From Pirellulaceae bacterium (lineage in GTDB: Bacteria > Planctomycetota > Planctomycetia > Pirellulales > Pirellulaceae): a stretch of DNA of 64,000 nucleotides. The notes below the pieces were generated by a model, which did not search any database, was not told the origin of the DNA, and saw only the letters and a list, made by a program, of their open reading frames with translations. Numbering within the stretch: the stretch's first letter is position 1; every line of letters starts with the position of its first letter. Of this stretch, positions 1 through 64,000 are shown piece by piece. The position numbers and the translations under genes are program-made. The stretch spans positions 62,001 through 126,000 of the forward strand of contig JAHBXT010000005.1 of assembly GCA_019636385.1 (NCBI GenBank). The letters are read 5' to 3'.

Positions 1-2
1 CC

Positions 3-254
3 GAACTCATTCCACTGGCCTCGGGGGGGTATCTGGTCGATACGCCTGGAATTCGCCAACTGGAATTGTGGGACGTCGAGCCCGCAGAGGTCGCCGGACT
101 GTTTCGCGACATTCGTCCTTACGTTAACCATTGCCGCTTTCCAGACTGTCAGCACCTGCATGAGGTTGGCTGCGCCGTCCTAGAAGCCGTGGCCGACGGT
201 CGCATCGACCCGCGGCGCTACGATAGTTACGTTCACTTGGTACAGCAGGATTAG
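3..254 (+). CDS. rsgA: RsgA ribosome small-subunit GTPase, C-terminal fragment
   Basis: Only the 3' end of this gene is inside the window; the reading frame is open from base 3 and its start lies upstream. The translated piece begins just before the GTPase G3 motif DTPG and continues into the zinc-binding C-terminal domain, with the Cys-x4-Cys-x-His-x5-Cys pattern ([14 protein letters not shown]) followed by the family ending ERY/RRYDSY. RsgA (YjeQ) is a circularly permuted GTPase that assists late maturation of the 30S subunit. The match to the family C-terminus is direct; the N-terminal OB-fold and the remaining G motifs cannot be checked here. It ends about 95 bases before the potassium channel gene and is probably not cotranscribed with it by necessity. 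Confidence 0.9.
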
Positions 255-350
255 CTGAAACCTGACGAGCTGGTCGACGTGGCACTAGACTCCCACAAGC
301 CGCACGGCAGTGCTATATTCTGCCTACCTGCTAATTGAAGATACCATGGC

Positions 351-2036
351 ATGAAGTCACTTGTCGTCTCGCTAAGCTTCATTCTCCAGCCCTCCAAAAG
401 ACGCAACTTACTGGCATTAGGTAAGCTGCTGTTGGTGTTTGTGACCATGGTGGTGGTGTTCTCTACCATCTTCCAGATTCTTATGCAGCGCGAAGGGCAA
501 TCGCACTCCATCGCCTCGACCATCTATTGGGTTCTGGTGACTATGTCTACCTTGGGATTTGGGGACATTACCTTCCGCTCCGACGCTGGCAGACTGTTTT
601 CAGTCGCAGTGCTGTTGTCCGGATCGGTGTTCATGCTCGTGCTGCTGCCGTTCATGTTCATTCAGTTTTTTTACGTGCCGTGGATGGAGGCCCAAGCCGC
701 CGCGCGCGCGCCGACAGAGTTGCCCGCCGATACTCGCCGTCATGTCATTCTGACATCTTTGGGGATTGTTGAACGAGCCCTGGTGCGATTGTTCAAACGG
801 GCTCAAATACCCTATGTGATTCTGGTCGGCGAACTCTCTGAGGCGCTGCGACTGCACGACGAAGGTTTTTCTGTCATGTTGGGGGCGGTGGATGATCGCA
901 GTAGCTACGAACGCGCTCGGGCCAACGCGGCAGCCATGGTTGTTGCCGCTCAGCGAGATACAACCAACACCAACGTGGCGTTTACTGTTCGCGAGTTTTC
1001 GCCGACGGTCAGTATCGTGGCTACCGCATCGTCACCAGCCTCAGTCGACATTTTGGAGCTGGCCGGCTGCAATCAAGTTCTGCAACTTGGCGAAATGTTG
1101 GGTCAGGCTTTGGCTCGACGTGTACTGGGACGCGATGCACGCACACATGTGGTGGGTGCGTTTGGTGAGCTGCTGATCGCAGAGGCATCGGCGGCTGGCA
1201 CCCCGCTGGTGGGTAGGACGCTACGCGATATTAAACTCTACGAACACACGCGCACCAACGTCGTGGGTATTTGGGATCGCGGAAGATTTACTTTGGCCGG
1301 GCCTGAGACGCGCGTGGAACCGTGGTCGGTATTGCTACTGTCTGGAACGCGCGCTGACTTGGATGAATACGACGCGCTGTTTTGTGTTTACGGCAAAGAA
1401 GAGTCGAGCGTAATCATCATCGGCGGAGGTCGAGTTGGCCGGGCGGCGGGTCGCGAGCTGCTCAATAAGGACATCGAGTATCATATCATCGATCACAATC
1501 CGCAGCGCATCCGCAACCCACAACACTATGTGCTGGGCGACGCTGCTGAGTTGGAAGTACTGGAGCGTGCAGGAATTCGCGATTGCTCGACAGTCATCAT
1601 CACCAGCCACGATGATGACGTGAACGTCTACCTGTCGATCTACTGTCGCAAACTCCGGCCTGATGCACAAATTCTGGTGCGCGCTAATCAGGATCGCAAT
1701 GTTTCCACGTTGCATCGCGCCGGAGCCGACTTCGTGATGTCGTACGCCTCGATGGGCAGCAGTAATATCTACAATCTGCTCAGGCGCGGCAATCTGCTGC
1801 TGTTGACCGATGGCCTGGATGCCTTCAAAGTTCCAGTACCAAGTTGGCTGGTTGGTAAATCGCTGGCCGAATCGCAATTCCGACAAGTGACCGGATGCAA
1901 CGTCGTAGGCATCGAAGAAAACGGGCTGTGCCAAGCCAATCCCAACCCGCATATGCGCCTGACCGCCGGCCTTAATCTAATCGTTGTCGGTGATGCTGAG
2001 GCCGAAGATCGTTTCTTTGCCAAGCACGCCGACTGA
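351..2036 (+). CDS. Potassium channel with two RCK (TrkA-N/TrkA-C) units
   Basis: This is a 561-residue protein with two transmembrane helices (about residues 22-45 and 83-107) around a pore loop, followed by a large cytoplasmic part. The selectivity filter reads TLGFGD (67-72) instead of the textbook TVGYGD, a substitution known in bacterial channels. The first Rossmann-like RCK unit (from about 130) lacks a clear glycine-rich nucleotide motif, whereas the second (from about 350) has GGGRVGRAAG. Each is followed by a TrkA-C-like segment. RCK domains gate such channels by binding nucleotides or ions, so one regulatory and one structural RCK per chain is a fair inference. A second in-line ATG lies five bases upstream in another frame, so 351 is the start. 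The MMPL exporter follows 37 bases later in the same direction. Confidence 0.88.
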   Translation: MKSLVVSLSFILQPSKRRNLLALGKLLLVFVTMVVVFSTIFQILMQREGQSHSIASTIYWVLVTMSTLGFGDITFRSDAGRLFSVAVLLSGSVFMLVLLPFMFIQFFYVPWMEAQAAARAPTELPADTRRHVILTSLGIVERALVRLFKRAQIPYVILVGELSEALRLHDEGFSVMLGAVDDRSSYERARANAAAMVVAAQRDTTNTNVAFTVREFSPTVSIVATASSPASVDILELAGCNQVLQLGEMLGQALARRVLGRDARTHVVGAFGELLIAEASAAGTPLVGRTLRDIKLYEHTRTNVVGIWDRGRFTLAGPETRVEPWSVLLLSGTRADLDEYDALFCVYGKEESSVIIIGGGRVGRAAGRELLNKDIEYHIIDHNPQRIRNPQHYVLGDAAELEVLERAGIRDCSTVIITSHDDDVNVYLSIYCRKLRPDAQILVRANQDRNVSTLHRAGADFVMSYASMGSSNIYNLLRRGNLLLLTDGLDAFKVPVPSWLVGKSLAESQFRQVTGCNVVGIEENGLCQANPNPHMRLTAGLNLIVVGDAEAEDRFFAKHAD

Positions 2037-2073
2037 CAGTCGCTGACCGACCTGTGGCTAACACCTTCAAGCC

Positions 2074-4338
2074 ATGCACAATTCCGACAGCCAATCCGCC
2101 ACGCCATCGGTACACTTGCTTCGCAGCGTGGGTAGTTGGGCTATTCTGGTCGCAGCCTTCGCCACTAGTCCGTGGCTCTATCTCGGTACGCTAGGTGCGA
2201 TTCGTAGCAACACCAATGACCCTCGACAATGGCTGCCGCGGGGCTTTCAAGAGGCGGTGACCTACCAGTGGTTGCAGGACCATTTCGGCAACGACGAGAT
2301 GACCGTGGTCAGTTGGCCGGGTTGTGTCTTGGGTGATCCACGGGCTGGGCAATTGGCCGAGGCGTTGCTGCGAGAATCTGAGCCATCCTACTTCGAGCGG
2401 GCTACTACGGGCGATCAACTGCTCCAAAAGCTGCGTGCCCCGCCGCTGGACCTTTCTCGTAATGAAGCTATCCGCCGGCTCTCAGGAGTGATGGTAGGAC
2501 CGGATGGTAAGACAACTTGTCTGGTGCTGACGGTTTCCGAACGCGGCAAGCAAAATCGGGCAGCGGCCGTGGCGCAGATACTCGAAACCGCCCAACAGCA
2601 AGTCGGAATTCCCCCAGATCAGTTGCGCCTGGGCGGTGCCACCGTCGATGGCGCGACCATCGACATCGAAAGTCGGCGTATGCTCGTCGAGTTGTCCTGT
2701 GTATCGGGTGCCATTGCGCTGCTGATCACATGGAGTCAGCTGCGCAGCGTCAGAATGGCGGTGCTGATTCTCATCAATAACGCCTTCTGCACAACCGGGT
2801 CACTGGCGTTTTTGTATTACACGGGTGGCCACATGAATCTGACCATGACCATGCTGCCCGCCCTGGTCAGCGTGCTCAGCATGTCCGGTGCAATTCACAT
2901 TATCAACTATTACCGGGCTGCGCTGCTGACCACCTCCGACCAGTCGGCTCCCTGGCGCGCGGTCCGAGATGGTTGGCAGCCCTGCACCCTCTCGTCGCTT
3001 ACGACGGCAATTGGACTCTCGTCGTTGGCCGTCAGCAACATCGTGCCCGTCAAAATGTTTGGCATCTACTCGGCGGCTGGTGTACTGCTAACGCTGCTCG
3101 GTGTTCTGGTCTTGATACCCGCTGGCTTGACTGTGTGGCCTCCGTCGGCCAGTAGGCGCAATCGCCACCGAGAACGTGCGGGTGATTCCTGGCTGGTCAA
3201 CACCTGGGCAGAGTGGGTCTGGAATAAACCGGCCTGGATCATCATGACGTTCATCGTCGGATTGGGTTTGACCGCCTATGGGCTGACTCGTTTGCATTCG
3301 ACGGTCAGCCTGTACTATCGGTTTGGAGCGGCCAGTCGCATCCTGCAAGACTATGGTTGGCTGGAGCAGAATGTGGGACCACTGTCGCCGCTCGAGTTAG
3401 TCATTCATTTCAATGATGTCTCGGAGGATAGCCTGTGGTCACAGCTGGATCATGTGCGGAGTATCGAACAGGTGGTGCGCCGGCACGGCCGCGTAGGTGC
3501 GACGCTATCGGCGAGCAGTTTTGCCCCTCCGCAATCCCGCTCTACTGGCATGCAGCGAGTTATTCGCCAGGCGGTACTGCGACGCAGCGCTGGCGAACTG
3601 GAGCAACGGATGCAGGCGGCAGGGTTGGTTGCCCATTCTGCAGACTCCCAGCGACTGTGGCGAATCAGCGTGCGCACCTCGGCGCTCAGTTACACCTCCA
3701 GCGATCGGTTGACTGAAGAATTGAAGGTCGAACTGGACCCAATCATCGAAAATGTGCCCGGTGCCACGATCACCTATACCGGGGTACTGCCGCTGATGTA
3801 CCGCGCTCAGCGATCGCTGCTCAGTGATTTGACGACTAGCTTTATGATGGCCTTCGCCCTGATCAGCCTGGTGATGATGTTTTATTTGCGAAGCATTGCG
3901 GCCGGACTGGTCGCCATGCTGCCCAACATCATTCCGGTCGTCATGGTCTTCGGATTTATGGGCTGGCTGGATATCTGGATTGAAATTGGCACGATCATGA
4001 CGGCCAGCGTCGCCATGGGAATAGCCGTTGATGATACGCTGCACCTGTTGACTTGGTACCGTCGAGTAGCTGTCAGTACCACGGCTCGCGAAGCGGTTAG
4101 GCGAGCGCTGGCACATTGCGCCAAGGCGATGGTATTGACCACATTGACCTGCTCCTGCGCGATGCTGGTCTTTTCGTACAGCTCGTTCATGCCGATACGA
4201 AGATTTGCCTGGCTGATGGCGGCTCAATTGTTCGTTGGACTGGTCGGCGACCTGGTGCTCCTCCCGGCGCTGCTGTCCACACGACTTGGAAAACTGTTCC
4301 AAAGCCGATCGACGGCGCGCGAACCGGACGAACCATAG
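2074..4338 (+). CDS. MMPL/RND-superfamily exporter
   Basis: The 754-residue product has the layout of the MMPL branch of the RND superfamily: an N-terminal helix, an extracytoplasmic loop of about 170 residues, a block of five helices, a second loop, and a second block of five helices. The sterol-sensing-like helix motif appears twice, as SVLSMSGAIHIINYYR in the first half and ASVAMGIAVDDTLHLLTWYRR in the second, where the Asp-Asp pair is the expected proton-relay site. Planctomycetes carry many such putative lipid or hydrophobic-compound exporters, and the substrate cannot be read from sequence. It follows the potassium channel closely and may share its transcript. Confidence 0.85.
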   Translation: MHNSDSQSATPSVHLLRSVGSWAILVAAFATSPWLYLGTLGAIRSNTNDPRQWLPRGFQEAVTYQWLQDHFGNDEMTVVSWPGCVLGDPRAGQLAEALLRESEPSYFERATTGDQLLQKLRAPPLDLSRNEAIRRLSGVMVGPDGKTTCLVLTVSERGKQNRAAAVAQILETAQQQVGIPPDQLRLGGATVDGATIDIESRRMLVELSCVSGAIALLITWSQLRSVRMAVLILINNAFCTTGSLAFLYYTGGHMNLTMTMLPALVSVLSMSGAIHIINYYRAALLTTSDQSAPWRAVRDGWQPCTLSSLTTAIGLSSLAVSNIVPVKMFGIYSAAGVLLTLLGVLVLIPAGLTVWPPSASRRNRHRERAGDSWLVNTWAEWVWNKPAWIIMTFIVGLGLTAYGLTRLHSTVSLYYRFGAASRILQDYGWLEQNVGPLSPLELVIHFNDVSEDSLWSQLDHVRSIEQVVRRHGRVGATLSASSFAPPQSRSTGMQRVIRQAVLRRSAGELEQRMQAAGLVAHSADSQRLWRISVRTSALSYTSSDRLTEELKVELDPIIENVPGATITYTGVLPLMYRAQRSLLSDLTTSFMMAFALISLVMMFYLRSIAAGLVAMLPNIIPVVMVFGFMGWLDIWIEIGTIMTASVAMGIAVDDTLHLLTWYRRVAVSTTAREAVRRALAHCAKAMVLTTLTCSCAMLVFSYSSFMPIRRFAWLMAAQLFVGLVGDLVLLPALLSTRLGKLFQSRSTAREPDEP

Positions 4339-4397
4339 TCCCCTACTGCGGAGGGATCGAGTTCTTGCTACTAGCCTATGCACCGACACCGCACGAC

Positions 4398-4655
4398 TTA
4401 GGACTGTGGCGGAGGGTTCATTTCTTTGAGTGAGCGCCCGAGACGCTTGCGACCGGTGGACGGTTGTCCGGGGGTGGCGAGAAGTGGTTCGGAACTGCGC
4501 GTGGCGGCACGGGGTGCCAAGATGCCGGCGACGCTGGGGTGAATTTCATCGGTCGAGGCCGGCGTACCAAGTTGCTCGACGGCGTCGCTGACGCCCAACA
4601 ACACGGACTGACGAACTCCATCGCGCAACCAAGTGAAAAAATTGACGCCGTTCAT
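4398..4655 (-). CDS. Small protein of unknown function (85 aa)
   Basis: An 85-residue frame starts at ATG 4655 with an AGGGAG Shine-Dalgarno eight bases upstream. The N-terminal 30 residues (beginning MNGVNFFTWLRDGVRQSVLL) look like an amphipathic or membrane-associated helix followed by GVSDAVEQLGTP; the remainder is Pro/Ser/Arg-rich and probably disordered. I do not recognise a named family, although short proteins beginning with this kind of FFxWLRxGVRxSVLxGVxDAVE segment seem to occur in planctomycetes. It is last in a minus-strand series behind a 3-helix protein and the RIC protein. A longer plus-strand frame overlaps it (4464-5081), but that frame is Arg/Ser-rich and has no such support. 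Confidence 0.5.
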   Translation of the reverse strand: MNGVNFFTWLRDGVRQSVLLGVSDAVEQLGTPASTDEIHPSVAGILAPRAATRSSEPLLATPGQPSTGRKRLGRSLKEMNPPPQS

Positions 4656-4737
4656 TGTTTGGTCTCCCTGAGCAGGAACATGGTTGTTCTAAGTGGTGGT
4701 TCGTTCGTGGAACGAATGGCGACGTTTGGCCCTGAGC

Positions 4738-5043
4738 CTAGAAGTGGATGTCCTGGGGATGGACAGCCACTATCGAGTGGCCACTTTCGGATGGGCGCCA
4801 CAAGACGCCGCCAACAATCAGCACGCCAAGACTGGCGGCATGGATTAGCCATAATTTGTCGTGAACCATCGTGGTACGCATGGTTAAGACGGCTACCATC
4901 AGCAGTACTACGAAATAGAATCCGCTTGCCGAAAAGCCGATTTCGGTTTTGGGTTGTACGTACAGTGTCAGCATGGCCCACGCCGTCAGGGCAGGGGCCA
5001 GAAATGCGGAATGGCTTCCGATCAAATCAATCACAAACTCCAC
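4738..5043 (-). CDS. Small three-helix membrane protein, unknown
   Basis: The 101-residue product begins with GTG at 5043, preceded by AAAGGA at good spacing. It shows three hydrophobic stretches, about residues 12-28, 41-57 and 66-80, separated by short polar loops containing several charged residues (KTE, MVHDK), and a polar tail with two histidines. No family is recognised. It sits 148 bases downstream of the RIC gene on the same strand, so it may belong to the same Rrf2-controlled unit. That is inference from position; there is no motif that shows a redox or NO-related role. Confidence 0.6.
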   Translation of the reverse strand: MEFVIDLIGSHSAFLAPALTAWAMLTLYVQPKTEIGFSASGFYFVVLLMVAVLTMRTTMVHDKLWLIHAASLGVLIVGGVLWRPSESGHSIVAVHPQDIHF

Positions 5044-5191
5044 GATCGAATCCTTTCGCTAAGTCGGCACACAGGCCATAACCCGCATGCATCCTGCATG
5101 AGCCAGTTGACCTCGCCGGTGGACACTAAGTTCATAGCATCCTGGTGATCGAAAAGTCATTAGCGAATCGAGCTACCTCCCCCCGAAACGC

Positions 5192-5974
5192 TCAAATTGT
5201 CGAGCAGCGGGCTGCTTGTTTTGCCATCATTGCAGTTTCCAGCTCAATGGCTTTAGGGAACATAACATTGTTTTCCTTGTGTACGTGCTGGTGCATGTCA
5301 CGCTCCAGCACGGCCAGACCATCCAGCATGGCGCGGTAGGTGTTGCAGGCCCAGTCCGGAGGCTGGAATCCGTCGGTCAGCTCACGCATGCTCTGCAACG
5401 CGCTGCCGGCCTTGTCGTGTTCATGCTCCATCTGACCAATGGGGTCGGCAACGCTGCCGCAGTGGAACGGTGGCGCGGATAGCGCTGCGGCTGACTGTAG
5501 TTGCTGTTCCAGCTTGCGGACCATCGGAAACAGAATCATTTCCTCTTTCATCATGTGCGGCAACAGTTCGTCGCGCAACGCTTCGAAGGCGCGGCGCAGG
5601 TCGGGCAGCCTCGGATCTCGATCACCGTGAACGCGAGCCACTTTCTCGGTCATGCGATCCAGTCGCGGCAGCTCAGTCTTCAAATAAGCATGATGCGTCT
5701 GTTCTATGTGCTGGGCCAATGCAGATAGCGTCATGGCATCTGCATCGACGGGCTGATCGTCCGCGTCGCCCGCTTGTCGGTCGGACTGAGCATCACATTC
5801 AGCCAGACGCTTCCATACCTCGGCCGTGTCAACTCCCTTGCGCTGGCAGGCTTCCGCTAGCGATAACTTGCCGCCGCAGCAGTAGTCGATCTTTAGCGCC
5901 TCAAATACGCGTGATCTGGCCGGTCGTTGTCGCACCAATTGTCCGACGGTCAATTCTGTAGACATGGCTGTCAT
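5192..5974 (-). CDS. RIC family di-iron protein for Fe-S cluster repair (ScdA/YtfE-like)
   Basis: RIC proteins repair iron-sulfur clusters damaged by nitric oxide or oxidants. The product (260 aa) has the ScdA_N domain with the hallmark adjacent cysteines in DYCCGG (C32-C33). A hemerythrin-like four-helix domain follows, with histidines and glutamates arranged as expected for a di-iron site: THHAYLKTELPRL, LLPHMMKEEMILFP, MEHEHDKAG and HQHVHKENNVMFP. The frame is open to 6010, but ATG 5974 is chosen because it has a GGGGGAG ribosome site nine bases upstream; 5965 is another candidate. It is divergent from an Rrf2 regulator whose promoter region contains an inverted repeat, which fits control by an Fe-S or NO sensor. 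Confidence 0.92.
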   Translation of the reverse strand: MTAMSTELTVGQLVRQRPARSRVFEALKIDYCCGGKLSLAEACQRKGVDTAEVWKRLAECDAQSDRQAGDADDQPVDADAMTLSALAQHIEQTHHAYLKTELPRLDRMTEKVARVHGDRDPRLPDLRRAFEALRDELLPHMMKEEMILFPMVRKLEQQLQSAAALSAPPFHCGSVADPIGQMEHEHDKAGSALQSMRELTDGFQPPDWACNTYRAMLDGLAVLERDMHQHVHKENNVMFPKAIELETAMMAKQAARCSTI

Positions 5975-6064
5975 TTTCGTTTCTCCCCCAACGCGACTGG
6001 GCAACTCCACACGGGCTGGTCAGGCCAACCCCGAAACTGCCTGATATCTATCCGGAAACTTCTC

Positions 6065-6106
6065 TAAACAGGTGTTGTGGGCATCAATGCACACTTTACA
6101 TGTTTA
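6065..6106. promoter_or_regulatory. Inverted repeat, probable Rrf2 operator between ric and rrf2
   Basis: TAAACAGGT (6065-6073) and ACATGTTTA (6098-6106) are inverted copies matching at 8 of 9 bases, with centres 33 bases apart, about three helical turns. The right arm overlaps the -35 box of the rrf2 promoter, and the left arm lies on the ric side. This is where an autoregulating Rrf2 dimer pair would bind, but binding is inferred. Confidence 0.5.
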
Positions 6107-6123
6107 TAGGCTTCGGGTATGCT
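6095..6123 (+). promoter_or_regulatory. Sigma70-type promoter of the rrf2 gene
   Basis: A -35 box TTTACA (6095-6100) and a -10 box TATGCT (6118-6123) are separated by exactly 17 bases, 31 bases ahead of the rrf2 start. Five of six and four of six positions agree with the sigma70 consensus. Confidence 0.55.
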
Positions 6124-6153
6124 GGTGTCAACGCCACCGGAGGAGTTGTGACC

Positions 6154-6621
6154 ATGAAACTGTTATCTGAAGCCAGCGAGTCGGGTCTGCGGGCCGTCGT
6201 GTGGATGGCCCGCAGACCTCAGGGGCTGCACAAGGTGAAAGAGATTGCCGAGGGCATTCAAGCCGCTCCGGGATATCTGGTTAAAGTCTTGCAGGATTTG
6301 GCTCGCAGCGGCATTCTGTCGGCGCGGCGCGGTAGCCAGGGGGGGTTCAGCCTGCTGAGAAAGCCCGAGGGGCTGACGGTCCTGGAGGTCATTTCGGCCA
6401 TTGATCCCATCGAGCGCATCAAGAACTGTCCATTGCAACTGGATGCTCACGGCCAGCAACTCTGCCCGCTGCACCGCCGCATCGACGATGCGTTGGCCAG
6501 CGTCGAGCGCAGTTTTCGCTCGTCCACCATCGCCGATTTGCTCACTGTCCCTCAGCCCGCGCCAACGCAGTGTAATGCGCTGTGTCGCCCCCCGGCCCCC
6601 GACGACTCGCAGGACGCGTAG
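6154..6621 (+). CDS. Rrf2 family transcriptional regulator (NsrR/IscR-like)
   Basis: This 155-residue protein has the Rrf2 winged helix-turn-helix: an N-terminal helix (LLSEASESGLRAVVWMA), a recognition segment (AAPGYLVKVLQDLARSGIL) and a wing with GSQGGF. The cluster-binding region has Cys92 and Cys104, which line up with the first and third cluster ligands of IscR/NsrR, plus a nearby His107. The middle ligand is Ala98, and two more cysteines occur near the C-terminus (140, 144). The frame is open from 6100, but ATG 6154 has a strong GGAGGAG site and gives the normal family start. Divergence from ric supports a role in sensing NO, oxidants or Fe-S status. Confidence 0.9.
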   Translation: MKLLSEASESGLRAVVWMARRPQGLHKVKEIAEGIQAAPGYLVKVLQDLARSGILSARRGSQGGFSLLRKPEGLTVLEVISAIDPIERIKNCPLQLDAHGQQLCPLHRRIDDALASVERSFRSSTIADLLTVPQPAPTQCNALCRPPAPDDSQDA

Positions 6622-6835
6622 TGACGGTCATGAAGACGGCGCGTAACGCTGGGCGGCTCTTGGTTGATGCAGCCTCTTTTTAGGTCCTCATTCTTCACCC
6701 TACGCCACCGGCGCTTGGGGCTCTCTTAAGCACAAAGGCAGAACATAGGCTGCGCGCTGTCGATATCGCACCAAAATCATCCACTCACTCAGCGACGCCA
6801 ACTACTGACTAATCCTGCAACTACTGCGGACTGCG

Positions 6836-7732
6836 TTATTCGTCGGCGAAATAGTCCGAATCAATTCGCTTAATTTCGTAGACTTGAGACTTGCCTACGC
6901 CAACATTGAAGTCAATCATCAATTGAGCCAGTTTCAAACCATCGATCAGCACAACCTTTGCATCGATCGTCGCAACATAGTCGCGTGCTTCTTGCGAAAA
7001 ACTGCTGGTTGTCAGGAATACGCCTTTCCTAGCGCGACGTCCATGCAGTGCGCCGACGAATCGTTGAATTTCGGGGCGCCCGACGGTGTTTTCCCATCTC
7101 TTGGCTTGTAGGTAAATGACATCCAAGCCAAGCTGATCTTCGTTTATAATTCCGTCAATTCCCTCGTCTGCTACTAGACTGGTGACAAAACCCGAATCAT
7201 CTCGCGATCCGCCGTAACCCATTTTTAACATTAGATCAAGCACTAAATGTTCAAAAAATGAAGCAGACAGCGACTTCACTATGGTCAGTATTTCGGTTGA
7301 CAGGGAATCGCGAATAGTCTGGTAGGCGGCCTGCAAAATCTCTTCCGGCGTTGAGTCGTCAATTGTTCCGGCATCACCATCGGTCGCCTGCCTGGAACGG
7401 AAGCTACCGAACTCTGAAAACCGTTTGAGAAAATTAATGTCGATACGGTCAGGAGGCGCAGCAAGCACCGAAAGTCCACGATCCGTAATCTTGAAATGCC
7501 CTCGCCGTGTCTTCGACAACAGGCCTGCACGTTCAAGGTAAACTTTTGCCCAGGCCACACGGTTGGTGAACCGTGGCTGCTGGCCACTAGGAAGAAGTTC
7601 GGCTATTTCCTCGTTCGTTAGTGAGAACTGCTCGGCGAGTAGTGCCCGAGTATCAACCATTGAGCGCTCCACGCCATCGGCAGCAAGCTGAAGCAGCGGC
7701 AGAGTTAGCGATTGGAAGTTAGGTATTGCCAT
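6836..7732 (-). CDS. Mrr-type (type IV) restriction endonuclease
   Basis: Mrr enzymes cut modified DNA. From ATG 7732 the protein is 298 aa, close to E. coli Mrr. It begins with the typical Mrr N-terminal winged-helix domain (PNFQSLTLPLLQLAADG...; TNRVAWAKVYLERAGLL), then the nuclease domain with FFEHLVLDLMLKMGYGG, the catalytic Asp in DEGIDGII and the LQAKRW motif, which supplies the Gln-x-Lys of the PD-(D/E)xK fold. All expected catalytic residues are present. A longer frame extends to 7819 but adds residues outside the family. No methylase or partner gene lies next to it; it is isolated between a regulator and an oxidoreductase, and its base composition looks somewhat more AT-rich than its neighbours, which would suit a mobile defence gene. 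Confidence 0.9.
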   Translation of the reverse strand: MAIPNFQSLTLPLLQLAADGVERSMVDTRALLAEQFSLTNEEIAELLPSGQQPRFTNRVAWAKVYLERAGLLSKTRRGHFKITDRGLSVLAAPPDRIDINFLKRFSEFGSFRSRQATDGDAGTIDDSTPEEILQAAYQTIRDSLSTEILTIVKSLSASFFEHLVLDLMLKMGYGGSRDDSGFVTSLVADEGIDGIINEDQLGLDVIYLQAKRWENTVGRPEIQRFVGALHGRRARKGVFLTTSSFSQEARDYVATIDAKVVLIDGLKLAQLMIDFNVGVGKSQVYEIKRIDSDYFADE

Positions 7733-8062
7733 TTTGTGAAGTCGGTTCCAATCGCAGTAAATCAGTTTACTCGGGCCCCGAACCATACCACCCACGATTT
7801 CTGAAACGCGACCGCTCACCGGAACGCTAAAATATCGCTACTTGCCTAGCGGGTGTCAAGCAAACAATAGAGGTGGCTGTGGACAATTCAGCTATGGTTG
7901 ATATGAAACGCTTTCTTGCCCTCAACTGTAACCAGAATCGCATCGAACGAGACCTGTCAGAGTGACCATTGATGGCCCGCGTGCCTTCCCAGATACAGTC
8001 CAATTAGCCATGATGTGACAGCTCGAATTTCGTAGCACGAGCGGATTAGAAATCATCAGTGA
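7733..8062. other. Intergenic region between mrr and the oxidoreductase gene
   Basis: About 330 bases between divergent genes. I see no convincing small gene, RNA or repeat. It must hold the promoters of both neighbours, but no clear -35/-10 pair could be chosen. Confidence 0.5.
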
Positions 8063-9385
8063 TTGGCAGGCAGCGTGGAGCGTTTAAGAAAGCTGAGAGT
8101 GGGCTGCTTTGGCCTGGGCCGCATGGGGAGTGTGCACTTACAGCATGTGCTGGAGCTGGCTGTCCAGGGACAGGTCGAGCTAGTTGCGCTCGGCGATCGG
8201 ATGGACTCAACTTTGCAGCAGGCGCACCTGCAGGCCACAGAGTACCTGGCTGAAAGGCAGAAGTGCGACGAGAACGGAGACGCTGAATTTTCTGCACACG
8301 GAGAGTGGGGCGCGGGGCAGAGCGGGGCGGGTCAGCAGATAGATGACAGCCAGCAGGCGAGTTCGAGTTGGACTCTGCATGATCGTCCTGCGTCGATGGC
8401 AGATCGGGCGCGACTCGATGCGGTGATCATTGCATCGCGAACAAGCGATCACGCGGCCGATTGCTTGGCGTTTGCGCAAGCAGGTGTTCCGGTGTTGGTT
8501 GAAAAGCCGCTAGCCAATTCTGTTGCGGAAGCGGCCCGGCTGTGTAGCCAGCTCGGTGATGCCGGCGATCGACTGATTCAAGTGGCGTTTCAGCGCCGGT
8601 ACGATGCAGCCATCGAGTTGGCGCGGGCCTGGTTCGAGCAAGGCCGGATTGGCCAGTTGCAACAGTCACAGCACATTCTACAGGACAAGAATCCGACTCC
8701 ACCGGCCTACCAGAGTTGTGGCATTACGGCTGATATGGCGATTCATCTGGTCTTCGAGGCGCTGTGCTTTCATCAATTCCAACTGCCTCAATTTGTGCAG
8801 GCCGTGCGCTTCATGGCTCCACATTACAATGACTGCGCGGGGGAAGGAGCGAACATTGTACATGCCTTTTGCGTCTGGCCGGATGGATCGGTGGCACACC
8901 TGTGGGGCTCGCGGATCAACAACACCGGCTACGACAACGGATTCAAGCTGATTGGCACCGCTGGTCGCATCGATGTTGGGGAATTTGTCGGGGACTTTGG
9001 CCAAGTCCATGTCAAGCTGTGGCGCGGAGTCGGTGCTGAGCCAGGACCGCGCGGCTATTTAGCCGACTGGCATAGCTTGGCGATGACCCCGGCGACGCTG
9101 TCGCCACTGATGCCAACGACCGAGCAACAACCCGATTTTTATGCGCGTTTTGGAGCAGCCTATCGGCGGGAATTGCAAGCGTTTCTAGACAGCGTTCGCG
9201 CAGGAGCTGTCTTTGATGTCGGCCTGGAGCTGGGATGGAAAACGTTGCTAATTGCCAACACCGCCGAACTGAGTTCTCGACGGGGTGGCCAGCGATTCGA
9301 ACTCGCCACACCAACTGGCGACCAGATTGTGACCGTGCAGGAGGCGTGCGAGTTCGCTCAGCGGATTGGCATCGACGCCGGGTGA
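8063..9385 (+). CDS. Gfo/Idh/MocA family NAD(P)-dependent oxidoreductase
   Basis: The 440-residue product starts with a Rossmann fold (LRVGCFGLGRMGSVH, residues 11-25) and carries the EKP signature (PVLVEKPLA, about 148) that supplies the conserved lysine of the family. The second domain has RRYDAA and the usual alpha/beta dimer sheet. Such enzymes oxidise or reduce sugars, inositols and related polyols; the closest style is inositol 2-dehydrogenase, but the substrate is unknown. The start is uncertain: TTG 8063 or GTG 8075. An unusual Gly/Ser/Gln/Asp-rich insertion of about 45 residues (66-110) splits the Rossmann fold before the strand LDAVIIAS. It stands alone, convergent with the thioredoxin-like gene. 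Confidence 0.88.
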   Translation: MAGSVERLRKLRVGCFGLGRMGSVHLQHVLELAVQGQVELVALGDRMDSTLQQAHLQATEYLAERQKCDENGDAEFSAHGEWGAGQSGAGQQIDDSQQASSSWTLHDRPASMADRARLDAVIIASRTSDHAADCLAFAQAGVPVLVEKPLANSVAEAARLCSQLGDAGDRLIQVAFQRRYDAAIELARAWFEQGRIGQLQQSQHILQDKNPTPPAYQSCGITADMAIHLVFEALCFHQFQLPQFVQAVRFMAPHYNDCAGEGANIVHAFCVWPDGSVAHLWGSRINNTGYDNGFKLIGTAGRIDVGEFVGDFGQVHVKLWRGVGAEPGPRGYLADWHSLAMTPATLSPLMPTTEQQPDFYARFGAAYRRELQAFLDSVRAGAVFDVGLELGWKTLLIANTAELSSRRGGQRFELATPTGDQIVTVQEACEFAQRIGIDAG

Positions 9386-9485
9386 GTGATGAGGCGTGAG
9401 GCCAAAGGTAATTTACCAGCAGCTACCGACTGGCTATGGTAGTGGCAATGCCACAGTCATACTGCAGCTACCATGCTAACAATTG

Positions 9486-11402
9486 CTACTTGACGGGTGG
9501 TTTGACTAACTGGTCGATGATGCGATCCAGTTCGGTCCAGTGTGCGCCGGATTTGACGACGTTGCCGTTTTTATCCACAACGATGTTCACCGGCAGAGTC
9601 AATATACCGTAGCTGGTTGCTAGGCTGCTATCCAAGCCACCGGGGTCGTGGATGTGTGGCCATGGATAGGGATTCTGCTTGATGAATTGGTCAGCTTGAG
9701 CACGTTCTTTGTCCAAGTTAACACCCACAATCAACAGCTTGTGTTTAGCATACTTGGCCTGCAATTCTTTGAGAGCCCGCATGTCGGCTTTACAGCCTTC
9801 GCACCAGCTTGCCCAGCAGTGATAGACCACCGGTCGATCGCGAAAGGCGTTGGAGTTAAAGGTTTTGCCGTCAAGGGTTGTACCAGCAATACTGAATGGC
9901 TTGCCTTCCAGGTTCAGTCGGCGCAGTGCACCAGCGGCCTTCTTGCCGGAATCGGATGATGCATACCCTTTGGCGGCACGATCGTACCACCGGGCAGCTT
10001 CCTTGGCATCGCCATTGAATTCGGCGGCTAGCGCGATTTGCAGAATGGCCTCTGCGGAATCCTCGGCTTGTGGGTATTCTTCAATGAAGCCTCGCAGGCT
10101 AGCCAAGTAAGCTTCATTCAGCTCCTCGAACTTTGCCCCGGGTTGTTGCATATCCAAGTTGTGTTCAGCGGTAATTCTGCGGAACTCGACGTAGGCCAAA
10201 CTACTGGCATCGGCCCCGTTTTCTTTCAGCTTGGCAGAGAACTTGCGCAGGCGGTTGGTACCGTCGGGATACTCGCCGATTTGAGCGGCAGCGCTGACGG
10301 TGTCGGCCATCTGTTCGATCCAAATCGCACGGTCATCGGCAGACTGGGCGGAGGCGATCAGTTTGTCCAAAACGTCGGCGCGCCGCGCGTGCAGGCTGGC
10401 CTTGTCGTTGACGTCGCCATTTAGCTTGTCGTCTATTCCTTGCAGTTCGACGACCAGCGCCTCCAGGGACTTACTGATGCCCATCTCCGTTTCCGCTGTT
10501 GAGTTCTGACCGCGCGGATTGTAGGAAACATTGAAGAAGACTCCCGTATCTTCGGATGTCGCGTTGTCGCCGACTTTGCGGGGCAGGCTGGCTAGGCGCC
10601 ACGAGCCATCGACTTGAATCAGGGTGCCGATGATTAGTTGTCGAGCTTCACCGTCGTTGTCAAATAGCGCCACGGCGTTCTCGTATACGACAATATCCTG
10701 CTTGGAGGCGGCGGTACCAGCCGGAACGATTCCAGGCTTGTCGGCACCAAAATTGGTCCAGCGACTGGTGGCGGTGACTAATTGCTGTTGCCGCATCCAA
10801 CCGGGAAACTGATCGCGGGCTGTTTGTACACGAGCTTTCAGAGAGTCTGTCATCGCGCTGCCGAGTGCGAGCCCTTCGATTTGCGCTTCGGTAGGCAGTA
10901 ACCGCTGAAAGCGTTTGATGTCACCAGTCGCCAGAGCCTGGATAACTTCGTAAGAGATTTCCTCAGCGGAGATAATTCGCCAACTGTCGATGGTACCGTC
11001 TTCGTCGCTATCGATTCCCCAGCGCATGCCTTCGGTATTCAACCAGCGATATTCATCTGCGGTGCCATTAAAGTTTGTGTCTGATTCGCGATACACTTCG
11101 TCGCCAGCGTTGAAGTAGCACCAGCGATCTGGTTTGTTATCGCCGTTGGTGTCCACGAACCATCGCAGTGGCTGTCCAGCCGGGCCGGTTACCCAGAATC
11201 CTTTGCCATCGTCGCGAGCCACCTTTTCCAGCTTGCACTTACCCACTTCGTCGGCGCTTACCTTTTCGTAATTCACGTCGGCTTGGCGCGGCTTGAAGGA
11301 CAATGCCTTTGTCAGTTCGGTTGATTCGTTGGCCGCCAGCCGACTGAAGTTGGTGCTGAGCGCCAGGGCGACAAACAGACCGAGGAACATATCGCGTAGC
11401 AT
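9486..11402 (-). CDS. Secreted TlpA-like thioredoxin-domain protein with calcium-loop-like repeats
   Basis: The chosen start, ATG 11402, has a CAGGA site and gives a clean signal peptide (MLRDMFLGLFVALALS...), so the protein is exported; the frame is open to 11516. Near the N-terminus three acidic nonapeptides recur at 23-24 residue intervals: DTNGDNKPD (84-92), DTNFNGTAD (108-116) and DSDEDGTID (131-139), each followed by an aromatic residue. They resemble EF-hand or thrombospondin-type calcium loops. A long helical middle follows, and the last 140 residues form an AhpC/TlpA thioredoxin domain with the redox motif WCEGC (Cys534, Cys537) and the cis-proline segment LTLPVN. Related planctomycete proteins act as periplasmic or membrane-attached thiol-disulfide enzymes. 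It is 638 aa long, much more than a plain TlpA. Confidence 0.85.
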   Translation of the reverse strand: MLRDMFLGLFVALALSTNFSRLAANESTELTKALSFKPRQADVNYEKVSADEVGKCKLEKVARDDGKGFWVTGPAGQPLRWFVDTNGDNKPDRWCYFNAGDEVYRESDTNFNGTADEYRWLNTEGMRWGIDSDEDGTIDSWRIISAEEISYEVIQALATGDIKRFQRLLPTEAQIEGLALGSAMTDSLKARVQTARDQFPGWMRQQQLVTATSRWTNFGADKPGIVPAGTAASKQDIVVYENAVALFDNDGEARQLIIGTLIQVDGSWRLASLPRKVGDNATSEDTGVFFNVSYNPRGQNSTAETEMGISKSLEALVVELQGIDDKLNGDVNDKASLHARRADVLDKLIASAQSADDRAIWIEQMADTVSAAAQIGEYPDGTNRLRKFSAKLKENGADASSLAYVEFRRITAEHNLDMQQPGAKFEELNEAYLASLRGFIEEYPQAEDSAEAILQIALAAEFNGDAKEAARWYDRAAKGYASSDSGKKAAGALRRLNLEGKPFSIAGTTLDGKTFNSNAFRDRPVVYHCWASWCEGCKADMRALKELQAKYAKHKLLIVGVNLDKERAQADQFIKQNPYPWPHIHDPGGLDSSLATSYGILTLPVNIVVDKNGNVVKSGAHWTELDRIIDQLVKPPVK

Positions 11403-11858
11403 TCGATTCATCCTGTCGAGAATACGAGTTGGCTGGTCCTGGGGAAATCCGGCTTGAGCCATCGGTTGTGGACCAGCGGCAAACCGGGGGAGGGTAGCTC
11501 CGGGCTGTTGTAGCATTTGCCGGACGCGGCGCGAATCTCGCTTTTTCGAGAATCACAGGTTGTGCTGGATGCTCAATTTAGGTCGTGGCAGAGGCTCTTT
11601 GAGATGCCCGGTGCTAGCAAAACCTTGGGAAAATCGGCTTTCCGCTGAAGTTGGCTAGGCCGATTAGACGATCCGATTAGCCTGCCGTGCGCCAGAGGAC
11701 TGATGGCTGAGCCTAGTTGTTGGAAATTGATGCGAACTGTGAGTTGACAGGCCGCAGCCTTCGGCTACGATTTGCCAGCGGTTTGGCGGCTAGGGGGATC
11801 CTGGATCCTGTGGTCCGATGAGCCCAGAATTGTTCGTTTCGGCGAGCGATTCGAAGAT
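11403..11858. other. Region upstream of the tRNA/23S operon; no 16S rRNA
   Basis: These 455 bases between the divergent thioredoxin gene and tRNA-Ile hold the rRNA promoter at 11744-11771. None of the conserved 16S segments is present, so this rRNA operon starts with the tRNAs. Confidence 0.8.
11744..11771 (+). promoter_or_regulatory. Promoter of the tRNA-23S-5S operon
   Basis: A perfect -35 box TTGACA (11744-11749) is followed after 16 bases by TACGAT (11766-11771), about 88 bases ahead of tRNA-Ile. It is the best promoter match in the window, as expected for an rRNA operon. Confidence 0.7.
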
Positions 11859-11932
11859 GGGCGCGTAGCTCAGTTGGTTAGAGCGCGTCGCTGATAACGA
11901 CGAGGTCCCAGATTCGAATTCTGGCGCGCCCA
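11859..11932 (+). tRNA. tRNA-Ile (anticodon GAT)
   Basis: The 74-base cloverleaf has a perfect acceptor stem GGGCGCG/CGCGCCC, D arm GCTCAGTTGGTTAGAGC, anticodon stem CGTCG/CGACG with loop CTGATAA (GAT at 11893-11895), and T arm CCAGATTCGAATTCTGG. The 3' CCA is not encoded. Confidence 0.97.
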
Positions 11933-12013
11933 CTCGCGAAGTGTGAATTGAGAAGTTTGAGGCATGAAGATGCCCTTCAAACTTCACGCTTTTACGCTTC
12001 AAATGTTATTGCC

Positions 12014-12086
12014 GGGGGTGTAGCTCAGTTGGTAGAGCACTTGGTTTGCATCCAAGGGGTCATCGGTTCGAGTCCGTTCACCTCCA
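12014..12086 (+). tRNA. tRNA-Ala (anticodon TGC)
   Basis: The 73-base cloverleaf has the acceptor stem GGGGGTG/CACCTCC with the G3-U70 wobble pair that identifies alanine tRNAs. The anticodon stem is CTTGG/CCAAG with loop TTTGCAT (TGC at 12047-12049). The 3' CCA is not encoded. The Ile-Ala order is that of classic 16S-23S spacers, although no 16S is present here. Confidence 0.97.
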
Positions 12087-12627
12087 CTGGCGAGAAATTA
12101 CCGCCCGAATGCGGGCCCAAAAACGATTCCTGATGGAGATTGGATTAGGGCTTGTCAGGCGGTTGTAAATCGCGAAGATGACTTCCAGTTCAGCACAAGA
12201 TTTGGCGACGGGTTGACTGTTGCTCAGGCTTGTCTGAATGGGAGCCAGCCGGTTCGAAGTGGTCGATGCAAAGCAAGAATATTTTGGTTTGCGATTGACG
12301 GGTTTGTCCGGTGCTCCTAAAATACTCGACCCGCGATCCGATGACCTCTGGCTGCAGGACGTGGAATTGAGTTACTGATCTTTGACAATTTGGTTGATTG
12401 GTTATAGGCATCTTAACGCAGTGCTTGGTTAATTCTGAGTACTGCACACGACGCTGGACCAACCTGCGGACCGCGCGAGACTGCTTCGGCAGGCTTAGCG
12501 GGTTTTGATAGGTTGGACCGATTTTGAAAAGAGCGTTCCAAAGAGCGGAGTTGAGCGTAAAAGTTCAGCTCGATGAAGTCTCATCGAAGTTTTGGCGAAG
12601 TCATTTGACAGAGTTCAAAATTTCGGT
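12087..12627 (+). other. Spacer between tRNA-Ala and 23S rRNA
   Basis: This 541-base transcribed spacer contains a boxA-like antitermination site (12376-12393) and the left arm of the 23S processing stem (12616-12634). No protein gene is supported. Confidence 0.7.
12376..12393 (+). promoter_or_regulatory. boxA-like antitermination site ahead of 23S
   Basis: TGATCTTTGACAATTTGG matches the E. coli rRNA boxA (TGCTCTTTAACA) at 10 of 12 core positions, and the AATTTGG that follows is also as in E. coli. In rRNA operons boxA RNA recruits Nus factors. Confidence 0.5.
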
Positions 12628-15523
<2,896 letters not shown>

Positions 15524-15644
15524 GCCGATATTTTGCACTCTCGCAAAATTCGCAAGTCATCACTTGGGCTCGATGGAGCTCGAAGATGCCTGTAAACCAA
15601 TCGACAAATTAGGCCCTGGCGGGCGAATAGGCCGCCAGTGGTCT

Positions 15645-15753
15645 TTCCGGTGACCATATCTGAAAGGTTATACCTGTTCCCATCCCGAACACAGCAGTCA
15701 AGCTTTCAGAGCCGATGATAGTTCCAAAAGTGCGAAAGTAGGTATTGCCGGTT
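15645..15753 (+). rRNA. rrf: 5S ribosomal RNA
   Basis: The conserved 5S core ACCTGTTCCCATCCCGAACA is followed by AGTCAAGC, GCCGATGATAGT and GCGAAAGTAGG. The terminal helix is short (CCGG with CCGG), so the ends are approximate by a few bases. It lies about 120 bases after 23S in the same transcript. Confidence 0.93.
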
Positions 15754-15762
15754 TTATGAAAA

Positions 15763-15789
15763 CCTCCGAGGAAACTCGGAGGTTTTTTT
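15763..15789 (+). terminator. Rho-independent terminator of the rRNA operon
   Basis: A perfect 8-bp stem CCTCCGAG/CTCGGAGG with a GAAA tetraloop is followed by seven T residues, just after 5S. Confidence 0.95.
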
Positions 15790-15911
15790 ATGCGCCGTCC
15801 CGGTTTCTGCATTGCGGTGCCGCTCGCTAATGGACTATGTATTCCTTGGCTGTCGGGGTTTGATCCCACAGTGGCCGCTAGTTCTGTGACCATTCGGGAG
15901 GTTTCGTGCAC

Positions 15912-16736
15912 ATGAGCGTTCACTCCAGCTCCATTCCGCCAATTCGTTGGCAATGGATTCCCTTGGCTGGCCTGCATTTGCTGGCCGCTGGTCTATTGCT
16001 GAGTTACATGCTTCCCCAAGGACATGCTTGGTGGCGAGCCATCGATGAACAGATTTTTTTTACGCTCAACGGTACCCTGCCCAACAATTATCTCTGGCAG
16101 TTACTTTGGGCTTGGGGCAATACCCGCTTTCACGATGCTGTTGTAGGCGCCGGCATCTTACTGTGTTTGTTATTCCCCATCGCCGGCTTTCAACGACAAC
16201 ACTTGCAGGGCGCACTGTTTCGGTATATCGCGATGATGCTGGTACTGCTGTTTGCCAGAATTGCTTTCAAGGAGTTTTGTGGAGCAACGGGACTTCGTGG
16301 TCCCAGTCCGTCTTTGGTCTTACAGCCTGTGGTTCGGCTATCTGAACTGGTTCCCTTCCTTCCGCTCAAAGACGCCTCAGTCGATAGCTTTCCTGGAGAT
16401 CACGCTACAATTCTATTGGCCTGGGCAGGTTTTGTACTGCTTTTCCGGCGGCACTGGTCAAGCTGCTTGGCGGCCATCGTACCGGCGCTGATGGTTCTGC
16501 CCAGAATTGTGGTCGGTGCGCATTGGTTTAGCGATGTGGCTGTTGGTGGAATGTGCGTTGCCTTACCCGTCCTGGCTTGGACCTACTATACTCCCGCTGT
16601 GAATTACGTCGCCGCCTGGCTGCACCGGTTGGCTAGTCCTATCCTGCAAGCACTAGCCAATTCTCCTTGGCTGCGCCGACAACATTTTTTCATCCACGGT
16701 CCGAAATTCGATCGCGGAATGCCATTGGCTTCTTAA
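15912..16736 (+). CDS. PAP2-family membrane phosphatase
   Basis: The protein (274 aa) has about six membrane segments and the three PAP2 phosphatase motifs: FKEFCGATGLRGPSP (K...RGP), SFPGDHATILL (the SGH-type motif with GDH) and RIVVGAHWFSDVAVGG (R...GxHxxxD). The nucleophilic and general-acid histidines are both present. The layout is nearest to lipid A or undecaprenyl-diphosphate phosphatases/phosphotransferases of the LpxE/LpxT type, so an envelope-lipid substrate is likely but not proven. ATG 15912 is preferred to GTG 15906 because GGGAGG lies at better distance. It begins soon after the rRNA terminator. Confidence 0.85.
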   Translation: MSVHSSSIPPIRWQWIPLAGLHLLAAGLLLSYMLPQGHAWWRAIDEQIFFTLNGTLPNNYLWQLLWAWGNTRFHDAVVGAGILLCLLFPIAGFQRQHLQGALFRYIAMMLVLLFARIAFKEFCGATGLRGPSPSLVLQPVVRLSELVPFLPLKDASVDSFPGDHATILLAWAGFVLLFRRHWSSCLAAIVPALMVLPRIVVGAHWFSDVAVGGMCVALPVLAWTYYTPAVNYVAAWLHRLASPILQALANSPWLRRQHFFIHGPKFDRGMPLAS

Positions 16737-16848
16737 CCCGATATCGCCAGCGTCCAAGCAACTGCTGAAGACACGGGGCGATTACCTCTCCGCAGGGTTT
16801 TGCCAGAACAGCATGCGGGCCGAATCTAGGGCTGCATGCCCCCTGAGC

Positions 16849-17679
16849 TTACTCACCGGTCGCGATCGGTCGATCTTCACTCGACCAGCCGCTCCAGGAG
16901 CCCACGTAAACTCTCGGTCGCGGCAGGCCCAACATCTCCGCAACCAGAACATTGTTGCAGGCGGTTACCCCTGATCCACAATAGCAGATCGCTTGGGCAT
17001 TGACCCCGACTGCAGAAATCCTTTGCTCCAGTTCAGCTCGTGGTCGAAAATAGTTTGTGCACTGGGCGTAGTTGTCTCCCAGAAACAAATTCTTGGCACC
17101 TGGAATGTGTCCCGCTTTGGGGTCCAATGGCTCGACTTCACCTCGAAATCGCTCCGGAGCGCGCGCGTCAAAAACCGGCAGACCGCTGGCAATTGCCGCA
17201 GCTACCTCCTCGGCACTCACGATTTCGGCTGCGGGCCAGGGGCGAGGCAATCGGGGAACCGCAGTCCAGTGCGGAACCTCCAGCTGCAGTGGCGGTGGAT
17301 TGGCTTGATCTAACCACGCATCCAGACCACCATCCAACAGCGCCGCCTGTTGACCGATAATCCGCAGCATCCACACCAATCGACCGGCAAATCGTCCACC
17401 AACGGCGTCGTAGGCTACAACAATGTCGCTATTACTGATGCCCAGCGCTCCAAGCGACCGTGCGAAGGCATCTGGCGAGGGTAGCGGATGGCGCCCAAGG
17501 CCGGCTGCTGGCGGTGCCGCCAGGACGCGATCCATCGACACATATCGCGCACCAGGAATATGACCCTTCAAGTAGGCCTGATAGCCATCCGTGCCGTCCA
17601 ATGCGTAGCGTACGTCGCACCAAATGTATTGCCAGTTGGAGTTCAAGACTTGACTTAGACTGAGGATCGGTGGAATCAT
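16849..17679 (-). CDS. sseA: Sulfurtransferase, two rhodanese domains (SseA-like)
   Basis: The 276-residue product has two rhodanese modules. The N-terminal one carries DVRYALDGTDGYQAYLKGHIPGA and the C-terminal one DARAPERFRGEVEPLDPKAGHIPGA. The active-site loop in the second module reads CGSGVTAC, which is the 3-mercaptopyruvate sulfurtransferase type rather than the CRKGVT of classical rhodanese. These enzymes move sulfur from mercaptopyruvate or thiosulfate to acceptors such as cyanide, thioredoxin or tRNA-modifying enzymes. It is downstream of cmoB on the same strand after 93 bases and could be the last gene of that transcript. Confidence 0.92.
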   Translation of the reverse strand: MIPPILSLSQVLNSNWQYIWCDVRYALDGTDGYQAYLKGHIPGARYVSMDRVLAAPPAAGLGRHPLPSPDAFARSLGALGISNSDIVVAYDAVGGRFAGRLVWMLRIIGQQAALLDGGLDAWLDQANPPPLQLEVPHWTAVPRLPRPWPAAEIVSAEEVAAAIASGLPVFDARAPERFRGEVEPLDPKAGHIPGAKNLFLGDNYAQCTNYFRPRAELEQRISAVGVNAQAICYCGSGVTACNNVLVAEMLGLPRPRVYVGSWSGWSSEDRPIATGE

Positions 17680-17772
17680 GTTGGTTGACTGTCCTGGAAA
17701 AGTACTTAGCGGGTTCAGCCTACGGCGTCAGAATTGTTAGTGTCATATTGGACGGCTCCTCGCAGTTTCAGT

Positions 17773-18783
17773 TTAACCGCGACGCTGAGCCAATAGCACA
17801 GCGCGACATGGGGCCGGATAGCCCTCGAGCGTCCGGCTGGAATCGTTCGGATCAAGAAAATTGGCTAGCGACTCAAAGTGCATCCATGGAGTTGCTCGCT
17901 GTTCGTTTTCAGTTGTACGACTGACATCCAGTACCTGGATTTCGCCATAGCCGGTGCGGCGGAGCCACTTCTGTAGCATCGGCAAGCTAGGAATAAACCA
18001 CACATTGCGCATTTTGGCGTAGCGGTCCTCTGGTACTAACACGCGCTCGTCGGTATCCGCTAAGACGATTGTCTCCAAGATCAATTGTCCCCGGGGCCGC
18101 AACGTGCTGTGCAGAATTTGCAGATGCTGGATGGGATTGGGGCGATGGTACAGTACCCCCATGGATAAGCTGATATCGAAGCAGCCCAGCCCGCGCGGAA
18201 TGTCGGTGTCGGCCAGCGGAACCACAAAATGCCGTTCAGGCTGCGAGTTGAATCGGCGAAAAACTTCAAACTGGACCACCGATAGCAGGAACGGTTCGCA
18301 GCCCATTACCCAATCAGCTCCGGATTGCAACATGCGCCAGCCGTAATAACCATTTCCACTGCCGACATCCAGCACGCGCTTACGGCGCCAGTCAACATGT
18401 TCGGCGAAACGCTGCCACTTAAGGTTCGATTGCCACTCAGAATCAATTTGAATGCCCAGGACATCAAACGGTCCCTTGCGCCAGGGGTGAAACTTCATCA
18501 GCTTGCCACGCAATGCGGCAGCTTCATGCGGCGTAAGTTGGAACTCAATTTGCGGCGTGATCGTTACGCGTTCGTTTACAATCTCTAGTCGAGAAGCAAC
18601 ACTCGGCAGTTCGTCCCATGCCCGTCGCCAGACCCGTAAATGCCCGTCACGTTCGTCCTGGAAACGCTGTTGGCACACGCGTTGGACTGCTTGCGCCAGC
18701 TTGGGTAGATCTAATTCCAGCAAGTAATCTACGGCGGGCTGTCGATCAAGGAATTGGGTGGGATTGGTTGAATATTTATGCAA
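17773..18783 (-). CDS. cmoB: tRNA uridine-34 carboxymethyltransferase CmoB
   Basis: CmoB transfers the carboxymethyl group from carboxy-SAM to 5-hydroxyuridine at position 34 of tRNAs. Family blocks are in order: WRKGPFDVLGIQIDSEW, LDVGSGNGYYGWRM (SAM motif I), SMGVLYHRPNP, VPEDRYAKMRNVWFIPS, FLDPNDSSRTLEGYPAP. The frame is open to 18852, but homologues begin near the segment VDYLLELDLPKL; TTG 18783 gives a matching start that overlaps the cmoA stop by a few bases, with GGCGGT upstream. This start is my choice, and an upstream start inside cmoA cannot be excluded. It works with the adjacent CmoA, which makes its cofactor. Confidence 0.9.
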   Translation of the reverse strand: MHKYSTNPTQFLDRQPAVDYLLELDLPKLAQAVQRVCQQRFQDERDGHLRVWRRAWDELPSVASRLEIVNERVTITPQIEFQLTPHEAAALRGKLMKFHPWRKGPFDVLGIQIDSEWQSNLKWQRFAEHVDWRRKRVLDVGSGNGYYGWRMLQSGADWVMGCEPFLLSVVQFEVFRRFNSQPERHFVVPLADTDIPRGLGCFDISLSMGVLYHRPNPIQHLQILHSTLRPRGQLILETIVLADTDERVLVPEDRYAKMRNVWFIPSLPMLQKWLRRTGYGEIQVLDVSRTTENEQRATPWMHFESLANFLDPNDSSRTLEGYPAPCRAVLLAQRRG

Positions 18784-19510
18784 GCTTGACCGCCAGGATT
18801 GACACGAAGTTGAAGCACTGGAACCATGGCACCACCTGACCGAAGCCGACATCGCGCAGGCGAGCGCAATGTTGCGTTAGCGTTTCAGGAACCAGGATGT
18901 TTTCCAGCGAACTGCGCTTTTGAGCAATCTCCAGATCGCTGTAGCCGTGAGCACGTTTGAAGTCATGGTGGAGTTCAGTCAACAACTGTTGTTGGTGCTC
19001 GTCTGCAAAACAAATTTTTTCACTAATCAGTAGGGCACCGCCGTCGACTAAGCCATCAAAAATCCGCTGCAGCAGTGCAGGGCGATCCTGAGGTGGTACA
19101 AATTGTAGGGTCCAATTCAGCACCACCAAGGATGCAGTTTCAATCGGTACATCGCGAATGTCAGACTCGTGAATTTGTATTCGCTGACGGCCACCTTCCG
19201 GGAGCTGTTGCAAGACTTCACGCAGCCGCTGAATCATGGCTGGCGCATTATCAACGGCATGTAAATCGCAATCGGGCGGAGCCTGAGCATTCATCAGTTG
19301 TGTGGCAGCGCCCAGCGAACAGCCTAGATCATATAAGGCAGTTCCAGATCTCGCGTAGCGGGCCGTGAGCTGCTGGATCATTGCCAGTACAGAGGCGTAC
19401 CCTGGTACAGAACGTGCGATCATATCCGGAAAGACTTCGACCACCTGCTGGTCAAAGGCGAACTCCCCGATACGCTGTTGGGGCAGGGTAAAGATCGTAT
19501 CTCGCGACAC
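18776..19510 (-). CDS. cmoA: Carboxy-S-adenosylmethionine synthase CmoA
   Basis: CmoA converts SAM and prephenate into carboxy-SAM for CmoB. The 244-residue protein shows FAFDQQVVEVFPDMIARSVPGY, the SAM-binding motif LYDLGCSLGAAT, AVDNAPAMI, and LNWTLQFVPPQDR, all diagnostic of the family. The start is GTG 19510, seven bases after the clpS stop with AGG upstream, so clpS, cmoA and cmoB form one tight operon. cmoAB pairs are best known from gamma-proteobacteria, so their presence here is worth noting, although they also occur in other phyla. Confidence 0.93.
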   Translation of the reverse strand: MSRDTIFTLPQQRIGEFAFDQQVVEVFPDMIARSVPGYASVLAMIQQLTARYARSGTALYDLGCSLGAATQLMNAQAPPDCDLHAVDNAPAMIQRLREVLQQLPEGGRQRIQIHESDIRDVPIETASLVVLNWTLQFVPPQDRPALLQRIFDGLVDGGALLISEKICFADEHQQQLLTELHHDFKRAHGYSDLEIAQKRSSLENILVPETLTQHCARLRDVGFGQVVPWFQCFNFVSILAVKLA

Positions 19511-19517
19511 TCAACGC

Positions 19518-19868
19518 CTACCGTTCAGGTTCAATTGTGGCAGACATGCTGCCCACGCAGCGCATGGCCAACGGATCGCGACCAAAAGAGTGTATCTGTT
19601 GCTGCTTGAGTTCCGCATGCTCCTTGGTTGTTGTCAGCAATACGGCACGTCCCTGTGTGTGAACCTGCTTGGCGATGGTCAGTCCCTTCTCCAGCGGATG
19701 ACCAAACAAAATTTGGCACATGTGGATGACGTAGTGGAACGTGTGATCGGTATCGTCCCACAGGATCACATGGTACCGTGGTTGCTGCTGGGGCTTGGAG
19801 CGCTGAATATGCTGCCGAACCTGACTTTCACGAATTGGTTCCGCGACTGCGCTGTTGGATTGAGACAT
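19518..19868 (-). CDS. clpS: ATP-dependent Clp protease adaptor ClpS
   Basis: ClpS delivers N-degron substrates to ClpAP. The 116-residue product has a flexible N-terminal tail and the ClpS core: YHVILWDDTDHTFHYVIHMC, then IAKQVHTQGRAVLLTTTKEHAELKQQQI. The Asp-Asp and the Met of the N-degron pocket region are visible, although the first Asn of the usual LxNDD is Trp here (LWDD). ATG 19868 follows AAGGTGG. It heads the operon with cmoA and cmoB; no clpA is in the window. Confidence 0.92.
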   Translation of the reverse strand: MSQSNSAVAEPIRESQVRQHIQRSKPQQQPRYHVILWDDTDHTFHYVIHMCQILFGHPLEKGLTIAKQVHTQGRAVLLTTTKEHAELKQQQIHSFGRDPLAMRCVGSMSATIEPER

Positions 19869-20091
19869 GTTTCCACCTTAAGCTTGAAACGGACCTGCGA
19901 TCCTGAGCCATGACCAGCATGCCGGCAGGCTGTACGAGAAACTTTGGCTAGTTGCTACCGTCAATACGCTAAGACGAATCCCGTCACTGGGCATCTAACG
20001 TTATATTGTTATCCTCGGCATCATTGTAACCCCCAACAGGGGATGGGGGGCAAGCGTTTTTTGTGGCTTTTGGCCGAAGAATTGGCAGAAA

Positions 20092-21483
20092 ATGAGCGAA
20101 TTGAGAGCAATTGATCGGCAGCTTCAGCAAAGTCAACCCAGATTCATGGAAGAGCTCAAATCCCTGCTGCGCATTCCAAGCATCAGCGCCGATCCGGCAT
20201 ACCGAGATTCAGTTGCGAGCGCGGCCCATGAAGTCCTGGGTCGTCTTCGATCGGCAGGGTTAGCCGCCGAGCTGATTGAAACACAGGGGCCACCGCTAGT
20301 CTATGCAGAAAGTCCGCCGGTGCCAGGCAGGCCAGTTGCACTGGTCTATGGGCATTACGACGTCCAACCGCCTGACCCGCTGGATCTGTGGATCACTCCT
20401 CCCTTTGAACCAGCCGAGCGAGATGGCAATTTATACGCGCGGGGTGCGACCGACGACAAAGGGCAGGTATTGACGCACATCAATAGCGTCGCCGCTTGGG
20501 CAGCCGCCGGTGAAAAACTGCCGCTACAAGTTAAATTCATAATCGAGGGCGAAGAGGAAGTCGGTAGCGAGCAACTTGGTAAATACCTTTCTAGTCCGGA
20601 TGCAGCGCAGAAGCTCGCGTGTGACGTTATTGTTATCAGCGATTCCATGCAGTATGCACCAGGTCGTCCTGCGATCACCTATGGACTGCGAGGCATAGCC
20701 TACTACGAGTTGCACTGTATCGGCCCCAAGCAGGACTTGCATTCGGGCAGCTTCGGTGGTGCCGTGGCCAATCCGGCCAACGCCTTGGCCAAGATCATTT
20801 CTAGTTTGGTAGATGGTAACGGTCGCGTTCAGTTGCCAGGATTTTACGACCGAGTCCAATCGCTGTCCGACGCAGAACGTCGCGCGTGGCAGAATCTAGG
20901 ATTTGATGACCAGAGGTTTGCCGATCAACTCGGTGTCAGGGCGCTGTCTGGTGAGGCCGGGTTTAGCACCCTCGAGCGCCGTTGGGCCAGGCCAACCTGC
21001 GATGTGCATGGTTTGTGGAGTGGCTATCAAGGCGAAGGCGGCAAGACGATCATTCCCAGTCGCGCGGGTGCCAAGATCAGCTTCCGATTGGTACCCGATC
21101 AGGATCCAGTGGAAGTCACACAGCAATTTCAGCAGTTCCTGGATCAGCATACTCCGCTGGGAGTTCAGGTCCAGCTGGTCGAATTGCATGGCGGCAGAGG
21201 CGTCGTCGTCGATCCAACTAGTCCCTTCATCGCAGCGGCTCGTCAGGCCATTTCCGAGGGCTTTCAACAACCGGCAGAACTCATACGCGAAGGTGGTTCG
21301 ATCCCGATCGTGGCCGACTTTGTTCGGTTGTTGGGAGCCGAAGTGTTGTTGCTCGGCTGGGGGCTGGACGATGATGGAGCCCATAGCCCTAATGAAAAGT
21401 TTTGTATTGCCGACTTCCACCGCGGTACGCGAGCCAGCGCCTACTTGTGGCACTATCTGTCGCAAGCCGCAGCCACGGCTTAG
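20092..21483 (+). CDS. M20 family dipeptidase
   Basis: The 463-residue enzyme has the metal-binding pattern of M20 di-zinc peptidases: GHYDVQPP (His88, catalytic Asp90), GATDDKGQ (bridging Asp121), EGEEEVGS (catalytic Glu followed by metal Glu, 154-156), VISDSMQ (Asp), and the C-terminal NEKF region with a metal-binding His in DDGAHSPNEK. A dimerisation (lid) domain is inserted around residues 215-370. It matches cytosolic non-specific dipeptidases of the CNDP2/PepV-like group. No signal peptide is seen, so it works in the cytoplasm. It precedes serS by 56 bases in the same direction. Confidence 0.92.
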   Translation: MSELRAIDRQLQQSQPRFMEELKSLLRIPSISADPAYRDSVASAAHEVLGRLRSAGLAAELIETQGPPLVYAESPPVPGRPVALVYGHYDVQPPDPLDLWITPPFEPAERDGNLYARGATDDKGQVLTHINSVAAWAAAGEKLPLQVKFIIEGEEEVGSEQLGKYLSSPDAAQKLACDVIVISDSMQYAPGRPAITYGLRGIAYYELHCIGPKQDLHSGSFGGAVANPANALAKIISSLVDGNGRVQLPGFYDRVQSLSDAERRAWQNLGFDDQRFADQLGVRALSGEAGFSTLERRWARPTCDVHGLWSGYQGEGGKTIIPSRAGAKISFRLVPDQDPVEVTQQFQQFLDQHTPLGVQVQLVELHGGRGVVVDPTSPFIAAARQAISEGFQQPAELIREGGSIPIVADFVRLLGAEVLLLGWGLDDDGAHSPNEKFCIADFHRGTRASAYLWHYLSQAAATA

Positions 21484-21539
21484 CCTGGCACAATCAGCAG
21501 CATTGAATTTAGTCACAGGCCATTTTTTAGACTACCAAC

Positions 21540-22820
21540 ATGCTAGATCGAAAACTGATTCTGGAACAGACCGAGCTAATCAAACGCAACTGCCGAGCAC
21601 GCGGTGCTCATGTAGACGTGGATCGGTTCATTGAACTGGAGAACAATCGCAAAGCCAAACTGGCCGAAGCGCAAGAGTTGAATCGACAAGCTAATGAAGT
21701 CAGCAAGTCGATTGGAAAAGCTGCTACCGCCCAAGAGCGTGAGCTATTGAAGAATCAAGGACGTTTACTGCGCGAGCAAAAAGAGGCGGCGCAGTTGGAG
21801 CAAGACCTACTGGAGAATCAAGTCTTGGCGCTGTTGGCCCAGATTCCAAACCTGACCCACCCGCAGGCACCGGTTGGCTCGGATGACTCGGCCAATGCTG
21901 AGGTGGGCCGGGGTCGCACGCCGGTACCGCAGTTCGACTTTGCGGTCAAAGATCACTTGGAGCTGGGGCGGTTGCATGACATGATCGACTTTGAAGGCGG
22001 AGCGCGTGTGGCCGGTGCCGGTTTTTACTTCTTGCGCAACGATGCGGTGTTGTTGGACTTGGCCTTGCAGCAATTTGCCATTACCCAGTTGGTTCGTCGT
22101 GGATTCACACCGGTAACAACCCCAGACGTAGCACAAACCCAGATTTTGCATGGCATTGGCTTCATGCCGCGCGGCCCGGAAACGCAGATTTATTCGATTG
22201 AAAATAGCGATTTGAATCTGGTGGCCACTGCCGAAATCACGTTGGGGGGCATGTTGGCTGAGCAGGTGTTGGACGAAGAGCAATTGCCGCTGAAATTCGC
22301 GGGATTGAGTCACTGTTTTCGCACCGAGGCAGGTGCGGCGGGGCGTGCTTCGAAGGGCTTGTATCGCGTCCATCAATTCACCAAAGTTGAGATGTTTGCC
22401 TTCACAACGCCGGAACAAAGCGATGCAATGCACGAGGAGTTGCGGCAAATTGAATGCGATCTGTTCGATGCGTTGGAAGTACCTTATCGCGTCGTGGATA
22501 CCGCCACAGGTGACCTGGGTGGGCCGGCTTACCGTAAGTACGACTTAGAAGCTTGGATGCCAGGAAGAGGCGAGGCCGGCGAGTGGGGCGAGGTAACCAG
22601 CACTTCCAACTGCACCGATTATCAAGCGCGTCGCCTGAATGTGCGTTACAAACACAAGTCCGAAAAAGGTACGCATTTCGCCCATACGCTTAACGGGACA
22701 GCGGTGGCGATCAGTCGAGCGATTATCGCTATCCTTGAGAATAACCAACAGGCCGATGGGTCCATTCGCGTGCCAGCGGTATTGCAGCCGTGGCTGGGTA
22801 AATCGCTGATTGGCGGTTAG
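21540..22820 (+). CDS. serS: Serine-tRNA ligase
   Basis: SerRS charges tRNA-Ser and tRNA-Sec. The 426-residue protein has the N-terminal coiled-coil arm (about residues 30-105, rich in Lys/Glu/Gln), class II motif 2 FRTEAGAAGRASKGLYRVHQF (about 259-280) and motif 3 with EVTSTSNCTDYQARRLNVRY and the late segment LNGTAVAISRAIIAILEN. The length is normal for the family. The ATG at 21540 is directly at the start of the conserved MLDRKLI segment. holA follows after about 95 bases. Confidence 0.97.
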   Translation: MLDRKLILEQTELIKRNCRARGAHVDVDRFIELENNRKAKLAEAQELNRQANEVSKSIGKAATAQERELLKNQGRLLREQKEAAQLEQDLLENQVLALLAQIPNLTHPQAPVGSDDSANAEVGRGRTPVPQFDFAVKDHLELGRLHDMIDFEGGARVAGAGFYFLRNDAVLLDLALQQFAITQLVRRGFTPVTTPDVAQTQILHGIGFMPRGPETQIYSIENSDLNLVATAEITLGGMLAEQVLDEEQLPLKFAGLSHCFRTEAGAAGRASKGLYRVHQFTKVEMFAFTTPEQSDAMHEELRQIECDLFDALEVPYRVVDTATGDLGGPAYRKYDLEAWMPGRGEAGEWGEVTSTSNCTDYQARRLNVRYKHKSEKGTHFAHTLNGTAVAISRAIIAILENNQQADGSIRVPAVLQPWLGKSLIGG

Positions 22821-22915
22821 CTTTTTTGGATCCGCAGCCACGTGCCCCACCGCGGTGAACAGCACGACAATCGTCCTTACATGTCCCTTGCAAATCTTGA
22901 TGGCCGGTGGAACCA

Positions 22916-23965
22916 ATGCAGGTGCACTGTTTTGATTTGATGCTGGAGCGATCTGCAGCAGGCCCGCCACCTAGCGTCGTGGTTGCGCTGGGCGATGACG
23001 GATTCTTGAGAACCGCAGCTACTGGAAGGCTGCTGCAACTTGCTGGGCTAGAAAACAATCAAGCGCGAACCTTTGATGGCACCGAATGTAGCTGGGGTCA
23101 AGTACATGACGAACTAGCTACGCTATCGTTGTTTGATCCGGGCGGTCGACGGGCAGCGCTGGTCACCGCCGCCGATGACTTGATACAATCGGCCCGAGCG
23201 CAGCTTGAAAAATGGTGTTCAGCGCCGGCCGATGGTTCGTTGCTGATCATGCAGGTGCAGGCCATGCCTGCCAACACCAAGCTGTACAAGTTGATTGAGC
23301 AGCATGGCTGGATCGTTGGCTGTGGACTTCCGACCGACAGTCCGCGCAGCAAGTCGCCCAGCATGAGTAAACTCAAGCAGTGGATCGCGCAGTGGGCGAG
23401 TATGAAGCACGGACTCAAGCTTACCGCCAGCCAGCTGACCATCATCCTGGAAGCGGTGGGCCCGATCTGCGGAATATTGGATCAAGAATTGGCCAAACTG
23501 GCGCTGTATGCCGATTCATCTGGACAGTTGACGGACCAGTCGGTTCGCGCCCATGTCGGTAGCTGGGCGACTCGCACATTATGGGAGATTGCCGATGCAA
23601 TTATGGATGGGCGCACAGCCCTGGCACTGGAGCACTTGGAGCGAGTTTTCTCGAGCGGCGAGCATCCGGCGGCGGTACTACCGCAGTTAGCCTGGAGCAT
23701 TCGCCGGTATGGCCAAGCCGCACAATTGGTCCTGCAGAGCCGCCGAATGGAGCGACCTATCACGGCCGATGAAGCTGTCAAGCAAGCCGGCTTTTGGGGT
23801 GCCGATCTGCAATTGGCAGCTCAACGACTACGACGCCTCGGACTTCTGCGGAGTGCCAAGATTCACCAATGGCTGTTGGAGTTAGACCTCAAGATCAAAG
23901 GCAGTCACTCCCACACCGATCGAGCCATTTTTGCCATCGAAGAACTGTGTTTGCGTCTGCACTAG
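22916..23965 (+). CDS. holA: DNA polymerase III delta subunit
   Basis: HolA opens the sliding clamp as part of the clamp loader. The 349-residue product follows the family plan, an AAA-like N-terminal domain without Walker motifs and a C-terminal collar with WEIADAIMDGRTALALEHLERVFSSGEHPAAVLPQLAWSIRRY, a well conserved block. ATG 22916 with GGTGG just upstream is preferred over GTG 22907. The stop codon shares the palindrome CTAG with the convergent rarA stop. Confidence 0.9.
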   Translation: MQVHCFDLMLERSAAGPPPSVVVALGDDGFLRTAATGRLLQLAGLENNQARTFDGTECSWGQVHDELATLSLFDPGGRRAALVTAADDLIQSARAQLEKWCSAPADGSLLIMQVQAMPANTKLYKLIEQHGWIVGCGLPTDSPRSKSPSMSKLKQWIAQWASMKHGLKLTASQLTIILEAVGPICGILDQELAKLALYADSSGQLTDQSVRAHVGSWATRTLWEIADAIMDGRTALALEHLERVFSSGEHPAAVLPQLAWSIRRYGQAAQLVLQSRRMERPITADEAVKQAGFWGADLQLAAQRLRRLGLLRSAKIHQWLLELDLKIKGSHSHTDRAIFAIEELCLRLH

Positions 23966-25284
23966 CTCTCATCTGTACCTTGGAGTCGCTGTCGTATCTG
24001 TTGAAGTCGCTGGTGCATTTGACCTTCCCAGCCTCGCGGAGTGGGATGGTAGAAGGTTGCTTCGACTCCCAAGTAATCCTGCTGGACAACTCCGTCTGGC
24101 GAGTCATGTGCGTATTGATAGTCTGTTCCATGTCCCAGGCTAGCTGCGCCCTGATAATGAGCGTCGCGGAGGTGTCTGGGAACAGCAATCGTGCTGCCTT
24201 CACGCACGCGCTGGCGGGCTTGGCCAATGGCTGACGTGGCAGAGTTGCTTTTTTCAGCTAGTGACAAGTAAATCACCGCCTGTGACAGGGTTAGTTGGCA
24301 TTCGGGCAGTCCAACCAGCTCACAAGCTTGAAATGCGGCCACGGCCAGCGACAAAGCTGCCGGATCGGCGTTGCCAATGTCCTCGCTGGCTAAGATCACT
24401 AACCGTCGGCAGATAAAGCGAATGTCCTCGCCAGATTCTAGCATGCGCGCCAGCCAGTACAGCGCTGCGTCGGGATCGCTGCCGCGAATACTTTTAATCA
24501 ATGCGCTCGACACATCATAATGTTCGTCGCCAGTAGCGTCATATTGCAATGTCTTCTGCTGCATCGACTCATCAATCAGCTGGTGGGTCAACACCACCGG
24601 GCGTTGCTTACACGATAAGATAGCCACCTCTAGAACGCTCAGCGCTCGTCGCGCATCGCCGTCGGTGGCCTGGGCCAAATGCATCAAAACTGCGGCATCG
24701 CATTGCGTTGAAATGTCCCCCAATCCATCAACGGCATCGCTGAGTGCACGCTGTAACACAGTCAAAACCTCGGTTGGTGATAGCGGTTGGAACTGAAATA
24801 TCTGACTGCGGCTCAGCAGCGCTCCGTTGACCGCAAAGAACGGATTGCTGGTGGTGGCACCGATCAGCGACACTGAGCCTTGTTCAACATCGGGCAACAA
24901 CGCATCTTGTTGGGCTCGATTGAAACGATGGATTTCGTCGACGAATAGCAGCGGTCGCGGAGCCCCCGATGCGACTTGATCGCGCGCCCATTCCAGAATC
25001 TCCCGTAGCTCCTTGACACCACTAGATACGGCGCTGAGCTGTTTTAGCGTGCCGCCGGTTTCGGCGGCCAGCAGGTGAGCCAGCGTGGTCTTGCCGGTGC
25101 CCGGTGGACCGTATAGCAGGATCGATCCCAGGCGTCGCGAGTCAATCAGGCGCCGCAGCAACTTGCCCTCACCCAGAAAATGCTGTTGGCCCACGAATTG
25201 GCCCAAGGTTCGAGGACGCATCCGCGCGGCCAAAGGCATGTGGCGACGACAATTGTCTTCGACTTGCTGAGCAAACAGGTCCAT
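23962..25284 (-). CDS. rarA: Replication-associated recombination protein A (AAA+ ATPase)
   Basis: RarA (MgsA) acts at stalled replication forks. The 440-residue protein has [16 protein letters not shown] at the start, Walker [10 protein letters not shown] (59-67), Walker [11 protein letters not shown] (113-121), sensor 1 GATTSNPFF, and the C-terminal tetramerisation domain with [27 protein letters not shown]. It is full length for the family. It is convergent with holA, overlapping at the stop codons. Confidence 0.96.
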
Positions 25285-25299
25285 GCGGCTGACTCCTAG

Positions 25300-27015
25300 C
25301 TACTTGCGCTGGCTGGACAACTGGTCAACCCGCTGGAGCTGCTTGGTGGCCCACGGAACCAATTGCTCACGAAAAATTTTCGAGTTGTGGCGAATATCGG
25401 TCGGCAGTTGCCGTGGATAAACCAAAAAGCGTTCAATCTGTTGAGTCAACGCGTGCTGTTTTCCCAATGTCCGCAGCTCAGTCAGCAGTTTATCTTGAGC
25501 TACCGAATCTTTCGGTCGAAATTGCGGTAGTGGCTCGACAATGATCACAGGAGTCTGATGGTCCTTATGCCCGACGCCGACCAACGCACTGCGGTAGATG
25601 CTCGGATGTTGATTGAAGATAGCTTCGCATTGTTCGGTGAATAGCTGGCCATTGTCGGTCGTCACGCGATGCGCTTTGCGACCGCAGTACCAGAATCGGT
25701 CTTGGCCATCCAGGTAGCCTACATCGCCCAGGCGATGCCAGACACGCTCCCCATCCAATACTTTATGAAAGGCGTTTTGATCCGTCCGCGTTACGTATTG
25801 CCGGGTGACAACATCGCCGGTAACCATCAGTTCGCCGATCTTACCGACGGGCAACTCCTGAATCCTATCGAGCGTGGCCAGCGGGCCGTCATCAATCGCA
25901 ATGACTTTCCATTGGATGCCAGCAAAGTGTGAGCCTACACATGTGCCGGCGCCCTGTCGCGTCAGTGCGGCGGTCTCACTGAGTACCTGCTGGCTATCGA
26001 TCGAGGCAATGGGCAGCGCTTCGGTAGCTCCATACGGTGTGTGCATCAGTGCCCCGGCCGGCAACAGACCGCGCATGGCTTCTAAGACGTCTGGCGAAAC
26101 CGGAGCACCTGCCGATAGTATCCGCTGCAAATGCGGAATCTTACGACCCTCCGTTTGAGCAAAGCGACTGACTGCGGTCCACAAAGCCGGAGAACCAAAA
26201 GCTTGATTGATCTTCCATTTCTCAATGGCATCCAGCAGCCGCGGAGGGTCCACATCGGCCGGCCGCGTAGGATCCATGTCGGGAATGACGGTGGTCGTTC
26301 CCATGGCTGCGTTGAACAGGCCAAACAACGGGAATCCAGACAGGTCTTTACCGCCAGGCAAGATCCCGTAATGCTCAGCGATCGCATCCACCTGACTATT
26401 GAAGGTGTGATGCGTATACAGCACACCTTTGGGCGGTCCGGTGCTGCCGGTGGTAAAAATGATCGCGGCTTGGCTGTCGCGGGTGGTTGCAGGTGGCTCG
26501 AATAGCGATGGCGGCGTGCCTAACAATTGCTTCAAACTTGGCTGTGGAAACACTCCCAAAGTTGGTCCCACGGTTACGTTAAATCGGGCCTTGGGGAAGC
26601 GCCGCCGCAGCACGGCCCGAATCGCATGTGCCATGGGAATGGCAATAAAACCATCAGGCTCGGTGGCTTGAATACAGCTCAGCAAATTCCGGCGTCCCAT
26701 CCCGGGATCGACTAACACGATCACCGCTTCAATCTTCAGCAGGGCAAAGACCAGCGTGATAAAGTCGGCACCGAAGGGCACCAACATCACAATTCGCATG
26801 CCCGGCCGGATGCCAAGTTTCTGTAGACCGGCGGCGATCGAAGAGGTGTTTAGTTCCAGTTGCGTAAAGGTGACCGTCTTGTACGGGCGATTGACTCCTT
26901 GCTTGGCGCTGCCCAACGGACTAGCCAGAGCGATTTGGTCTGGAATCCGACCCGCCATGACGGTCAGTCTAGCCGCCACGTTGAACTTGTTCCAATCCGA
27001 GACAGATGATTGCAT
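25300..27015 (-). CDS. OleC-like acyl-AMP ligase (AMP-binding enzyme)
   Basis: The enzyme (571 aa) belongs to the adenylate-forming superfamily: P-loop IIFTTGSTGPPKG (about 185-197), TPYGATEALP, GDVGYLDGQDRFWYCGRK. Several stretches resemble OleC, the beta-lactone synthetase of long-chain olefin biosynthesis: FPLFGLFNAAMGTTTVIPDMDPTRPADVDP, SAGAPVSPDVL and GAGTCVGS. No oleA, oleB or oleD is in the window, so a role in olefin synthesis is not shown; it might instead activate another beta-hydroxy or fatty acid. The frame is open to 27048, but ATG 27015 starts one base after the upstream stop (TGACATG) with AAGG in front, which marks translational coupling to the ATP-grasp gene. Confidence 0.85.
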   Translation of the reverse strand: MQSSVSDWNKFNVAARLTVMAGRIPDQIALASPLGSAKQGVNRPYKTVTFTQLELNTSSIAAGLQKLGIRPGMRIVMLVPFGADFITLVFALLKIEAVIVLVDPGMGRRNLLSCIQATEPDGFIAIPMAHAIRAVLRRRFPKARFNVTVGPTLGVFPQPSLKQLLGTPPSLFEPPATTRDSQAAIIFTTGSTGPPKGVLYTHHTFNSQVDAIAEHYGILPGGKDLSGFPLFGLFNAAMGTTTVIPDMDPTRPADVDPPRLLDAIEKWKINQAFGSPALWTAVSRFAQTEGRKIPHLQRILSAGAPVSPDVLEAMRGLLPAGALMHTPYGATEALPIASIDSQQVLSETAALTRQGAGTCVGSHFAGIQWKVIAIDDGPLATLDRIQELPVGKIGELMVTGDVVTRQYVTRTDQNAFHKVLDGERVWHRLGDVGYLDGQDRFWYCGRKAHRVTTDNGQLFTEQCEAIFNQHPSIYRSALVGVGHKDHQTPVIIVEPLPQFRPKDSVAQDKLLTELRTLGKQHALTQQIERFLVYPRQLPTDIRHNSKIFREQLVPWATKQLQRVDQLSSQRK

Positions 27016-27016
27016 G

Positions 27017-27949
27017 TCAGCCTTGGCTTTCCAACAATGGTGCGACACGCGGTTTGACAGACGCGGGTTGCTGAAGTTCTTGGATGATTCGCTTGGCGAT
27101 GTCGACCCCTAGGCAACGCGCCAGCCCGCGCCAGCCCGGCACGGCATTGACTTCCAGAACATACACCTTTCCGTCTTGAGCCGGCAATAAATCGACGCCC
27201 ACAACCGTACCGTCTACTGCGGTGGTGGCTTGTCGAGCCATCTCAATCTGTAGGTCATCCAGCTTGTGTCGTTGGGCAATGCCACCACGAGAAACGTTGG
27301 TACGATAGTCGTCCAGTCGCGCCTGGCGGCGAATGCTATACATTTGGTTACCGATGCACAGCACTCGAATATCGTAGCCCAAGTGAGGCAGGAATTGTTG
27401 AATGTATAGAATCTGCCCCAGTTGCTGGAGAGTTGAAAACGTCCTCCAGGCCAAGTCGGCGTCCTGAAGTCGAATGATTCCTCGACCTTCACCCCCAAAA
27501 AGCGGCTTGACCAACACATCGCGGCCAAGCTCTTCAAACGCCTGCAACGCTTGGTCGCGCGTCTGGCAGGCCACGGTTGCCGGGACACGCAGGCCGGCCA
27601 AGTGCAACCGATGCAGCGTGAGCCATTTGTCGATGGAGGTTTCTAAACATCGTGGCGAATTGACTACTGGCGTGCCCTGCGACTGCCAAATCTGTAGGCA
27701 GTCCATGCGAAAAATAACCTGCTCCAAACTGCCCAGCGGCATCCCGCGCACCAAGACGGCGTCCAGGGATGGCGCAGGTATAGCAACCTGAGGCCCAAGG
27801 CTGTTACCGTCGTGGCCGGGCTGAATTCGAGCGCTTAGTTCGGGGAAGCTCAATAGCTCGACATGAATCGACAACTCATTGGCCGCGCGCTGCAAGTCGG
27901 TCATGTAATGACCGCTAGCCGTCCCCAGGATACCCAGGCGAAATGTCAT
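27017..27949 (-). CDS. RimK-like ATP-grasp ligase linked to tetrahydromethanopterin C1 metabolism
   Basis: The 310-residue protein has the ATP-grasp core: DVLVKPLFGGEGRGIIRL, FLPHLGYDIRVLCIGNQMYSIRR, and the metal/ATP site DLLPAQDGKVYVLEVNAVPGWRGL. It resembles RimK and the tetrahydromethanopterin/F420 glutamate ligases (MptN, CofF). Eleven bases separate it from mch, and the same mch-ATP-grasp order occurs in the H4MPT clusters of methylotrophic bacteria. A role in adding glutamate to, or otherwise finishing, a pterin cofactor is therefore likely but inferred from position and family. Confidence 0.85.
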   Translation of the reverse strand: MTFRLGILGTASGHYMTDLQRAANELSIHVELLSFPELSARIQPGHDGNSLGPQVAIPAPSLDAVLVRGMPLGSLEQVIFRMDCLQIWQSQGTPVVNSPRCLETSIDKWLTLHRLHLAGLRVPATVACQTRDQALQAFEELGRDVLVKPLFGGEGRGIIRLQDADLAWRTFSTLQQLGQILYIQQFLPHLGYDIRVLCIGNQMYSIRRQARLDDYRTNVSRGGIAQRHKLDDLQIEMARQATTAVDGTVVGVDLLPAQDGKVYVLEVNAVPGWRGLARCLGVDIAKRIIQELQQPASVKPRVAPLLESQG

Positions 27950-27960
27950 AATCGTGGCGC

Positions 27961-28929
27961 CTATCCCATCAGTTCAATGGCGAAGGATTTGGCGACCAGG
28001 TCTTCCCGCAACTCTCCAAAACTCCAAGCGCGTCCGGTTCTCAGGTTGTGAATGGCCACTTCGGCTGGACTGAACAGCGCCGGATCAACGCGATAAAAAT
28101 CGAACTGGCAACGCTTGAAGATGTCTGCGAATGGTTCGCCGAAGTCTCGTGAATGAGAACTCGGAACTTTGGCGCCTATCGACCGAATCTGCTCGTCGTC
28201 TGCGTCTACCCATAGTGTCACGTGACCACCGTACAGAATTGCGTCATTGGTTCGTCCGATCCCCAAGGCCGCGTCGGGTGTTGGCGGAGGCAGAGGAGCG
28301 ATGCCAAACGCCTGCTTGATGGAAATGAGCGGAAAGCCCAGTTCATATAACTTGTGCAACGACGTTTCAACGCTGCGCGCTACAACCTGTACACAACCGG
28401 CCAAACTGCGAGTGGGTGCTACCGCCAGCCAGAGATTATCGGGAGTAACTTGGCACTGTGCTGCCATCTGAACAGCAATCTGATCGTCAGGTAGTTGATC
28501 GCACTCAAGAACTCCAACTGCCACAGGTGAATTGTCCTGGGCCGCGAGTTCCTTCAATAGCGGCTCCTTGCCGCGTCGCAGCCGCATGGGGCCTGAACCC
28601 ATGGCAAAGAAATTTTGACCCTGCACTGGCCAGCCCGCATACTGACCAAACAGGCAAGCTCGCACAGGATGGTCAGTGGATACGCGAACCCAGGGGCCAC
28701 GCCAGATTGAGCGATCGCCGCTGGAGATCGCGACTTCGGCCAATCCGCCTAAGCACAGTGAAGCCAATCGAATGCCGGCAGCTAATCCTCCGCGCTGGTG
28801 GACACCAAAGTCCAACAAGTGGGCCCCACAGTTCAATTGATGGCCGGCAATACTCAGTTCCTCCGAATTGGCCTGTGCCGCTAGGAAGACCTGCAGAGCC
28901 TGCTGGTTTAGCCCTTCGCCCGACGCCAT
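27961..28929 (-). CDS. mch: Methenyltetrahydromethanopterin cyclohydrolase
   Basis: Mch interconverts methenyl- and formyl-tetrahydromethanopterin in formaldehyde oxidation or detoxification. From ATG 28929 (CAGGACC upstream) the protein is 322 aa, the usual family length. The signature blocks include GGLAAGIRLASLCLGGLAEV, VSTDHPVRACLFGQYAGW, FFAMGSGPMR, ARSVETSLHKLYELGF, GRTNDAILYGG, KVPSSHSRDFGEPF and DPALFSPAEVAIHNLRTG. A longer frame to 29082 adds non-homologous residues. It leads a three-gene operon with an ATP-grasp ligase and an acyl-AMP ligase. Planctomycetes are among the few bacteria with such archaeal-type C1 genes. Confidence 0.95.
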   Translation of the reverse strand: MASGEGLNQQALQVFLAAQANSEELSIAGHQLNCGAHLLDFGVHQRGGLAAGIRLASLCLGGLAEVAISSGDRSIWRGPWVRVSTDHPVRACLFGQYAGWPVQGQNFFAMGSGPMRLRRGKEPLLKELAAQDNSPVAVGVLECDQLPDDQIAVQMAAQCQVTPDNLWLAVAPTRSLAGCVQVVARSVETSLHKLYELGFPLISIKQAFGIAPLPPPTPDAALGIGRTNDAILYGGHVTLWVDADDEQIRSIGAKVPSSHSRDFGEPFADIFKRCQFDFYRVDPALFSPAEVAIHNLRTGRAWSFGELREDLVAKSFAIELMG

Positions 28930-29263
28930 AGTGCTGGTCCTGTCTTCCGCGATTGCCACTGCTCCAATGCTTGGATTGGAGATACTCCAAAAGCGGTAAT
29001 CATGTAGATTATTGGCCATTTGTACAATTGGCTGCGATGGTTGTAAGAGGATTTTCGTGTGGCCCTCAGCGACAGCGCACACCGGCCAAATCGATCGTTC
29101 CAGGCGATATTGAGCGGAATTGCCTTCAGACCTATAATTCTACCTCCATTGCGGGGTGGAGTGATTCTCGTGTGTCGGCAAATCCGCCGGCCTGGAAACA
29201 ACACGAGGACGTTGTGGTTCCCGATTCGAACATGGCCAGTCGAACCAATAATCAGGATTGAAT
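28930..29263. other. Divergent intergenic region between mch and the TPR protein
   Basis: About 330 bases with no gene. It carries the clear plus-strand promoter at 29110-29138; I could not choose a convincing promoter for mch. Confidence 0.6.
29110..29138 (+). promoter_or_regulatory. Sigma70-type promoter for the TPR membrane protein and rluD-like gene
   Basis: TTGAGC (29110-29115) and a perfect TATAAT (29133-29138) are separated by 17 bases, about 125 bases before the start codon at 29264. Confidence 0.6.
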
Positions 29264-30163
29264 ATGAATAACCAGCGTCGGCATCAGCTTGAGCAAAACT
29301 ACTTGGCGAATTACCTGGGCATCCGCCTCTCGCGGGTTCAGCACTTGCTCAAGCCGGCTCTGATCGCGGTGGCGGCGAGTTTCTTAGGATTCTTGGGCTA
29401 CACCGCATTTCAGAGTCTGTCTACCAAGCAAGCAGCTGAAGCCTGGACAAAGTTCTACTTCAATCTCAATGGCGATGCCGAATCTTTTGAAGCTTTGGCA
29501 AACCAATACGGGGCCGCGCCTGCCGGACAGTGGGCACGGTTTTCTGCGGCCGCGGCCAATTTGCAAAACGGCATCGAAGCGCTGTACGTGAACCGGCAAG
29601 AGGGTGTTGGCCTGATTCAGAAAGCGATTGCGGAACTCGGCGCTTTGAAGAACTCTACGACGGGCGACCTGAGAACTCAGTCCATTCTGATGCTGGCCAA
29701 AGCCCATGAGAGTTTAGGAGAGCTGGATCAGGCAATCAGTCATTATCAATCGGTGGTTGATGCAACAAATTTGTCGGAACTCGAACGAGAGCAAGTTCGC
29801 GACCGGGTCAGTTTTTTATTGACTCAAGAAGCCAAAGAGTTCTACCAGTGGTTTGGAACGTTGAATCCCAAACCAGCCGCCTCTCCCGAGATACCGGGTG
29901 ATCTGGGGTCGCCTCCGGAAAGCCCTACGATTCAGTTTGATCCCGATAAGCTGCCTGCTATACCTGCGGATGGCGCTCAACCAACCGAGCCGTCGGCGGC
30001 AGTAGATGGGCAGCTTCAGTTGGAATTGCCGGCCGAAACACAGCCGGCCTCAGACGAAACGACTGCGGAACAGGCCGCTGACACGCAACAACCCGCACCA
30101 CCTGCAGTACCAAGCGAGCAGCCCATCCCTGCCAGCGAGGCATCGCCACCGTTGCTCAATTAG
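29264..30163 (+). CDS. Single-pass membrane protein with TPR-like periplasmic domain
   Basis: The 299-residue protein has a short cytoplasmic N-terminus, one membrane helix (about 31-50) and a helical TPR-like domain with SILMLAKAHESLGELDQAISHYQSVVDA. The C-terminal third is Pro/Ala/Glu/Gln-rich and probably disordered. The topology recalls YfgM, the SecYEG-associated chaperone partner, but similarity is not strong enough to name it. ATG 29264 is used because AGGA lies nine bases upstream; TTG 29258 is also in frame. It precedes the pseudouridine synthase by eight bases, so the two are cotranscribed. Confidence 0.75.
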   Translation: MNNQRRHQLEQNYLANYLGIRLSRVQHLLKPALIAVAASFLGFLGYTAFQSLSTKQAAEAWTKFYFNLNGDAESFEALANQYGAAPAGQWARFSAAAANLQNGIEALYVNRQEGVGLIQKAIAELGALKNSTTGDLRTQSILMLAKAHESLGELDQAISHYQSVVDATNLSELEREQVRDRVSFLLTQEAKEFYQWFGTLNPKPAASPEIPGDLGSPPESPTIQFDPDKLPAIPADGAQPTEPSAAVDGQLQLELPAETQPASDETTAEQAADTQQPAPPAVPSEQPIPASEASPPLLN

Positions 30164-30171
30164 CTGGACTC

Positions 30172-31158
30172 ATGTTGCAATTTGAACATCGGGCCACCGC
30201 CGCTGAACACGGTCAGCGAGTCGATGCCGTACTGGCAATGCACTTGAACGCCTACAGCCGAGTCTTCATTCGCAAAGTTGTGCAGGAAGGCGGTGCGCAG
30301 GTTGACGGCCAGTTGGTCAAGCCCAGCTTTCGCGTTCGTGAGGGTCAGCACATCTCGATGGCACTCCCTCCGCCGCCAGTGGATGGTCCACAACCGGAAG
30401 CGATCGAATTGGATGTGCTGTACGAAGACGATGCACTGCTGGCAATCAACAAGCCGCCGGGAATGGTTGTGCACCCCGCCAAGGGAAACTGGCGGGGAAC
30501 TCTTGCCAGCGCCCTGGCGCATCACTTCAAGCAGTTAAGCGACATTGGTGGTCCAACGCGACCTGGAATCATCCATCGTCTCGACCGAGATACAAGCGGC
30601 GTCATTTTGGTCGCCAAGACCAACGCCGTGCATCTCAAGTTGAGCGAGCAGTTCGAACAGCGACTGGTATCCAAAGAGTACTTTGCCATCGTGGTTGGTA
30701 ACTTGCAGCTGGATCGCGACATTGTCCGCCAGCCGATCGGGCCGCATCCCTACCAGCGCGACAAGATGGCCATCCGCCGCGATCATCCAGATAGTCGCGA
30801 AGCAGAAACGATGTATGAAGTGATCGACCGATTTCGAGGTTTTTGTGCGGTTCGCGTACATCCCAAAACAGGTCGTACGCACCAAATACGAGTGCACATG
30901 GATTATCTGGGGGCACCAGTGCTATGTGATCGACTGTACGCTGGACATGCGAAAATCACGCGCGGGGAGATTCGCCGACGGCTGGTGCGCGGTCTACCAC
31001 CCGAACCGGATGATGGCGAAATTGTGCTCGAACGACAAGCACTTCACGCGCGTCGGATTCAGCTCACACATCCGATTACAGAGCAACCGCTGTGCATCGA
31101 GAGTCCGCTACCTCTAGATTTGCAAGGGGCGTACGAATTACTCCGACAGCAGGTGTAA
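30172..31158 (+). CDS. RluA/RluD-family 23S rRNA pseudouridine synthase
   Basis: The protein (328 aa) joins an N-terminal S4 RNA-binding domain (GQRVDAVLAMHLNAYSRVFIRKVVQEGGAQVDGQ) to a catalytic domain with the RluA-family motif HRLDRDTSGVILVAKT, in which the Asp is the nucleophile, followed by VHPKTGRTHQIRVHMDYLGAP. It is of the RluD type, which modifies helix 69 of 23S rRNA, although other RluA members share this architecture. The segment REAETMYEVIDRF is also typical. A bidirectional terminator follows. Confidence 0.92.
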   Translation: MLQFEHRATAAEHGQRVDAVLAMHLNAYSRVFIRKVVQEGGAQVDGQLVKPSFRVREGQHISMALPPPPVDGPQPEAIELDVLYEDDALLAINKPPGMVVHPAKGNWRGTLASALAHHFKQLSDIGGPTRPGIIHRLDRDTSGVILVAKTNAVHLKLSEQFEQRLVSKEYFAIVVGNLQLDRDIVRQPIGPHPYQRDKMAIRRDHPDSREAETMYEVIDRFRGFCAVRVHPKTGRTHQIRVHMDYLGAPVLCDRLYAGHAKITRGEIRRRLVRGLPPEPDDGEIVLERQALHARRIQLTHPITEQPLCIESPLPLDLQGAYELLRQQV

Positions 31159-31210
31159 CAGGAGTTGACGCCGGCAATCAGCCAGGTGAATCCGACGTGG
31201 CAATAAAAAA

Positions 31211-31240
31211 TGGGGTGCAACAATTTGCACCCCACTGGTT
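31211..31240. terminator. Bidirectional terminator
   Basis: The 9-bp stem TGGGGTGCA/TGCACCCCA (31211-31219 and 31226-31234) is followed by a T-run on the plus strand and, read from the other side, by TTTTTTATTG on the minus strand. It can end both the pseudouridine synthase and the convergent lipoprotein transcript. Confidence 0.85.
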
Positions 31241-31315
31241 TTTTATCCTGGATAAGCTGGATCGCCAATCCAAACGATACAGTCTGCGATCAAGTCTTGT
31301 AGACTAGTCTGGCAG

Positions 31316-31516
31316 TTACTTGTTTTCGCCCGCAACTGCTTCTTTGGCAGCTTCGGCAGTGGCATCAACAGCCTCACCAGCAGCTTCGGCAGTGGCATCA
31401 ATCGTGTCGGTAGCAGTATCAGCAGCTTTGGTAGCGGCGTCTTCAACTTTAGCACAGCCAACAAAGCCAACGGTCATCACACATACACAGCACAGAGCCA
31501 GCAACTTGCGCAACAT
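31316..31516 (-). CDS. Small Ala-rich lipoprotein
   Basis: The 66-residue precursor has a signal sequence ending in the lipobox VGFVGC, so the mature protein is a lipid-anchored peptide of about 45 residues. That part consists of Ala-rich near-repeats (AADTATDTIDATAEAAGEA, VDATAEAAKEAV) with charged residues, predicted as one amphipathic helix, like entericidins or other small Ala-rich lipoproteins. ATG 31516 has a GGGGGAAG site upstream. The exact role is unknown; an envelope-stress or structural function would be inference. Confidence 0.8.
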   Translation of the reverse strand: MLRKLLALCCVCVMTVGFVGCAKVEDAATKAADTATDTIDATAEAAGEAVDATAEAAKEAVAGENK

Positions 31517-31754
31517 GGTACTTCCCCCTTTTGAGAAAATGATCAGTCAAACTTGCGGCAACACTGTGTTGCCGGCATCAGTTAACATGTCGAGGCGACA
31601 ATTATAGTCATAGATGGCAATCGCCTAGCGTTTATTCCTGCGCGACCGCCTTTTTTTAGATTCTGTCCATACGGAAACGCAATTGCCGGAACATACGCTC
31701 ACCCGGCTGGCAACCGTTAGGGGGGCGTTAGATTGGCTAGCCGGCAGAATCCAT

Positions 31755-33029
31755 CTAGGTAGTCACCTTATCGGCGGATGGGGAAGGCGGCTGATATCTG
31801 GCTTCGGCACGTTCCAGGCAGCGAGCGATTTGGCGTACAGCCTGTCGTAGCCGGCTTTCGTTTTCCACTAGTGCCATCCGCAGATAGCCTTCGCCAGTCG
31901 GGCCAAAGCCGGTTCCGGGGCTGACGGCCACATCACCTTCTTCAAGCAGCATCATAGCGAAGTCCAGCGTATTCATCCGCTGCATCCACTTATCAGGAAT
32001 CTTGCCCCAAACGAACATGCCTGCTCGCGGCGCGTCTGCTTGCCAACCAATTCTCCGCAAGCCTTCCAAGAGGATGTCGCGGCGACCCTGGTAGATTTCC
32101 GCTTGTCGCTCGACGGCCGCTTCGGTGTCCCGCAAGGCAACAATTGCAGCGATCTGTACGGCTTGGAACATACCGTAGTCATAGTAGCCCTTGACGGTGG
32201 CCAACCCGCGAATCATTTCGGAGTTACCTGCACAAAAACCGATGCGCCACCCGGCCATGTTGTAGCCCTTGCTCATCGTCGTGAACTCGACACCAACGTC
32301 GATTGCTCCCGGTGCAGATAGGAAGCTGGGTGGTTGATAGCCGTCAAATGCTACGTCGGCGTAGGCAAAGTCACTGATGACCATAAAGCCATAACGCTTG
32401 GCCAGCTTGACCACTTCGACGAAAAATGGAGCCTCGACCGTCACCGTTGAAGGGTTGTGCGGATAGTTGATAATCAGCAACTTGGGACGCGGATAAAAAT
32501 GCTGACAGGTGTAGGCGATGTTTGATAGAAATTTTTCGCTATCGGCCACTTCCAGCGCGACCACATTGCCTGCGGCTAAGATAACGCCGTACATGTGCAC
32601 CGGAAAATAGGGCGACGGAATGATTGCTGTATCGCCAGGGCCCATCAGCGCCAGGCACATGTGGCTGAACCCCTCTTTGCTGCCCAGGCAAACAATCGCC
32701 TGCGACTCGGGGTCGAGACGTACACCATACTTGCGGAAATACTTGCTGGCGAGCTCGCGTCTGAGGTTGAGCAGCCCATTGGACTTGCTGTAACCGTGAT
32801 TGCGTTCGTCGTAAGTGGCTTCCACCATCTTTTCCATCACGATTCGCTCAGGCGGGTCGGATGGATTCCCCATGCCCAGGTCAATCACGTCATGCCCGGC
32901 GCGTCGCTTTTGATATAAAGTATTATTGATTCGACCAAATAAGTACGGCGGCAAACGGTGAACGCGCGAAGCAAATTCGATCGAAAATGGCTTGGTATCG
33001 ATGGGAGCTGAATGGGGGTCGGGATTCAT
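31755..33029 (-). CDS. Class I/II aminotransferase, AlaC-like
   Basis: The 424-residue PLP enzyme has the fold-type I markers: [25 protein letters not shown], the phosphate/pyridine region [14 protein letters not shown], and the Schiff-base lysine in [16 protein letters not shown], followed by the carboxylate-binding Arg in [18 protein letters not shown]. The pattern agrees with the AlaC/YfdZ glutamate-pyruvate aminotransferase group, which is related to LL-diaminopimelate aminotransferase; the latter cannot be excluded. It is a single gene with about 300 bases on its upstream side. Confidence 0.9.
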
Positions 33030-33328
33030 CGTCGATTCGTAGTCCAGAGACGGAAGGGCAGATATGCATTATGGTCAGGACCCCACGGAACCTGTCCGGT
33101 GCGATCCAACCGCTCCATTGTATACGAGCTACAAGACAATTGTCTTCAACGACCGGTCTGCTGGCTAGCCCGACTGAGAAGCAATTTTGGGGCTCGTACG
33201 CCGATCGGTTGGGCGTTGCCAATCGCTTTCGGCTACCGTGCACAAGCCGATAACTGAAACAGATCGCTGGGGTTAATCTTAAACTGCAACATGTTGGCCG
33301 AAGGTCACCCGAACTGCCGATGTGCTTG

Positions 33329-35236
33329 TTACCGCGTTATCGGGAAGCTGGCGGTTTTCGCGGGTAGGCTGGGGCGGTCGGCGGATTTGGTGGCGCCGAT
33401 TTGAATGGAGCCTTCCAGGAAGTTTTCGATCTGCGAGGACTTTAATAGCTGGTCGATCTTGTGCTGCATGGCGACGTTCAGCTTCTTCTCGTGCAGTTCG
33501 CGCGCGATCTCCGGTTTGACGGCTTCAAAGTCTTGTACGATGGGCTGCGAATCGCCTTGCTTGTAGAGGATACAGTACTGATCGTTACTCAGCGCAATCA
33601 CACCGGAATGCGTTCCCGGCTCCAAGGCAAACGCCTCTTTTTCCAGTGTGGGCATGCCACCATGCTGCCTGATCGGCTGAATTTTGCCGAAGTTGCTGCG
33701 CGAGACCGGTTCTACCGAATATTTAGCGGCTAATTCGCCAAAGTTTTGTTCTGTAGGCGACTGACGAATCTGCCGGAAGACCTGTTCGGCGGTCCGCTGG
33801 TTGGATAGCACAATGGCCAACACTTCAGCGCGTGGTCCAAAATTGGCTTCAAAACCCTTGCGCAAGTCGTCGTCGGTGATTTGCACTTCGCGCTCGGCCA
33901 GTTTTCTAAGGGCTGCTTTGGGCCAAACAGCATCCTGGACATACAGTTGGTACGGCACGTTTTCGTCTTCCATGACGGCCTTGACCCATGCATCGGTGTT
34001 GGGTGTACCGTCGGAATTGAAGTAGCCCATGCCCTCAGCCGCTGCGGACAGTTCGGCCTGGATGTCCGTTTCCTCAATTGTTAAATTGGCTTGTTTCAGC
34101 GCTTCAGTAATCAGTAGCCGATTGATCTCACCGCGCAATACTTGACGGCCATGGCGATTGATGCATTCCAGTGCCAAGTGGTCGCGAGATACCGGTTGGT
34201 TGTTGATGAATCCGGCCACAGCGGGATATTGCTGCTCAAGCTGAGGATTGCCAATTACGGCGACCACCTGGCTATTCTGTTGCAGCTTAGCAAACAGTTC
34301 GTCGGCGGCCTTGGCCAACCGCTCGTCGCGCAGGTGATCGACAATTCGCTCCTGAATGGCGGGCAATAATTGTGGGTCGGGAGGAGTGGCCGGCAGGTGG
34401 CGGACGCATTGCAACAGGATATGCAGATTGCCGACTTGAAAGACGGGTGAGATTTCGCCTTCCTTCAACTGAAAGGCCATCCGCTCCAGCAGATCGTCGC
34501 CACTGTGCTGACGAATCGGCGGCAAGAGTCCGTCGACGCTGGCGCTGGGAGCGTCTTCGGAGTGCTCCTTGGCCAACCGCCGAAATAGCTCCGGTTGCGA
34601 CATGGCCTGCTGGTGCAGTTGCTTGGCCTTGTCGACTTCAGACACCGCGATCATTCGCACTGAGACTTTGGGTCCGTATTCACTCTGGATGACTTGCTCA
34701 ATCTCTTGCGGCGTCACGGCGATCTTGTCAGCCGCCAGTGCTCGCAACGCCAACATCGGCCAAACAATTTCGCTGGCATACTGTTCGGGCGTGACATCGC
34801 GTTGTTCATCAATCGACTGCAGAAATAGCTTGGTCGTTAAGCCGAATTTGCTGGCAACCCGGTCGATTTCCGCGTTGACATCGGCCTGAGTAATCTTGAT
34901 GTTTTTAGCTTCGCAGGCTTGCAGAATTAGATGCTTGTTCAGGAGGTTGTCGAGCACGATTGTGCCGAAGCGCTGGATACACGCGTCAGCGATTTTGTCG
35001 CGCGCGATGGTGTGGCCGTTGACTACGGCAACCACCTTAGGAATCTTATCCAGGCCAACTGGTACATTGGCAGAAGCGGCTTGCCCGGCCGCCGGCTGCG
35101 TGTTTTGTGTTTGAGCAGTTGATGCCGGAGTGACTGCCGCGCGCACAGCGGATAGGGGCTTCTTCTGTTGAGCGACCACCGGCAGCGCAGCGCTGCCCAC
35201 CAACCAACCTGCAATTGCCAGGCCATAACGCAACAT
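33329..35236 (-). CDS. Exported parvulin-type peptidyl-prolyl isomerase with duplicated SurA-like unit
   Basis: The 635-residue protein starts with a signal peptide (MLRYGLAIAGWLVGSAALPVVAQ) behind a strong AGGAGGAG site. After an Ala/Gln/Thr-rich linker it contains two units of the same design. Each has a SurA-N-like chaperone segment (VVAVVNGHTIARDKIADACIQRFG..., and VAGFINNQPVSRDHLALECINRHG...), then a parvulin domain with PIRQHSGDDLLERMAFQLKEGE or PIRQHGGMPTLEKEAFALEPG. SurA-like proteins help outer-membrane or exported proteins fold. In SurA one chaperone region carries two parvulin domains; here the whole chaperone-parvulin unit is repeated, which indicates a gene duplication and fusion. 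Confidence 0.88.
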   Translation of the reverse strand: MLRYGLAIAGWLVGSAALPVVAQQKKPLSAVRAAVTPASTAQTQNTQPAAGQAASANVPVGLDKIPKVVAVVNGHTIARDKIADACIQRFGTIVLDNLLNKHLILQACEAKNIKITQADVNAEIDRVASKFGLTTKLFLQSIDEQRDVTPEQYASEIVWPMLALRALAADKIAVTPQEIEQVIQSEYGPKVSVRMIAVSEVDKAKQLHQQAMSQPELFRRLAKEHSEDAPSASVDGLLPPIRQHSGDDLLERMAFQLKEGEISPVFQVGNLHILLQCVRHLPATPPDPQLLPAIQERIVDHLRDERLAKAADELFAKLQQNSQVVAVIGNPQLEQQYPAVAGFINNQPVSRDHLALECINRHGRQVLRGEINRLLITEALKQANLTIEETDIQAELSAAAEGMGYFNSDGTPNTDAWVKAVMEDENVPYQLYVQDAVWPKAALRKLAEREVQITDDDLRKGFEANFGPRAEVLAIVLSNQRTAEQVFRQIRQSPTEQNFGELAAKYSVEPVSRSNFGKIQPIRQHGGMPTLEKEAFALEPGTHSGVIALSNDQYCILYKQGDSQPIVQDFEAVKPEIARELHEKKLNVAMQHKIDQLLKSSQIENFLEGSIQIGATKSADRPSLPAKTASFPITR

Positions 35237-35626
35237 ATTCGGACTCCTCCTGAACCGGACGCGGGACGTCTCTAGTTAGCCATAAACGGCTGGTATAGTA
35301 AAATCTCGCTATCCGTGGCAAGCCTATTTGCTATAGCTAGCTTTGGGGTAACCTAGGAGGACAGGCAGCGATCGGGGCAGCGCAGAAACCTAGTCAACTT
35401 GACTAATGCATCACAAGGCGAGTGTGCTCCAATTAATGGTCAGACCGCGTAACGTACCATCGCCACTTGCGCCCCTGCCTGGCGATTTTCGCTGGCGATG
35501 ATGGTTTAAGGGCCCGCTGGTCTAGTCACTCAGCGTTTCAATCATTACACGATCTGAATTCACGTCCGCCTGCTTCACACGACCCACGACTACGACTCCA
35601 CCGTCTGGCGACGGTAGCTACGCACT
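35237..35626. other. Intergenic region with one dispersed repeat copy
   Basis: About 390 bases between the isomerase promoter side and yidD. It holds the dispersed repeat at 35597-35622; nothing else is recognised. Confidence 0.5.
35597..35622 (+). repeat. Dispersed intergenic repeat, copy 1
   Basis: A 25-base element around CTGGCGACGGTAGCTAC. Copies with only a few differences are at 51178-51203 (inverted) and 57018-57042. In this copy CCGTC and GACGG can form a small hairpin around TGGC. Confidence 0.65.
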
Positions 35627-35860
35627 TCAGGGCGGGTCATATCCACCTCGGCTAAACGGATGGCAGCGCAGGATTCGCCAAGCACCGCGAGGCACACCTC
35701 GTAGCACTCCGTACTTGATGATCGCACCGATCATGTACTGACTGCATGTAGGCTGATAGCGACAATTGCTGCCCAGTAGTGGCGACAGTGCTCGCTGATA
35801 TAAATGAACCATACCGATGCAGCAACGCGCCGGTAGGCTTAACGGTTTGTCGTGGCTCAT
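35627..35860 (-). CDS. yidD: Membrane protein insertion efficiency factor YidD
   Basis: YidD is a small inner-face membrane protein that assists YidC-dependent insertion. The 77-residue product shows the family pattern: a hydrophobic amphipathic start (LPARCCIGMVHLYQRALSPLLG), then the invariant NCRYQPTCSQYMIGAI with two cysteines, and the ending LRCHPFSRGGYDPP. In many bacteria yidD lies with rpmH, rnpA and yidC; here it is isolated. A clear ribosome-binding site was not seen ahead of ATG 35860. Confidence 0.93.
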   Translation of the reverse strand: MSHDKPLSLPARCCIGMVHLYQRALSPLLGSNCRYQPTCSQYMIGAIIKYGVLRGVPRGAWRILRCHPFSRGGYDPP

Positions 35861-36401
35861 AGAGGACAGATTCTGCGTTCCGAGGCGTGCGGTGGAATTC
35901 GCCCTGCGTCATCTATCATAACGTTACCATCAGTCCCTGGCGTTGGTTTCAGCATCAGGCTGAATTCAAAGGTAGCTAGGCTCACCACAGCCAGGATTGC
36001 AGTCTGACACTTGGCGCTGCTTTCCCGTTCGTCCCAGCCCAGCGAAAGCAGGGCGAAGCCAGTCCCAAACTTCGGATTTGACCCACTTGAGCAGCAATTT
36101 GCAGATAAGCACAGTTGAAGCCTAAAATTCTGATTTCGCTTGTACTACCCCCAAACGACGGGGGGCTGGCCTTCCAAAACCAATTTTAGCCTAAGTTCTC
36201 CAATTTGGCGGAAAAGTCCTATCCAGCCGCTACGCCTTAACGCATAGCACGACTAAACTTAGCGTGACCCCTAAGTTGCATTGGCTCCATTTAGGAAACG
36301 TACTAATGCGACGTTTGCGAAGTGATTCGTAGCAGTTGTCAACGTCTGAGCAGTGCAACTTTGGTATTAAGTTTCATTCAAGTGGATTGGAGAGGACAAC
36401 G
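35861..36401. other. Intergenic region upstream of the PEP-CTERM gene
   Basis: About 540 bases. I see no gene, RNA or strong repeat. It holds the promoters of the divergent yidD and PEP-CTERM genes; the region just before 36402 has an SD sequence GGAGAGGA. Confidence 0.5.
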
Positions 36402-37145
36402 ATGAGTAGATTTCGATTTTTTAAAATCGGCTTGGCGATCGCTACGGCGATTGCATCCGTGTCGACGCCGTCGATTGGCAAGGCCGCGATCATTTCGCTG
36501 GCGGTTGATTCCGCCTACAGCAGTTTGACAATTGGCGGACAAGCGTTCGGCTTGCCTTACGGTCCACAGGGCCCAGGCTCGATGACCACGGCTCTCGGCG
36601 GAACAATCAACGTTGACCTGACGGGCGGAGTGTTCACCTTTTCACCTGGCAGCTCCATAATCCCGAATGTGAATCCGGGTGGCCCTTACACTACGGCACC
36701 TAATCCTGCTGGTATAATTCCTGGAAACTATGGTGTAACAGCAATTGGACCGGTTCAGGGTTTTGGAACGGTGACGGTCAATGGCGTTTATCACAGTCTC
36801 ACCCTGGACATCACCGCTGGAACCGTATCCGATGGTTCGGCGGTCACGTCGACGCTAATGAAATTTAACTCTGGGCAGATCGTCTTTGGAGCTGCTAATC
36901 CAGCGCCCATCACGGCTGGTACGTCCAATGTTTCAACGGCGAATGTGCCCAACACGAGCGCCGGACTGGCTACTTGGGATGGAACCACATTGAGAATCCC
37001 AGTTGCCTTTGCAACCACTGGATCAAACCGCAATGAATCATGGAGCGGCCTAATCGTAGCTCGCGTACCAGAGCCATCGTCGATGGTTTTGCTGTCACTG
37101 GCTAGCCTGGGCAGTTGCATCTATCGTCGCCGAACAGTTTGTTAG
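36402..37145 (+). CDS. PEP-CTERM secreted protein
   Basis: From ATG 36402 (GGAGAGGA upstream) the protein is 247 aa with a signal peptide. Its C-terminus has the PEP-CTERM sorting signal: VPEPSS, a short hydrophobic helix (MVLLSLASLGSCIY) and a basic tail RRR. Such signals are processed by exosortases and target proteins to the surface or matrix. The body, about 190 residues, is rich in Gly, Thr, Ser and Asn and probably all-beta; I recognise no named domain. Hallmark segments are LTIGGQAFGLPY, GSMTTALGGTI and DLTGGVFTFSPGS. The next gene encodes a close paralogue of this body with a different C-terminal module. An exosortase-like gene is at 62073-63878. Confidence 0.88.
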   Translation: MSRFRFFKIGLAIATAIASVSTPSIGKAAIISLAVDSAYSSLTIGGQAFGLPYGPQGPGSMTTALGGTINVDLTGGVFTFSPGSSIIPNVNPGGPYTTAPNPAGIIPGNYGVTAIGPVQGFGTVTVNGVYHSLTLDITAGTVSDGSAVTSTLMKFNSGQIVFGAANPAPITAGTSNVSTANVPNTSAGLATWDGTTLRIPVAFATTGSNRNESWSGLIVARVPEPSSMVLLSLASLGSCIYRRRTVC

Positions 37146-37172
37146 TAACTAGCGCAGAGTCAACTTCATCGT

Positions 37173-37207
37173 GGCGAGCCGAATAGCGTTTCGGCTTGCC
37201 ATTTTTT
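37173..37207 (+). terminator. Terminator after the PEP-CTERM gene
   Basis: GGCGAGCCGAA (37173-37183) and TTCGGCTTGCC (37190-37200) form an 11-position stem with one mismatch-type pair, followed by ATTTTTT. Confidence 0.85.
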
Positions 37208-37259
37208 CTAAGCTCCGACAAATACAAACATCAACTATCATCCAATCTGGAGAACTAAG

Positions 37260-38606
37260 ATGAGGCAACTGTTTTTTCAACTCAAGCAGATGGCCTGTGT
37301 GGCATCTCTTGCGCTGGCTAGCCTTACGACCACTGTCCAGGCAGACCCCGTAGTGCTGAGCGTAAACTCAGCCCAAAGCAACCTTACAATCTCAGGTCAA
37401 GCGTTCGGATTGCCGTATGCCCAACAGAACGCAGGCTCGATGACCACCTCGCTCAGTGGCACCATTACTGGCGACCTGACCGGCGGCGTCTTTACGTTCT
37501 CGGGAGGCAGCGCGATTGCGGTCGACGTAAATCCCACCGGCCCCTATTCTCACGCACCTTTCACGTTTGAATCGTCGCTGACCAGGCCAGGCAATTTTGG
37601 CATCCGAGGAGACGGCGCTGTATTCGGGTTCGGGTTTGTACACGTTTTGGGATTGTACGAAGATTTGACAATCGACCTTCCTTCTGGCACAGCTCAAAAC
37701 GGATCGCCTACCGCCGCCACTTTTCGGTTTACTGTCGGTAGATTGGTCTGGGGTGCTCAGAACGAAGATGTTCCGCCGCTAACGACAGGTGGTACCTCTA
37801 GCCTGGTTAATGTTAGTGGCACAAATACTGCGGCGTCCAATGTGGCCTGGGATGGCACAACGCTGACCATTCCAGTTCAGTTTCAAACGGTTGGTTCCAA
37901 TCGAATCGAGAATTGGGCAGGCACCATCGTTGCCACTCTGGCCGCCCCAGCGGCGACGTTGGTTAACAAACGCGTGTACCACAACGGTTTTAGTGGTACC
38001 ATGGGTTCTCCTCCCTGGAACGCAGTCAACCCAACCAACGAACTGATTCAGCGAAGTAATAATCCGCAGCAGATTGGTCTGGTCAACCTGACCAACGACA
38101 GTCGCGGGCTGAACGGTGTTGTGCTGGATTTCGATAATTTAGCTTCGCTGAACGATATCAGCTTGGAATACAAGATGAGTCCCCAGGGAGCCTTCAATGA
38201 AGGTGCTCATCCTGTTTCAGGTTGGGAAGGTGCTCCGGCTCCAACATCGGTAACGCTCCATCCAGACTTGGCGGAGGCGGGTGGAAATGATCGGGTGCGG
38301 ATTCTATGGGCTAACAATGCTATTCAAAACCGCTATCTGTGTATTAAAGTTACGATTGGTTCAACTTCGGTCGAGCTGTACATTGGCCACTTGCTAGGTG
38401 AAACCACCGGCCCGGACGCTCTGCCGGTGTTCACTGTTTCGTTTGCGGATATTACGCAGATCAAGAATACGGTAGCGCAGATTGTTGACGCTGGTGGACT
38501 GACGGACATCGACAAGAATGGAACGGTTGCCTTTGCGGATATCACTGCCATGCGTAATAACGTGTCCGCGCAGTTGACACGCATTACCATTCCCGCCAAT
38601 CCATAG
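37260..38606 (+). CDS. Secreted protein with PEP-CTERM-paralogue domain and dockerin-like C-terminus
   Basis: The 448-residue product has a signal peptide (MRQLFFQLKQMACVASLALASLTTTVQA). Residues about 30-215 are paralogous to the preceding PEP-CTERM protein (LTISGQAFGLPY, GSMTTSLSGTI, DLTGGVFTFSGGS, WDGTTLTIPV). About 165 further residues form a second beta-rich region with VYHNGFSG... and SLEYKMSPQGAF. The end is dockerin-like: VSFADITQIKNTVAQIV followed by the calcium loop DIDKNGTVAFADIT (about 415-428) and MRNNVSAQL. It has no PEP-CTERM helix. Dockerin-type tails in planctomycetes are common, and their cohesin partners are often unknown. A perfect 16-bp terminator stem follows. Confidence 0.82.
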   Translation: MRQLFFQLKQMACVASLALASLTTTVQADPVVLSVNSAQSNLTISGQAFGLPYAQQNAGSMTTSLSGTITGDLTGGVFTFSGGSAIAVDVNPTGPYSHAPFTFESSLTRPGNFGIRGDGAVFGFGFVHVLGLYEDLTIDLPSGTAQNGSPTAATFRFTVGRLVWGAQNEDVPPLTTGGTSSLVNVSGTNTAASNVAWDGTTLTIPVQFQTVGSNRIENWAGTIVATLAAPAATLVNKRVYHNGFSGTMGSPPWNAVNPTNELIQRSNNPQQIGLVNLTNDSRGLNGVVLDFDNLASLNDISLEYKMSPQGAFNEGAHPVSGWEGAPAPTSVTLHPDLAEAGGNDRVRILWANNAIQNRYLCIKVTIGSTSVELYIGHLLGETTGPDALPVFTVSFADITQIKNTVAQIVDAGGLTDIDKNGTVAFADITAMRNNVSAQLTRITIPANP

Positions 38607-38642
38607 TGCGTTGCTGACATTCGGCAGGTACAATGTCATTAA

Positions 38643-38684
38643 CATAAACTGCTCGGAGCTGCCTCCGAGCAGTTTATGTTTTTA
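38643..38684 (+). terminator. Strong terminator after the dockerin-like gene
   Basis: A perfect 16-bp stem CATAAACTGCTCGGAG (38643-38658) and its complement (38663-38678), with loop CTGC, is followed by TTTTTA. Confidence 0.95.
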
Positions 38685-39067
38685 TGTGAAGCAGAGCAGA
38701 CACTGAGCATCAATGGCACGAAGTCTGGGCACGATGTTGGTAGAACCGATCAGCGACTTTTGGATGCGATTCGTCCCGTGGGGCCTCGATGTCGGTAAAA
38801 TATGTCAACTATCATCCTATCATCGTACCCCATCTCGTCCCGAGGGGATGATTCTTGCTGGCTACATACCAATCTTGCTACTAACATTGGTCCCTAACGG
38901 ACGATTGCATACTACACCGGTGGCTTTCGCCACGGGCCTGGGTTAAACCGGCACCCCTGACCTAATGGAAGCCAAAAGGCATTCAAACTGACGACAGTCT
39001 CACTGTGCTTTAGTTAACCAATTACCTATCCGGCAGTTACCTGACACGCACCGACGGGAAAAACAAG
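38685..39067. other. Intergenic region before the DapA-family gene
   Basis: No gene is supported. Two near-identical 13-base pieces, TCGTCCCGTGGGG (38771-38783) and TCGTCCCGAGGGG (38835-38847), and a short hairpin GTGGCTTTCGCCAC near 38920 are visible; they may be decayed dispersed repeats. Confidence 0.4.
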
Positions 39068-40075
39068 ATGAACCAACCCATGGAAGGCATTTATACTCCG
39101 AACATTACGCCAGTCGACTCGCAGGGGCGGGTCGACGAAGATAAGTTGTGCGCGTATGTCGATTGGCTGATCGAGCGCGGTGTGCACGGACTGTATCCGA
39201 ACGGCTCAACTGGAGAGTTCACACGATTTACGGCTGCGGAGCGACGCAGAATCATTGAACTACTGACCAGTCACGTTGCCGGTCGCGTACCCATCCTGGC
39301 TGGAGCAGCAGAAGCCAATGTACGCGAGACGATCGACGCTTGCCAAACCTATGGCAGTTTTGGAGTCCGGGCTGTAGCGATCGTGGCGCCGTTCTACTAC
39401 AAGCTAGGTCCTGAAGCGGTTTATCAGTATTTCAAAGAGATCGCCGATCATGTCTCGGTGGATGTAACGCTGTACAACATTCCGTTGTTTGCTTCGCCAA
39501 TCGACGTGGCCACCGTTCGCCGGCTAGCGCTGGATTGTCCGCGAATTGTGGGGATCAAGGACAGCAGTGGCGACATTCCGCACATGATGCGAATGATCGC
39601 CGCCGTGCGACCTCAACGCCCCGAGTTCTCTTTCTTGACCGGCTGGGATGCGGCGCTGGCTCCCATGTTGCTAATCGGCTGCAATGGCGGTACGAATGCA
39701 ACCAGCGGCGTAGTGCCAGAATTAACACGAGCCATCTACGAAGCCGCTACGCGTGGCCAGTGGGATCGGACCATGCAGTTGCAGTATCGCCTGCTACCGC
39801 TGTTTGACGCCATGATTAGTCAGCCCGAGTTTCCCGAAGGTTTCCGCCGTGGTGCTCTGACTCGCGGTTGGGACTTAGGTCGCAGTCGCCAGCCGCTGTC
39901 TCCCGAACAGATCGCAACGGCTCAGCAGACGCAGCAGCAATTGGTGCAGATGCTGAGCGAGCTGCAGCACTGGCTACCGGATATCCAGCCAGCGGTTGCC
40001 GGACGGCAAGCCCAAGCCAGCGATGATTTTATTGAACAGATTGTAAGAGAAATTATGCAGCAACTGCGCGGATAG
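39068..40075 (+). CDS. Dihydrodipicolinate synthase/N-acetylneuraminate lyase family aldolase
   Basis: The 335-residue TIM-barrel protein has the family motifs YPNGSTGEF (about 42-50, phosphate/carboxylate-binding), the catalytic tyrosine in LYNIPLF (about 135) and the Schiff-base lysine in GIKDSSGD (about 162). It is about 35-40 residues longer than typical DapA because of a Gln-rich C-terminal helix region. Members of this group cleave or form keto-acids; without a substrate-specific pattern I do not name it DapA or NanA. It stands alone between two terminated units. The ATG follows GGGAAAAACAAG. Confidence 0.88.
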
Positions 40076-40094
40076 TTCATCGTTCTAGCGAAGT

Positions 40095-40559
40095 CTATTT
40101 GCGGCTAGCTTTGGTCGTTAGTTCCAGTGGTGGAAGCTCAACCGTCGACTTCTCAATCACAGCCGTGAGCCCCGATGTGTCCTTGGAAGCGTAACGGCCT
40201 TTGAGTAAATCTGGTAGGTCGGCATCTGAGCCAAGCCCAAACGTGGGCTGAGCTGTCTTCTTGGGAGGTCCCCTCCAAGTCGCCGTCACACGGTAGGTAC
40301 CGGCACGGATGCCGTTGTTCATGTCGGAGACTAACTGATACTTTCCATTAGCATCAGTGACCGCCGTGGCAACCGTAGGGATTTCAGCCACCTCAGGATG
40401 AAATATCAACACGGCACCCTCGGCGGGCTTACCATCCACGGTGACCGAGCCGCTCACCTGAATCAGCGGCTCAGCGCAGCCGGTCAGAAACACCAAACCC
40501 GCACCCAGTACTGAACAGAAAACGGCACGAATTTTGAAAACTCGGAGCCAGCTACACAA
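40095..40559 (-). CDS. Lipoprotein with carboxypeptidase-regulatory-like domain
   Basis: The 154-residue precursor has a signal sequence with lipobox FLTGC, then a beta-sandwich of the carboxypeptidase-regulatory-like type: VSGSVTVDGKPAEGAVLIFHPE, VTDANGKYQL and IRAGTYRVTATW. The best start is TTG 40559, with AAGGA nine bases upstream; no ATG fits. It follows the DUF1559 gene on the same strand after 86 bases, an arrangement that recurs in planctomycete genomes, so the two very likely act together at the cell surface. The function is unknown. Confidence 0.8.
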   Translation of the reverse strand: MCSWLRVFKIRAVFCSVLGAGLVFLTGCAEPLIQVSGSVTVDGKPAEGAVLIFHPEVAEIPTVATAVTDANGKYQLVSDMNNGIRAGTYRVTATWRGPPKKTAQPTFGLGSDADLPDLLKGRYASKDTSGLTAVIEKSTVELPPLELTTKASRK

Positions 40560-40645
40560 CTTCAGAATCCTTATCGATAGCGAATCTAAGTCAGTCTCTA
40601 CAACTATTACGCGGCAGGCACTGCAAGGCTCTGCTGTCCACCAGT

Positions 40646-41695
40646 TTAAGGAGTGGCGACCTCACCACCATCACGCGTCACCAACGCCACAAAAACTTGA
40701 TTGGTTGTATTGGCAGATAGAAACGAGACGGATCCATCTCCTCTAACAGTCTGAATTCCTCCAGAATGGAACGAGTATGGCGTCTCAAAATTCAGGATGT
40801 TTATAACTGAACAACCAGAATCCAATTCGCGTCCGACAGCCATGTTTGCGCCACTTAAGCCAGTAACCCTTTTGGCAATGTTCCAGTCACCATAAAACGA
40901 GTTTAAGTTTGACGTAGCTGGGTAGGTTGACGTGCGATCAATTCCACGAAACCAAATACTCTGCTTGGCAGCTAATTCAATGAACAAGAATGTATTGGAA
41001 AGTCCGTCGCTCGTCTCGGAAAACTTTACAGTTGACCTGTTAACTGCGTCTCTGGTCCCCAGCATCGCATTCTCTGTACTGCCGGTTGTTATCCCAACGC
41101 ACGATAGCAACGAACTGTGAACGCCTCGAAGTGGAACATAGTCTGTCCTTGGCATGTTGTACTGGGTGTTGGTCGGAAATCCGAAGCCGTTTAGCGCAAA
41201 GTATGGGCCATAATCCGAACCTGCCTCGGGTGTAGATGGGCAGAGAAATGTGACTACCTTTGCAAGACTATCCGGCGTGTTCTTGGCACCGGGAAACGGA
41301 GGTGACAGGTTATCCGGGTGAATCATCGGCTTCTTCAGATCAAACTTGTTGATCACATTCGATTGCTCCAGGAACGGTAGTAAGTGACCCAGAACGCCGA
41401 ATCCATTTCTGGCGCCAGAGATGCTTGCGTACCATGGACTTCCCTGAGATGCATAGGGATCAGGAGGATTGTTGGGGAATTCCTTACGCCAGGCAGGCAC
41501 ATAGCCGTAGGTTGATTCGTGGTTGTGGACGGCGATACCGAGCTGCTTGAGATTGTTGCCGCAGCTCATTCTGCGAGCGGCTTCGCGGGCGGCTTGGACG
41601 GCAGGTAACAGCAGCCCGACCAGAATGCCGATGATGGCGATGACCACCAGTAGCTCAACTAGAGTAAAACCCGTTTTCTGGGGTGAACGGTTCAT
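40646..41695 (-). CDS. DUF1559 protein with prepilin-type N-terminus
   Basis: The 349-residue protein begins with a type IV prepilin-like leader: [36 protein letters not shown], with Gly-Phe at the cleavage point and Glu at +5. The rest is the planctomycete DUF1559 domain, with [21 protein letters not shown] near the start and the ending motif [10 protein letters not shown]. Planctomycetes encode large numbers of these proteins. Start ATG 41695 has GGGGAG eight bases upstream; the frame is open to 41728. The leader suggests assembly in a pilus-like or secretion pseudopilus structure, but this is family inference. Confidence 0.93.
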
Positions 41696-41949
41696 GTCTA
41701 ATCTCCCCGAAAAAATTAGAATTGCCAATAACTGTTCGACGCAGCTTGGCCGATCGATGAATCTGGAGGCTTATGTCGATATTTTCGGCCTTCGAGGCGA
41801 CTTTGGCAAGCCATCGCCGTCGGTATTCCCCGAAGTAGCGCGGAATTTAGCCTCTCCACTGCTTGGCACGGTGGCCACGCTAGGGCACTTAGGTTATCAC
41901 CACAGTAGCCTCGAACCCAAGCCTAACTCGGTTAGTGGAGACTATAGTC

Positions 41950-43392
41950 ATGCAGCGTTACTCGAAGGCAGGTGCGTTACTATGCCTCGTATGGTTTTCA
42001 AATTCGCTGGGCCTGACTTGCAGTGGCGGTTTATGTCTAGCCTCAGGCGGCGAGCGACCTAACTTCGTGGTGCTGTTTGCGGACGACCTGGGATATGCCG
42101 ACTTGGGATGTTTTGGTGGATCGCAGATGTCGACTCCCAATTTGGATCGACTGGCCGAAGGCGGCATGCGTCTGACGAGCTTCTATGTCGCCCAGGCCGT
42201 GTGCAGCGCTTCGCGAAGCTCACTGCTTACCGGTTGTCTCAACGTGCGCATCAGTATCCACGGGGCACTCGGGCCTGGATCGCGAATCTGCCTGAACCCG
42301 GCTGAAACGACGCTGGCCGAGATGCTCAAGGCGCGCGGCTATGCAACGGCGGTTTTTGGCAAGTGGCATTTAGGCGATCGTGGCGCGGGGTTGCCAGCCG
42401 AGCATGGCTTCGACAACTACCAGGGCTTGCCGTACTCCAATGACATGTGGCCACACCATCCCAGCATGAGTCGCTTTCCGGCTTTGCCGCTGCTGCGAAA
42501 CCGAATGGTGCTCAATGCCCACGTTACCGGCGAGGATCAGTGCTATTTGACACGTTGGGCTACCGAGCAGGCTGTCGAGTTTATCAAACGGCATCAGCGG
42601 CAACCCTTCTTGCTCTACGTGCCCTATAGCATGCCGCATGTGCCGCTGTATGCATCACCGGAATTTCAAGGCTCGACCGGGCAGGGGCTGTACGCCGATG
42701 TTGTCGCTGAAATTGACTGGAGCGTCGGACAGATCGTGTCCGCTATCAATCAGATTGGTGCTGGTGATAATACGCTGGTTCTGTTCACCTCGGACAATGG
42801 CCCGTGGTTGTCCTACGGTAGCCATGCCGGCTCGGCTGCACCACTTCGCGAAGGCAAGGGCACCGCGTGGGAAGGTGGAGTGCGCGTGCCAACAGTTGCA
42901 TCGTGGCCCGGCAGAATACCCTCCGGGGCTGTCTGCGATGAGGTTGCCGGAACTATCGACATTCTGCCCACGCTGGCTGAGTTGTCTGGCGCCGAATTGC
43001 CGCGACTGCCCATCGACGGTCGCAGCATTTGGCCACTGCTGGCCGGCACACCCGGAGCAGCCAGTCCACACAAGGCCTGGTACTACTATTGGGATCGCGA
43101 ACTGCAGGCCGTCCGCAGTGGCCGCTGGAAACTGCACTTTCCTCACAGCTATCGCACGCTCAAGAGCCCGCCGCCTGAAGCGGGCATGCCCGGGCAGTAT
43201 GCTCAAAAGAAATGCGGCTTGGAACTCTATGACCTTTGGCAAGACATTAGTGAAAGCCGCAACCTCGCCGACTCACATCCCGATGTTGTCACCAGACTAC
43301 AGGGGCTAGCCGATCCAATGCGGCAGGAGCTAGGCGATTCACTGATGGGGATTGCAGGGACTGGCGTCAGGCATGCCGGGGTGGTGGAGTGA
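41950..43392 (+). CDS. Secreted sulfatase of the arylsulfatase family
   Basis: This 480-residue protein has an N-terminal signal segment and the sulfatase fold: RPNFVVLFADDLGYADLGCFGG (metal Asp-Asp), the formylglycine motif CSASR (Cys85), GKWHLGDRG, and TSDNGPW (metal Asp-Asn). The Cys-x-Ala-Ser-Arg form needs a formylglycine-generating enzyme, none of which is in the window. ATG 41950 has GGAG upstream; GTG 41935 is also in frame. Planctomycetes carry many sulfatases that remove sulfate from algal polysaccharides. The substrate is not known, and there is no adjacent glycoside hydrolase. Confidence 0.93.
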   Translation: MQRYSKAGALLCLVWFSNSLGLTCSGGLCLASGGERPNFVVLFADDLGYADLGCFGGSQMSTPNLDRLAEGGMRLTSFYVAQAVCSASRSSLLTGCLNVRISIHGALGPGSRICLNPAETTLAEMLKARGYATAVFGKWHLGDRGAGLPAEHGFDNYQGLPYSNDMWPHHPSMSRFPALPLLRNRMVLNAHVTGEDQCYLTRWATEQAVEFIKRHQRQPFLLYVPYSMPHVPLYASPEFQGSTGQGLYADVVAEIDWSVGQIVSAINQIGAGDNTLVLFTSDNGPWLSYGSHAGSAAPLREGKGTAWEGGVRVPTVASWPGRIPSGAVCDEVAGTIDILPTLAELSGAELPRLPIDGRSIWPLLAGTPGAASPHKAWYYYWDRELQAVRSGRWKLHFPHSYRTLKSPPPEAGMPGQYAQKKCGLELYDLWQDISESRNLADSHPDVVTRLQGLADPMRQELGDSLMGIAGTGVRHAGVVE

Positions 43393-43406
43393 ACGGGTTC
43401 GGGCGG

Positions 43407-43426
43407 ACTCAGTACTCAGTACTCAG
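43407..43426 (+). repeat. Short tandem repeat of ACTCAGT
   Basis: Nearly three heptamer copies (ACTCAGTACTCAGTACTCAG) sit between the convergent sulfatase and metH genes. Confidence 0.6.
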
Positions 43427-43504
43427 AGATTTGCCTTCAACCTGTTGTCTACAGGAACTGTTGGTTGACAATGGATCAATGATCCACGCTCAATGAACTG
43501 TCTC

Positions 43505-46500
43505 CTACGTCTCGTATCCCAGATTCGGTGAAAGCCAGCGTTCGACTTCGGTTTGGCTGAGGCCTTTGCGGCGGGCGTAGGCTTGTACTTGATCTTGACT
43601 CACACGATCCACGGTAAAGTAGCGAGATTGAGGATGTGCAAAATAAAGTCCGCTGACGCTGGCTGCGGGCCACATGGCATACGACTCGGTCAAGCTGACT
43701 CCGGTGTGTGCCGTAGCGTCCAGCAGTTTAAATAAGATGCCTTTCTCAGTGTGATCCGGGCAGGCTGGATATCCCGGAGCGGGTCGAATACCGCGATACT
43801 GTTCGTCGATCAATTGCTGGTTGCTGAGTCCTTCACTGGCGCCAAATCCCCAATCGCGGCGCGCCTGCCGATGCAGCCATTCTGCAAACGACTCGGCCAG
43901 GCGATCGGCCAGGGCTTTGACCATGATGGCGTTATAATCGTCGCTGGCCTGTTGGTACTTCTGGGCCAGCTCGTCCACGCCTTCACCCGTAGTTACGACA
44001 AAGCCGCCGATGTAATCAGCTCGACCGCTGCCAACCGGCGCGATGTAGTCGGCCAGCGAGCGGAAGTCGGACTGACCCTTACGTTCCCATTGCTGGCGCA
44101 GAAAGTGCAAGCGATCCAGCTCGTGTTGGCGGCTATCGTCTTGGTACAAGATTACGTCGTCGTCTTGGCTATTGGCCGGCCAGAATCCGTAGACGGCGTG
44201 CGCGCGAATCAACTTTTGCGAAATAATCTTGTCCAGCATGACTCGCGCATGGTCAAACAATTCACGAGCCTGCTGACCGACCGTGGCATCGCTGAGAATC
44301 TGAGGATACTTGCCGCGCAGCTCCCAAGCCCAGAAGAATGGCGACCAGTCGATCGTCTCGACTAATTTCTGCAACGGGAAGTCCGGCAGCGACTTGATGC
44401 CGGTAAATGCCGGCACAGGGATATCGACGCTGGACCAATCGGTGGCAAATCGACGCTGGAGAGCTTCGGCATACGGAACCAGTTTGACCTGCCGCGCTTG
44501 GTAGCTGGCGACCAGTTCTTGTTGCAATCGCCGATTATCATCAGACAATTTGCGACGCGATTCAGAATTAGTCAATCGCTCGACAACCGGCACGCTGCGT
44601 GAGGCGTCCAGCACGTGAATCACCTCGTGTTCGTACTGGGGGGCGATTTTGACGGCGGTGTGTTTGGCGCTGGTCGTGGCGCCGCCGATCAGCAATGGCA
44701 GCGCCATGCCGCGCCGCTGCATCTGCTTGGCCACATGCACCATCTCGTCCAGGCTGGGCGTAATCAAGCCAGACAGTCCGATGACGTCGACGCCCAACTC
44801 CTGTGCCTGATCCAGAATTTTCTCGGTGGGAACCATGACGCCCAGGTCGATGACTTCATAGTTGTTGCACGCCAGTACGACGCCCACGATGTTTTTGCCG
44901 ATGTCGTGCACGTCGCCTTTGACCGTGGCCATCAAGACTTTGCCACGCGCTGAACCGCTAGCGACGCCGGCCTGGCGTTTTTCTTCTTCCATGAAGGGCG
45001 TCAAATAGGCCACCGCTTTCTTCATGACGCGAGCCGACTTGACGACCTGAGGTAGAAACATCTTGCCCGCGCCAAATAGGTCCCCCACGACGCTCATGCC
45101 GTCCATCAGTGGACCTTCGATGACCTCCAGGCAACGACTGCAAGACTGTCGAGCCTCTTCCGCGTCCTGTTCGATATACTTGTCAATTCCACGTACTAGT
45201 GCATGTTGCAAACGCGAGCGAACGTCAGCCTCGCGCCACGACAGGTCTTCGGTAGCCGCCTTCTTGCCCGCCGACTTGACGTTGTCGGCCAGTTCGATCA
45301 ATCGCTCCGTGGCATCAGGGCGACGATTCAACAGCACATCTTCCACGCGCTCCAGCAGGTCTTTGGGAATGTCCTCATACACCTCCAACTGTCCGGCGTT
45401 GACGATGCCCATATCCATGCCGGCGCGAACCGCATGATACAAAAACGCCGAGTGCATGGCTTCGCGAACATGATCGTTGCCGCGAAACGAAAAGCTGATA
45501 TTGCTGACGCCCCCACTGATTTTGGAGCCCGGACAGGCCCGCTTTATTTCGCGAGTCGCCTCGATGAAGTCCACTGCATAGTTGTTATGTTCCTCAATTC
45601 CGGTAGCCACCGTTAAGATATTGGGATCGAAGATGATGTCTTGTGGAGGAAAGCCAACCTGTTGGGTCAACAACTGATAGGCTCGCACACAGATGCGCAC
45701 TTTGTCGTCTTTGGTCACCGCCTGGCCTTGTTCGTCAAAGGCCATCACCACACAGGCCGCTCCGTATTGTCGGACCAGTCGGGCGCGGCGCAAGAATTCG
45801 TCTTCGCCATCCTTTAGGCTAATGGAATTGACAATCGACTTGCCCTGCGTGTTTTGTAGACCGGCCTCCAGAACCTCCCATTTGCTGCTGTCGATCATCA
45901 CGGGCACTTGAGCGATATCCGACTCACCGCCGATCAAACGTAGGAATCGAGTCATTGCAGCCACGCCGTCCAGCAACGCGTCATCCATGTTGATATCGAT
46001 GATCGTTGCCCCGCCCAGTACTTGTTGGCGAGCCACCTCGACCGCCTCTTCAAACTGATCATTGCGAATCAGTCGTGCGAAGGCCCGCGAACCGGTGACG
46101 TTGGTGCGTTCGCCGATCATCGTAAAGTTCGATTCTGGTCGCAGTGTCAGCGGCAGCGTACCGGACAAGCGAGTGTAGACCGACGGTGCCGGCTGCTGAT
46201 GTGGTCGCCTGCCAGCGACAGCGGTGGCAATGGCTCGAATGTGATCGGGAGTTGTCCCACAACATCCGCCAACAATATTCAGCCAGCCTTGCTCAGCAAA
46301 CTCGCCGATCATTTGTCCCATCGCGGCTGGCGATAGATCGTATTGTCCCATCGCATTGGGCAAGCCAGCGTTGGGATGACAACTGATGTTCGTGCCAGCG
46401 ATGTGCGACAACTCTTCGATGTGCGGACGCATGACATCCGGGCCCAGCGCGCAGTTCATGCCGATGCTGAGCATCGGAAAGTGGCTGAGCGCGTTCCAAA

Positions 46501-47203
46501 ACGCTTCCACGCTTTGACCGCTGACGAATGTGCGTCCGCCCTTATCAAATGTCCCGCTAACCATCACCGGAACCCGCCGCCCCGAATCGGTAAAGTACTG
46601 ACTGATGGCAAAGAGACAGGCTTTGAGATTCAACGTGTCGATTACGGTTTCCACTAGCAGAATATCGGTGCCCGCTTCCACCAGACTCGCGATCTGCTGA
46701 TAGTAAGAGTCGGCCATAATCTGGTAGGTCGTATTGCGGAAGGCCGGATCGTCTACTTTGGTACTGATCGCGGTCTGCTTGGCAGTGGGGCCAATGCTGG
46801 CGGCGACAAAGCGCGGGCGATCCGGAGTACGCTCGGAGAATTCCTCCGTCGCTCGACGCGCACAGGCCACCGCCGCATGATTGATTTCGGCTACCAGGCT
46901 GGGCGGAAGCTCGAACTCCTCCATGCCGACCGGACTTGCCCCAAACGTGTTGGTCGTAACGATGTCGGCACCAGCCGCTAGATACTGCCGATGAATTTCA
47001 ACCAGACTCTGCGGATGAGTCAGCGAAAGGATGTCGGTAAAGTTCTTCAGGTCTTTATGATGGTTTGCAAATCGCTGGCTGCGCATGTCGGCTTCGCTGA
47101 GTTTCAGCGCCTGCACCATTGTCCCCATGGCACCATCCAAAATGAGGATGCGCTCTGAGAGTGCTTGCAACAGGGCATCTGTGCGATCAGGGGTGGACGA
47201 CAT
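43505..47203 (-). CDS. metH: Cobalamin-dependent methionine synthase
   Basis: MetH transfers methyl from methyltetrahydrofolate to homocysteine through cobalamin. At 1,232 aa it is full length (E. coli: 1,227). Domains appear in order: homocysteine-binding with DGAMGT at the start and the zinc cysteines in GMNCALGP and [10 protein letters not shown]; pterin-binding with [11 protein letters not shown]12 cap and B12-binding with the His ligand in DVHDIGKN (about 766) and [10 protein letters not shown]-terminal activation domain with [15 protein letters not shown] and [12 protein letters not shown]. Nothing is missing. I looked upstream for a cobalamin or SAM riboswitch and saw none. ATG 47203 begins the conserved N-terminus. 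Confidence 0.97.
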
Positions 47204-47561
47204 TTTTCACCTTAAAAGATAGATTGTTCATCCGTTTATCCGGATGGAAGGATTTTGATTGATTTCATTGGATTAGTCAAGGACAGGGTTCGCCTTGGGT
47301 TAAGTTGGCGCCTGTAATGAGTCCCAGTTGGGATTTGTCCCTTTCGCCCCAACCCTCCAAGTCCGTTTAATCGGCAAAAGGCTCAAGGCTCCTACAATCG
47401 GAACCGATACAGAAGATGGCCGTGTGTCCCCAGAAACCTGGTTTGGCCGGTCATGTCTCGGAAACTGTGATGACCTTGATTGGGTGGGGCCAATTAGCTA
47501 TGGATGTAGCCGGAGGCGGCTAGCATCAGGCTAGTATGGCTCAACTTAAGGATCGTTAGCC
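47204..47561. other. Intergenic region between metH and the low-complexity membrane protein
   Basis: About 360 bases between divergent genes. No riboswitch core or convincing small gene was found; a 68-codon plus-strand frame here has no support. Confidence 0.45.
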
Positions 47562-48812
47562 ATGCAAAGAACAACATCGATTCGACCCGATCGAACGAGA
47601 CCCAATTCGCGTTCGCAGCCGCAAAATGTGCTGGAGAACATCCCGGTTCTGTTGCGCCTTCCGCGCGTCGAGCAACCCTCGTTTTCCAGCTCAACCGACT
47701 TTGGCGGTCACGCTCTAACAGCGGCTGACGAGGACGAGCAGTCGTTAGCGCAGCCAACTTCACGTACAGAAACTCGGTCGGCTTTCGCACAGCAGCCAGC
47801 CGAATTCGACAGTGGCTGGCGGCGTTCCTGGTGGGAGCACTGGTCTAGCGGCGTGGTCTTGATTGTCTTGATCATCTTGTTGATCCTGTTGAGCATTATA
47901 GCCTTTCGGCCGTCAGGCAAGTCGCATGAGGGTGCCAGTTCTTCAACGACATCCAACAGCGACTTTGGCGACCTGGATCAGATCACTGTACCTACGCTGG
48001 AAATTGTTCAAGATGACACCGGGCCGACCAGTACGCTAAACTCGCAGGCTGAATTCGAATTATTGCTCTCCGGTGAACCATCCAGTACCAACGACGCCGC
48101 ACAGAGCACAGCGTCTGAAGGCTCGTTGGCCAACCGTTCTTCAACCGAAGTGGAAAACGCTTTGGCCGACGGCTTAATGAACGCAGACATTTCGCCCGCG
48201 CTGACCACAACTCAATCTAATAACCAGCCAACCAGCCAGCTCGCGCAGGCTCAGTTGATGCAGCCCCAGCCCATCGAAGCTCAGAAATCGCTCTCGGCGG
48301 TCAGCGGCAGCGGGATACATACGCCGTTACCCGGTAGCCAATTACCCGGCAGCCAGCTCGCCAGCAATCAGCCCGTGGACAACCTGGCTGCAAACAACCT
48401 AGCTCAGAGCAACAGTCAAATACCATTGTCCAGCTCGCCCGTTTCCGGTTCACCAGCATTGCCTAACCTTACAGCACCGTCGCTGTCGGCAACCAGTATG
48501 CCGAATCTTGGAAGTGGAGACACTTCGCTGGCGCCAAACACCAAGATGGTCGGCACGGCTGGCGGATTGGCCTCTACAGTTGGAAATGCGACTGCTGGAA
48601 ATGCTGGGCCAACAGACACCAGTTCAATGACCGATGCGGTTACTGACGCAAATGCGGTACCAACAACGCCGACCATTCGCTCAACCTCCACGCCCGAAGC
48701 TGACGACGAGTCGATTATTCGGGCTTATCTGGAGCTGACGCGGACAGCCAAACGACCTGCCGAAACGACTGACGCCAAACAGCAGCTCAATCGATATCCG
48801 AATACCAAGTAG
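47562..48812 (+). CDS. Single-pass membrane protein with long low-complexity exterior, unknown
   Basis: The 416-residue protein has a soluble N-terminal part of about 90 residues, one very hydrophobic helix (GVVLIVLIILLILLSIIAF, about 97-115) and about 300 residues dominated by Ser, Thr, Asn, Gln, Pro and Leu. Short repeats such as LPGSQLPGSQLASNQPVDNLAANNLAQ occur in that part. I recognise no family. It is the first of three genes in one direction, with a degenerate tyrosine-autokinase-like ATPase and an ExeA-like ATPase behind it. In polysaccharide export systems a membrane co-polymerase usually precedes such an ATPase, but this protein has no Wzz-like features, so I do not assign that role. 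Confidence 0.7.
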   Translation: MQRTTSIRPDRTRPNSRSQPQNVLENIPVLLRLPRVEQPSFSSSTDFGGHALTAADEDEQSLAQPTSRTETRSAFAQQPAEFDSGWRRSWWEHWSSGVVLIVLIILLILLSIIAFRPSGKSHEGASSSTTSNSDFGDLDQITVPTLEIVQDDTGPTSTLNSQAEFELLLSGEPSSTNDAAQSTASEGSLANRSSTEVENALADGLMNADISPALTTTQSNNQPTSQLAQAQLMQPQPIEAQKSLSAVSGSGIHTPLPGSQLPGSQLASNQPVDNLAANNLAQSNSQIPLSSSPVSGSPALPNLTAPSLSATSMPNLGSGDTSLAPNTKMVGTAGGLASTVGNATAGNAGPTDTSSMTDAVTDANAVPTTPTIRSTSTPEADDESIIRAYLELTRTAKRPAETTDAKQQLNRYPNTK

Positions 48813-48885
48813 TGTTCCTAGAGCCCGGACACTGCACCTTTTCTTTGCATCTGGCTTTCCCAAGAACTTGACGGAACAAATCGCC

Positions 48886-50325
48886 ATGGCCTCCGACAAT
48901 TTGAACCGAGTTTTCATCAAAGCCTACGACAAAGGTAAGCCTGCGGTTGGCCAGTCTCCGAAGTCCACCCAGGGGGCCGCTGCGGGGAATGCTTACGCCG
49001 TTCGTTTTGACACCGCGACAGCGCACCCCACACCGCCACATTTGCTGACTCAACAGGCAGTTCGTCAACAGGCTCCGACCGTAGCGCAGCCAAACAATCT
49101 GACCAATCAAGCTCCAGCGCCCATGCCAATCGCTGCCGAGCAGTTTCAGTATCAACTGCAACCACAATATCAACAAAACGCCCTCCAGGCGTCGGAAGCG
49201 GCAACTGCCAGTCTATCAGTACCGAATGTCCAACAATCCAACTACGTTCAGCCTCAATCGCCCTATGCAGCCAACCAAGCGGGAAGCGGCATGCCGGGAG
49301 GTTCGCAGTCAGTCTCGGGACAGCAGCCATGGCAGGATGTGGCCCCCCACACAAGCCAGATTCAGCCGTCCACAGCGGCGCGCCGTGACGTTCAGCCTGC
49401 CAGGCTAGACGACCAGATTGCTGCCAAGAATCGGGACGGCGGCATTTTTCGCCTGGACCGTCCGAGCTACGTGCAGGACACAGCCTCGCAAGACCCATAC
49501 ATCGACAGCGATTGCAGCGAGCAGTCGGCCGTTATTCATCAACTGGGCAGTCATTCCGACACAAGCCAAGACGCACAGACGCACCGACCCAACGCTGGTC
49601 CGCGATCCGGTGCGGATCAGATGTCGCAAGCCATGGCCAAAGAAAGGCAGCTACGTCAAGCCCGCTCGCGCATCTTCAATCCGTTGTGGGAAGTCGATCG
49701 CCTGGAATGGCCCTGGGTGTGCAATCAATTGCTGGATACGATCGGAGAACGCTCATCGGCCATCGCGCAGCATCTACTTGAGGCTTGCCAAGACGGCTTG
49801 CAGGTGTTGGCAGTTACCAGTCCTCAGGGCGGGACAGGAACATCCACTGTGGCGTGCTGCTTGGCCATGTTAGCTGGCAAGCGCGGACTGAACGTCGCAT
49901 TGGTCGATGGCAATACTGAGAATCCATCGCTATGCTACCAAACCAATCTGGAGTTGGAAGTCGACTGGCAAGAAGCGTTGGCTCGACAACTGCCGCTGGA
50001 AGAGATTGCTGTCCACTCGGTTGAAGACCAAGTTACCTTGGTCCCGTTGCTTGAGCGGTTGAGTGCGCCGTCACTCGACGAGCACAGTATGGCGCTGATG
50101 TTGCAGGAGCTGTCACAAAGCTTTGATTTGGTATTGGTCGATCTAGGTCACATGTCCGTGCCGCGCAGTCTGGTTTATTCGCTAGGCGAGCTGGGTGCAC
50201 TCAGTGCCGTGGTGGCCGTTGTCGATCGCCGCCACACATCGACCGAACGCTTGGAATCTTGTCTGCGGCAGATCCGGCAAACGGGAATTTCGTCCATCGG
50301 GCTGATTGAAAACTTCGCCGCCTAA
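48886..50325 (+). CDS. MinD/tyrosine-autokinase-like ATPase with a degenerate P-loop
   Basis: The 479-residue protein has a Gln/Pro/Ser-rich N-terminal half and, from about residue 270, a domain of the MinD/BY-kinase (CpsD/CapB) fold. The P-loop reads AVTSPQGGTGTSTVACCLAM: Gln314 replaces the deviant-Walker signature lysine and Thr319 replaces the usual GK[ST] lysine, so both lysines are absent. The Walker A'-like segment VALVDGNTENPSL and Walker B-like LVLVDLGH are kept. The C-terminus has no tyrosine cluster. It may have lost catalysis and act as a scaffold. ATG 48886 is preferred over TTG 48868. The gap to the ExeA-like gene is 21 bases. Confidence 0.75.
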   Translation: MASDNLNRVFIKAYDKGKPAVGQSPKSTQGAAAGNAYAVRFDTATAHPTPPHLLTQQAVRQQAPTVAQPNNLTNQAPAPMPIAAEQFQYQLQPQYQQNALQASEAATASLSVPNVQQSNYVQPQSPYAANQAGSGMPGGSQSVSGQQPWQDVAPHTSQIQPSTAARRDVQPARLDDQIAAKNRDGGIFRLDRPSYVQDTASQDPYIDSDCSEQSAVIHQLGSHSDTSQDAQTHRPNAGPRSGADQMSQAMAKERQLRQARSRIFNPLWEVDRLEWPWVCNQLLDTIGERSSAIAQHLLEACQDGLQVLAVTSPQGGTGTSTVACCLAMLAGKRGLNVALVDGNTENPSLCYQTNLELEVDWQEALARQLPLEEIAVHSVEDQVTLVPLLERLSAPSLDEHSMALMLQELSQSFDLVLVDLGHMSVPRSLVYSLGELGALSAVVAVVDRRHTSTERLESCLRQIRQTGISSIGLIENFAA

Positions 50326-50346
50326 CCATCGCATTCGGGAATTCAG

Positions 50347-51177
50347 ATGTACGAAGAATACTGGCGCCTGCAAGCTCGCCCCTTTGAAAACCGCATCGGC
50401 CACGAGCAATATTACCCAGCCGAGTCGCACCAGGCGGCTCTGTTGAAACTTCGGTATGCCATCGAAAACCGCCGCGCCGCCGCGCTGCTGTGTGGTCCCA
50501 GCGGGATGGGTAAGTCGTTGATTGCCGACATGCTATTACGACAACTGGATGATACATTTCGTCCGCTGCAGCACGTCGTTTTTCCGACGTTGGAAAGCAG
50601 CCAATTGCTACGCTATTTGGTGCAACAAGTCGATACTCAAAACAGCGAATGGCCGCGTGAAACTTCGGCTGACTTGGTGCGCTTCGAGCGGCTGTTGGTC
50701 AACAACATCCAGGCTGGGCGCCATGGGGTAATTGTGGTCGATGAAGCACATCTGCTGGAACAGCATGGCCTGCTCGAGCCGCTACGGCTGCTATTGAATG
50801 TGGCTGCCAATCAATCGCCAGGAGAGTCTGCCTGGACGTTGGTCTTGGTTGGACAACCCATCGTGCTGTCGCATGTTGAACGTTACCAGCCTCTGGACGA
50901 ACGATTGGCGGTCAAATGTATGCTCAATCGACTGCTACCCGAAGAAACGGTAGGATACATCCAGCATCGCTTGCGTGCCGTAGGAGGTGACAGTCAACGC
51001 GTGTTTAACGAAGCGGCTCTGGAACGCATTCATCAGCTTGCACACGGCATTCCTCGTAAGATCAACCGCCTGTGCGATCTAGCGCTGATGGTCGGCTATG
51101 CTGAAGAGTGCCCGATCATCAGCGCCGACGTTGTGGCCAGCGTTCACAACGACTTAGTCACGCCCGTGGTAGGCTAG
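50347..51177 (+). CDS. ExeA-like AAA ATPase
   Basis: The 276-residue protein starts MYEEYWRLQARPFENR, typical of ExeA/GspA-type ATPases, and has Walker A GPSGMGKS (50-57) and Walker B VIVVDEAHLL (128-137). The segment RLAVKCMLNRLLPEETVGYIQHRL and the late LAHGIPRKINRLCDLAL are conserved in this family. Members work in secretion (ExeA with ExeB) or are linked to exosortase-associated exopolysaccharide loci. Here no secretin or GspB partner follows. With the preceding degenerate ATPase it repeats the kinase-ATPase pairing seen beside exosortase systems, which is suggestive only. Confidence 0.88.
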   Translation: MYEEYWRLQARPFENRIGHEQYYPAESHQAALLKLRYAIENRRAAALLCGPSGMGKSLIADMLLRQLDDTFRPLQHVVFPTLESSQLLRYLVQQVDTQNSEWPRETSADLVRFERLLVNNIQAGRHGVIVVDEAHLLEQHGLLEPLRLLLNVAANQSPGESAWTLVLVGQPIVLSHVERYQPLDERLAVKCMLNRLLPEETVGYIQHRLRAVGGDSQRVFNEAALERIHQLAHGIPRKINRLCDLALMVGYAEECPIISADVVASVHNDLVTPVVG

Positions 51178-51203
51178 GTAGCTACCGTCACCAGAAGGTG
51201 GAG
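51178..51203 (-). repeat. Dispersed intergenic repeat, copy 2 (inverted)
   Basis: The reverse complement contains TCTGGTGACGGTAGCTAC, matching copies at 35597-35622 and 57018-57042 over about 25 bases with a few changes. It begins at the stop codon of the ExeA-like gene. Confidence 0.6.
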
Positions 51204-51417
51204 GTTTTGGGAGTGGCAATGTCTGCCGGTGGTTCCACCACGCTCTGGGCCCGCGTAGCCACCAGTTAGAAGTGCCACCAGACAGCCACGCTGGCAGTCA
51301 AGACCGAGCTGGCTAGTGACCAGACCCCAGTTTGACGACTAGCCCCTATGGCTGATATCATCCTGGCTTGATTCACGCGCCTGACAAGTGTGCCGGCCAG
51401 ACTAGGAGAGTCCTTCG

Positions 51418-53145
51418 ATGAGCCCCAATGAACGCCCCGATTCCAACGCAGCGGATGATTCCCATTCGGAGGGGCGACATGCTGAACGTCTCAATTTCAT
51501 TGAACAGGAAGTCGAGCACGATCTGCAACAACCCAAGCTGGCCGGCCAGACCTTTATCAGCCGCTTTCCACCCGAGCCAAACGGCTATCTGCACATTGGT
51601 CATGCAAAGAGCATCTGCCTGAATTTTGGCTTGGCCAGAAAGTATGGTGGCCGCTGCAATCTGCGTTTCGACGATACCAATCCCAGCAAGGAGGATCAAG
51701 AGTATGTCGATTCCATCATGCAGGATGTGCGCTGGTTAGGCTTTCAGTGGGACGAACTGCATTACGCTTCCGACTACTTTGACCAGTTATATGAGTGGGC
51801 AATTCAACTGATCAAAGCCGGCAAAGCATACGTCTGTGATCTGACCAGCGAACAGACTCGAGAGTATCGTGGCACGTTGACACAGCCGGGTAAAAACAGT
51901 CCCTACCGCGATCGCAGCGTTGAGGAGAACTTGGTGCTGTTTCAAGAGATGCGCGACGGCAAATATCCCAATGGTGCGCGGACGTTGCGCGCTAAGATCG
52001 ACATGGCTTCCGCCAATGTAAATCTGCGCGACCCAGTCATGTACCGCATCGTGCACGCGCACCATCACCGCACCGGCGACCGCTGGTGTATCTATCCGAT
52101 GTACGACTGGGCTCACGGTCAAAGCGACTCTCTGGAGCGCATCACGCATTCGATATGCACTTTGGAATTTGAAGATCATCGCCCACTGTACGACTGGTTT
52201 TGCCGCGAGCTGGGCATTTACCACCCGCGACAGATGGAGTTCGCGCGACTGAATCTCTCGTATACTGTGATGAGCAAACGCAAGCTGCTGCAGCTTGTCC
52301 AAGAACGATATGTTGATGGCTGGAATGACCCGCGTATGCCAACCATTAGCGGGCTGCGCCGACGGGGCTATACTCCCGACAGCATTCGACTGTTCTGCGA
52401 ACGCATCGGGGTTGCTCGATTCCACAGTACCATTGATGTTGGCGTTTTGGAAAATGCCGTCCGCGAGCACCTGAACGCCGTGGCCGCGCGAGTCATGGCA
52501 GTGCTGAACCCAATCAAAGTTGTGATTACCAACTATCCTTCCGACAGCGTCGAAATGCTGGACGCGATCAACAACCCAGAGGATCCTTCAGCCGGATCGC
52601 GGTCGGTGCCGTTTTCACGTGAGCTGTACATTGAACGCGATGATTTTATGGAACAGGCGCCGCGCAAGTTCTTCCGGCTGACCGTCGGTGGCGAAGTGCG
52701 TTTGCGTTACGCCTACATTATTCGCTGCGACGAAGTCATCAAAGATTCCGCCGGCCAGATCGTCCAGTTGCAGTGCAGTTACGACCCCCAGACGCGATCG
52801 GGTGGCCCCAACGAATCAATGCGCAAAGTTAAAGGCACGATCCACTGGGTCAGCGCAGCGCACAGTGTGCCCGCCCAGGTCCGCCTGTACGATCGACTGT
52901 TCTTGACCGAAAATCCGGATGAAGCCCCGACAGGCAAAACGTTCTTGGATAATCTGAATCCCAATAGTTTGCAGAATCTAACCGCGCATGTCGAACCAAG
53001 TCTCAAATCGGCCCGGCCCGGTGAGCGCTTTCAGTTTGAACGACTAGGCTATTTTTGCGTTGATGATGATTCGAACGCTCACCAGTTGGTATTCAACCGC
53101 ACGGTGGCCTTGCGCGATTCGTGGGCTAAAGAGATGCATAAGTAG
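51418..53145 (+). CDS. glnS: Glutamine-tRNA ligase
   Basis: GlnRS charges tRNA-Gln directly. The 575-residue enzyme has the class I HIGH motif in [15 protein letters not shown] (about 55-69), [11 protein letters not shown], and the KMSKS-equivalent VMSKRKL (about 283). The anticodon-binding beta-barrels follow, with REL.IERDDF and GYFCVDDDS near the end. It is about 20 residues longer than the E. coli enzyme, mainly at the acidic N-terminus. ATG 51418 has GGAGAG upstream. Its presence suggests glutaminyl-tRNA is made directly and not only by the GatCAB route. Confidence 0.97.
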
Positions 53146-53376
53146 CTCAGCGAAGGAGCAATGTCGCAGAGCATTTCCGTTGTTGCTCGCTGAACCTCGG
53201 AAAGTCGTCTGGATCACTGTCGCATTTTCTGGCGCAGTCACAATCCCGCAGGTTTACCCGGCGGATAGTTCGGTTTTTTTCTACTTTTGCACGAAGCCGA
53301 AGAATCTGCTGAACAAGTCAGTGGAATTGGATCGTGAGCAACTCAAATAAGACCACCATTGGGCGAGGGTACCTGC

Positions 53377-54192
53377 CTACTCCAAAACGATTGTACCAGC
53401 GGTCGCTCGACCGCGCCGTCTGGCCTTCACGCGCAGGTACGGCGCAATGAAATGGCAACGATGGCCAAACGAGCCGGGCAGGGCAGTGGGGTCGGCGTGG
53501 TTGGGTTCAATCAAGTCTTCAATGACAAAGCCGCTACGGCAGATGCCGCCCAGTATGGCCTGCCAACTGTGCGCGAACTCGCGTGTGCCGGGCTCGCGCA
53601 AGCGGCTGGGCTGGCCGGCTGGTGGGACTGCTTGAGGATCGTAATAAGCGTGCTGGATCACATAGCGCCCGGTGAATGTCTCCAGGGATGCTTGAAGATT
53701 GAGCGGCTGTTTGTGCTGGCTAATGTACAGGCCATCGGGTCGAGTCACTCGAGCAATCTCGGCGAAGACTCGATCCACCGACGGCAGATAGCAGGTACTG
53801 ACCGGATGAATCACCAGATCAAACTGCTCGTCGGCCAACGCCGACAAATTGTCCATCGACGTTTCGATCGTGCGTATATCCAGTTTTTTTCGCCGCGACA
53901 TTTCGCGATCTTTGGCCAGCATCTCAGGGCTCAAATCCACGACAGTCACCTGCGCTCCCGCCGCTGCATATAACGGTCCGTGACGTCCCCCGCCGGCAGC
54001 CAAACACAGCACTCGCCACCCCTGAATTCCGCCGTTTAGCCAGCCAATGCCGTCCACAATCTCCAGTGGACGTCGCAGCTCGTCGTCACTGGCCGGTAAC
54101 GTCAGCACATGATTGGCCGCTGACATATCGTCCCACGCCTGCTTATTGTGCCTCAACACGTCGGCTGGTTGCGGTACAAGCCTGTCGATCAT
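53377..54192 (-). CDS. Class I SAM-dependent methyltransferase
   Basis: The protein (271 aa) has SAM motif I VLCLAAGGGRHGPLYAAAGAQVTVVDLS, motif II FDLVIHPVSTCYLPSVDRVFAEIARVTRPDG, and a family-typical C-terminal part with YYDPQAVPP and FAHSWQAILGGICRSGF. It belongs to the UbiE/type 11 group; the substrate is not known. ATG 54192 overlaps the stop of the preceding gene as ATGA; the frame is open to 54201. It is the third gene of an operon led by a Ser/Thr kinase. Confidence 0.82.
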   Translation of the reverse strand: MIDRLVPQPADVLRHNKQAWDDMSAANHVLTLPASDDELRRPLEIVDGIGWLNGGIQGWRVLCLAAGGGRHGPLYAAAGAQVTVVDLSPEMLAKDREMSRRKKLDIRTIETSMDNLSALADEQFDLVIHPVSTCYLPSVDRVFAEIARVTRPDGLYISQHKQPLNLQASLETFTGRYVIQHAYYDPQAVPPAGQPSRLREPGTREFAHSWQAILGGICRSGFVIEDLIEPNHADPTALPGSFGHRCHFIAPYLRVKARRRGRATAGTIVLE

Positions 54193-54653
54193 TCGTCCCA
54201 TATTCTTAACAATTCGTGCTGCCTAATGTAGTACTTTGCATTTATCAGAAAAACCAACAAATCACCGTCCGGCTGAAAGCATTCAACCAGTGCCAGCCAA
54301 GCCTGGCGCGGGCAACTTCCTTTCAGCTCGACACGGGCCAGGCGTCCGCCAAAATCATACAGCATGCCATCGACCTGCCAGGCTTCCCGTGCGGCACGGT
54401 CTCCCCATGGCCCATCCGCCGTCCAGACAAATGACCCGTCAGGCTCAATGTGCATGCGCGGCAATTGTTCCAGCATTTCACAAGCACGCTCGAAACTATG
54501 TTCCATCTGCCGCTGCACAATCGAGCCGCTCGGCTGGCTGTGTGGCACAAGCACACTGCGCAACCGAATGCCATAGTAATCAAACTCGGTACCGGCCCGC
54601 AGATCGCTACTCGGTGTACGAAACAGGTGTAGATTCAGTGCAGGTAGTTTCAT
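54189..54653 (-). CDS. Protein of unknown function in the kinase operon
   Basis: The 154-residue product shows no signal peptide and no family I recognise. It appears to be an alpha/beta protein with segments GTEFDYYGIRLRSVLVPHS, RMHIEPDGSFVW and GWxGDRAAREAWQVDGMLYD-like acidic and aromatic residues, and ends with a hydrophobic strand DLLVFLINAKYYIRQHELL. It overlaps both neighbours by ATGA junctions, the kinase upstream (54653) and the methyltransferase downstream. This indicates strict cotranslation and a shared job. Confidence 0.75.
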   Translation of the reverse strand: MKLPALNLHLFRTPSSDLRAGTEFDYYGIRLRSVLVPHSQPSGSIVQRQMEHSFERACEMLEQLPRMHIEPDGSFVWTADGPWGDRAAREAWQVDGMLYDFGGRLARVELKGSCPRQAWLALVECFQPDGDLLVFLINAKYYIRQHELLRIWDE

Positions 54654-56143
54654 CGGGAGGCAACGATATAACCCAGAATCGCTCCCAACAGCAGCGCCAG
54701 CGGGACCACGATGGCAACGGTTACGGCAACGATCATCGCTGCACTGGTGGTCGGCTGAATTGAAGGCGGCGTGAGCATTGATTCCGGCAAGCTTGGCGTA
54801 CCCGCAGCTATGGCCGCTGGCGCGCCTCCACTGGGCATCAGCAATCCGAGGTCTGGTGCTAATGAGTCACAGGCGGATGGATTCCTGTCAGGTCGGGGGA
54901 TATTCGTGGATTCCGCCGCATCTGAACCCAGTGCGCCGTCGGTGCCAACCGACCCTAATGATCGCTCGGTGCCCTGCAGACTCTGCCCAATCGAAGCCTG
55001 TGATCGCCCATCATCAACCAGCGAGGTTTCACTAATCTCTTCGTGTGATGGAGGAGGTGGGGCCATCCACGGCGAGCGTGTCATGCCAATCGTGCCCAAG
55101 CTGTGTTCATCGCTGATCCAGGGCTCCAACCGTGCGGCTACCTGAGCTGCACTTGCAATCCGCTTGCTAGCGTCCTTCTCCATCATGTCGGCGATGATGT
55201 CTACGAAATCTTCGGCAATGTCGGGCACAAATCGTCGAGGGTGCATGGGGCTATCTTCTAAGTGCCGCCGCAATTTCGACTTGGTGTCTCCGCCCGGGAA
55301 GGGAACCTTTCCGCTGACCGCATAGTACAACGTGCAGCCCAGCGAATAAATGTCCGATACCGACTGGACTTGCAGCGGTGTGCGAATCTGTTCCGGCGAT
55401 AAGTAGTCGGCAGTACCGACTATCTTGCCGGCGCGAGGATCGCTGACCAGGTCTTTGGCAAATCCGGCCAGCCCAACATCGGAGACTTTGGCATCGCCGT
55501 CGGGCGTGACCAGGATGTTGCCCGGCTTGACGTCGCGATGCACCAAACCGGTGCGATGCGCATAGTCTAGTCCTAAGGCGGCATGCATGATGATCTTGGC
55601 GGCTTGAGAAACTGCCAACGGCCCGTGACTTTTGACCAGTCGCCGCAAATCCATGCCTGGTACAAATTCCGTCACTAAATAATGCACATTGCCGTCTTGC
55701 CCTGCATCATAGGCACGCACCAAGTAGGGACAGTCCAGTGCTGCCTGCATGCGAATTTCATGCACAAAATTTCGCCGCGATTCAGAAGTGGCTCGCGATT
55801 GCGGCAGCACTTTCACAGCACAGATACGCCCCATCACATGATGCACCGCTTTGAACACCTGACCCATGCCACCTTGCCCAATCCAATCGGTGATGACGTA
55901 TGAGCCAAGGCTAAACCGAGTGCGCCCCGTGAGCAATTGATCGGCTTGGTAGGCGGTCACGATCTCTTGCTCGACCAATATGTCCGCCAACAATCGGTCG
56001 GAAATTAGTTCGGCTTGGGAGACTCCCTGTTGCGTCAGGCGATGACGGGCGACCCGCAAGCAATAGTCCAATTGCTGGCGTGAAACCAAGCCGCTGGCCA
56101 GCCCCGAGGCTTGCAGCAATGTACCCGTGGTTTCCGTGGACAT
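54650..56143 (-). CDS. PknB-like Ser/Thr protein kinase with C-terminal membrane anchor
   Basis: The 497-residue protein has a planctomycete-style N-terminal helical region (about 10-75, ending with IVTAYQADQLLTGR), a Hanks-type kinase domain (about 80-345) and a Pro/Ser linker. A membrane helix near 470-490 leaves almost no exterior. Kinase motifs: GQGGMGQVF, AVKVL (Lys111), HRDVKPGN (Asp204), DVG (222-224) in place of DFG, and SPEQ. All catalytic residues are kept; the DFG Phe to Val change is conservative. It is the first gene of an operon with two further cytoplasmic proteins and is divergent from a PP1-type phosphatase, a likely antagonist. Confidence 0.94.
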   Translation of the reverse strand: MSTETTGTLLQASGLASGLVSRQQLDYCLRVARHRLTQQGVSQAELISDRLLADILVEQEIVTAYQADQLLTGRTRFSLGSYVITDWIGQGGMGQVFKAVHHVMGRICAVKVLPQSRATSESRRNFVHEIRMQAALDCPYLVRAYDAGQDGNVHYLVTEFVPGMDLRRLVKSHGPLAVSQAAKIIMHAALGLDYAHRTGLVHRDVKPGNILVTPDGDAKVSDVGLAGFAKDLVSDPRAGKIVGTADYLSPEQIRTPLQVQSVSDIYSLGCTLYYAVSGKVPFPGGDTKSKLRRHLEDSPMHPRRFVPDIAEDFVDIIADMMEKDASKRIASAAQVAARLEPWISDEHSLGTIGMTRSPWMAPPPPSHEEISETSLVDDGRSQASIGQSLQGTERSLGSVGTDGALGSDAAESTNIPRPDRNPSACDSLAPDLGLLMPSGGAPAAIAAGTPSLPESMLTPPSIQPTTSAAMIVAVTVAIVVPLALLLGAILGYIVASR

Positions 56144-56297
56144 CAGTTGGTCCTGTTCCGTCTAGCGATGATTCGAACACAGCCGACGATTCCGGCTGCA
56201 ACTGTGCAAAACCGATCGTTCGACTGGTTGCCGTTTTTGTGATTACGAAGACAATTGGGCGGTTTTCAGCACCTGCTGCCCAACTAGTATATCCAAG

Positions 56298-56957
56298 ATG
56301 AGCGGTCGACTAATCGCGATTGGTGATATCCACGGCTGCCGCGCCGCCTTGGAGACGCTGTGGAAGGCCATCGATCCTCAGCCCACCGATTGTGTGGTAA
56401 CTCTGGGGGACTATGTGGATCGTGGTCCCGATACCAAAGGCGTCATCGATCGTCTGATCGAATACTCAGGTCAATGCCAGCTGGTTGCCATACAAGGCAA
56501 TCATGAAGAAATGATGCTGGATGTGGTCCGCGAAGGCCAGCCGCCCTATCGTTGGTTGCAATATGGTGGCGTTGACACTTTGGATTCTTACAAGTTCAGT
56601 GGAGATTTGAAGGTTATTCCGCCTGAACACCATGTTTTTTTTAATTCCATGGTGGATTACTTCGAGACCGAAGACTTCATGTTCGTCCACGCCAATTACG
56701 ACCCCGAATTGCCGTTGGCAGAGCAAAATCTCGAAATGCTCCGCTGGGCCAAGCTGTCTGAAGTACTGCCGCCTCCCCACATCAGCGGCAAACGCGTCGT
56801 GGTAGGGCATACACACGATCGCGCCGGGCAGATTTTTGACGTTGGTCATCTGATCTGCATTGACACCTACTGCTATGGCGGCGGCTGGCTGACCGCCCTG
56901 GATGTGCATTCTGGGAAAGTCTGGCAGGCCGACCGACAAGGCCGCCTCAAGGCCTAA
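56298..56957 (+). CDS. PP1-type metallophosphoesterase (Ser/Thr protein phosphatase-like)
   Basis: The 219-residue protein has the phosphoprotein-phosphatase signature motifs GDIHG (9-13), GDYVDRG (37-43) and GNHE (67-70), and later VVGHTHDR with a metal-binding His and DTYCYGGGWLTAL. This is the PrpA/PrpB/lambda-phosphatase layout. It is a soluble cytoplasmic enzyme by sequence. Its gene begins 155 bases from the divergent kinase gene, so the pair may control the same target. ATG 56298 is the only reasonable start. Confidence 0.92.
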   Translation: MSGRLIAIGDIHGCRAALETLWKAIDPQPTDCVVTLGDYVDRGPDTKGVIDRLIEYSGQCQLVAIQGNHEEMMLDVVREGQPPYRWLQYGGVDTLDSYKFSGDLKVIPPEHHVFFNSMVDYFETEDFMFVHANYDPELPLAEQNLEMLRWAKLSEVLPPPHISGKRVVVGHTHDRAGQIFDVGHLICIDTYCYGGGWLTALDVHSGKVWQADRQGRLKA

Positions 56958-57017
56958 AGCTTTCGGGCGAAGCTGGCCACCAGCCTGGCTCTGCACGTCA
57001 CCTTGGTCTGCTCTGCG

Positions 57018-57042
57018 TCCGCCCTCTGGCGACGGTGGCTAC
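57018..57042 (+). repeat. Dispersed intergenic repeat, copy 3
   Basis: Contains CTCTGGCGACGGTGGCTAC, in the same orientation as the copy at 35597-35622. It lies 60 bases after the phosphatase gene. Confidence 0.6.
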
Positions 57043-57203
57043 CCGCAACCGTTCGTGAAACTCGACTTAATCGGCACTGCGGTCGTAATCGGAAAATCTT
57101 TCCAGGTTTGCTTATTTCAGTTCCAGCGCCTTTCCGAAAATCCCTTTCAGGGGAAAGGCATTTCCCCTAGAAGCACAAGCTAGCAATAAAGAGGGGGACT
57201 ATC

Positions 57204-58730
57204 ATGGGCCAGAACTGCCAATGGACAATGTGTTGCGCAAGTGGCCGACGCCTGCGGCAGTGGTGCATGTGGGCAATTTTGATGTGGATGGCCACCGGCA
57301 CCAGCTTGTGGGCGCAGTCTGGGGCGGTCAAACAGGCGTCAGCGTCCAAGGTTTCAGCACGACTGGCAACTTGCCCCAATTGCAACCAGGATCAGTCGGC
57401 GGGCGGTCACCGCTCAGCAGCGCCCGTTCCAGTGCCCGCAGAGCATTTCTCCAACACGCCGATCGCGCTGGATGAGACTTCTAGTCGTTCACAAGAAGTG
57501 ATGGAGGATGCTTGCAACTGCGGCTGCGTGTCCGGTTGTTCAGATTGTCGTCAAACTGGCTGCCGTAACGGTTGCTGTACTGACGGAGGCTGTGATTGTG
57601 GAGGTAGAGCAGCTTGCCGTGGCGATGACGAATGCTGTTCGGTGGGGCCACGAATATGTGGCGATGGTTGGCCTCCCGGTCCCCTTGCGCGGCTGTTGTG
57701 TCGCCTGAGCGTTCGAGCCGAAGTGCCACTGTTTTGGCGCAAAGGGCACGATACGCCTCCACTGGTATCCACAGGTCCGTCTGCGGCAGCAGCCGATACG
57801 AATATTTTGCAGCAAGGCGATTTCGGTCAAGATGCGAACGCAGGCTTCCGCATAACGCTATCCACATGGCTCGACCCATGCCAAAACCATGGCATTCAGT
57901 TTCGCTTCTGGAACGCCGGCACTCGCAACGATAACCATCTCTTTGATTCCGACAGTACCCCCATCCTCGCCCGCCCCTTTCGCAATACGTCGGTCAGTGG
58001 ATCACCAGCCAATGATACACAAGTGATCGCTGCTACCGGCGACAGCACCGGCTCGATCGCGGTGCGCGGCTGGTCCGAGCTTTATGGGCTGGATGTCAAC
58101 CTGAAGCGCCTGTTGTATGCCGATCGGTTTACGCGACTGGATTGGACGTACGGCTACCAATACTTCACGCTCGGCGAACGACTGCGCATCGACTCGCAGA
58201 CAACGCTCATTCGCGACATACCTCCACTACAAACAGGCACTACTATCGGTGTCATGGATCACTTTCAAACGCAGAATCGACTGCATGGCACGACATCCGG
58301 GTTTATGTGCACGCGGCGCATCGCCTGCTTTCAGCTAGAGAGCATGTTTCGCCTGGGCATGGGCAATCTGAATCGCGAGTTAAGTGTGCGCGGCAGTACA
58401 ACCACAACCTCTGGCAATACGACCAATACCGAACAACAGGGCCTGTTGGCCCGCGAAACGAACCGCCGCACGATAATCGACAACACCTTTGTGATTTCGC
58501 CAGAGGTTGGTGTGAACCTTGCCTGGGCGCTCAGCCCGATGGTCGATTTTACGGTCGGCTACAACTATTTGATGGTCCCCAAAGTCTATCAGGCCAGCGG
58601 GTTGATAGACCGTGACTTGACCGTGAATCTATCTGATCCGCTAACCGGATCGCTCGATCCATCGCTCCGACTTTCGCCCACGCGTTATTGGGTTCGCTCG
58701 TTGGGGTTAGGCCTGCAGCTTCGGTACTAA
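57204..58730 (+). CDS. BBP7-type outer-membrane barrel protein with Cys-rich N-terminal segment
   Basis: The 508-residue protein starts at ATG 57204 behind GGGGGA and has a signal-like hydrophobic segment (about 18-37, ending SLWAQ). Residues 104-152 contain 14 cysteines in 49 residues, mostly as CxC, CxxC and CC spaced by Gly/Asp. The remaining 340 residues show alternating aromatic and polar strands (TLSTWLDPCQNHGIQFRFW, LDWTYGYQYFTLGERLRI, VDFTVGYNYLMVPKVYQ) and an aromatic C-terminus LGLGLQLRY. These are as expected for an outer-membrane barrel and close to the planctomycete BBP7 family. The Cys-rich segment may bind metal or crosslink the protein in the wall. Confidence 0.8.
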   Translation: MGQNCQWTMCCASGRRLRQWCMWAILMWMATGTSLWAQSGAVKQASASKVSARLATCPNCNQDQSAGGHRSAAPVPVPAEHFSNTPIALDETSSRSQEVMEDACNCGCVSGCSDCRQTGCRNGCCTDGGCDCGGRAACRGDDECCSVGPRICGDGWPPGPLARLLCRLSVRAEVPLFWRKGHDTPPLVSTGPSAAAADTNILQQGDFGQDANAGFRITLSTWLDPCQNHGIQFRFWNAGTRNDNHLFDSDSTPILARPFRNTSVSGSPANDTQVIAATGDSTGSIAVRGWSELYGLDVNLKRLLYADRFTRLDWTYGYQYFTLGERLRIDSQTTLIRDIPPLQTGTTIGVMDHFQTQNRLHGTTSGFMCTRRIACFQLESMFRLGMGNLNRELSVRGSTTTTSGNTTNTEQQGLLARETNRRTIIDNTFVISPEVGVNLAWALSPMVDFTVGYNYLMVPKVYQASGLIDRDLTVNLSDPLTGSLDPSLRLSPTRYWVRSLGLGLQLRY

Positions 58731-58822
58731 CCGTAGGCTGTGTGCAGTGATCCTGATACCAACAATTGCAACTATACGGCTGTCGATTTACACAGGTCAT
58801 CGTCTATTCAAAAGTTGGTTGG

Positions 58823-58838
58823 ATCGCGCAACGCACCA
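58823..58838 (+). repeat. 16-base element, matching copy of 59755-59770
   Basis: ATCGCGCAACGCACCA here is identical to 59755-59770, where it forms the start of a tandem array. The two copies flank the AAA_28-like gene. Confidence 0.7.
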
Positions 58839-58960
58839 CCTGAATAGAGTTGGTTTGGCTGTACTTGATTCGCATTCACACCGTTGTGTGAAACCGGAGC
58901 GACCGCTCACGACACCCTACGAATCTCAGGACCCTCTACGAATCGCCTCGAAGTGAACGC

Positions 58961-59653
58961 ATGAGCCCATTGACACCTGACGGGGTACCATCCGACGATA
59001 ACAGTTTACTCAGCCACTCCAGCAGGCAGTGGCTGCACGATCACCTCCAGCAACGGCGCAATCATCGCTGCCGCATCGTATTGACCGGTGGTCCCGGAGG
59101 CGGCAAGACCACGGCAGCAGACCTATTTCGTCGCGAGATTGGTCAGCGGGTAGTCATCGTTCCCGAGTCGGCTACCATGCTGTTTTCAGGCGGATTTCCG
59201 CGCAGTTCAGAACCACAGGCGGCCGCTGCTGGCCAAAAAGCCATCTATCACGTTCAGCGGCATCTGGAGGATGTCCAGGCGTTCTTGTTTCCCGATCGCA
59301 TCTTGTTATGCGATCGAGGTACGGTTGACGGAGCGGCCTATTCGCCCAATTCGCCCGCTGAATTCTTCGGCGAACTGGGGACCACGCTCCAGGCCGAACT
59401 GGCTCGGTACGACGGCGTGATTTTCTTCGAAAGCGCCGCTATTGGCGGCCTAAGAATCGAAGGCGGCAATCCCATTCGCACCGAATCGGTTCAGCAAGCC
59501 GCCAATTTGGATTCGCGCTTGCGCGAGCTGTGGATGCACCATCCGCATTTCGTGTTGGTACGCCACAACGCCTCGTTTATTAAAAAGATTACGCAGGCAC
59601 TTGCCGAACTGGACAAAATGGTAAGCCAGTTCAACCAGTCCAGCCCACTGTAG
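58961..59653 (+). CDS. P-loop ATPase/kinase-like protein (AAA_28/NadR-like)
   Basis: The 230-residue protein has Walker A LTGGPGGGKTT (41-51), a following PESATMLFSGGFPR segment, RILLCDRGTVDGAAYSP, and ESAAIGGLRIEGGNPIRTES. This pattern belongs to the AAA_28 group, related to nicotinamide riboside kinase domains of NadR and to TTD14-like nucleotide-binding proteins. It may phosphorylate a small molecule, but no substrate can be assigned. No signal peptide is present. It stands alone ahead of the tandem repeats and mscL. Confidence 0.8.
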   Translation: MSPLTPDGVPSDDNSLLSHSSRQWLHDHLQQRRNHRCRIVLTGGPGGGKTTAADLFRREIGQRVVIVPESATMLFSGGFPRSSEPQAAAAGQKAIYHVQRHLEDVQAFLFPDRILLCDRGTVDGAAYSPNSPAEFFGELGTTLQAELARYDGVIFFESAAIGGLRIEGGNPIRTESVQQAANLDSRLRELWMHHPHFVLVRHNASFIKKITQALAELDKMVSQFNQSSPL

Positions 59654-59758
59654 GATGCGTGCAGCGTTCCGCACTACCCAACATGGCAATAACCGCGAAG
59701 TCACTGCAGCAACAGCAACGCCTCCCCACATCTAGGTCGTAATGCCTTGGTCGTATCG

Positions 59759-59818
59759 CGCAACGCACCATGGCACATCGAACCATGGCGCATCGCACCA
59801 TGGCGCATCGCACCATGG
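59759..59818 (+). repeat. 15-bp tandem repeat, four copies
   Basis: The unit CGCATCGCACCATGG is repeated four times without gaps: 59759-59773, 59774-59788, 59789-59803 and 59804-59818. The last two are identical; the first two have one and two changes. It ends a few bases before the stop codon of mscL, which is transcribed toward it. It has no spacers and is not a CRISPR array. Confidence 0.9.
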
Positions 59819-59823
59819 CTGAA

Positions 59824-60288
59824 CTACCGCCGCAACGAATCTCGAATTTCCCGCAATAGCTTGATATCCTCCGATGGCTCGGCGGGGGCAGTTACCTCCT
59901 GCTTCTCGAATCGCCTCTTGGCATTGTTCAACATTTTGACAACCACAAAGATCGCCATCGCGATCAGCAGAAAATCAACTACAGTCTGTAAGAATGGACC
60001 GTAGTTGAGAATGGGATAATCCTGCATCGCCATGGCGATCGAACCGTCTTCGTTCTTGACCACCGAGCCATCAGGATTCAACTTCGGTGATTCGGTAGTT
60101 ACCTTCAAGGCCAGTTCGGTAAAGTTCACTCCATATTTGGCGGTGAGCAGATTCAGGGGGGGCATGACGATATTGGCCACCAACGAGCTGACGATTTTGC
60201 CGAACGCGCTGCCGATCACTACGCCTACGGCCAAGTCGACTACGCTGCCTTTCATGGCAAATTCACGAAACTCTTTGATCCAGCTCAT
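59824..60288 (-). CDS. mscL: Large-conductance mechanosensitive channel
   Basis: MscL opens under membrane tension and releases solutes in osmotic down-shock. The 154-residue protein has the N-terminal amphipathic helix and TM1 (MSWIKEFREFAMKGSVVDLAVGVVIGSAFGKIVSSLVANIVMPP), a periplasmic loop longer than average (about 50-90) and TM2 (FLQTVVDFLLIAMAIFVVVKMLNN). A charged C-terminal helix ends it. ATG 60288 fits the conserved start. Confidence 0.96.
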   Translation of the reverse strand: MSWIKEFREFAMKGSVVDLAVGVVIGSAFGKIVSSLVANIVMPPLNLLTAKYGVNFTELALKVTTESPKLNPDGSVVKNEDGSIAMAMQDYPILNYGPFLQTVVDFLLIAMAIFVVVKMLNNAKRRFEKQEVTAPAEPSEDIKLLREIRDSLRR

Positions 60289-60399
60289 TTTGGGCGCCTC
60301 CTACTTGGGACTCTAAAACGGAACGAACAACAGCCATGACACGTCGCCCAGTATTCTACACGATGGCAGCCTGCCCAGCGCCACGACCAGCGTTACGGT

Positions 60400-62043
60400 C
60401 TACTTGGGCTCAGTAGCTTCGCTCACAGTAGGAGTTGCAGCTGACGAATTTGGCTGTGCCATTGGCGGACTGGGTTTCCATGCGAGCACGGCTGCTGCCA
60501 TGTCTGGCATGTGCAGTTTCAGATACTCGGTCGCCAGTTTCTTGCGAGTTTGAGGTCTGTTGGGTTGCATTGCAATGGAGGATTCCAAGGCGCGAATCGC
60601 CGCTACAGAATCACCACTGCTTGCCAGTATTTCACCATAGGTGTCTAACCGTTCCGCATCGGGGCCGCCAACCTGAATCGCCGTTTCAATTAACTGCTTG
60701 GCACGAGCCAACTGACCGGGCTGGTGACGAGCCAGGCACAGGGCCAGATTGTTGAGGATGTACGGATTGTTCGGAGACAAGCTAACGGCAACTTCCAGAT
60801 GCACGATTGCCTGCTGGAATTGGCTCTGACGGATGTTACTGATCCCCATTAGCAAGTGTGAAATCGCTGTGGCGCGGCCTGCGGCGATCTGTTCGCGTAG
60901 ATGCCCCACTAACTTGTCGTTGGTTATCCGGCGCAGTGCCACCAACTCGGCGATTTTTTCCTGCAACACAGGGTTGGTCGAATCTGCGGTCAGGGCCATA
61001 TCCAGTAACGTCAAATCAACCTCATAGCGCTCTTCGGTTACCTTTTTTGTCTTCTCGAATCGCAACAAATACGCGTCGGATAACAAACGCTTCAACTGCG
61101 GATCTTCTTTGTATTCGCTCAATCCCTCAGTCGCCAGCCGAATGGCTCGCTCGTCGTCCTCGCCCACAAGCAACAGTGAAACTAACTGCACATAGTCTTG
61201 ATCCGTAGCGGTACCTTGCTGGAATTTTTGGCGATTGTCATCCAGTAGCTGTTGTCTGACAGTCAAGTATTCTTCTTCCCGACCGTTGCGCTTGGCGATC
61301 TGGGCGATGCGTACCTTGGCCATGGGATCACTGGAGGAAAGGTCGCCCAGAATGGCTAACGCTTCAGTCACACGACCGTCGCGCTCAAGCAGGTCTGCAT
61401 ACACGTTCATGAGAGCTGGAGTAACATTTGGCCACGCGCGCGCCGCCTCTAAGTCATGCAGCAACTCATTGCGCTCCTTATTGTTGGAAACGGCCTTGGT
61501 CTGAATTTGGTCGGCAGCTAACCACGCATGTGCGCCGGCGAATCCGCGCGCTCCTAGCGGCGCAATGCGGCGCATCAATTGGCGGGCTTGCCCGGCGCGC
61601 CCCTGTTGACCAAGTGCCGTGGCCACCAAATAAATCGCGCGATCGTTCGAGTTGGAAATCTGAAATATTCTTCGGAGCAAGAGCATCGCAAACGGAGTTA
61701 CATGCTCGTCATGCACTAGCGTGAAACTCTTGCCGCCAGGTCCACTTCGAACTTCGGCCACTGCTGGACTGGATGTCTCGGGTGCTAGCTGGTTTGCAGC
61801 CATTTCGGATTCCACCAGGTTCCAATAGGTTTCCAATTGATTATCCGAACCAACCCAAGGAATAAGCGATGAGTGGATCAGCATAAAAGCCAGTACCGCG
61901 ATCAATGGAATCGCAAACATGGCATTCCACCAACTGCGGGTGCGCAGCCAAGAGATCCATAGTTCGTACAAACCAAACACAAACGTACCGGGACTAAGCA
62001 ATAGCCGCAGCAAATCTACAAATATTTGAAAGGTGGTAACCAT
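60400..62043 (-). CDS. Membrane-anchored TPR protein paired with the exosortase-like gene
   Basis: The 547-residue protein has one or two N-terminal hydrophobic segments (about 4-28 and 40-57) and then a long helical domain with TPR-like units, for example AIVHLEVAVSLSPNNPYILNNLALCLARHQPGQLARAKQLIETAIQ and RLDTYGEILASSGDSVAAIRALESSIAMQPN. The C-terminal tail is Pro/Ser/Ala-rich. It starts 29 bases after the exosortase-like stop, so both are surely on one transcript. TPR proteins such as PrsT accompany several exosortase loci, where they are thought to assist export. No Shine-Dalgarno is visible before ATG 62043. Confidence 0.8.
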   Translation of the reverse strand: MVTTFQIFVDLLRLLLSPGTFVFGLYELWISWLRTRSWWNAMFAIPLIAVLAFMLIHSSLIPWVGSDNQLETYWNLVESEMAANQLAPETSSPAVAEVRSGPGGKSFTLVHDEHVTPFAMLLLRRIFQISNSNDRAIYLVATALGQQGRAGQARQLMRRIAPLGARGFAGAHAWLAADQIQTKAVSNNKERNELLHDLEAARAWPNVTPALMNVYADLLERDGRVTEALAILGDLSSSDPMAKVRIAQIAKRNGREEEYLTVRQQLLDDNRQKFQQGTATDQDYVQLVSLLLVGEDDERAIRLATEGLSEYKEDPQLKRLLSDAYLLRFEKTKKVTEERYEVDLTLLDMALTADSTNPVLQEKIAELVALRRITNDKLVGHLREQIAAGRATAISHLLMGISNIRQSQFQQAIVHLEVAVSLSPNNPYILNNLALCLARHQPGQLARAKQLIETAIQVGGPDAERLDTYGEILASSGDSVAAIRALESSIAMQPNRPQTRKKLATEYLKLHMPDMAAAVLAWKPSPPMAQPNSSAATPTVSEATEPK

Positions 62044-62072
62044 TTTTTAATTGCGTTTTATATGCCTTGCAG

Positions 62073-63878
62073 TCAATTGACAGCAGCATTCTGCAGCATT
62101 CCAGAAACCAACCTGGACTGTATGGATTTTCTAATCGTTGCAAAAAAGATTTGTAGATCGTCGATCTGCTGCGCCGTCAACCGTTCGCCCGACTCGCAAA
62201 ATACAAAAATTTCGTAGATTAAACGACCAGAATTGCCTAGCTGGTTATCGGCTGTCAGTCGCGAGATTAGCGGCAACCCAGCGCTGTCGTCAGTCTGCCG
62301 AACAGGACAAGGTTTCAAGTCATCCTGCAGACCACATTGCCAAAGATAGTTGTGACCACCCAGATCGTTCACGTACTGACACCAGTACCAGGGCCAGGCG
62401 GATTGGGCATCAGCGTCGCGGTGCAGTTGAATTATCGGAGCCTTAGCTATTCGGGACTTGATTTCCGGCGGTTGCCACTCCAGTTGCGGTGCTTTTAGAT
62501 GAACTTGAACCATCAGACCCGACCAGCGATAGTCAACTTGAACTGCCAGCCGTCCCTTGGTTGACTCTGAGTCCGACATTGCCACATCGCGTTCTGGCCA
62601 GGCAACATGGAGTAACTCGAACGAATCGAGCCGTTGTGGAAATAGGCGATCATCGACGACCGCTGCGAAGGGCTGTAAGTCCAAATTCGGGTGAACGGTC
62701 TTGGGAGGCACCAATCCGCTGACACTAATCGCCACCAAGCTGGCTACCAAGCCGCTGACCAGCAACAATCCGCTAATGGTCAATGCAGCCGTCGCGTGCC
62801 ACCGAGTGCCCCATCGAAGGTCTAACTCGTTGACCACTTTCGATCCTGATTGGACCTGAAGCGACTGTAATTCGGCCTGTTCGTCAGGGTCCTGAGGTAG
62901 TTCCAAGACGAACGTTTCCTCTTTCGGCCAAATCATCAGCTCGTTGGCAGCCGCAAATATCGGTAGCGTCTCGGGATCGGTCATCGGCACTGGACGAAGC
63001 ATGGCAGCCACCACTCGATCCGAGCAGATCAGCAGCAGCATGATGCCCAAAATTGCTCCCCCTGCAATCCAGTAGTGCGCCTGACCCATTGCCCAATTAT
63101 CCTGATAGTGCGTCAAGCCATACGTTGTAGCCAGCATGGCCCCAAAACGCCCAGCCATGACCCATAATGGCAATACCATGAACAGCAGCAGGCAATGCAA
63201 CATACTGGCTGAACGAAACCAACACCCAATGGCGGTGCAGCAGATGACAGCGTACAAGCTGACTCTGTGACTGAGCACCGACGAGATCGCGACCTGACCC
63301 TGCTTGACATACAGCACGGAATCTTCCAGCAGGTTAGGTATTTGACGGCTGTCCAGCGCTTGCGAAGACATTTGTCCAGCGGTCTCGGTCAACCAGCGAT
63401 CTAAATCGGTATACAGGCCCGGTACCGGAATGGTAATCGCTAACAGGCATCCCCAGCCAAACACTTCATACCACGCCTGCTGACCGCAGCGCACTAACCC
63501 CCAGGCGACCAAGAAAATGGCAGCAGCAGCTTGAACGAACTCAAACTGCCATTGCATGACGCCCACGGCGAAACACACCGAGGCTACAAGATTAGCGGCA
63601 ATCGCTATTGCGATACGCCAGTGATTCTGTGTTAGCTGCCAACTTCGACAGGTGGCTGAGACAACGACGGCCACAAACAGCCAAACCAACACGCCCAATT
63701 GCGTTTTGGGGTCAGCCCACAGATGCATGGCTTGCCCAAATAGCAGCGGCCCGATAGCCAGGGCTGGCAACAGACCGGCAACCAGATTCCATACGATTGG
63801 GCCAGAAAGAGCCATCCCACGCAACTGCGGCTCCGCCTCCGGAACGGCGGTTACAACCGGAGGAAGTTCATCGCCCAC
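62073..63878 (-). CDS. Exosortase-like membrane protein lacking the expected catalytic cysteine
   Basis: From GTG 63878 (AGGAG seven bases upstream) the protein is 601 aa: an N-terminal exosortase-like core with about eight or nine membrane helices (to about 290), a cytoplasmic linker, another helix near 385-410 and a soluble EpsI-like C-terminal domain of about 180 residues. The core shows IPVPGLYTDLDRWLT and later Arg244 (MAGRFGAML) and His268 (AHYWIAG), which match the conserved Arg and His of exosortases. Where the Cys-Ser-Gly motif should lie, the sequence reads VAISSVLSHRVSLYAV, with no Cys (Ser199/Ser200 by position). C213/C214 are the nearest cysteines. It may be inactive, act differently, or be a divergent planctomycete type. 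TTG 63911 is an alternative start. Confidence 0.75.
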   Translation of the reverse strand: MGDELPPVVTAVPEAEPQLRGMALSGPIVWNLVAGLLPALAIGPLLFGQAMHLWADPKTQLGVLVWLFVAVVVSATCRSWQLTQNHWRIAIAIAANLVASVCFAVGVMQWQFEFVQAAAAIFLVAWGLVRCGQQAWYEVFGWGCLLAITIPVPGLYTDLDRWLTETAGQMSSQALDSRQIPNLLEDSVLYVKQGQVAISSVLSHRVSLYAVICCTAIGCWFRSASMLHCLLLFMVLPLWVMAGRFGAMLATTYGLTHYQDNWAMGQAHYWIAGGAILGIMLLLICSDRVVAAMLRPVPMTDPETLPIFAAANELMIWPKEETFVLELPQDPDEQAELQSLQVQSGSKVVNELDLRWGTRWHATAALTISGLLLVSGLVASLVAISVSGLVPPKTVHPNLDLQPFAAVVDDRLFPQRLDSFELLHVAWPERDVAMSDSESTKGRLAVQVDYRWSGLMVQVHLKAPQLEWQPPEIKSRIAKAPIIQLHRDADAQSAWPWYWCQYVNDLGGHNYLWQCGLQDDLKPCPVRQTDDSAGLPLISRLTADNQLGNSGRLIYEIFVFCESGERLTAQQIDDLQIFFATIRKSIQSRLVSGMLQNAAVN

Positions 63879-64000
63879 GGCTGCTCTCCTAGACCGCCGC
63901 CAACAAACCAACAGCTAACCCACCATCGAACTCACACAATAATCCTCCACATGAGGACTGATGGCGGTCGGCCCAATTCTCCATGCTGGGATGGCTATAA

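Follow-up and report, generated by a model that had tools for sequence, protein, structure and literature searches.

A lysine-less BY-kinase-like protein encoded between a single-pass membrane protein and an ExeA-like ATPase in the Pirellulales

Three co-directional genes, referred to here as A, B and C, lie on the (+) strand of the window, by which we mean the whole stretch of 64,000 nucleotides that was analysed. Gene A (47562..48812, +) encodes a single-pass membrane protein of 416 residues, as judged from the ORF, its hydropathy and a structural model. Gene B (48886..50325, +) encodes a protein of 479 residues from its ATG which is assigned as a BY-pseudokinase on the basis of profiles, alignments and a model, and gene C (50347..51177, +) encodes an ExeA-like AAA ATPase of 276 residues which matches TIGR03015 and PF13401. 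The gap between B and C is 21 bases, and the ORF list bears out both the three-gene set and the spacing given in a preliminary description of this DNA. Two candidate starts are present for B, TTG 48868 and ATG 48886; the latter was chosen because the N-termini of the family align there (MASDNLNRVFIKAY). From this start B consists, in order, of an N-terminal peptide, a disordered linker, the WEVDRLEWPWVC motif and a P-loop fold without lysine. The locus is marked by a divergent neighbour with conserved synteny, metH (43505..47203, -; 1232 residues). We note by eye from the sequence a putative glutaminyl-tRNA-synthetase-like gene downstream of C at 51418.

Relatives were gathered, with their flanks, from 60 genomes and then from 148 genomes of the order; many of these are draft assemblies, and the gene starts were set mechanically. 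B relatives were found in 58 of the 60 genomes searched, the weakest matches being ordinary BY-kinases, and a scan of genome contigs with B returned one close relative and one distant relative. The ORF coordinates at the locus of the close relative are the same as those of the G012 contig. B and C are same-strand neighbours in 76 of 89 loci, with fewer than 300 bases between them in 75 of the 76, and a one-TM protein lies 5' of B in about 80 of 85. The gene order which the preliminary description had proposed to look for in other Pirellulales is therefore conserved. The metH gene is divergent in 52 of the 89 loci, and in 11 of the remaining 37 the upstream DNA is too short for a judgement. Since C is missing from 13 loci in which B is kept, most of them also with A, B is not merely a partner of C. 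An exosortase encoded in the window (62073-63911) was considered as a member of the module and rejected, its detectable relatives being confined to the genus and located either on different contigs or some 1.7 Mb away from A-B-C. A standard EPS operon was also rejected, as no Wzz, exporter or polymerase adjoins the three genes. Literature searches pairing ExeA with Planctomycetes, or with exosortase and tyrosine autokinase, found nothing.

The AlphaFold2 model of the B domain (51 aligned domains) has a mean pLDDT of 92.2. Its best match among solved folds in Foldseek is the Wzc kinase domain (3la6; E 2.7e-11, TM 0.65), followed by CapAB, VpsO and BceF, with FlhG and MinD behind. Among the 51 B members, eps_fam matches 50, pepcterm_TyrKin 49 and EpsG 48; MinD, Ssd/CpaE and ParA profiles match many members too, and NF047398, a family with a KGGVGR-variant P-loop, matches 37 weakly. 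The B protein of the window gives weak ParA/BcsQ/BY-kinase matches, the best being EpsG at 37 bits and eps_fam at 34 bits, which are far under the cut-offs. The Walker A' strand (ALVDGN) and Walker B strand (LVLVD) are present in this protein, as had been stated previously, and the corresponding aspartates are found in 86 and 87, respectively, of 88 B proteins. The C-terminal tyrosine cluster is absent, the last 25 residues containing 0 or 1 Tyr in the 88 members. The EX2RX2R oligomer motif occurs as a pattern in nine of the 88, mostly at chance-like positions, and does not place B in the class that carries it; ring formation by B through this motif was rejected, as it is mostly absent. Of the features of an active BY-kinase, B has the fold and the Walker aspartates and lacks GK[ST] (0/88). 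With the fold kept and both the lysine and the tyrosine tail absent, B is, as judged by sequence and model, a natural BY-pseudokinase of a kind already known from EcpK and HfsB.

The degenerate P-loop of B, TSPQGGTGTST (49816..49848, +), is aligned with Thr319 at the lysine position, and the residue numbers Gln314 and Thr319 reported earlier are correct when counted from ATG 48886. Across 88 Pirellulales loci the lysine position is occupied by Arg (48), Cys (18), Ala (10), Thr (5), Val (4), Gly (2) and Ser (1), and by Lys in none. The Gly ahead of this position is present in all 88, and the residue after it is Ser or Thr in all 88. At least 21 changes are observed at the lysine position on the domain tree, never to Lys, and 47 of the 48 B rows fall on one side of a branch (96/100), apart from the Lys-bearing BY-kinases of the phylum; the sole row off that side is fragmentary (20% filled). 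The lack of Lys in 88 loci, together with this separation on the tree, indicates that the loss is ancient and fixed, and the lysine was probably lost before the order radiated. The same count rules out a sequencing error or strain-level change as the cause. Taken with the recurrence of B among the genomes searched, the pattern is far beyond what chance would give. Normal GK[ST] P-loops or an unconserved gene order had been named beforehand as the outcomes that would speak against the preliminary description, and neither was found. Two Lys-bearing BY-kinases of the tree come from one genome that also has B. A diverged member from the order (G043) has GEGRTT and has seemingly lost the Walker A' Asp too.

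The claim that both P-loop lysines had been lost stands for Thr319 but not for Gln314. The latter aligns with the signature lysine of MinD, which BY-kinases lack (e.g. CapB, SEAPGAGKS), and because BY-kinases never had a lysine there, only Thr319 represents a loss with respect to the nearest family. The MinD/ParA signature KGGxGK[ST] is likewise not present in B, the first position being Lys in 2 of 88 or 1 of 88 proteins depending on the column used. The freedom of residue identity at the lysine position argues against a catalytic role for Arg, and the conservation of the rest of the pocket speaks for bound nucleotide or a structural requirement. ADP-Mg is still present on CapB with the lysine mutated (PMC3795738), and the structure of Wzc K540M was solved with ADP (PMC11986026). 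Since the nucleotide pocket is otherwise kept, the term `dead ATPase' is unproven for B, and as a guess it is fair for catalysis only. Of the pairing of one dead and one active ATPase proposed earlier, the fixed lysine loss and the intact C are supported, but B may still bind nucleotide and the pairing is not obligatory, since 13 loci have B and no C.

A single strongly hydrophobic stretch is present in the A protein (residues 97-115; mean hydropathy 3.46), together with a low-complexity tail (S 16.5%, A 11.7%, T 11.7%, P 8.6%, N 7.1%, Q 6.4%). Residues 90-115 and 382-397 are the only confident helices in the model, with the remainder modelled as disordered. A disordered exterior rich in Ser, Gln and Asn had been described; the low complexity and the modelled disorder agree with this, but the composition is Ser/Ala/Thr-rich, not Gln/Asn-rich. 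The first helix comprises a WWEHWSSG interface (SWWEHWSSG) and the TM helix (residues 90-115; 47829..47906, +; alignment and model), and the invariant columns of the alignment are W90, W91, H93, W94, S95, S96 and G97. A short motif region, NIPVLLRLPR (47634..47672, +), lies on the predicted cytoplasmic side and was identified from the family pattern [PR]VL[FIL]R[LIV]P[DN]L. This pattern precedes the TM in 34 of 85 A proteins, compared with 1.4 expected from shuffles; it is seen also in loci without C, and PVLFRLP is kept across the genus. At the C-terminus the pattern A[RKQ][LFI]xGx[IVL] is found in 20 of 85 (0.07 expected), and the protein ends with helix 382-397 and NRYP in the window and with a helix and NRYQ in the genus. 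One TM is predicted in 80 of the 85 A proteins, which outside the genus were chosen by position and TM and not by homology, and the charge distribution points to an N-in orientation in 51 of the 69 proteins for which it gives a decision. A has no Pfam or NCBIfam match above cut-off and no Wzz, Poly_export, T2SS, T2SSB or PilP domain, and homology to Wzz is not detectable. The earlier view that the set departs from the standard Wzc/Wzz and ExeAB systems is supported by these results.

The motifs of C are intact (Walker A, GPSGMGKS; Walker B, VIVVDEAH) and the Walker A lysine is kept in 76 of 76 loci, in agreement with the intact ExeA-like ATPase previously noted beside B. Against TIGR03015, the XrtA-associated ATPase, C scores 154 bits and does not reach the curated cut-off of 324.5. 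The 276 residues contain an AAA domain only, with no TM and no peptidoglycan-binding domain, which sets C apart from ExeA/GspA proper.

In the B family MSxLDQAFI[KR]AY is followed by a linker whose length varies greatly, by WEVDxFxWPxxC and then by the folded domain. The N-terminal peptide of the window protein (MASDNLNRVFIKAY; 48886..48927, +) is a putative docking element which conforms to the first of these consensus sequences. A leave-one-out weight matrix, with the 99.9% shuffle threshold as its cut-off, calls the peptide in 71 of 73 loci that have C and in 4 of 12 that do not (Fisher 4e-7, uncorrected for phylogeny). C changes about ten times on the tree, where branch support is low and one pair only lies on well-supported branches; the association is not significant once corrected for phylogeny, by a tree-based test that lacked power. 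The motif searches were picked after the data had been viewed, and the shuffle figures overstate significance somewhat. We consider that the N-terminal peptide of B probably docks C. The cytoplasmic motif of A perhaps docks B, since it is found also in loci that have no C. These candidate docking motifs in A and B are new in this analysis.

EcpK from Myxococcus xanthus (with EpsV) and HfsB from Caulobacter (with HfsA) are BY-pseudokinases and provide a precedent for phosphorylation-independent scaffolds (PMC12004946). They resemble B in having a stand-alone BY-kinase fold without the catalytic lysine or tyrosine tail, a co-encoded membrane partner and a proposed scaffold role. However, EcpK has lost all of its Walker motifs, whereas B retains all but the lysine, both aspartates included. 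The partner of EcpK and HfsB is a Wzz-type PCP-2, whereas A is a one-TM disordered protein with no Wzz match, and the ExeA-like ATPase and putative N-terminal docking peptide also distinguish the Pirellulales module. The `new envelope machine' of the preliminary description is possible, but as BY-pseudokinases are already known (EcpK, HfsB; PMC12004946) it is better called a variant. The module is also similar to the XrtA/PEP-CTERM exopolysaccharide pair (TIGR03018 autokinase, TIGR03015 ATPase), in which a kinase is followed by an ExeA-like ATPase; TIGR03018 is among the nearest profiles of B (49 of 51 match) and TIGR03015 is the nearest of C. It differs from this pair in its scores (30.9 against a cut-off of 230.7 for B and 154 against 324.5 for C), in having no adjoining Wzz, exporter or exosortase and in the loss of the P-loop lysine. 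With Wzc, CapAB and VpsO, B shares the fold and the Walker A'/B aspartates but not the lysine, the tyrosine cluster or a Wzz domain, and EX2RX2R is absent from most B proteins. C has the AAA_22 ATPase domain and intact motifs in common with ExeA/GspA of type II secretion, but without the TM, the peptidoglycan-binding domain or any secretion genes nearby.

A PMT_2-type glycosyltransferase gene is located 3' of the module in nine loci. B and C were not found in two genomes (G016 and G019), and in these a PMT_2-type gene adjoins metH; the G019 copy has no Pfam match and shows a similar start only. The window has no PMT_2 gene adjoining the module, and its own genome has only a weak relative, elsewhere. 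Outside the order, a locus in G082 (L182) contains Poly_export, Wzz-like, kinase (GEGKTT), ExeA-like and glycosyltransferase-like genes in a row, and appears to be an exopolysaccharide locus with Wzz in the place of A. The profile names and this one clear out-of-order locus suggest an EPS ancestry for the module.

In our view, with a probability of about one half, A-B-C is a Pirellulales-specific envelope scaffold module derived from an exopolysaccharide BY-kinase/ExeA pair, with A in the Wzz position. B would retain the fold of the kinase and probably also its nucleotide pocket, but its catalytic lysine and the tyrosine cluster at the C-terminus would have been lost before the radiation of the order; autophosphorylation is then not expected, and we infer that B may serve as a nucleotide-gated or constitutive scaffold, a phosphorylation-free hub. 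A would stand in for Wzz as the membrane partner, with its N-terminal cytoplasmic peptide probably docking B and its long flexible outer tail carrying a conserved end peptide that may reach a periplasmic partner. The peptide MSxLDQAFIKAY of B, on its disordered tether, would probably recruit C as the motor, which would provide work from ATP hydrolysis, and the cargo would most likely be an envelope glycan or glycoconjugate. We suggest more tentatively a general form of this proposal, namely an envelope machine found throughout the order, whose hub, a lysine-less BY-kinase fold, is connected to A and C by short linear motifs carried on disordered tethers and works without a polysaccharide co-polymerase or phosphorylation.

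Other interpretations of the same features were considered. MinD, Ssd/CpaE and ParA profiles match many B members and MinD and FlhG come next among the folds, so that B could be a positioning ATPase-like protein (MinD/TadZ/FlhG type) which brings A and C to a pole or other site that it marks, its EPS-kinase ancestry being incidental. Pirellulales bud at one pole, and the long low-complexity tails of A and B would fit a clustering role. However, BY-kinase structures and profiles outscore those of MinD, no amphipathic C-terminal membrane-targeting sequence was recognised in B and an ExeA-type neighbour is typical of EPS loci; we regard this interpretation as unlikely. An ExeAB-like system, in which C and A play the parts of ExeA and ExeB, respectively, and open or reshape the peptidoglycan on behalf of an envelope complex while B serves as an adaptor, would account for the ExeA-like AAA domain of C, for the ExeB-like topology of A (a short portion in the cytoplasm, a single TM and a long tail outside) and for the charge-based N-in preference (51 of 69). 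It is made improbable by the lack of a TM or peptidoglycan-binding domain in C and of a T2SSB or PilP domain in A, and by the persistence of B in the 13 loci from which C has been lost.

The predominance of Arg at the lysine position (48 of 88), which is the most conservative change, the near-invariance of the other pocket residues and the existence of the KGGVGR-variant P-loop family (NF047398; weak match, 37 of 51) could indicate that Arg or another residue replaces the lysine and that B is not a pseudoenzyme but an active variant of a P-loop ATPase or kinase. Cys, Ala, Thr, Val, Gly and Ser are also tolerated there, however, and the position has changed at least 21 times on the tree, a pattern not expected of a catalytic residue; in addition, the tyrosine cluster is gone and the genome studied here has Thr, and we consider such an enzyme quite improbable. 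It is hardly credible that the module is decaying, with B as a defunct paralogue that has drifted since it lost its function. Although the residue at the lysine position drifts, the A sequences diverge strongly and the module is absent from G016 and G019, the reading frames are intact across about 20 families, the gene order is kept and the Gly, Ser/Thr and Asp residues and the N-terminal peptide are near-invariant, an order-wide conservation that contradicts decay.

If A-B-C is an envelope scaffold module, as we favour, the retention of a pseudoenzyme for the whole age of the order, beside an intact ATPase and a housekeeping gene, would point to a core envelope function in Pirellulales. The module would represent a second architecture for BY-pseudokinases, one without a Wzz-type partner, and its short conserved peptides would offer direct handles on who binds whom.

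The catalytic P-loop lysine of BY-kinases, which is absent from B, the pseudokinase of the three-gene module A-B-C, is also replaced in BY-kinase domains of other members of the phylum. The residues at the replaced site are GTT in L093 (G199), GVS in L104 (G179) and GSS in L181 (G139), and these replacements are apparently separate losses. The genome containing the window also encodes two full-length Wzc-like BY-kinases side by side (L183, G000:C7:27000-46000; 6740-9262 and 10006-12612, −), both with normal, lysine-bearing P-loops. A diverged B in L197 (G043; 3745-4719, −) has the P-loop GEGRTT, and a Walker A' Asp cannot be recognised in this protein; its gene is adjoined by a C-like gene lacking the segment between its two matched parts.

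The window also contains an exosortase-like gene (62073-63911, −), which matches PF09721 with 41 bits and the XrtU C-terminal domain NF033780 with 23 bits, the latter below the cut-off, followed by a TPR-protein gene (60400-62043, −). Relatives of the exosortase-like gene were detected solely within the genus, and outside the window they show no linkage to A-B-C. We note, in addition, a protein predicted from its sequence to resemble Ser/Thr protein kinases and to carry a TM segment at its C-terminus (54650-56143, −) and a large, secreted-looking protein (57204-58730, +) with a Cys-rich start and a β-strand-like C-terminus, for which an NCBIfam search gave no match.

In G019 (L196) and G016 (L198), from which A-B-C is absent, a PMT_2-type glycosyltransferase gene directly adjoins metH, the conserved divergent neighbour of the module; this glycosyltransferase may therefore be an old member of the metH/A-B-C locus.
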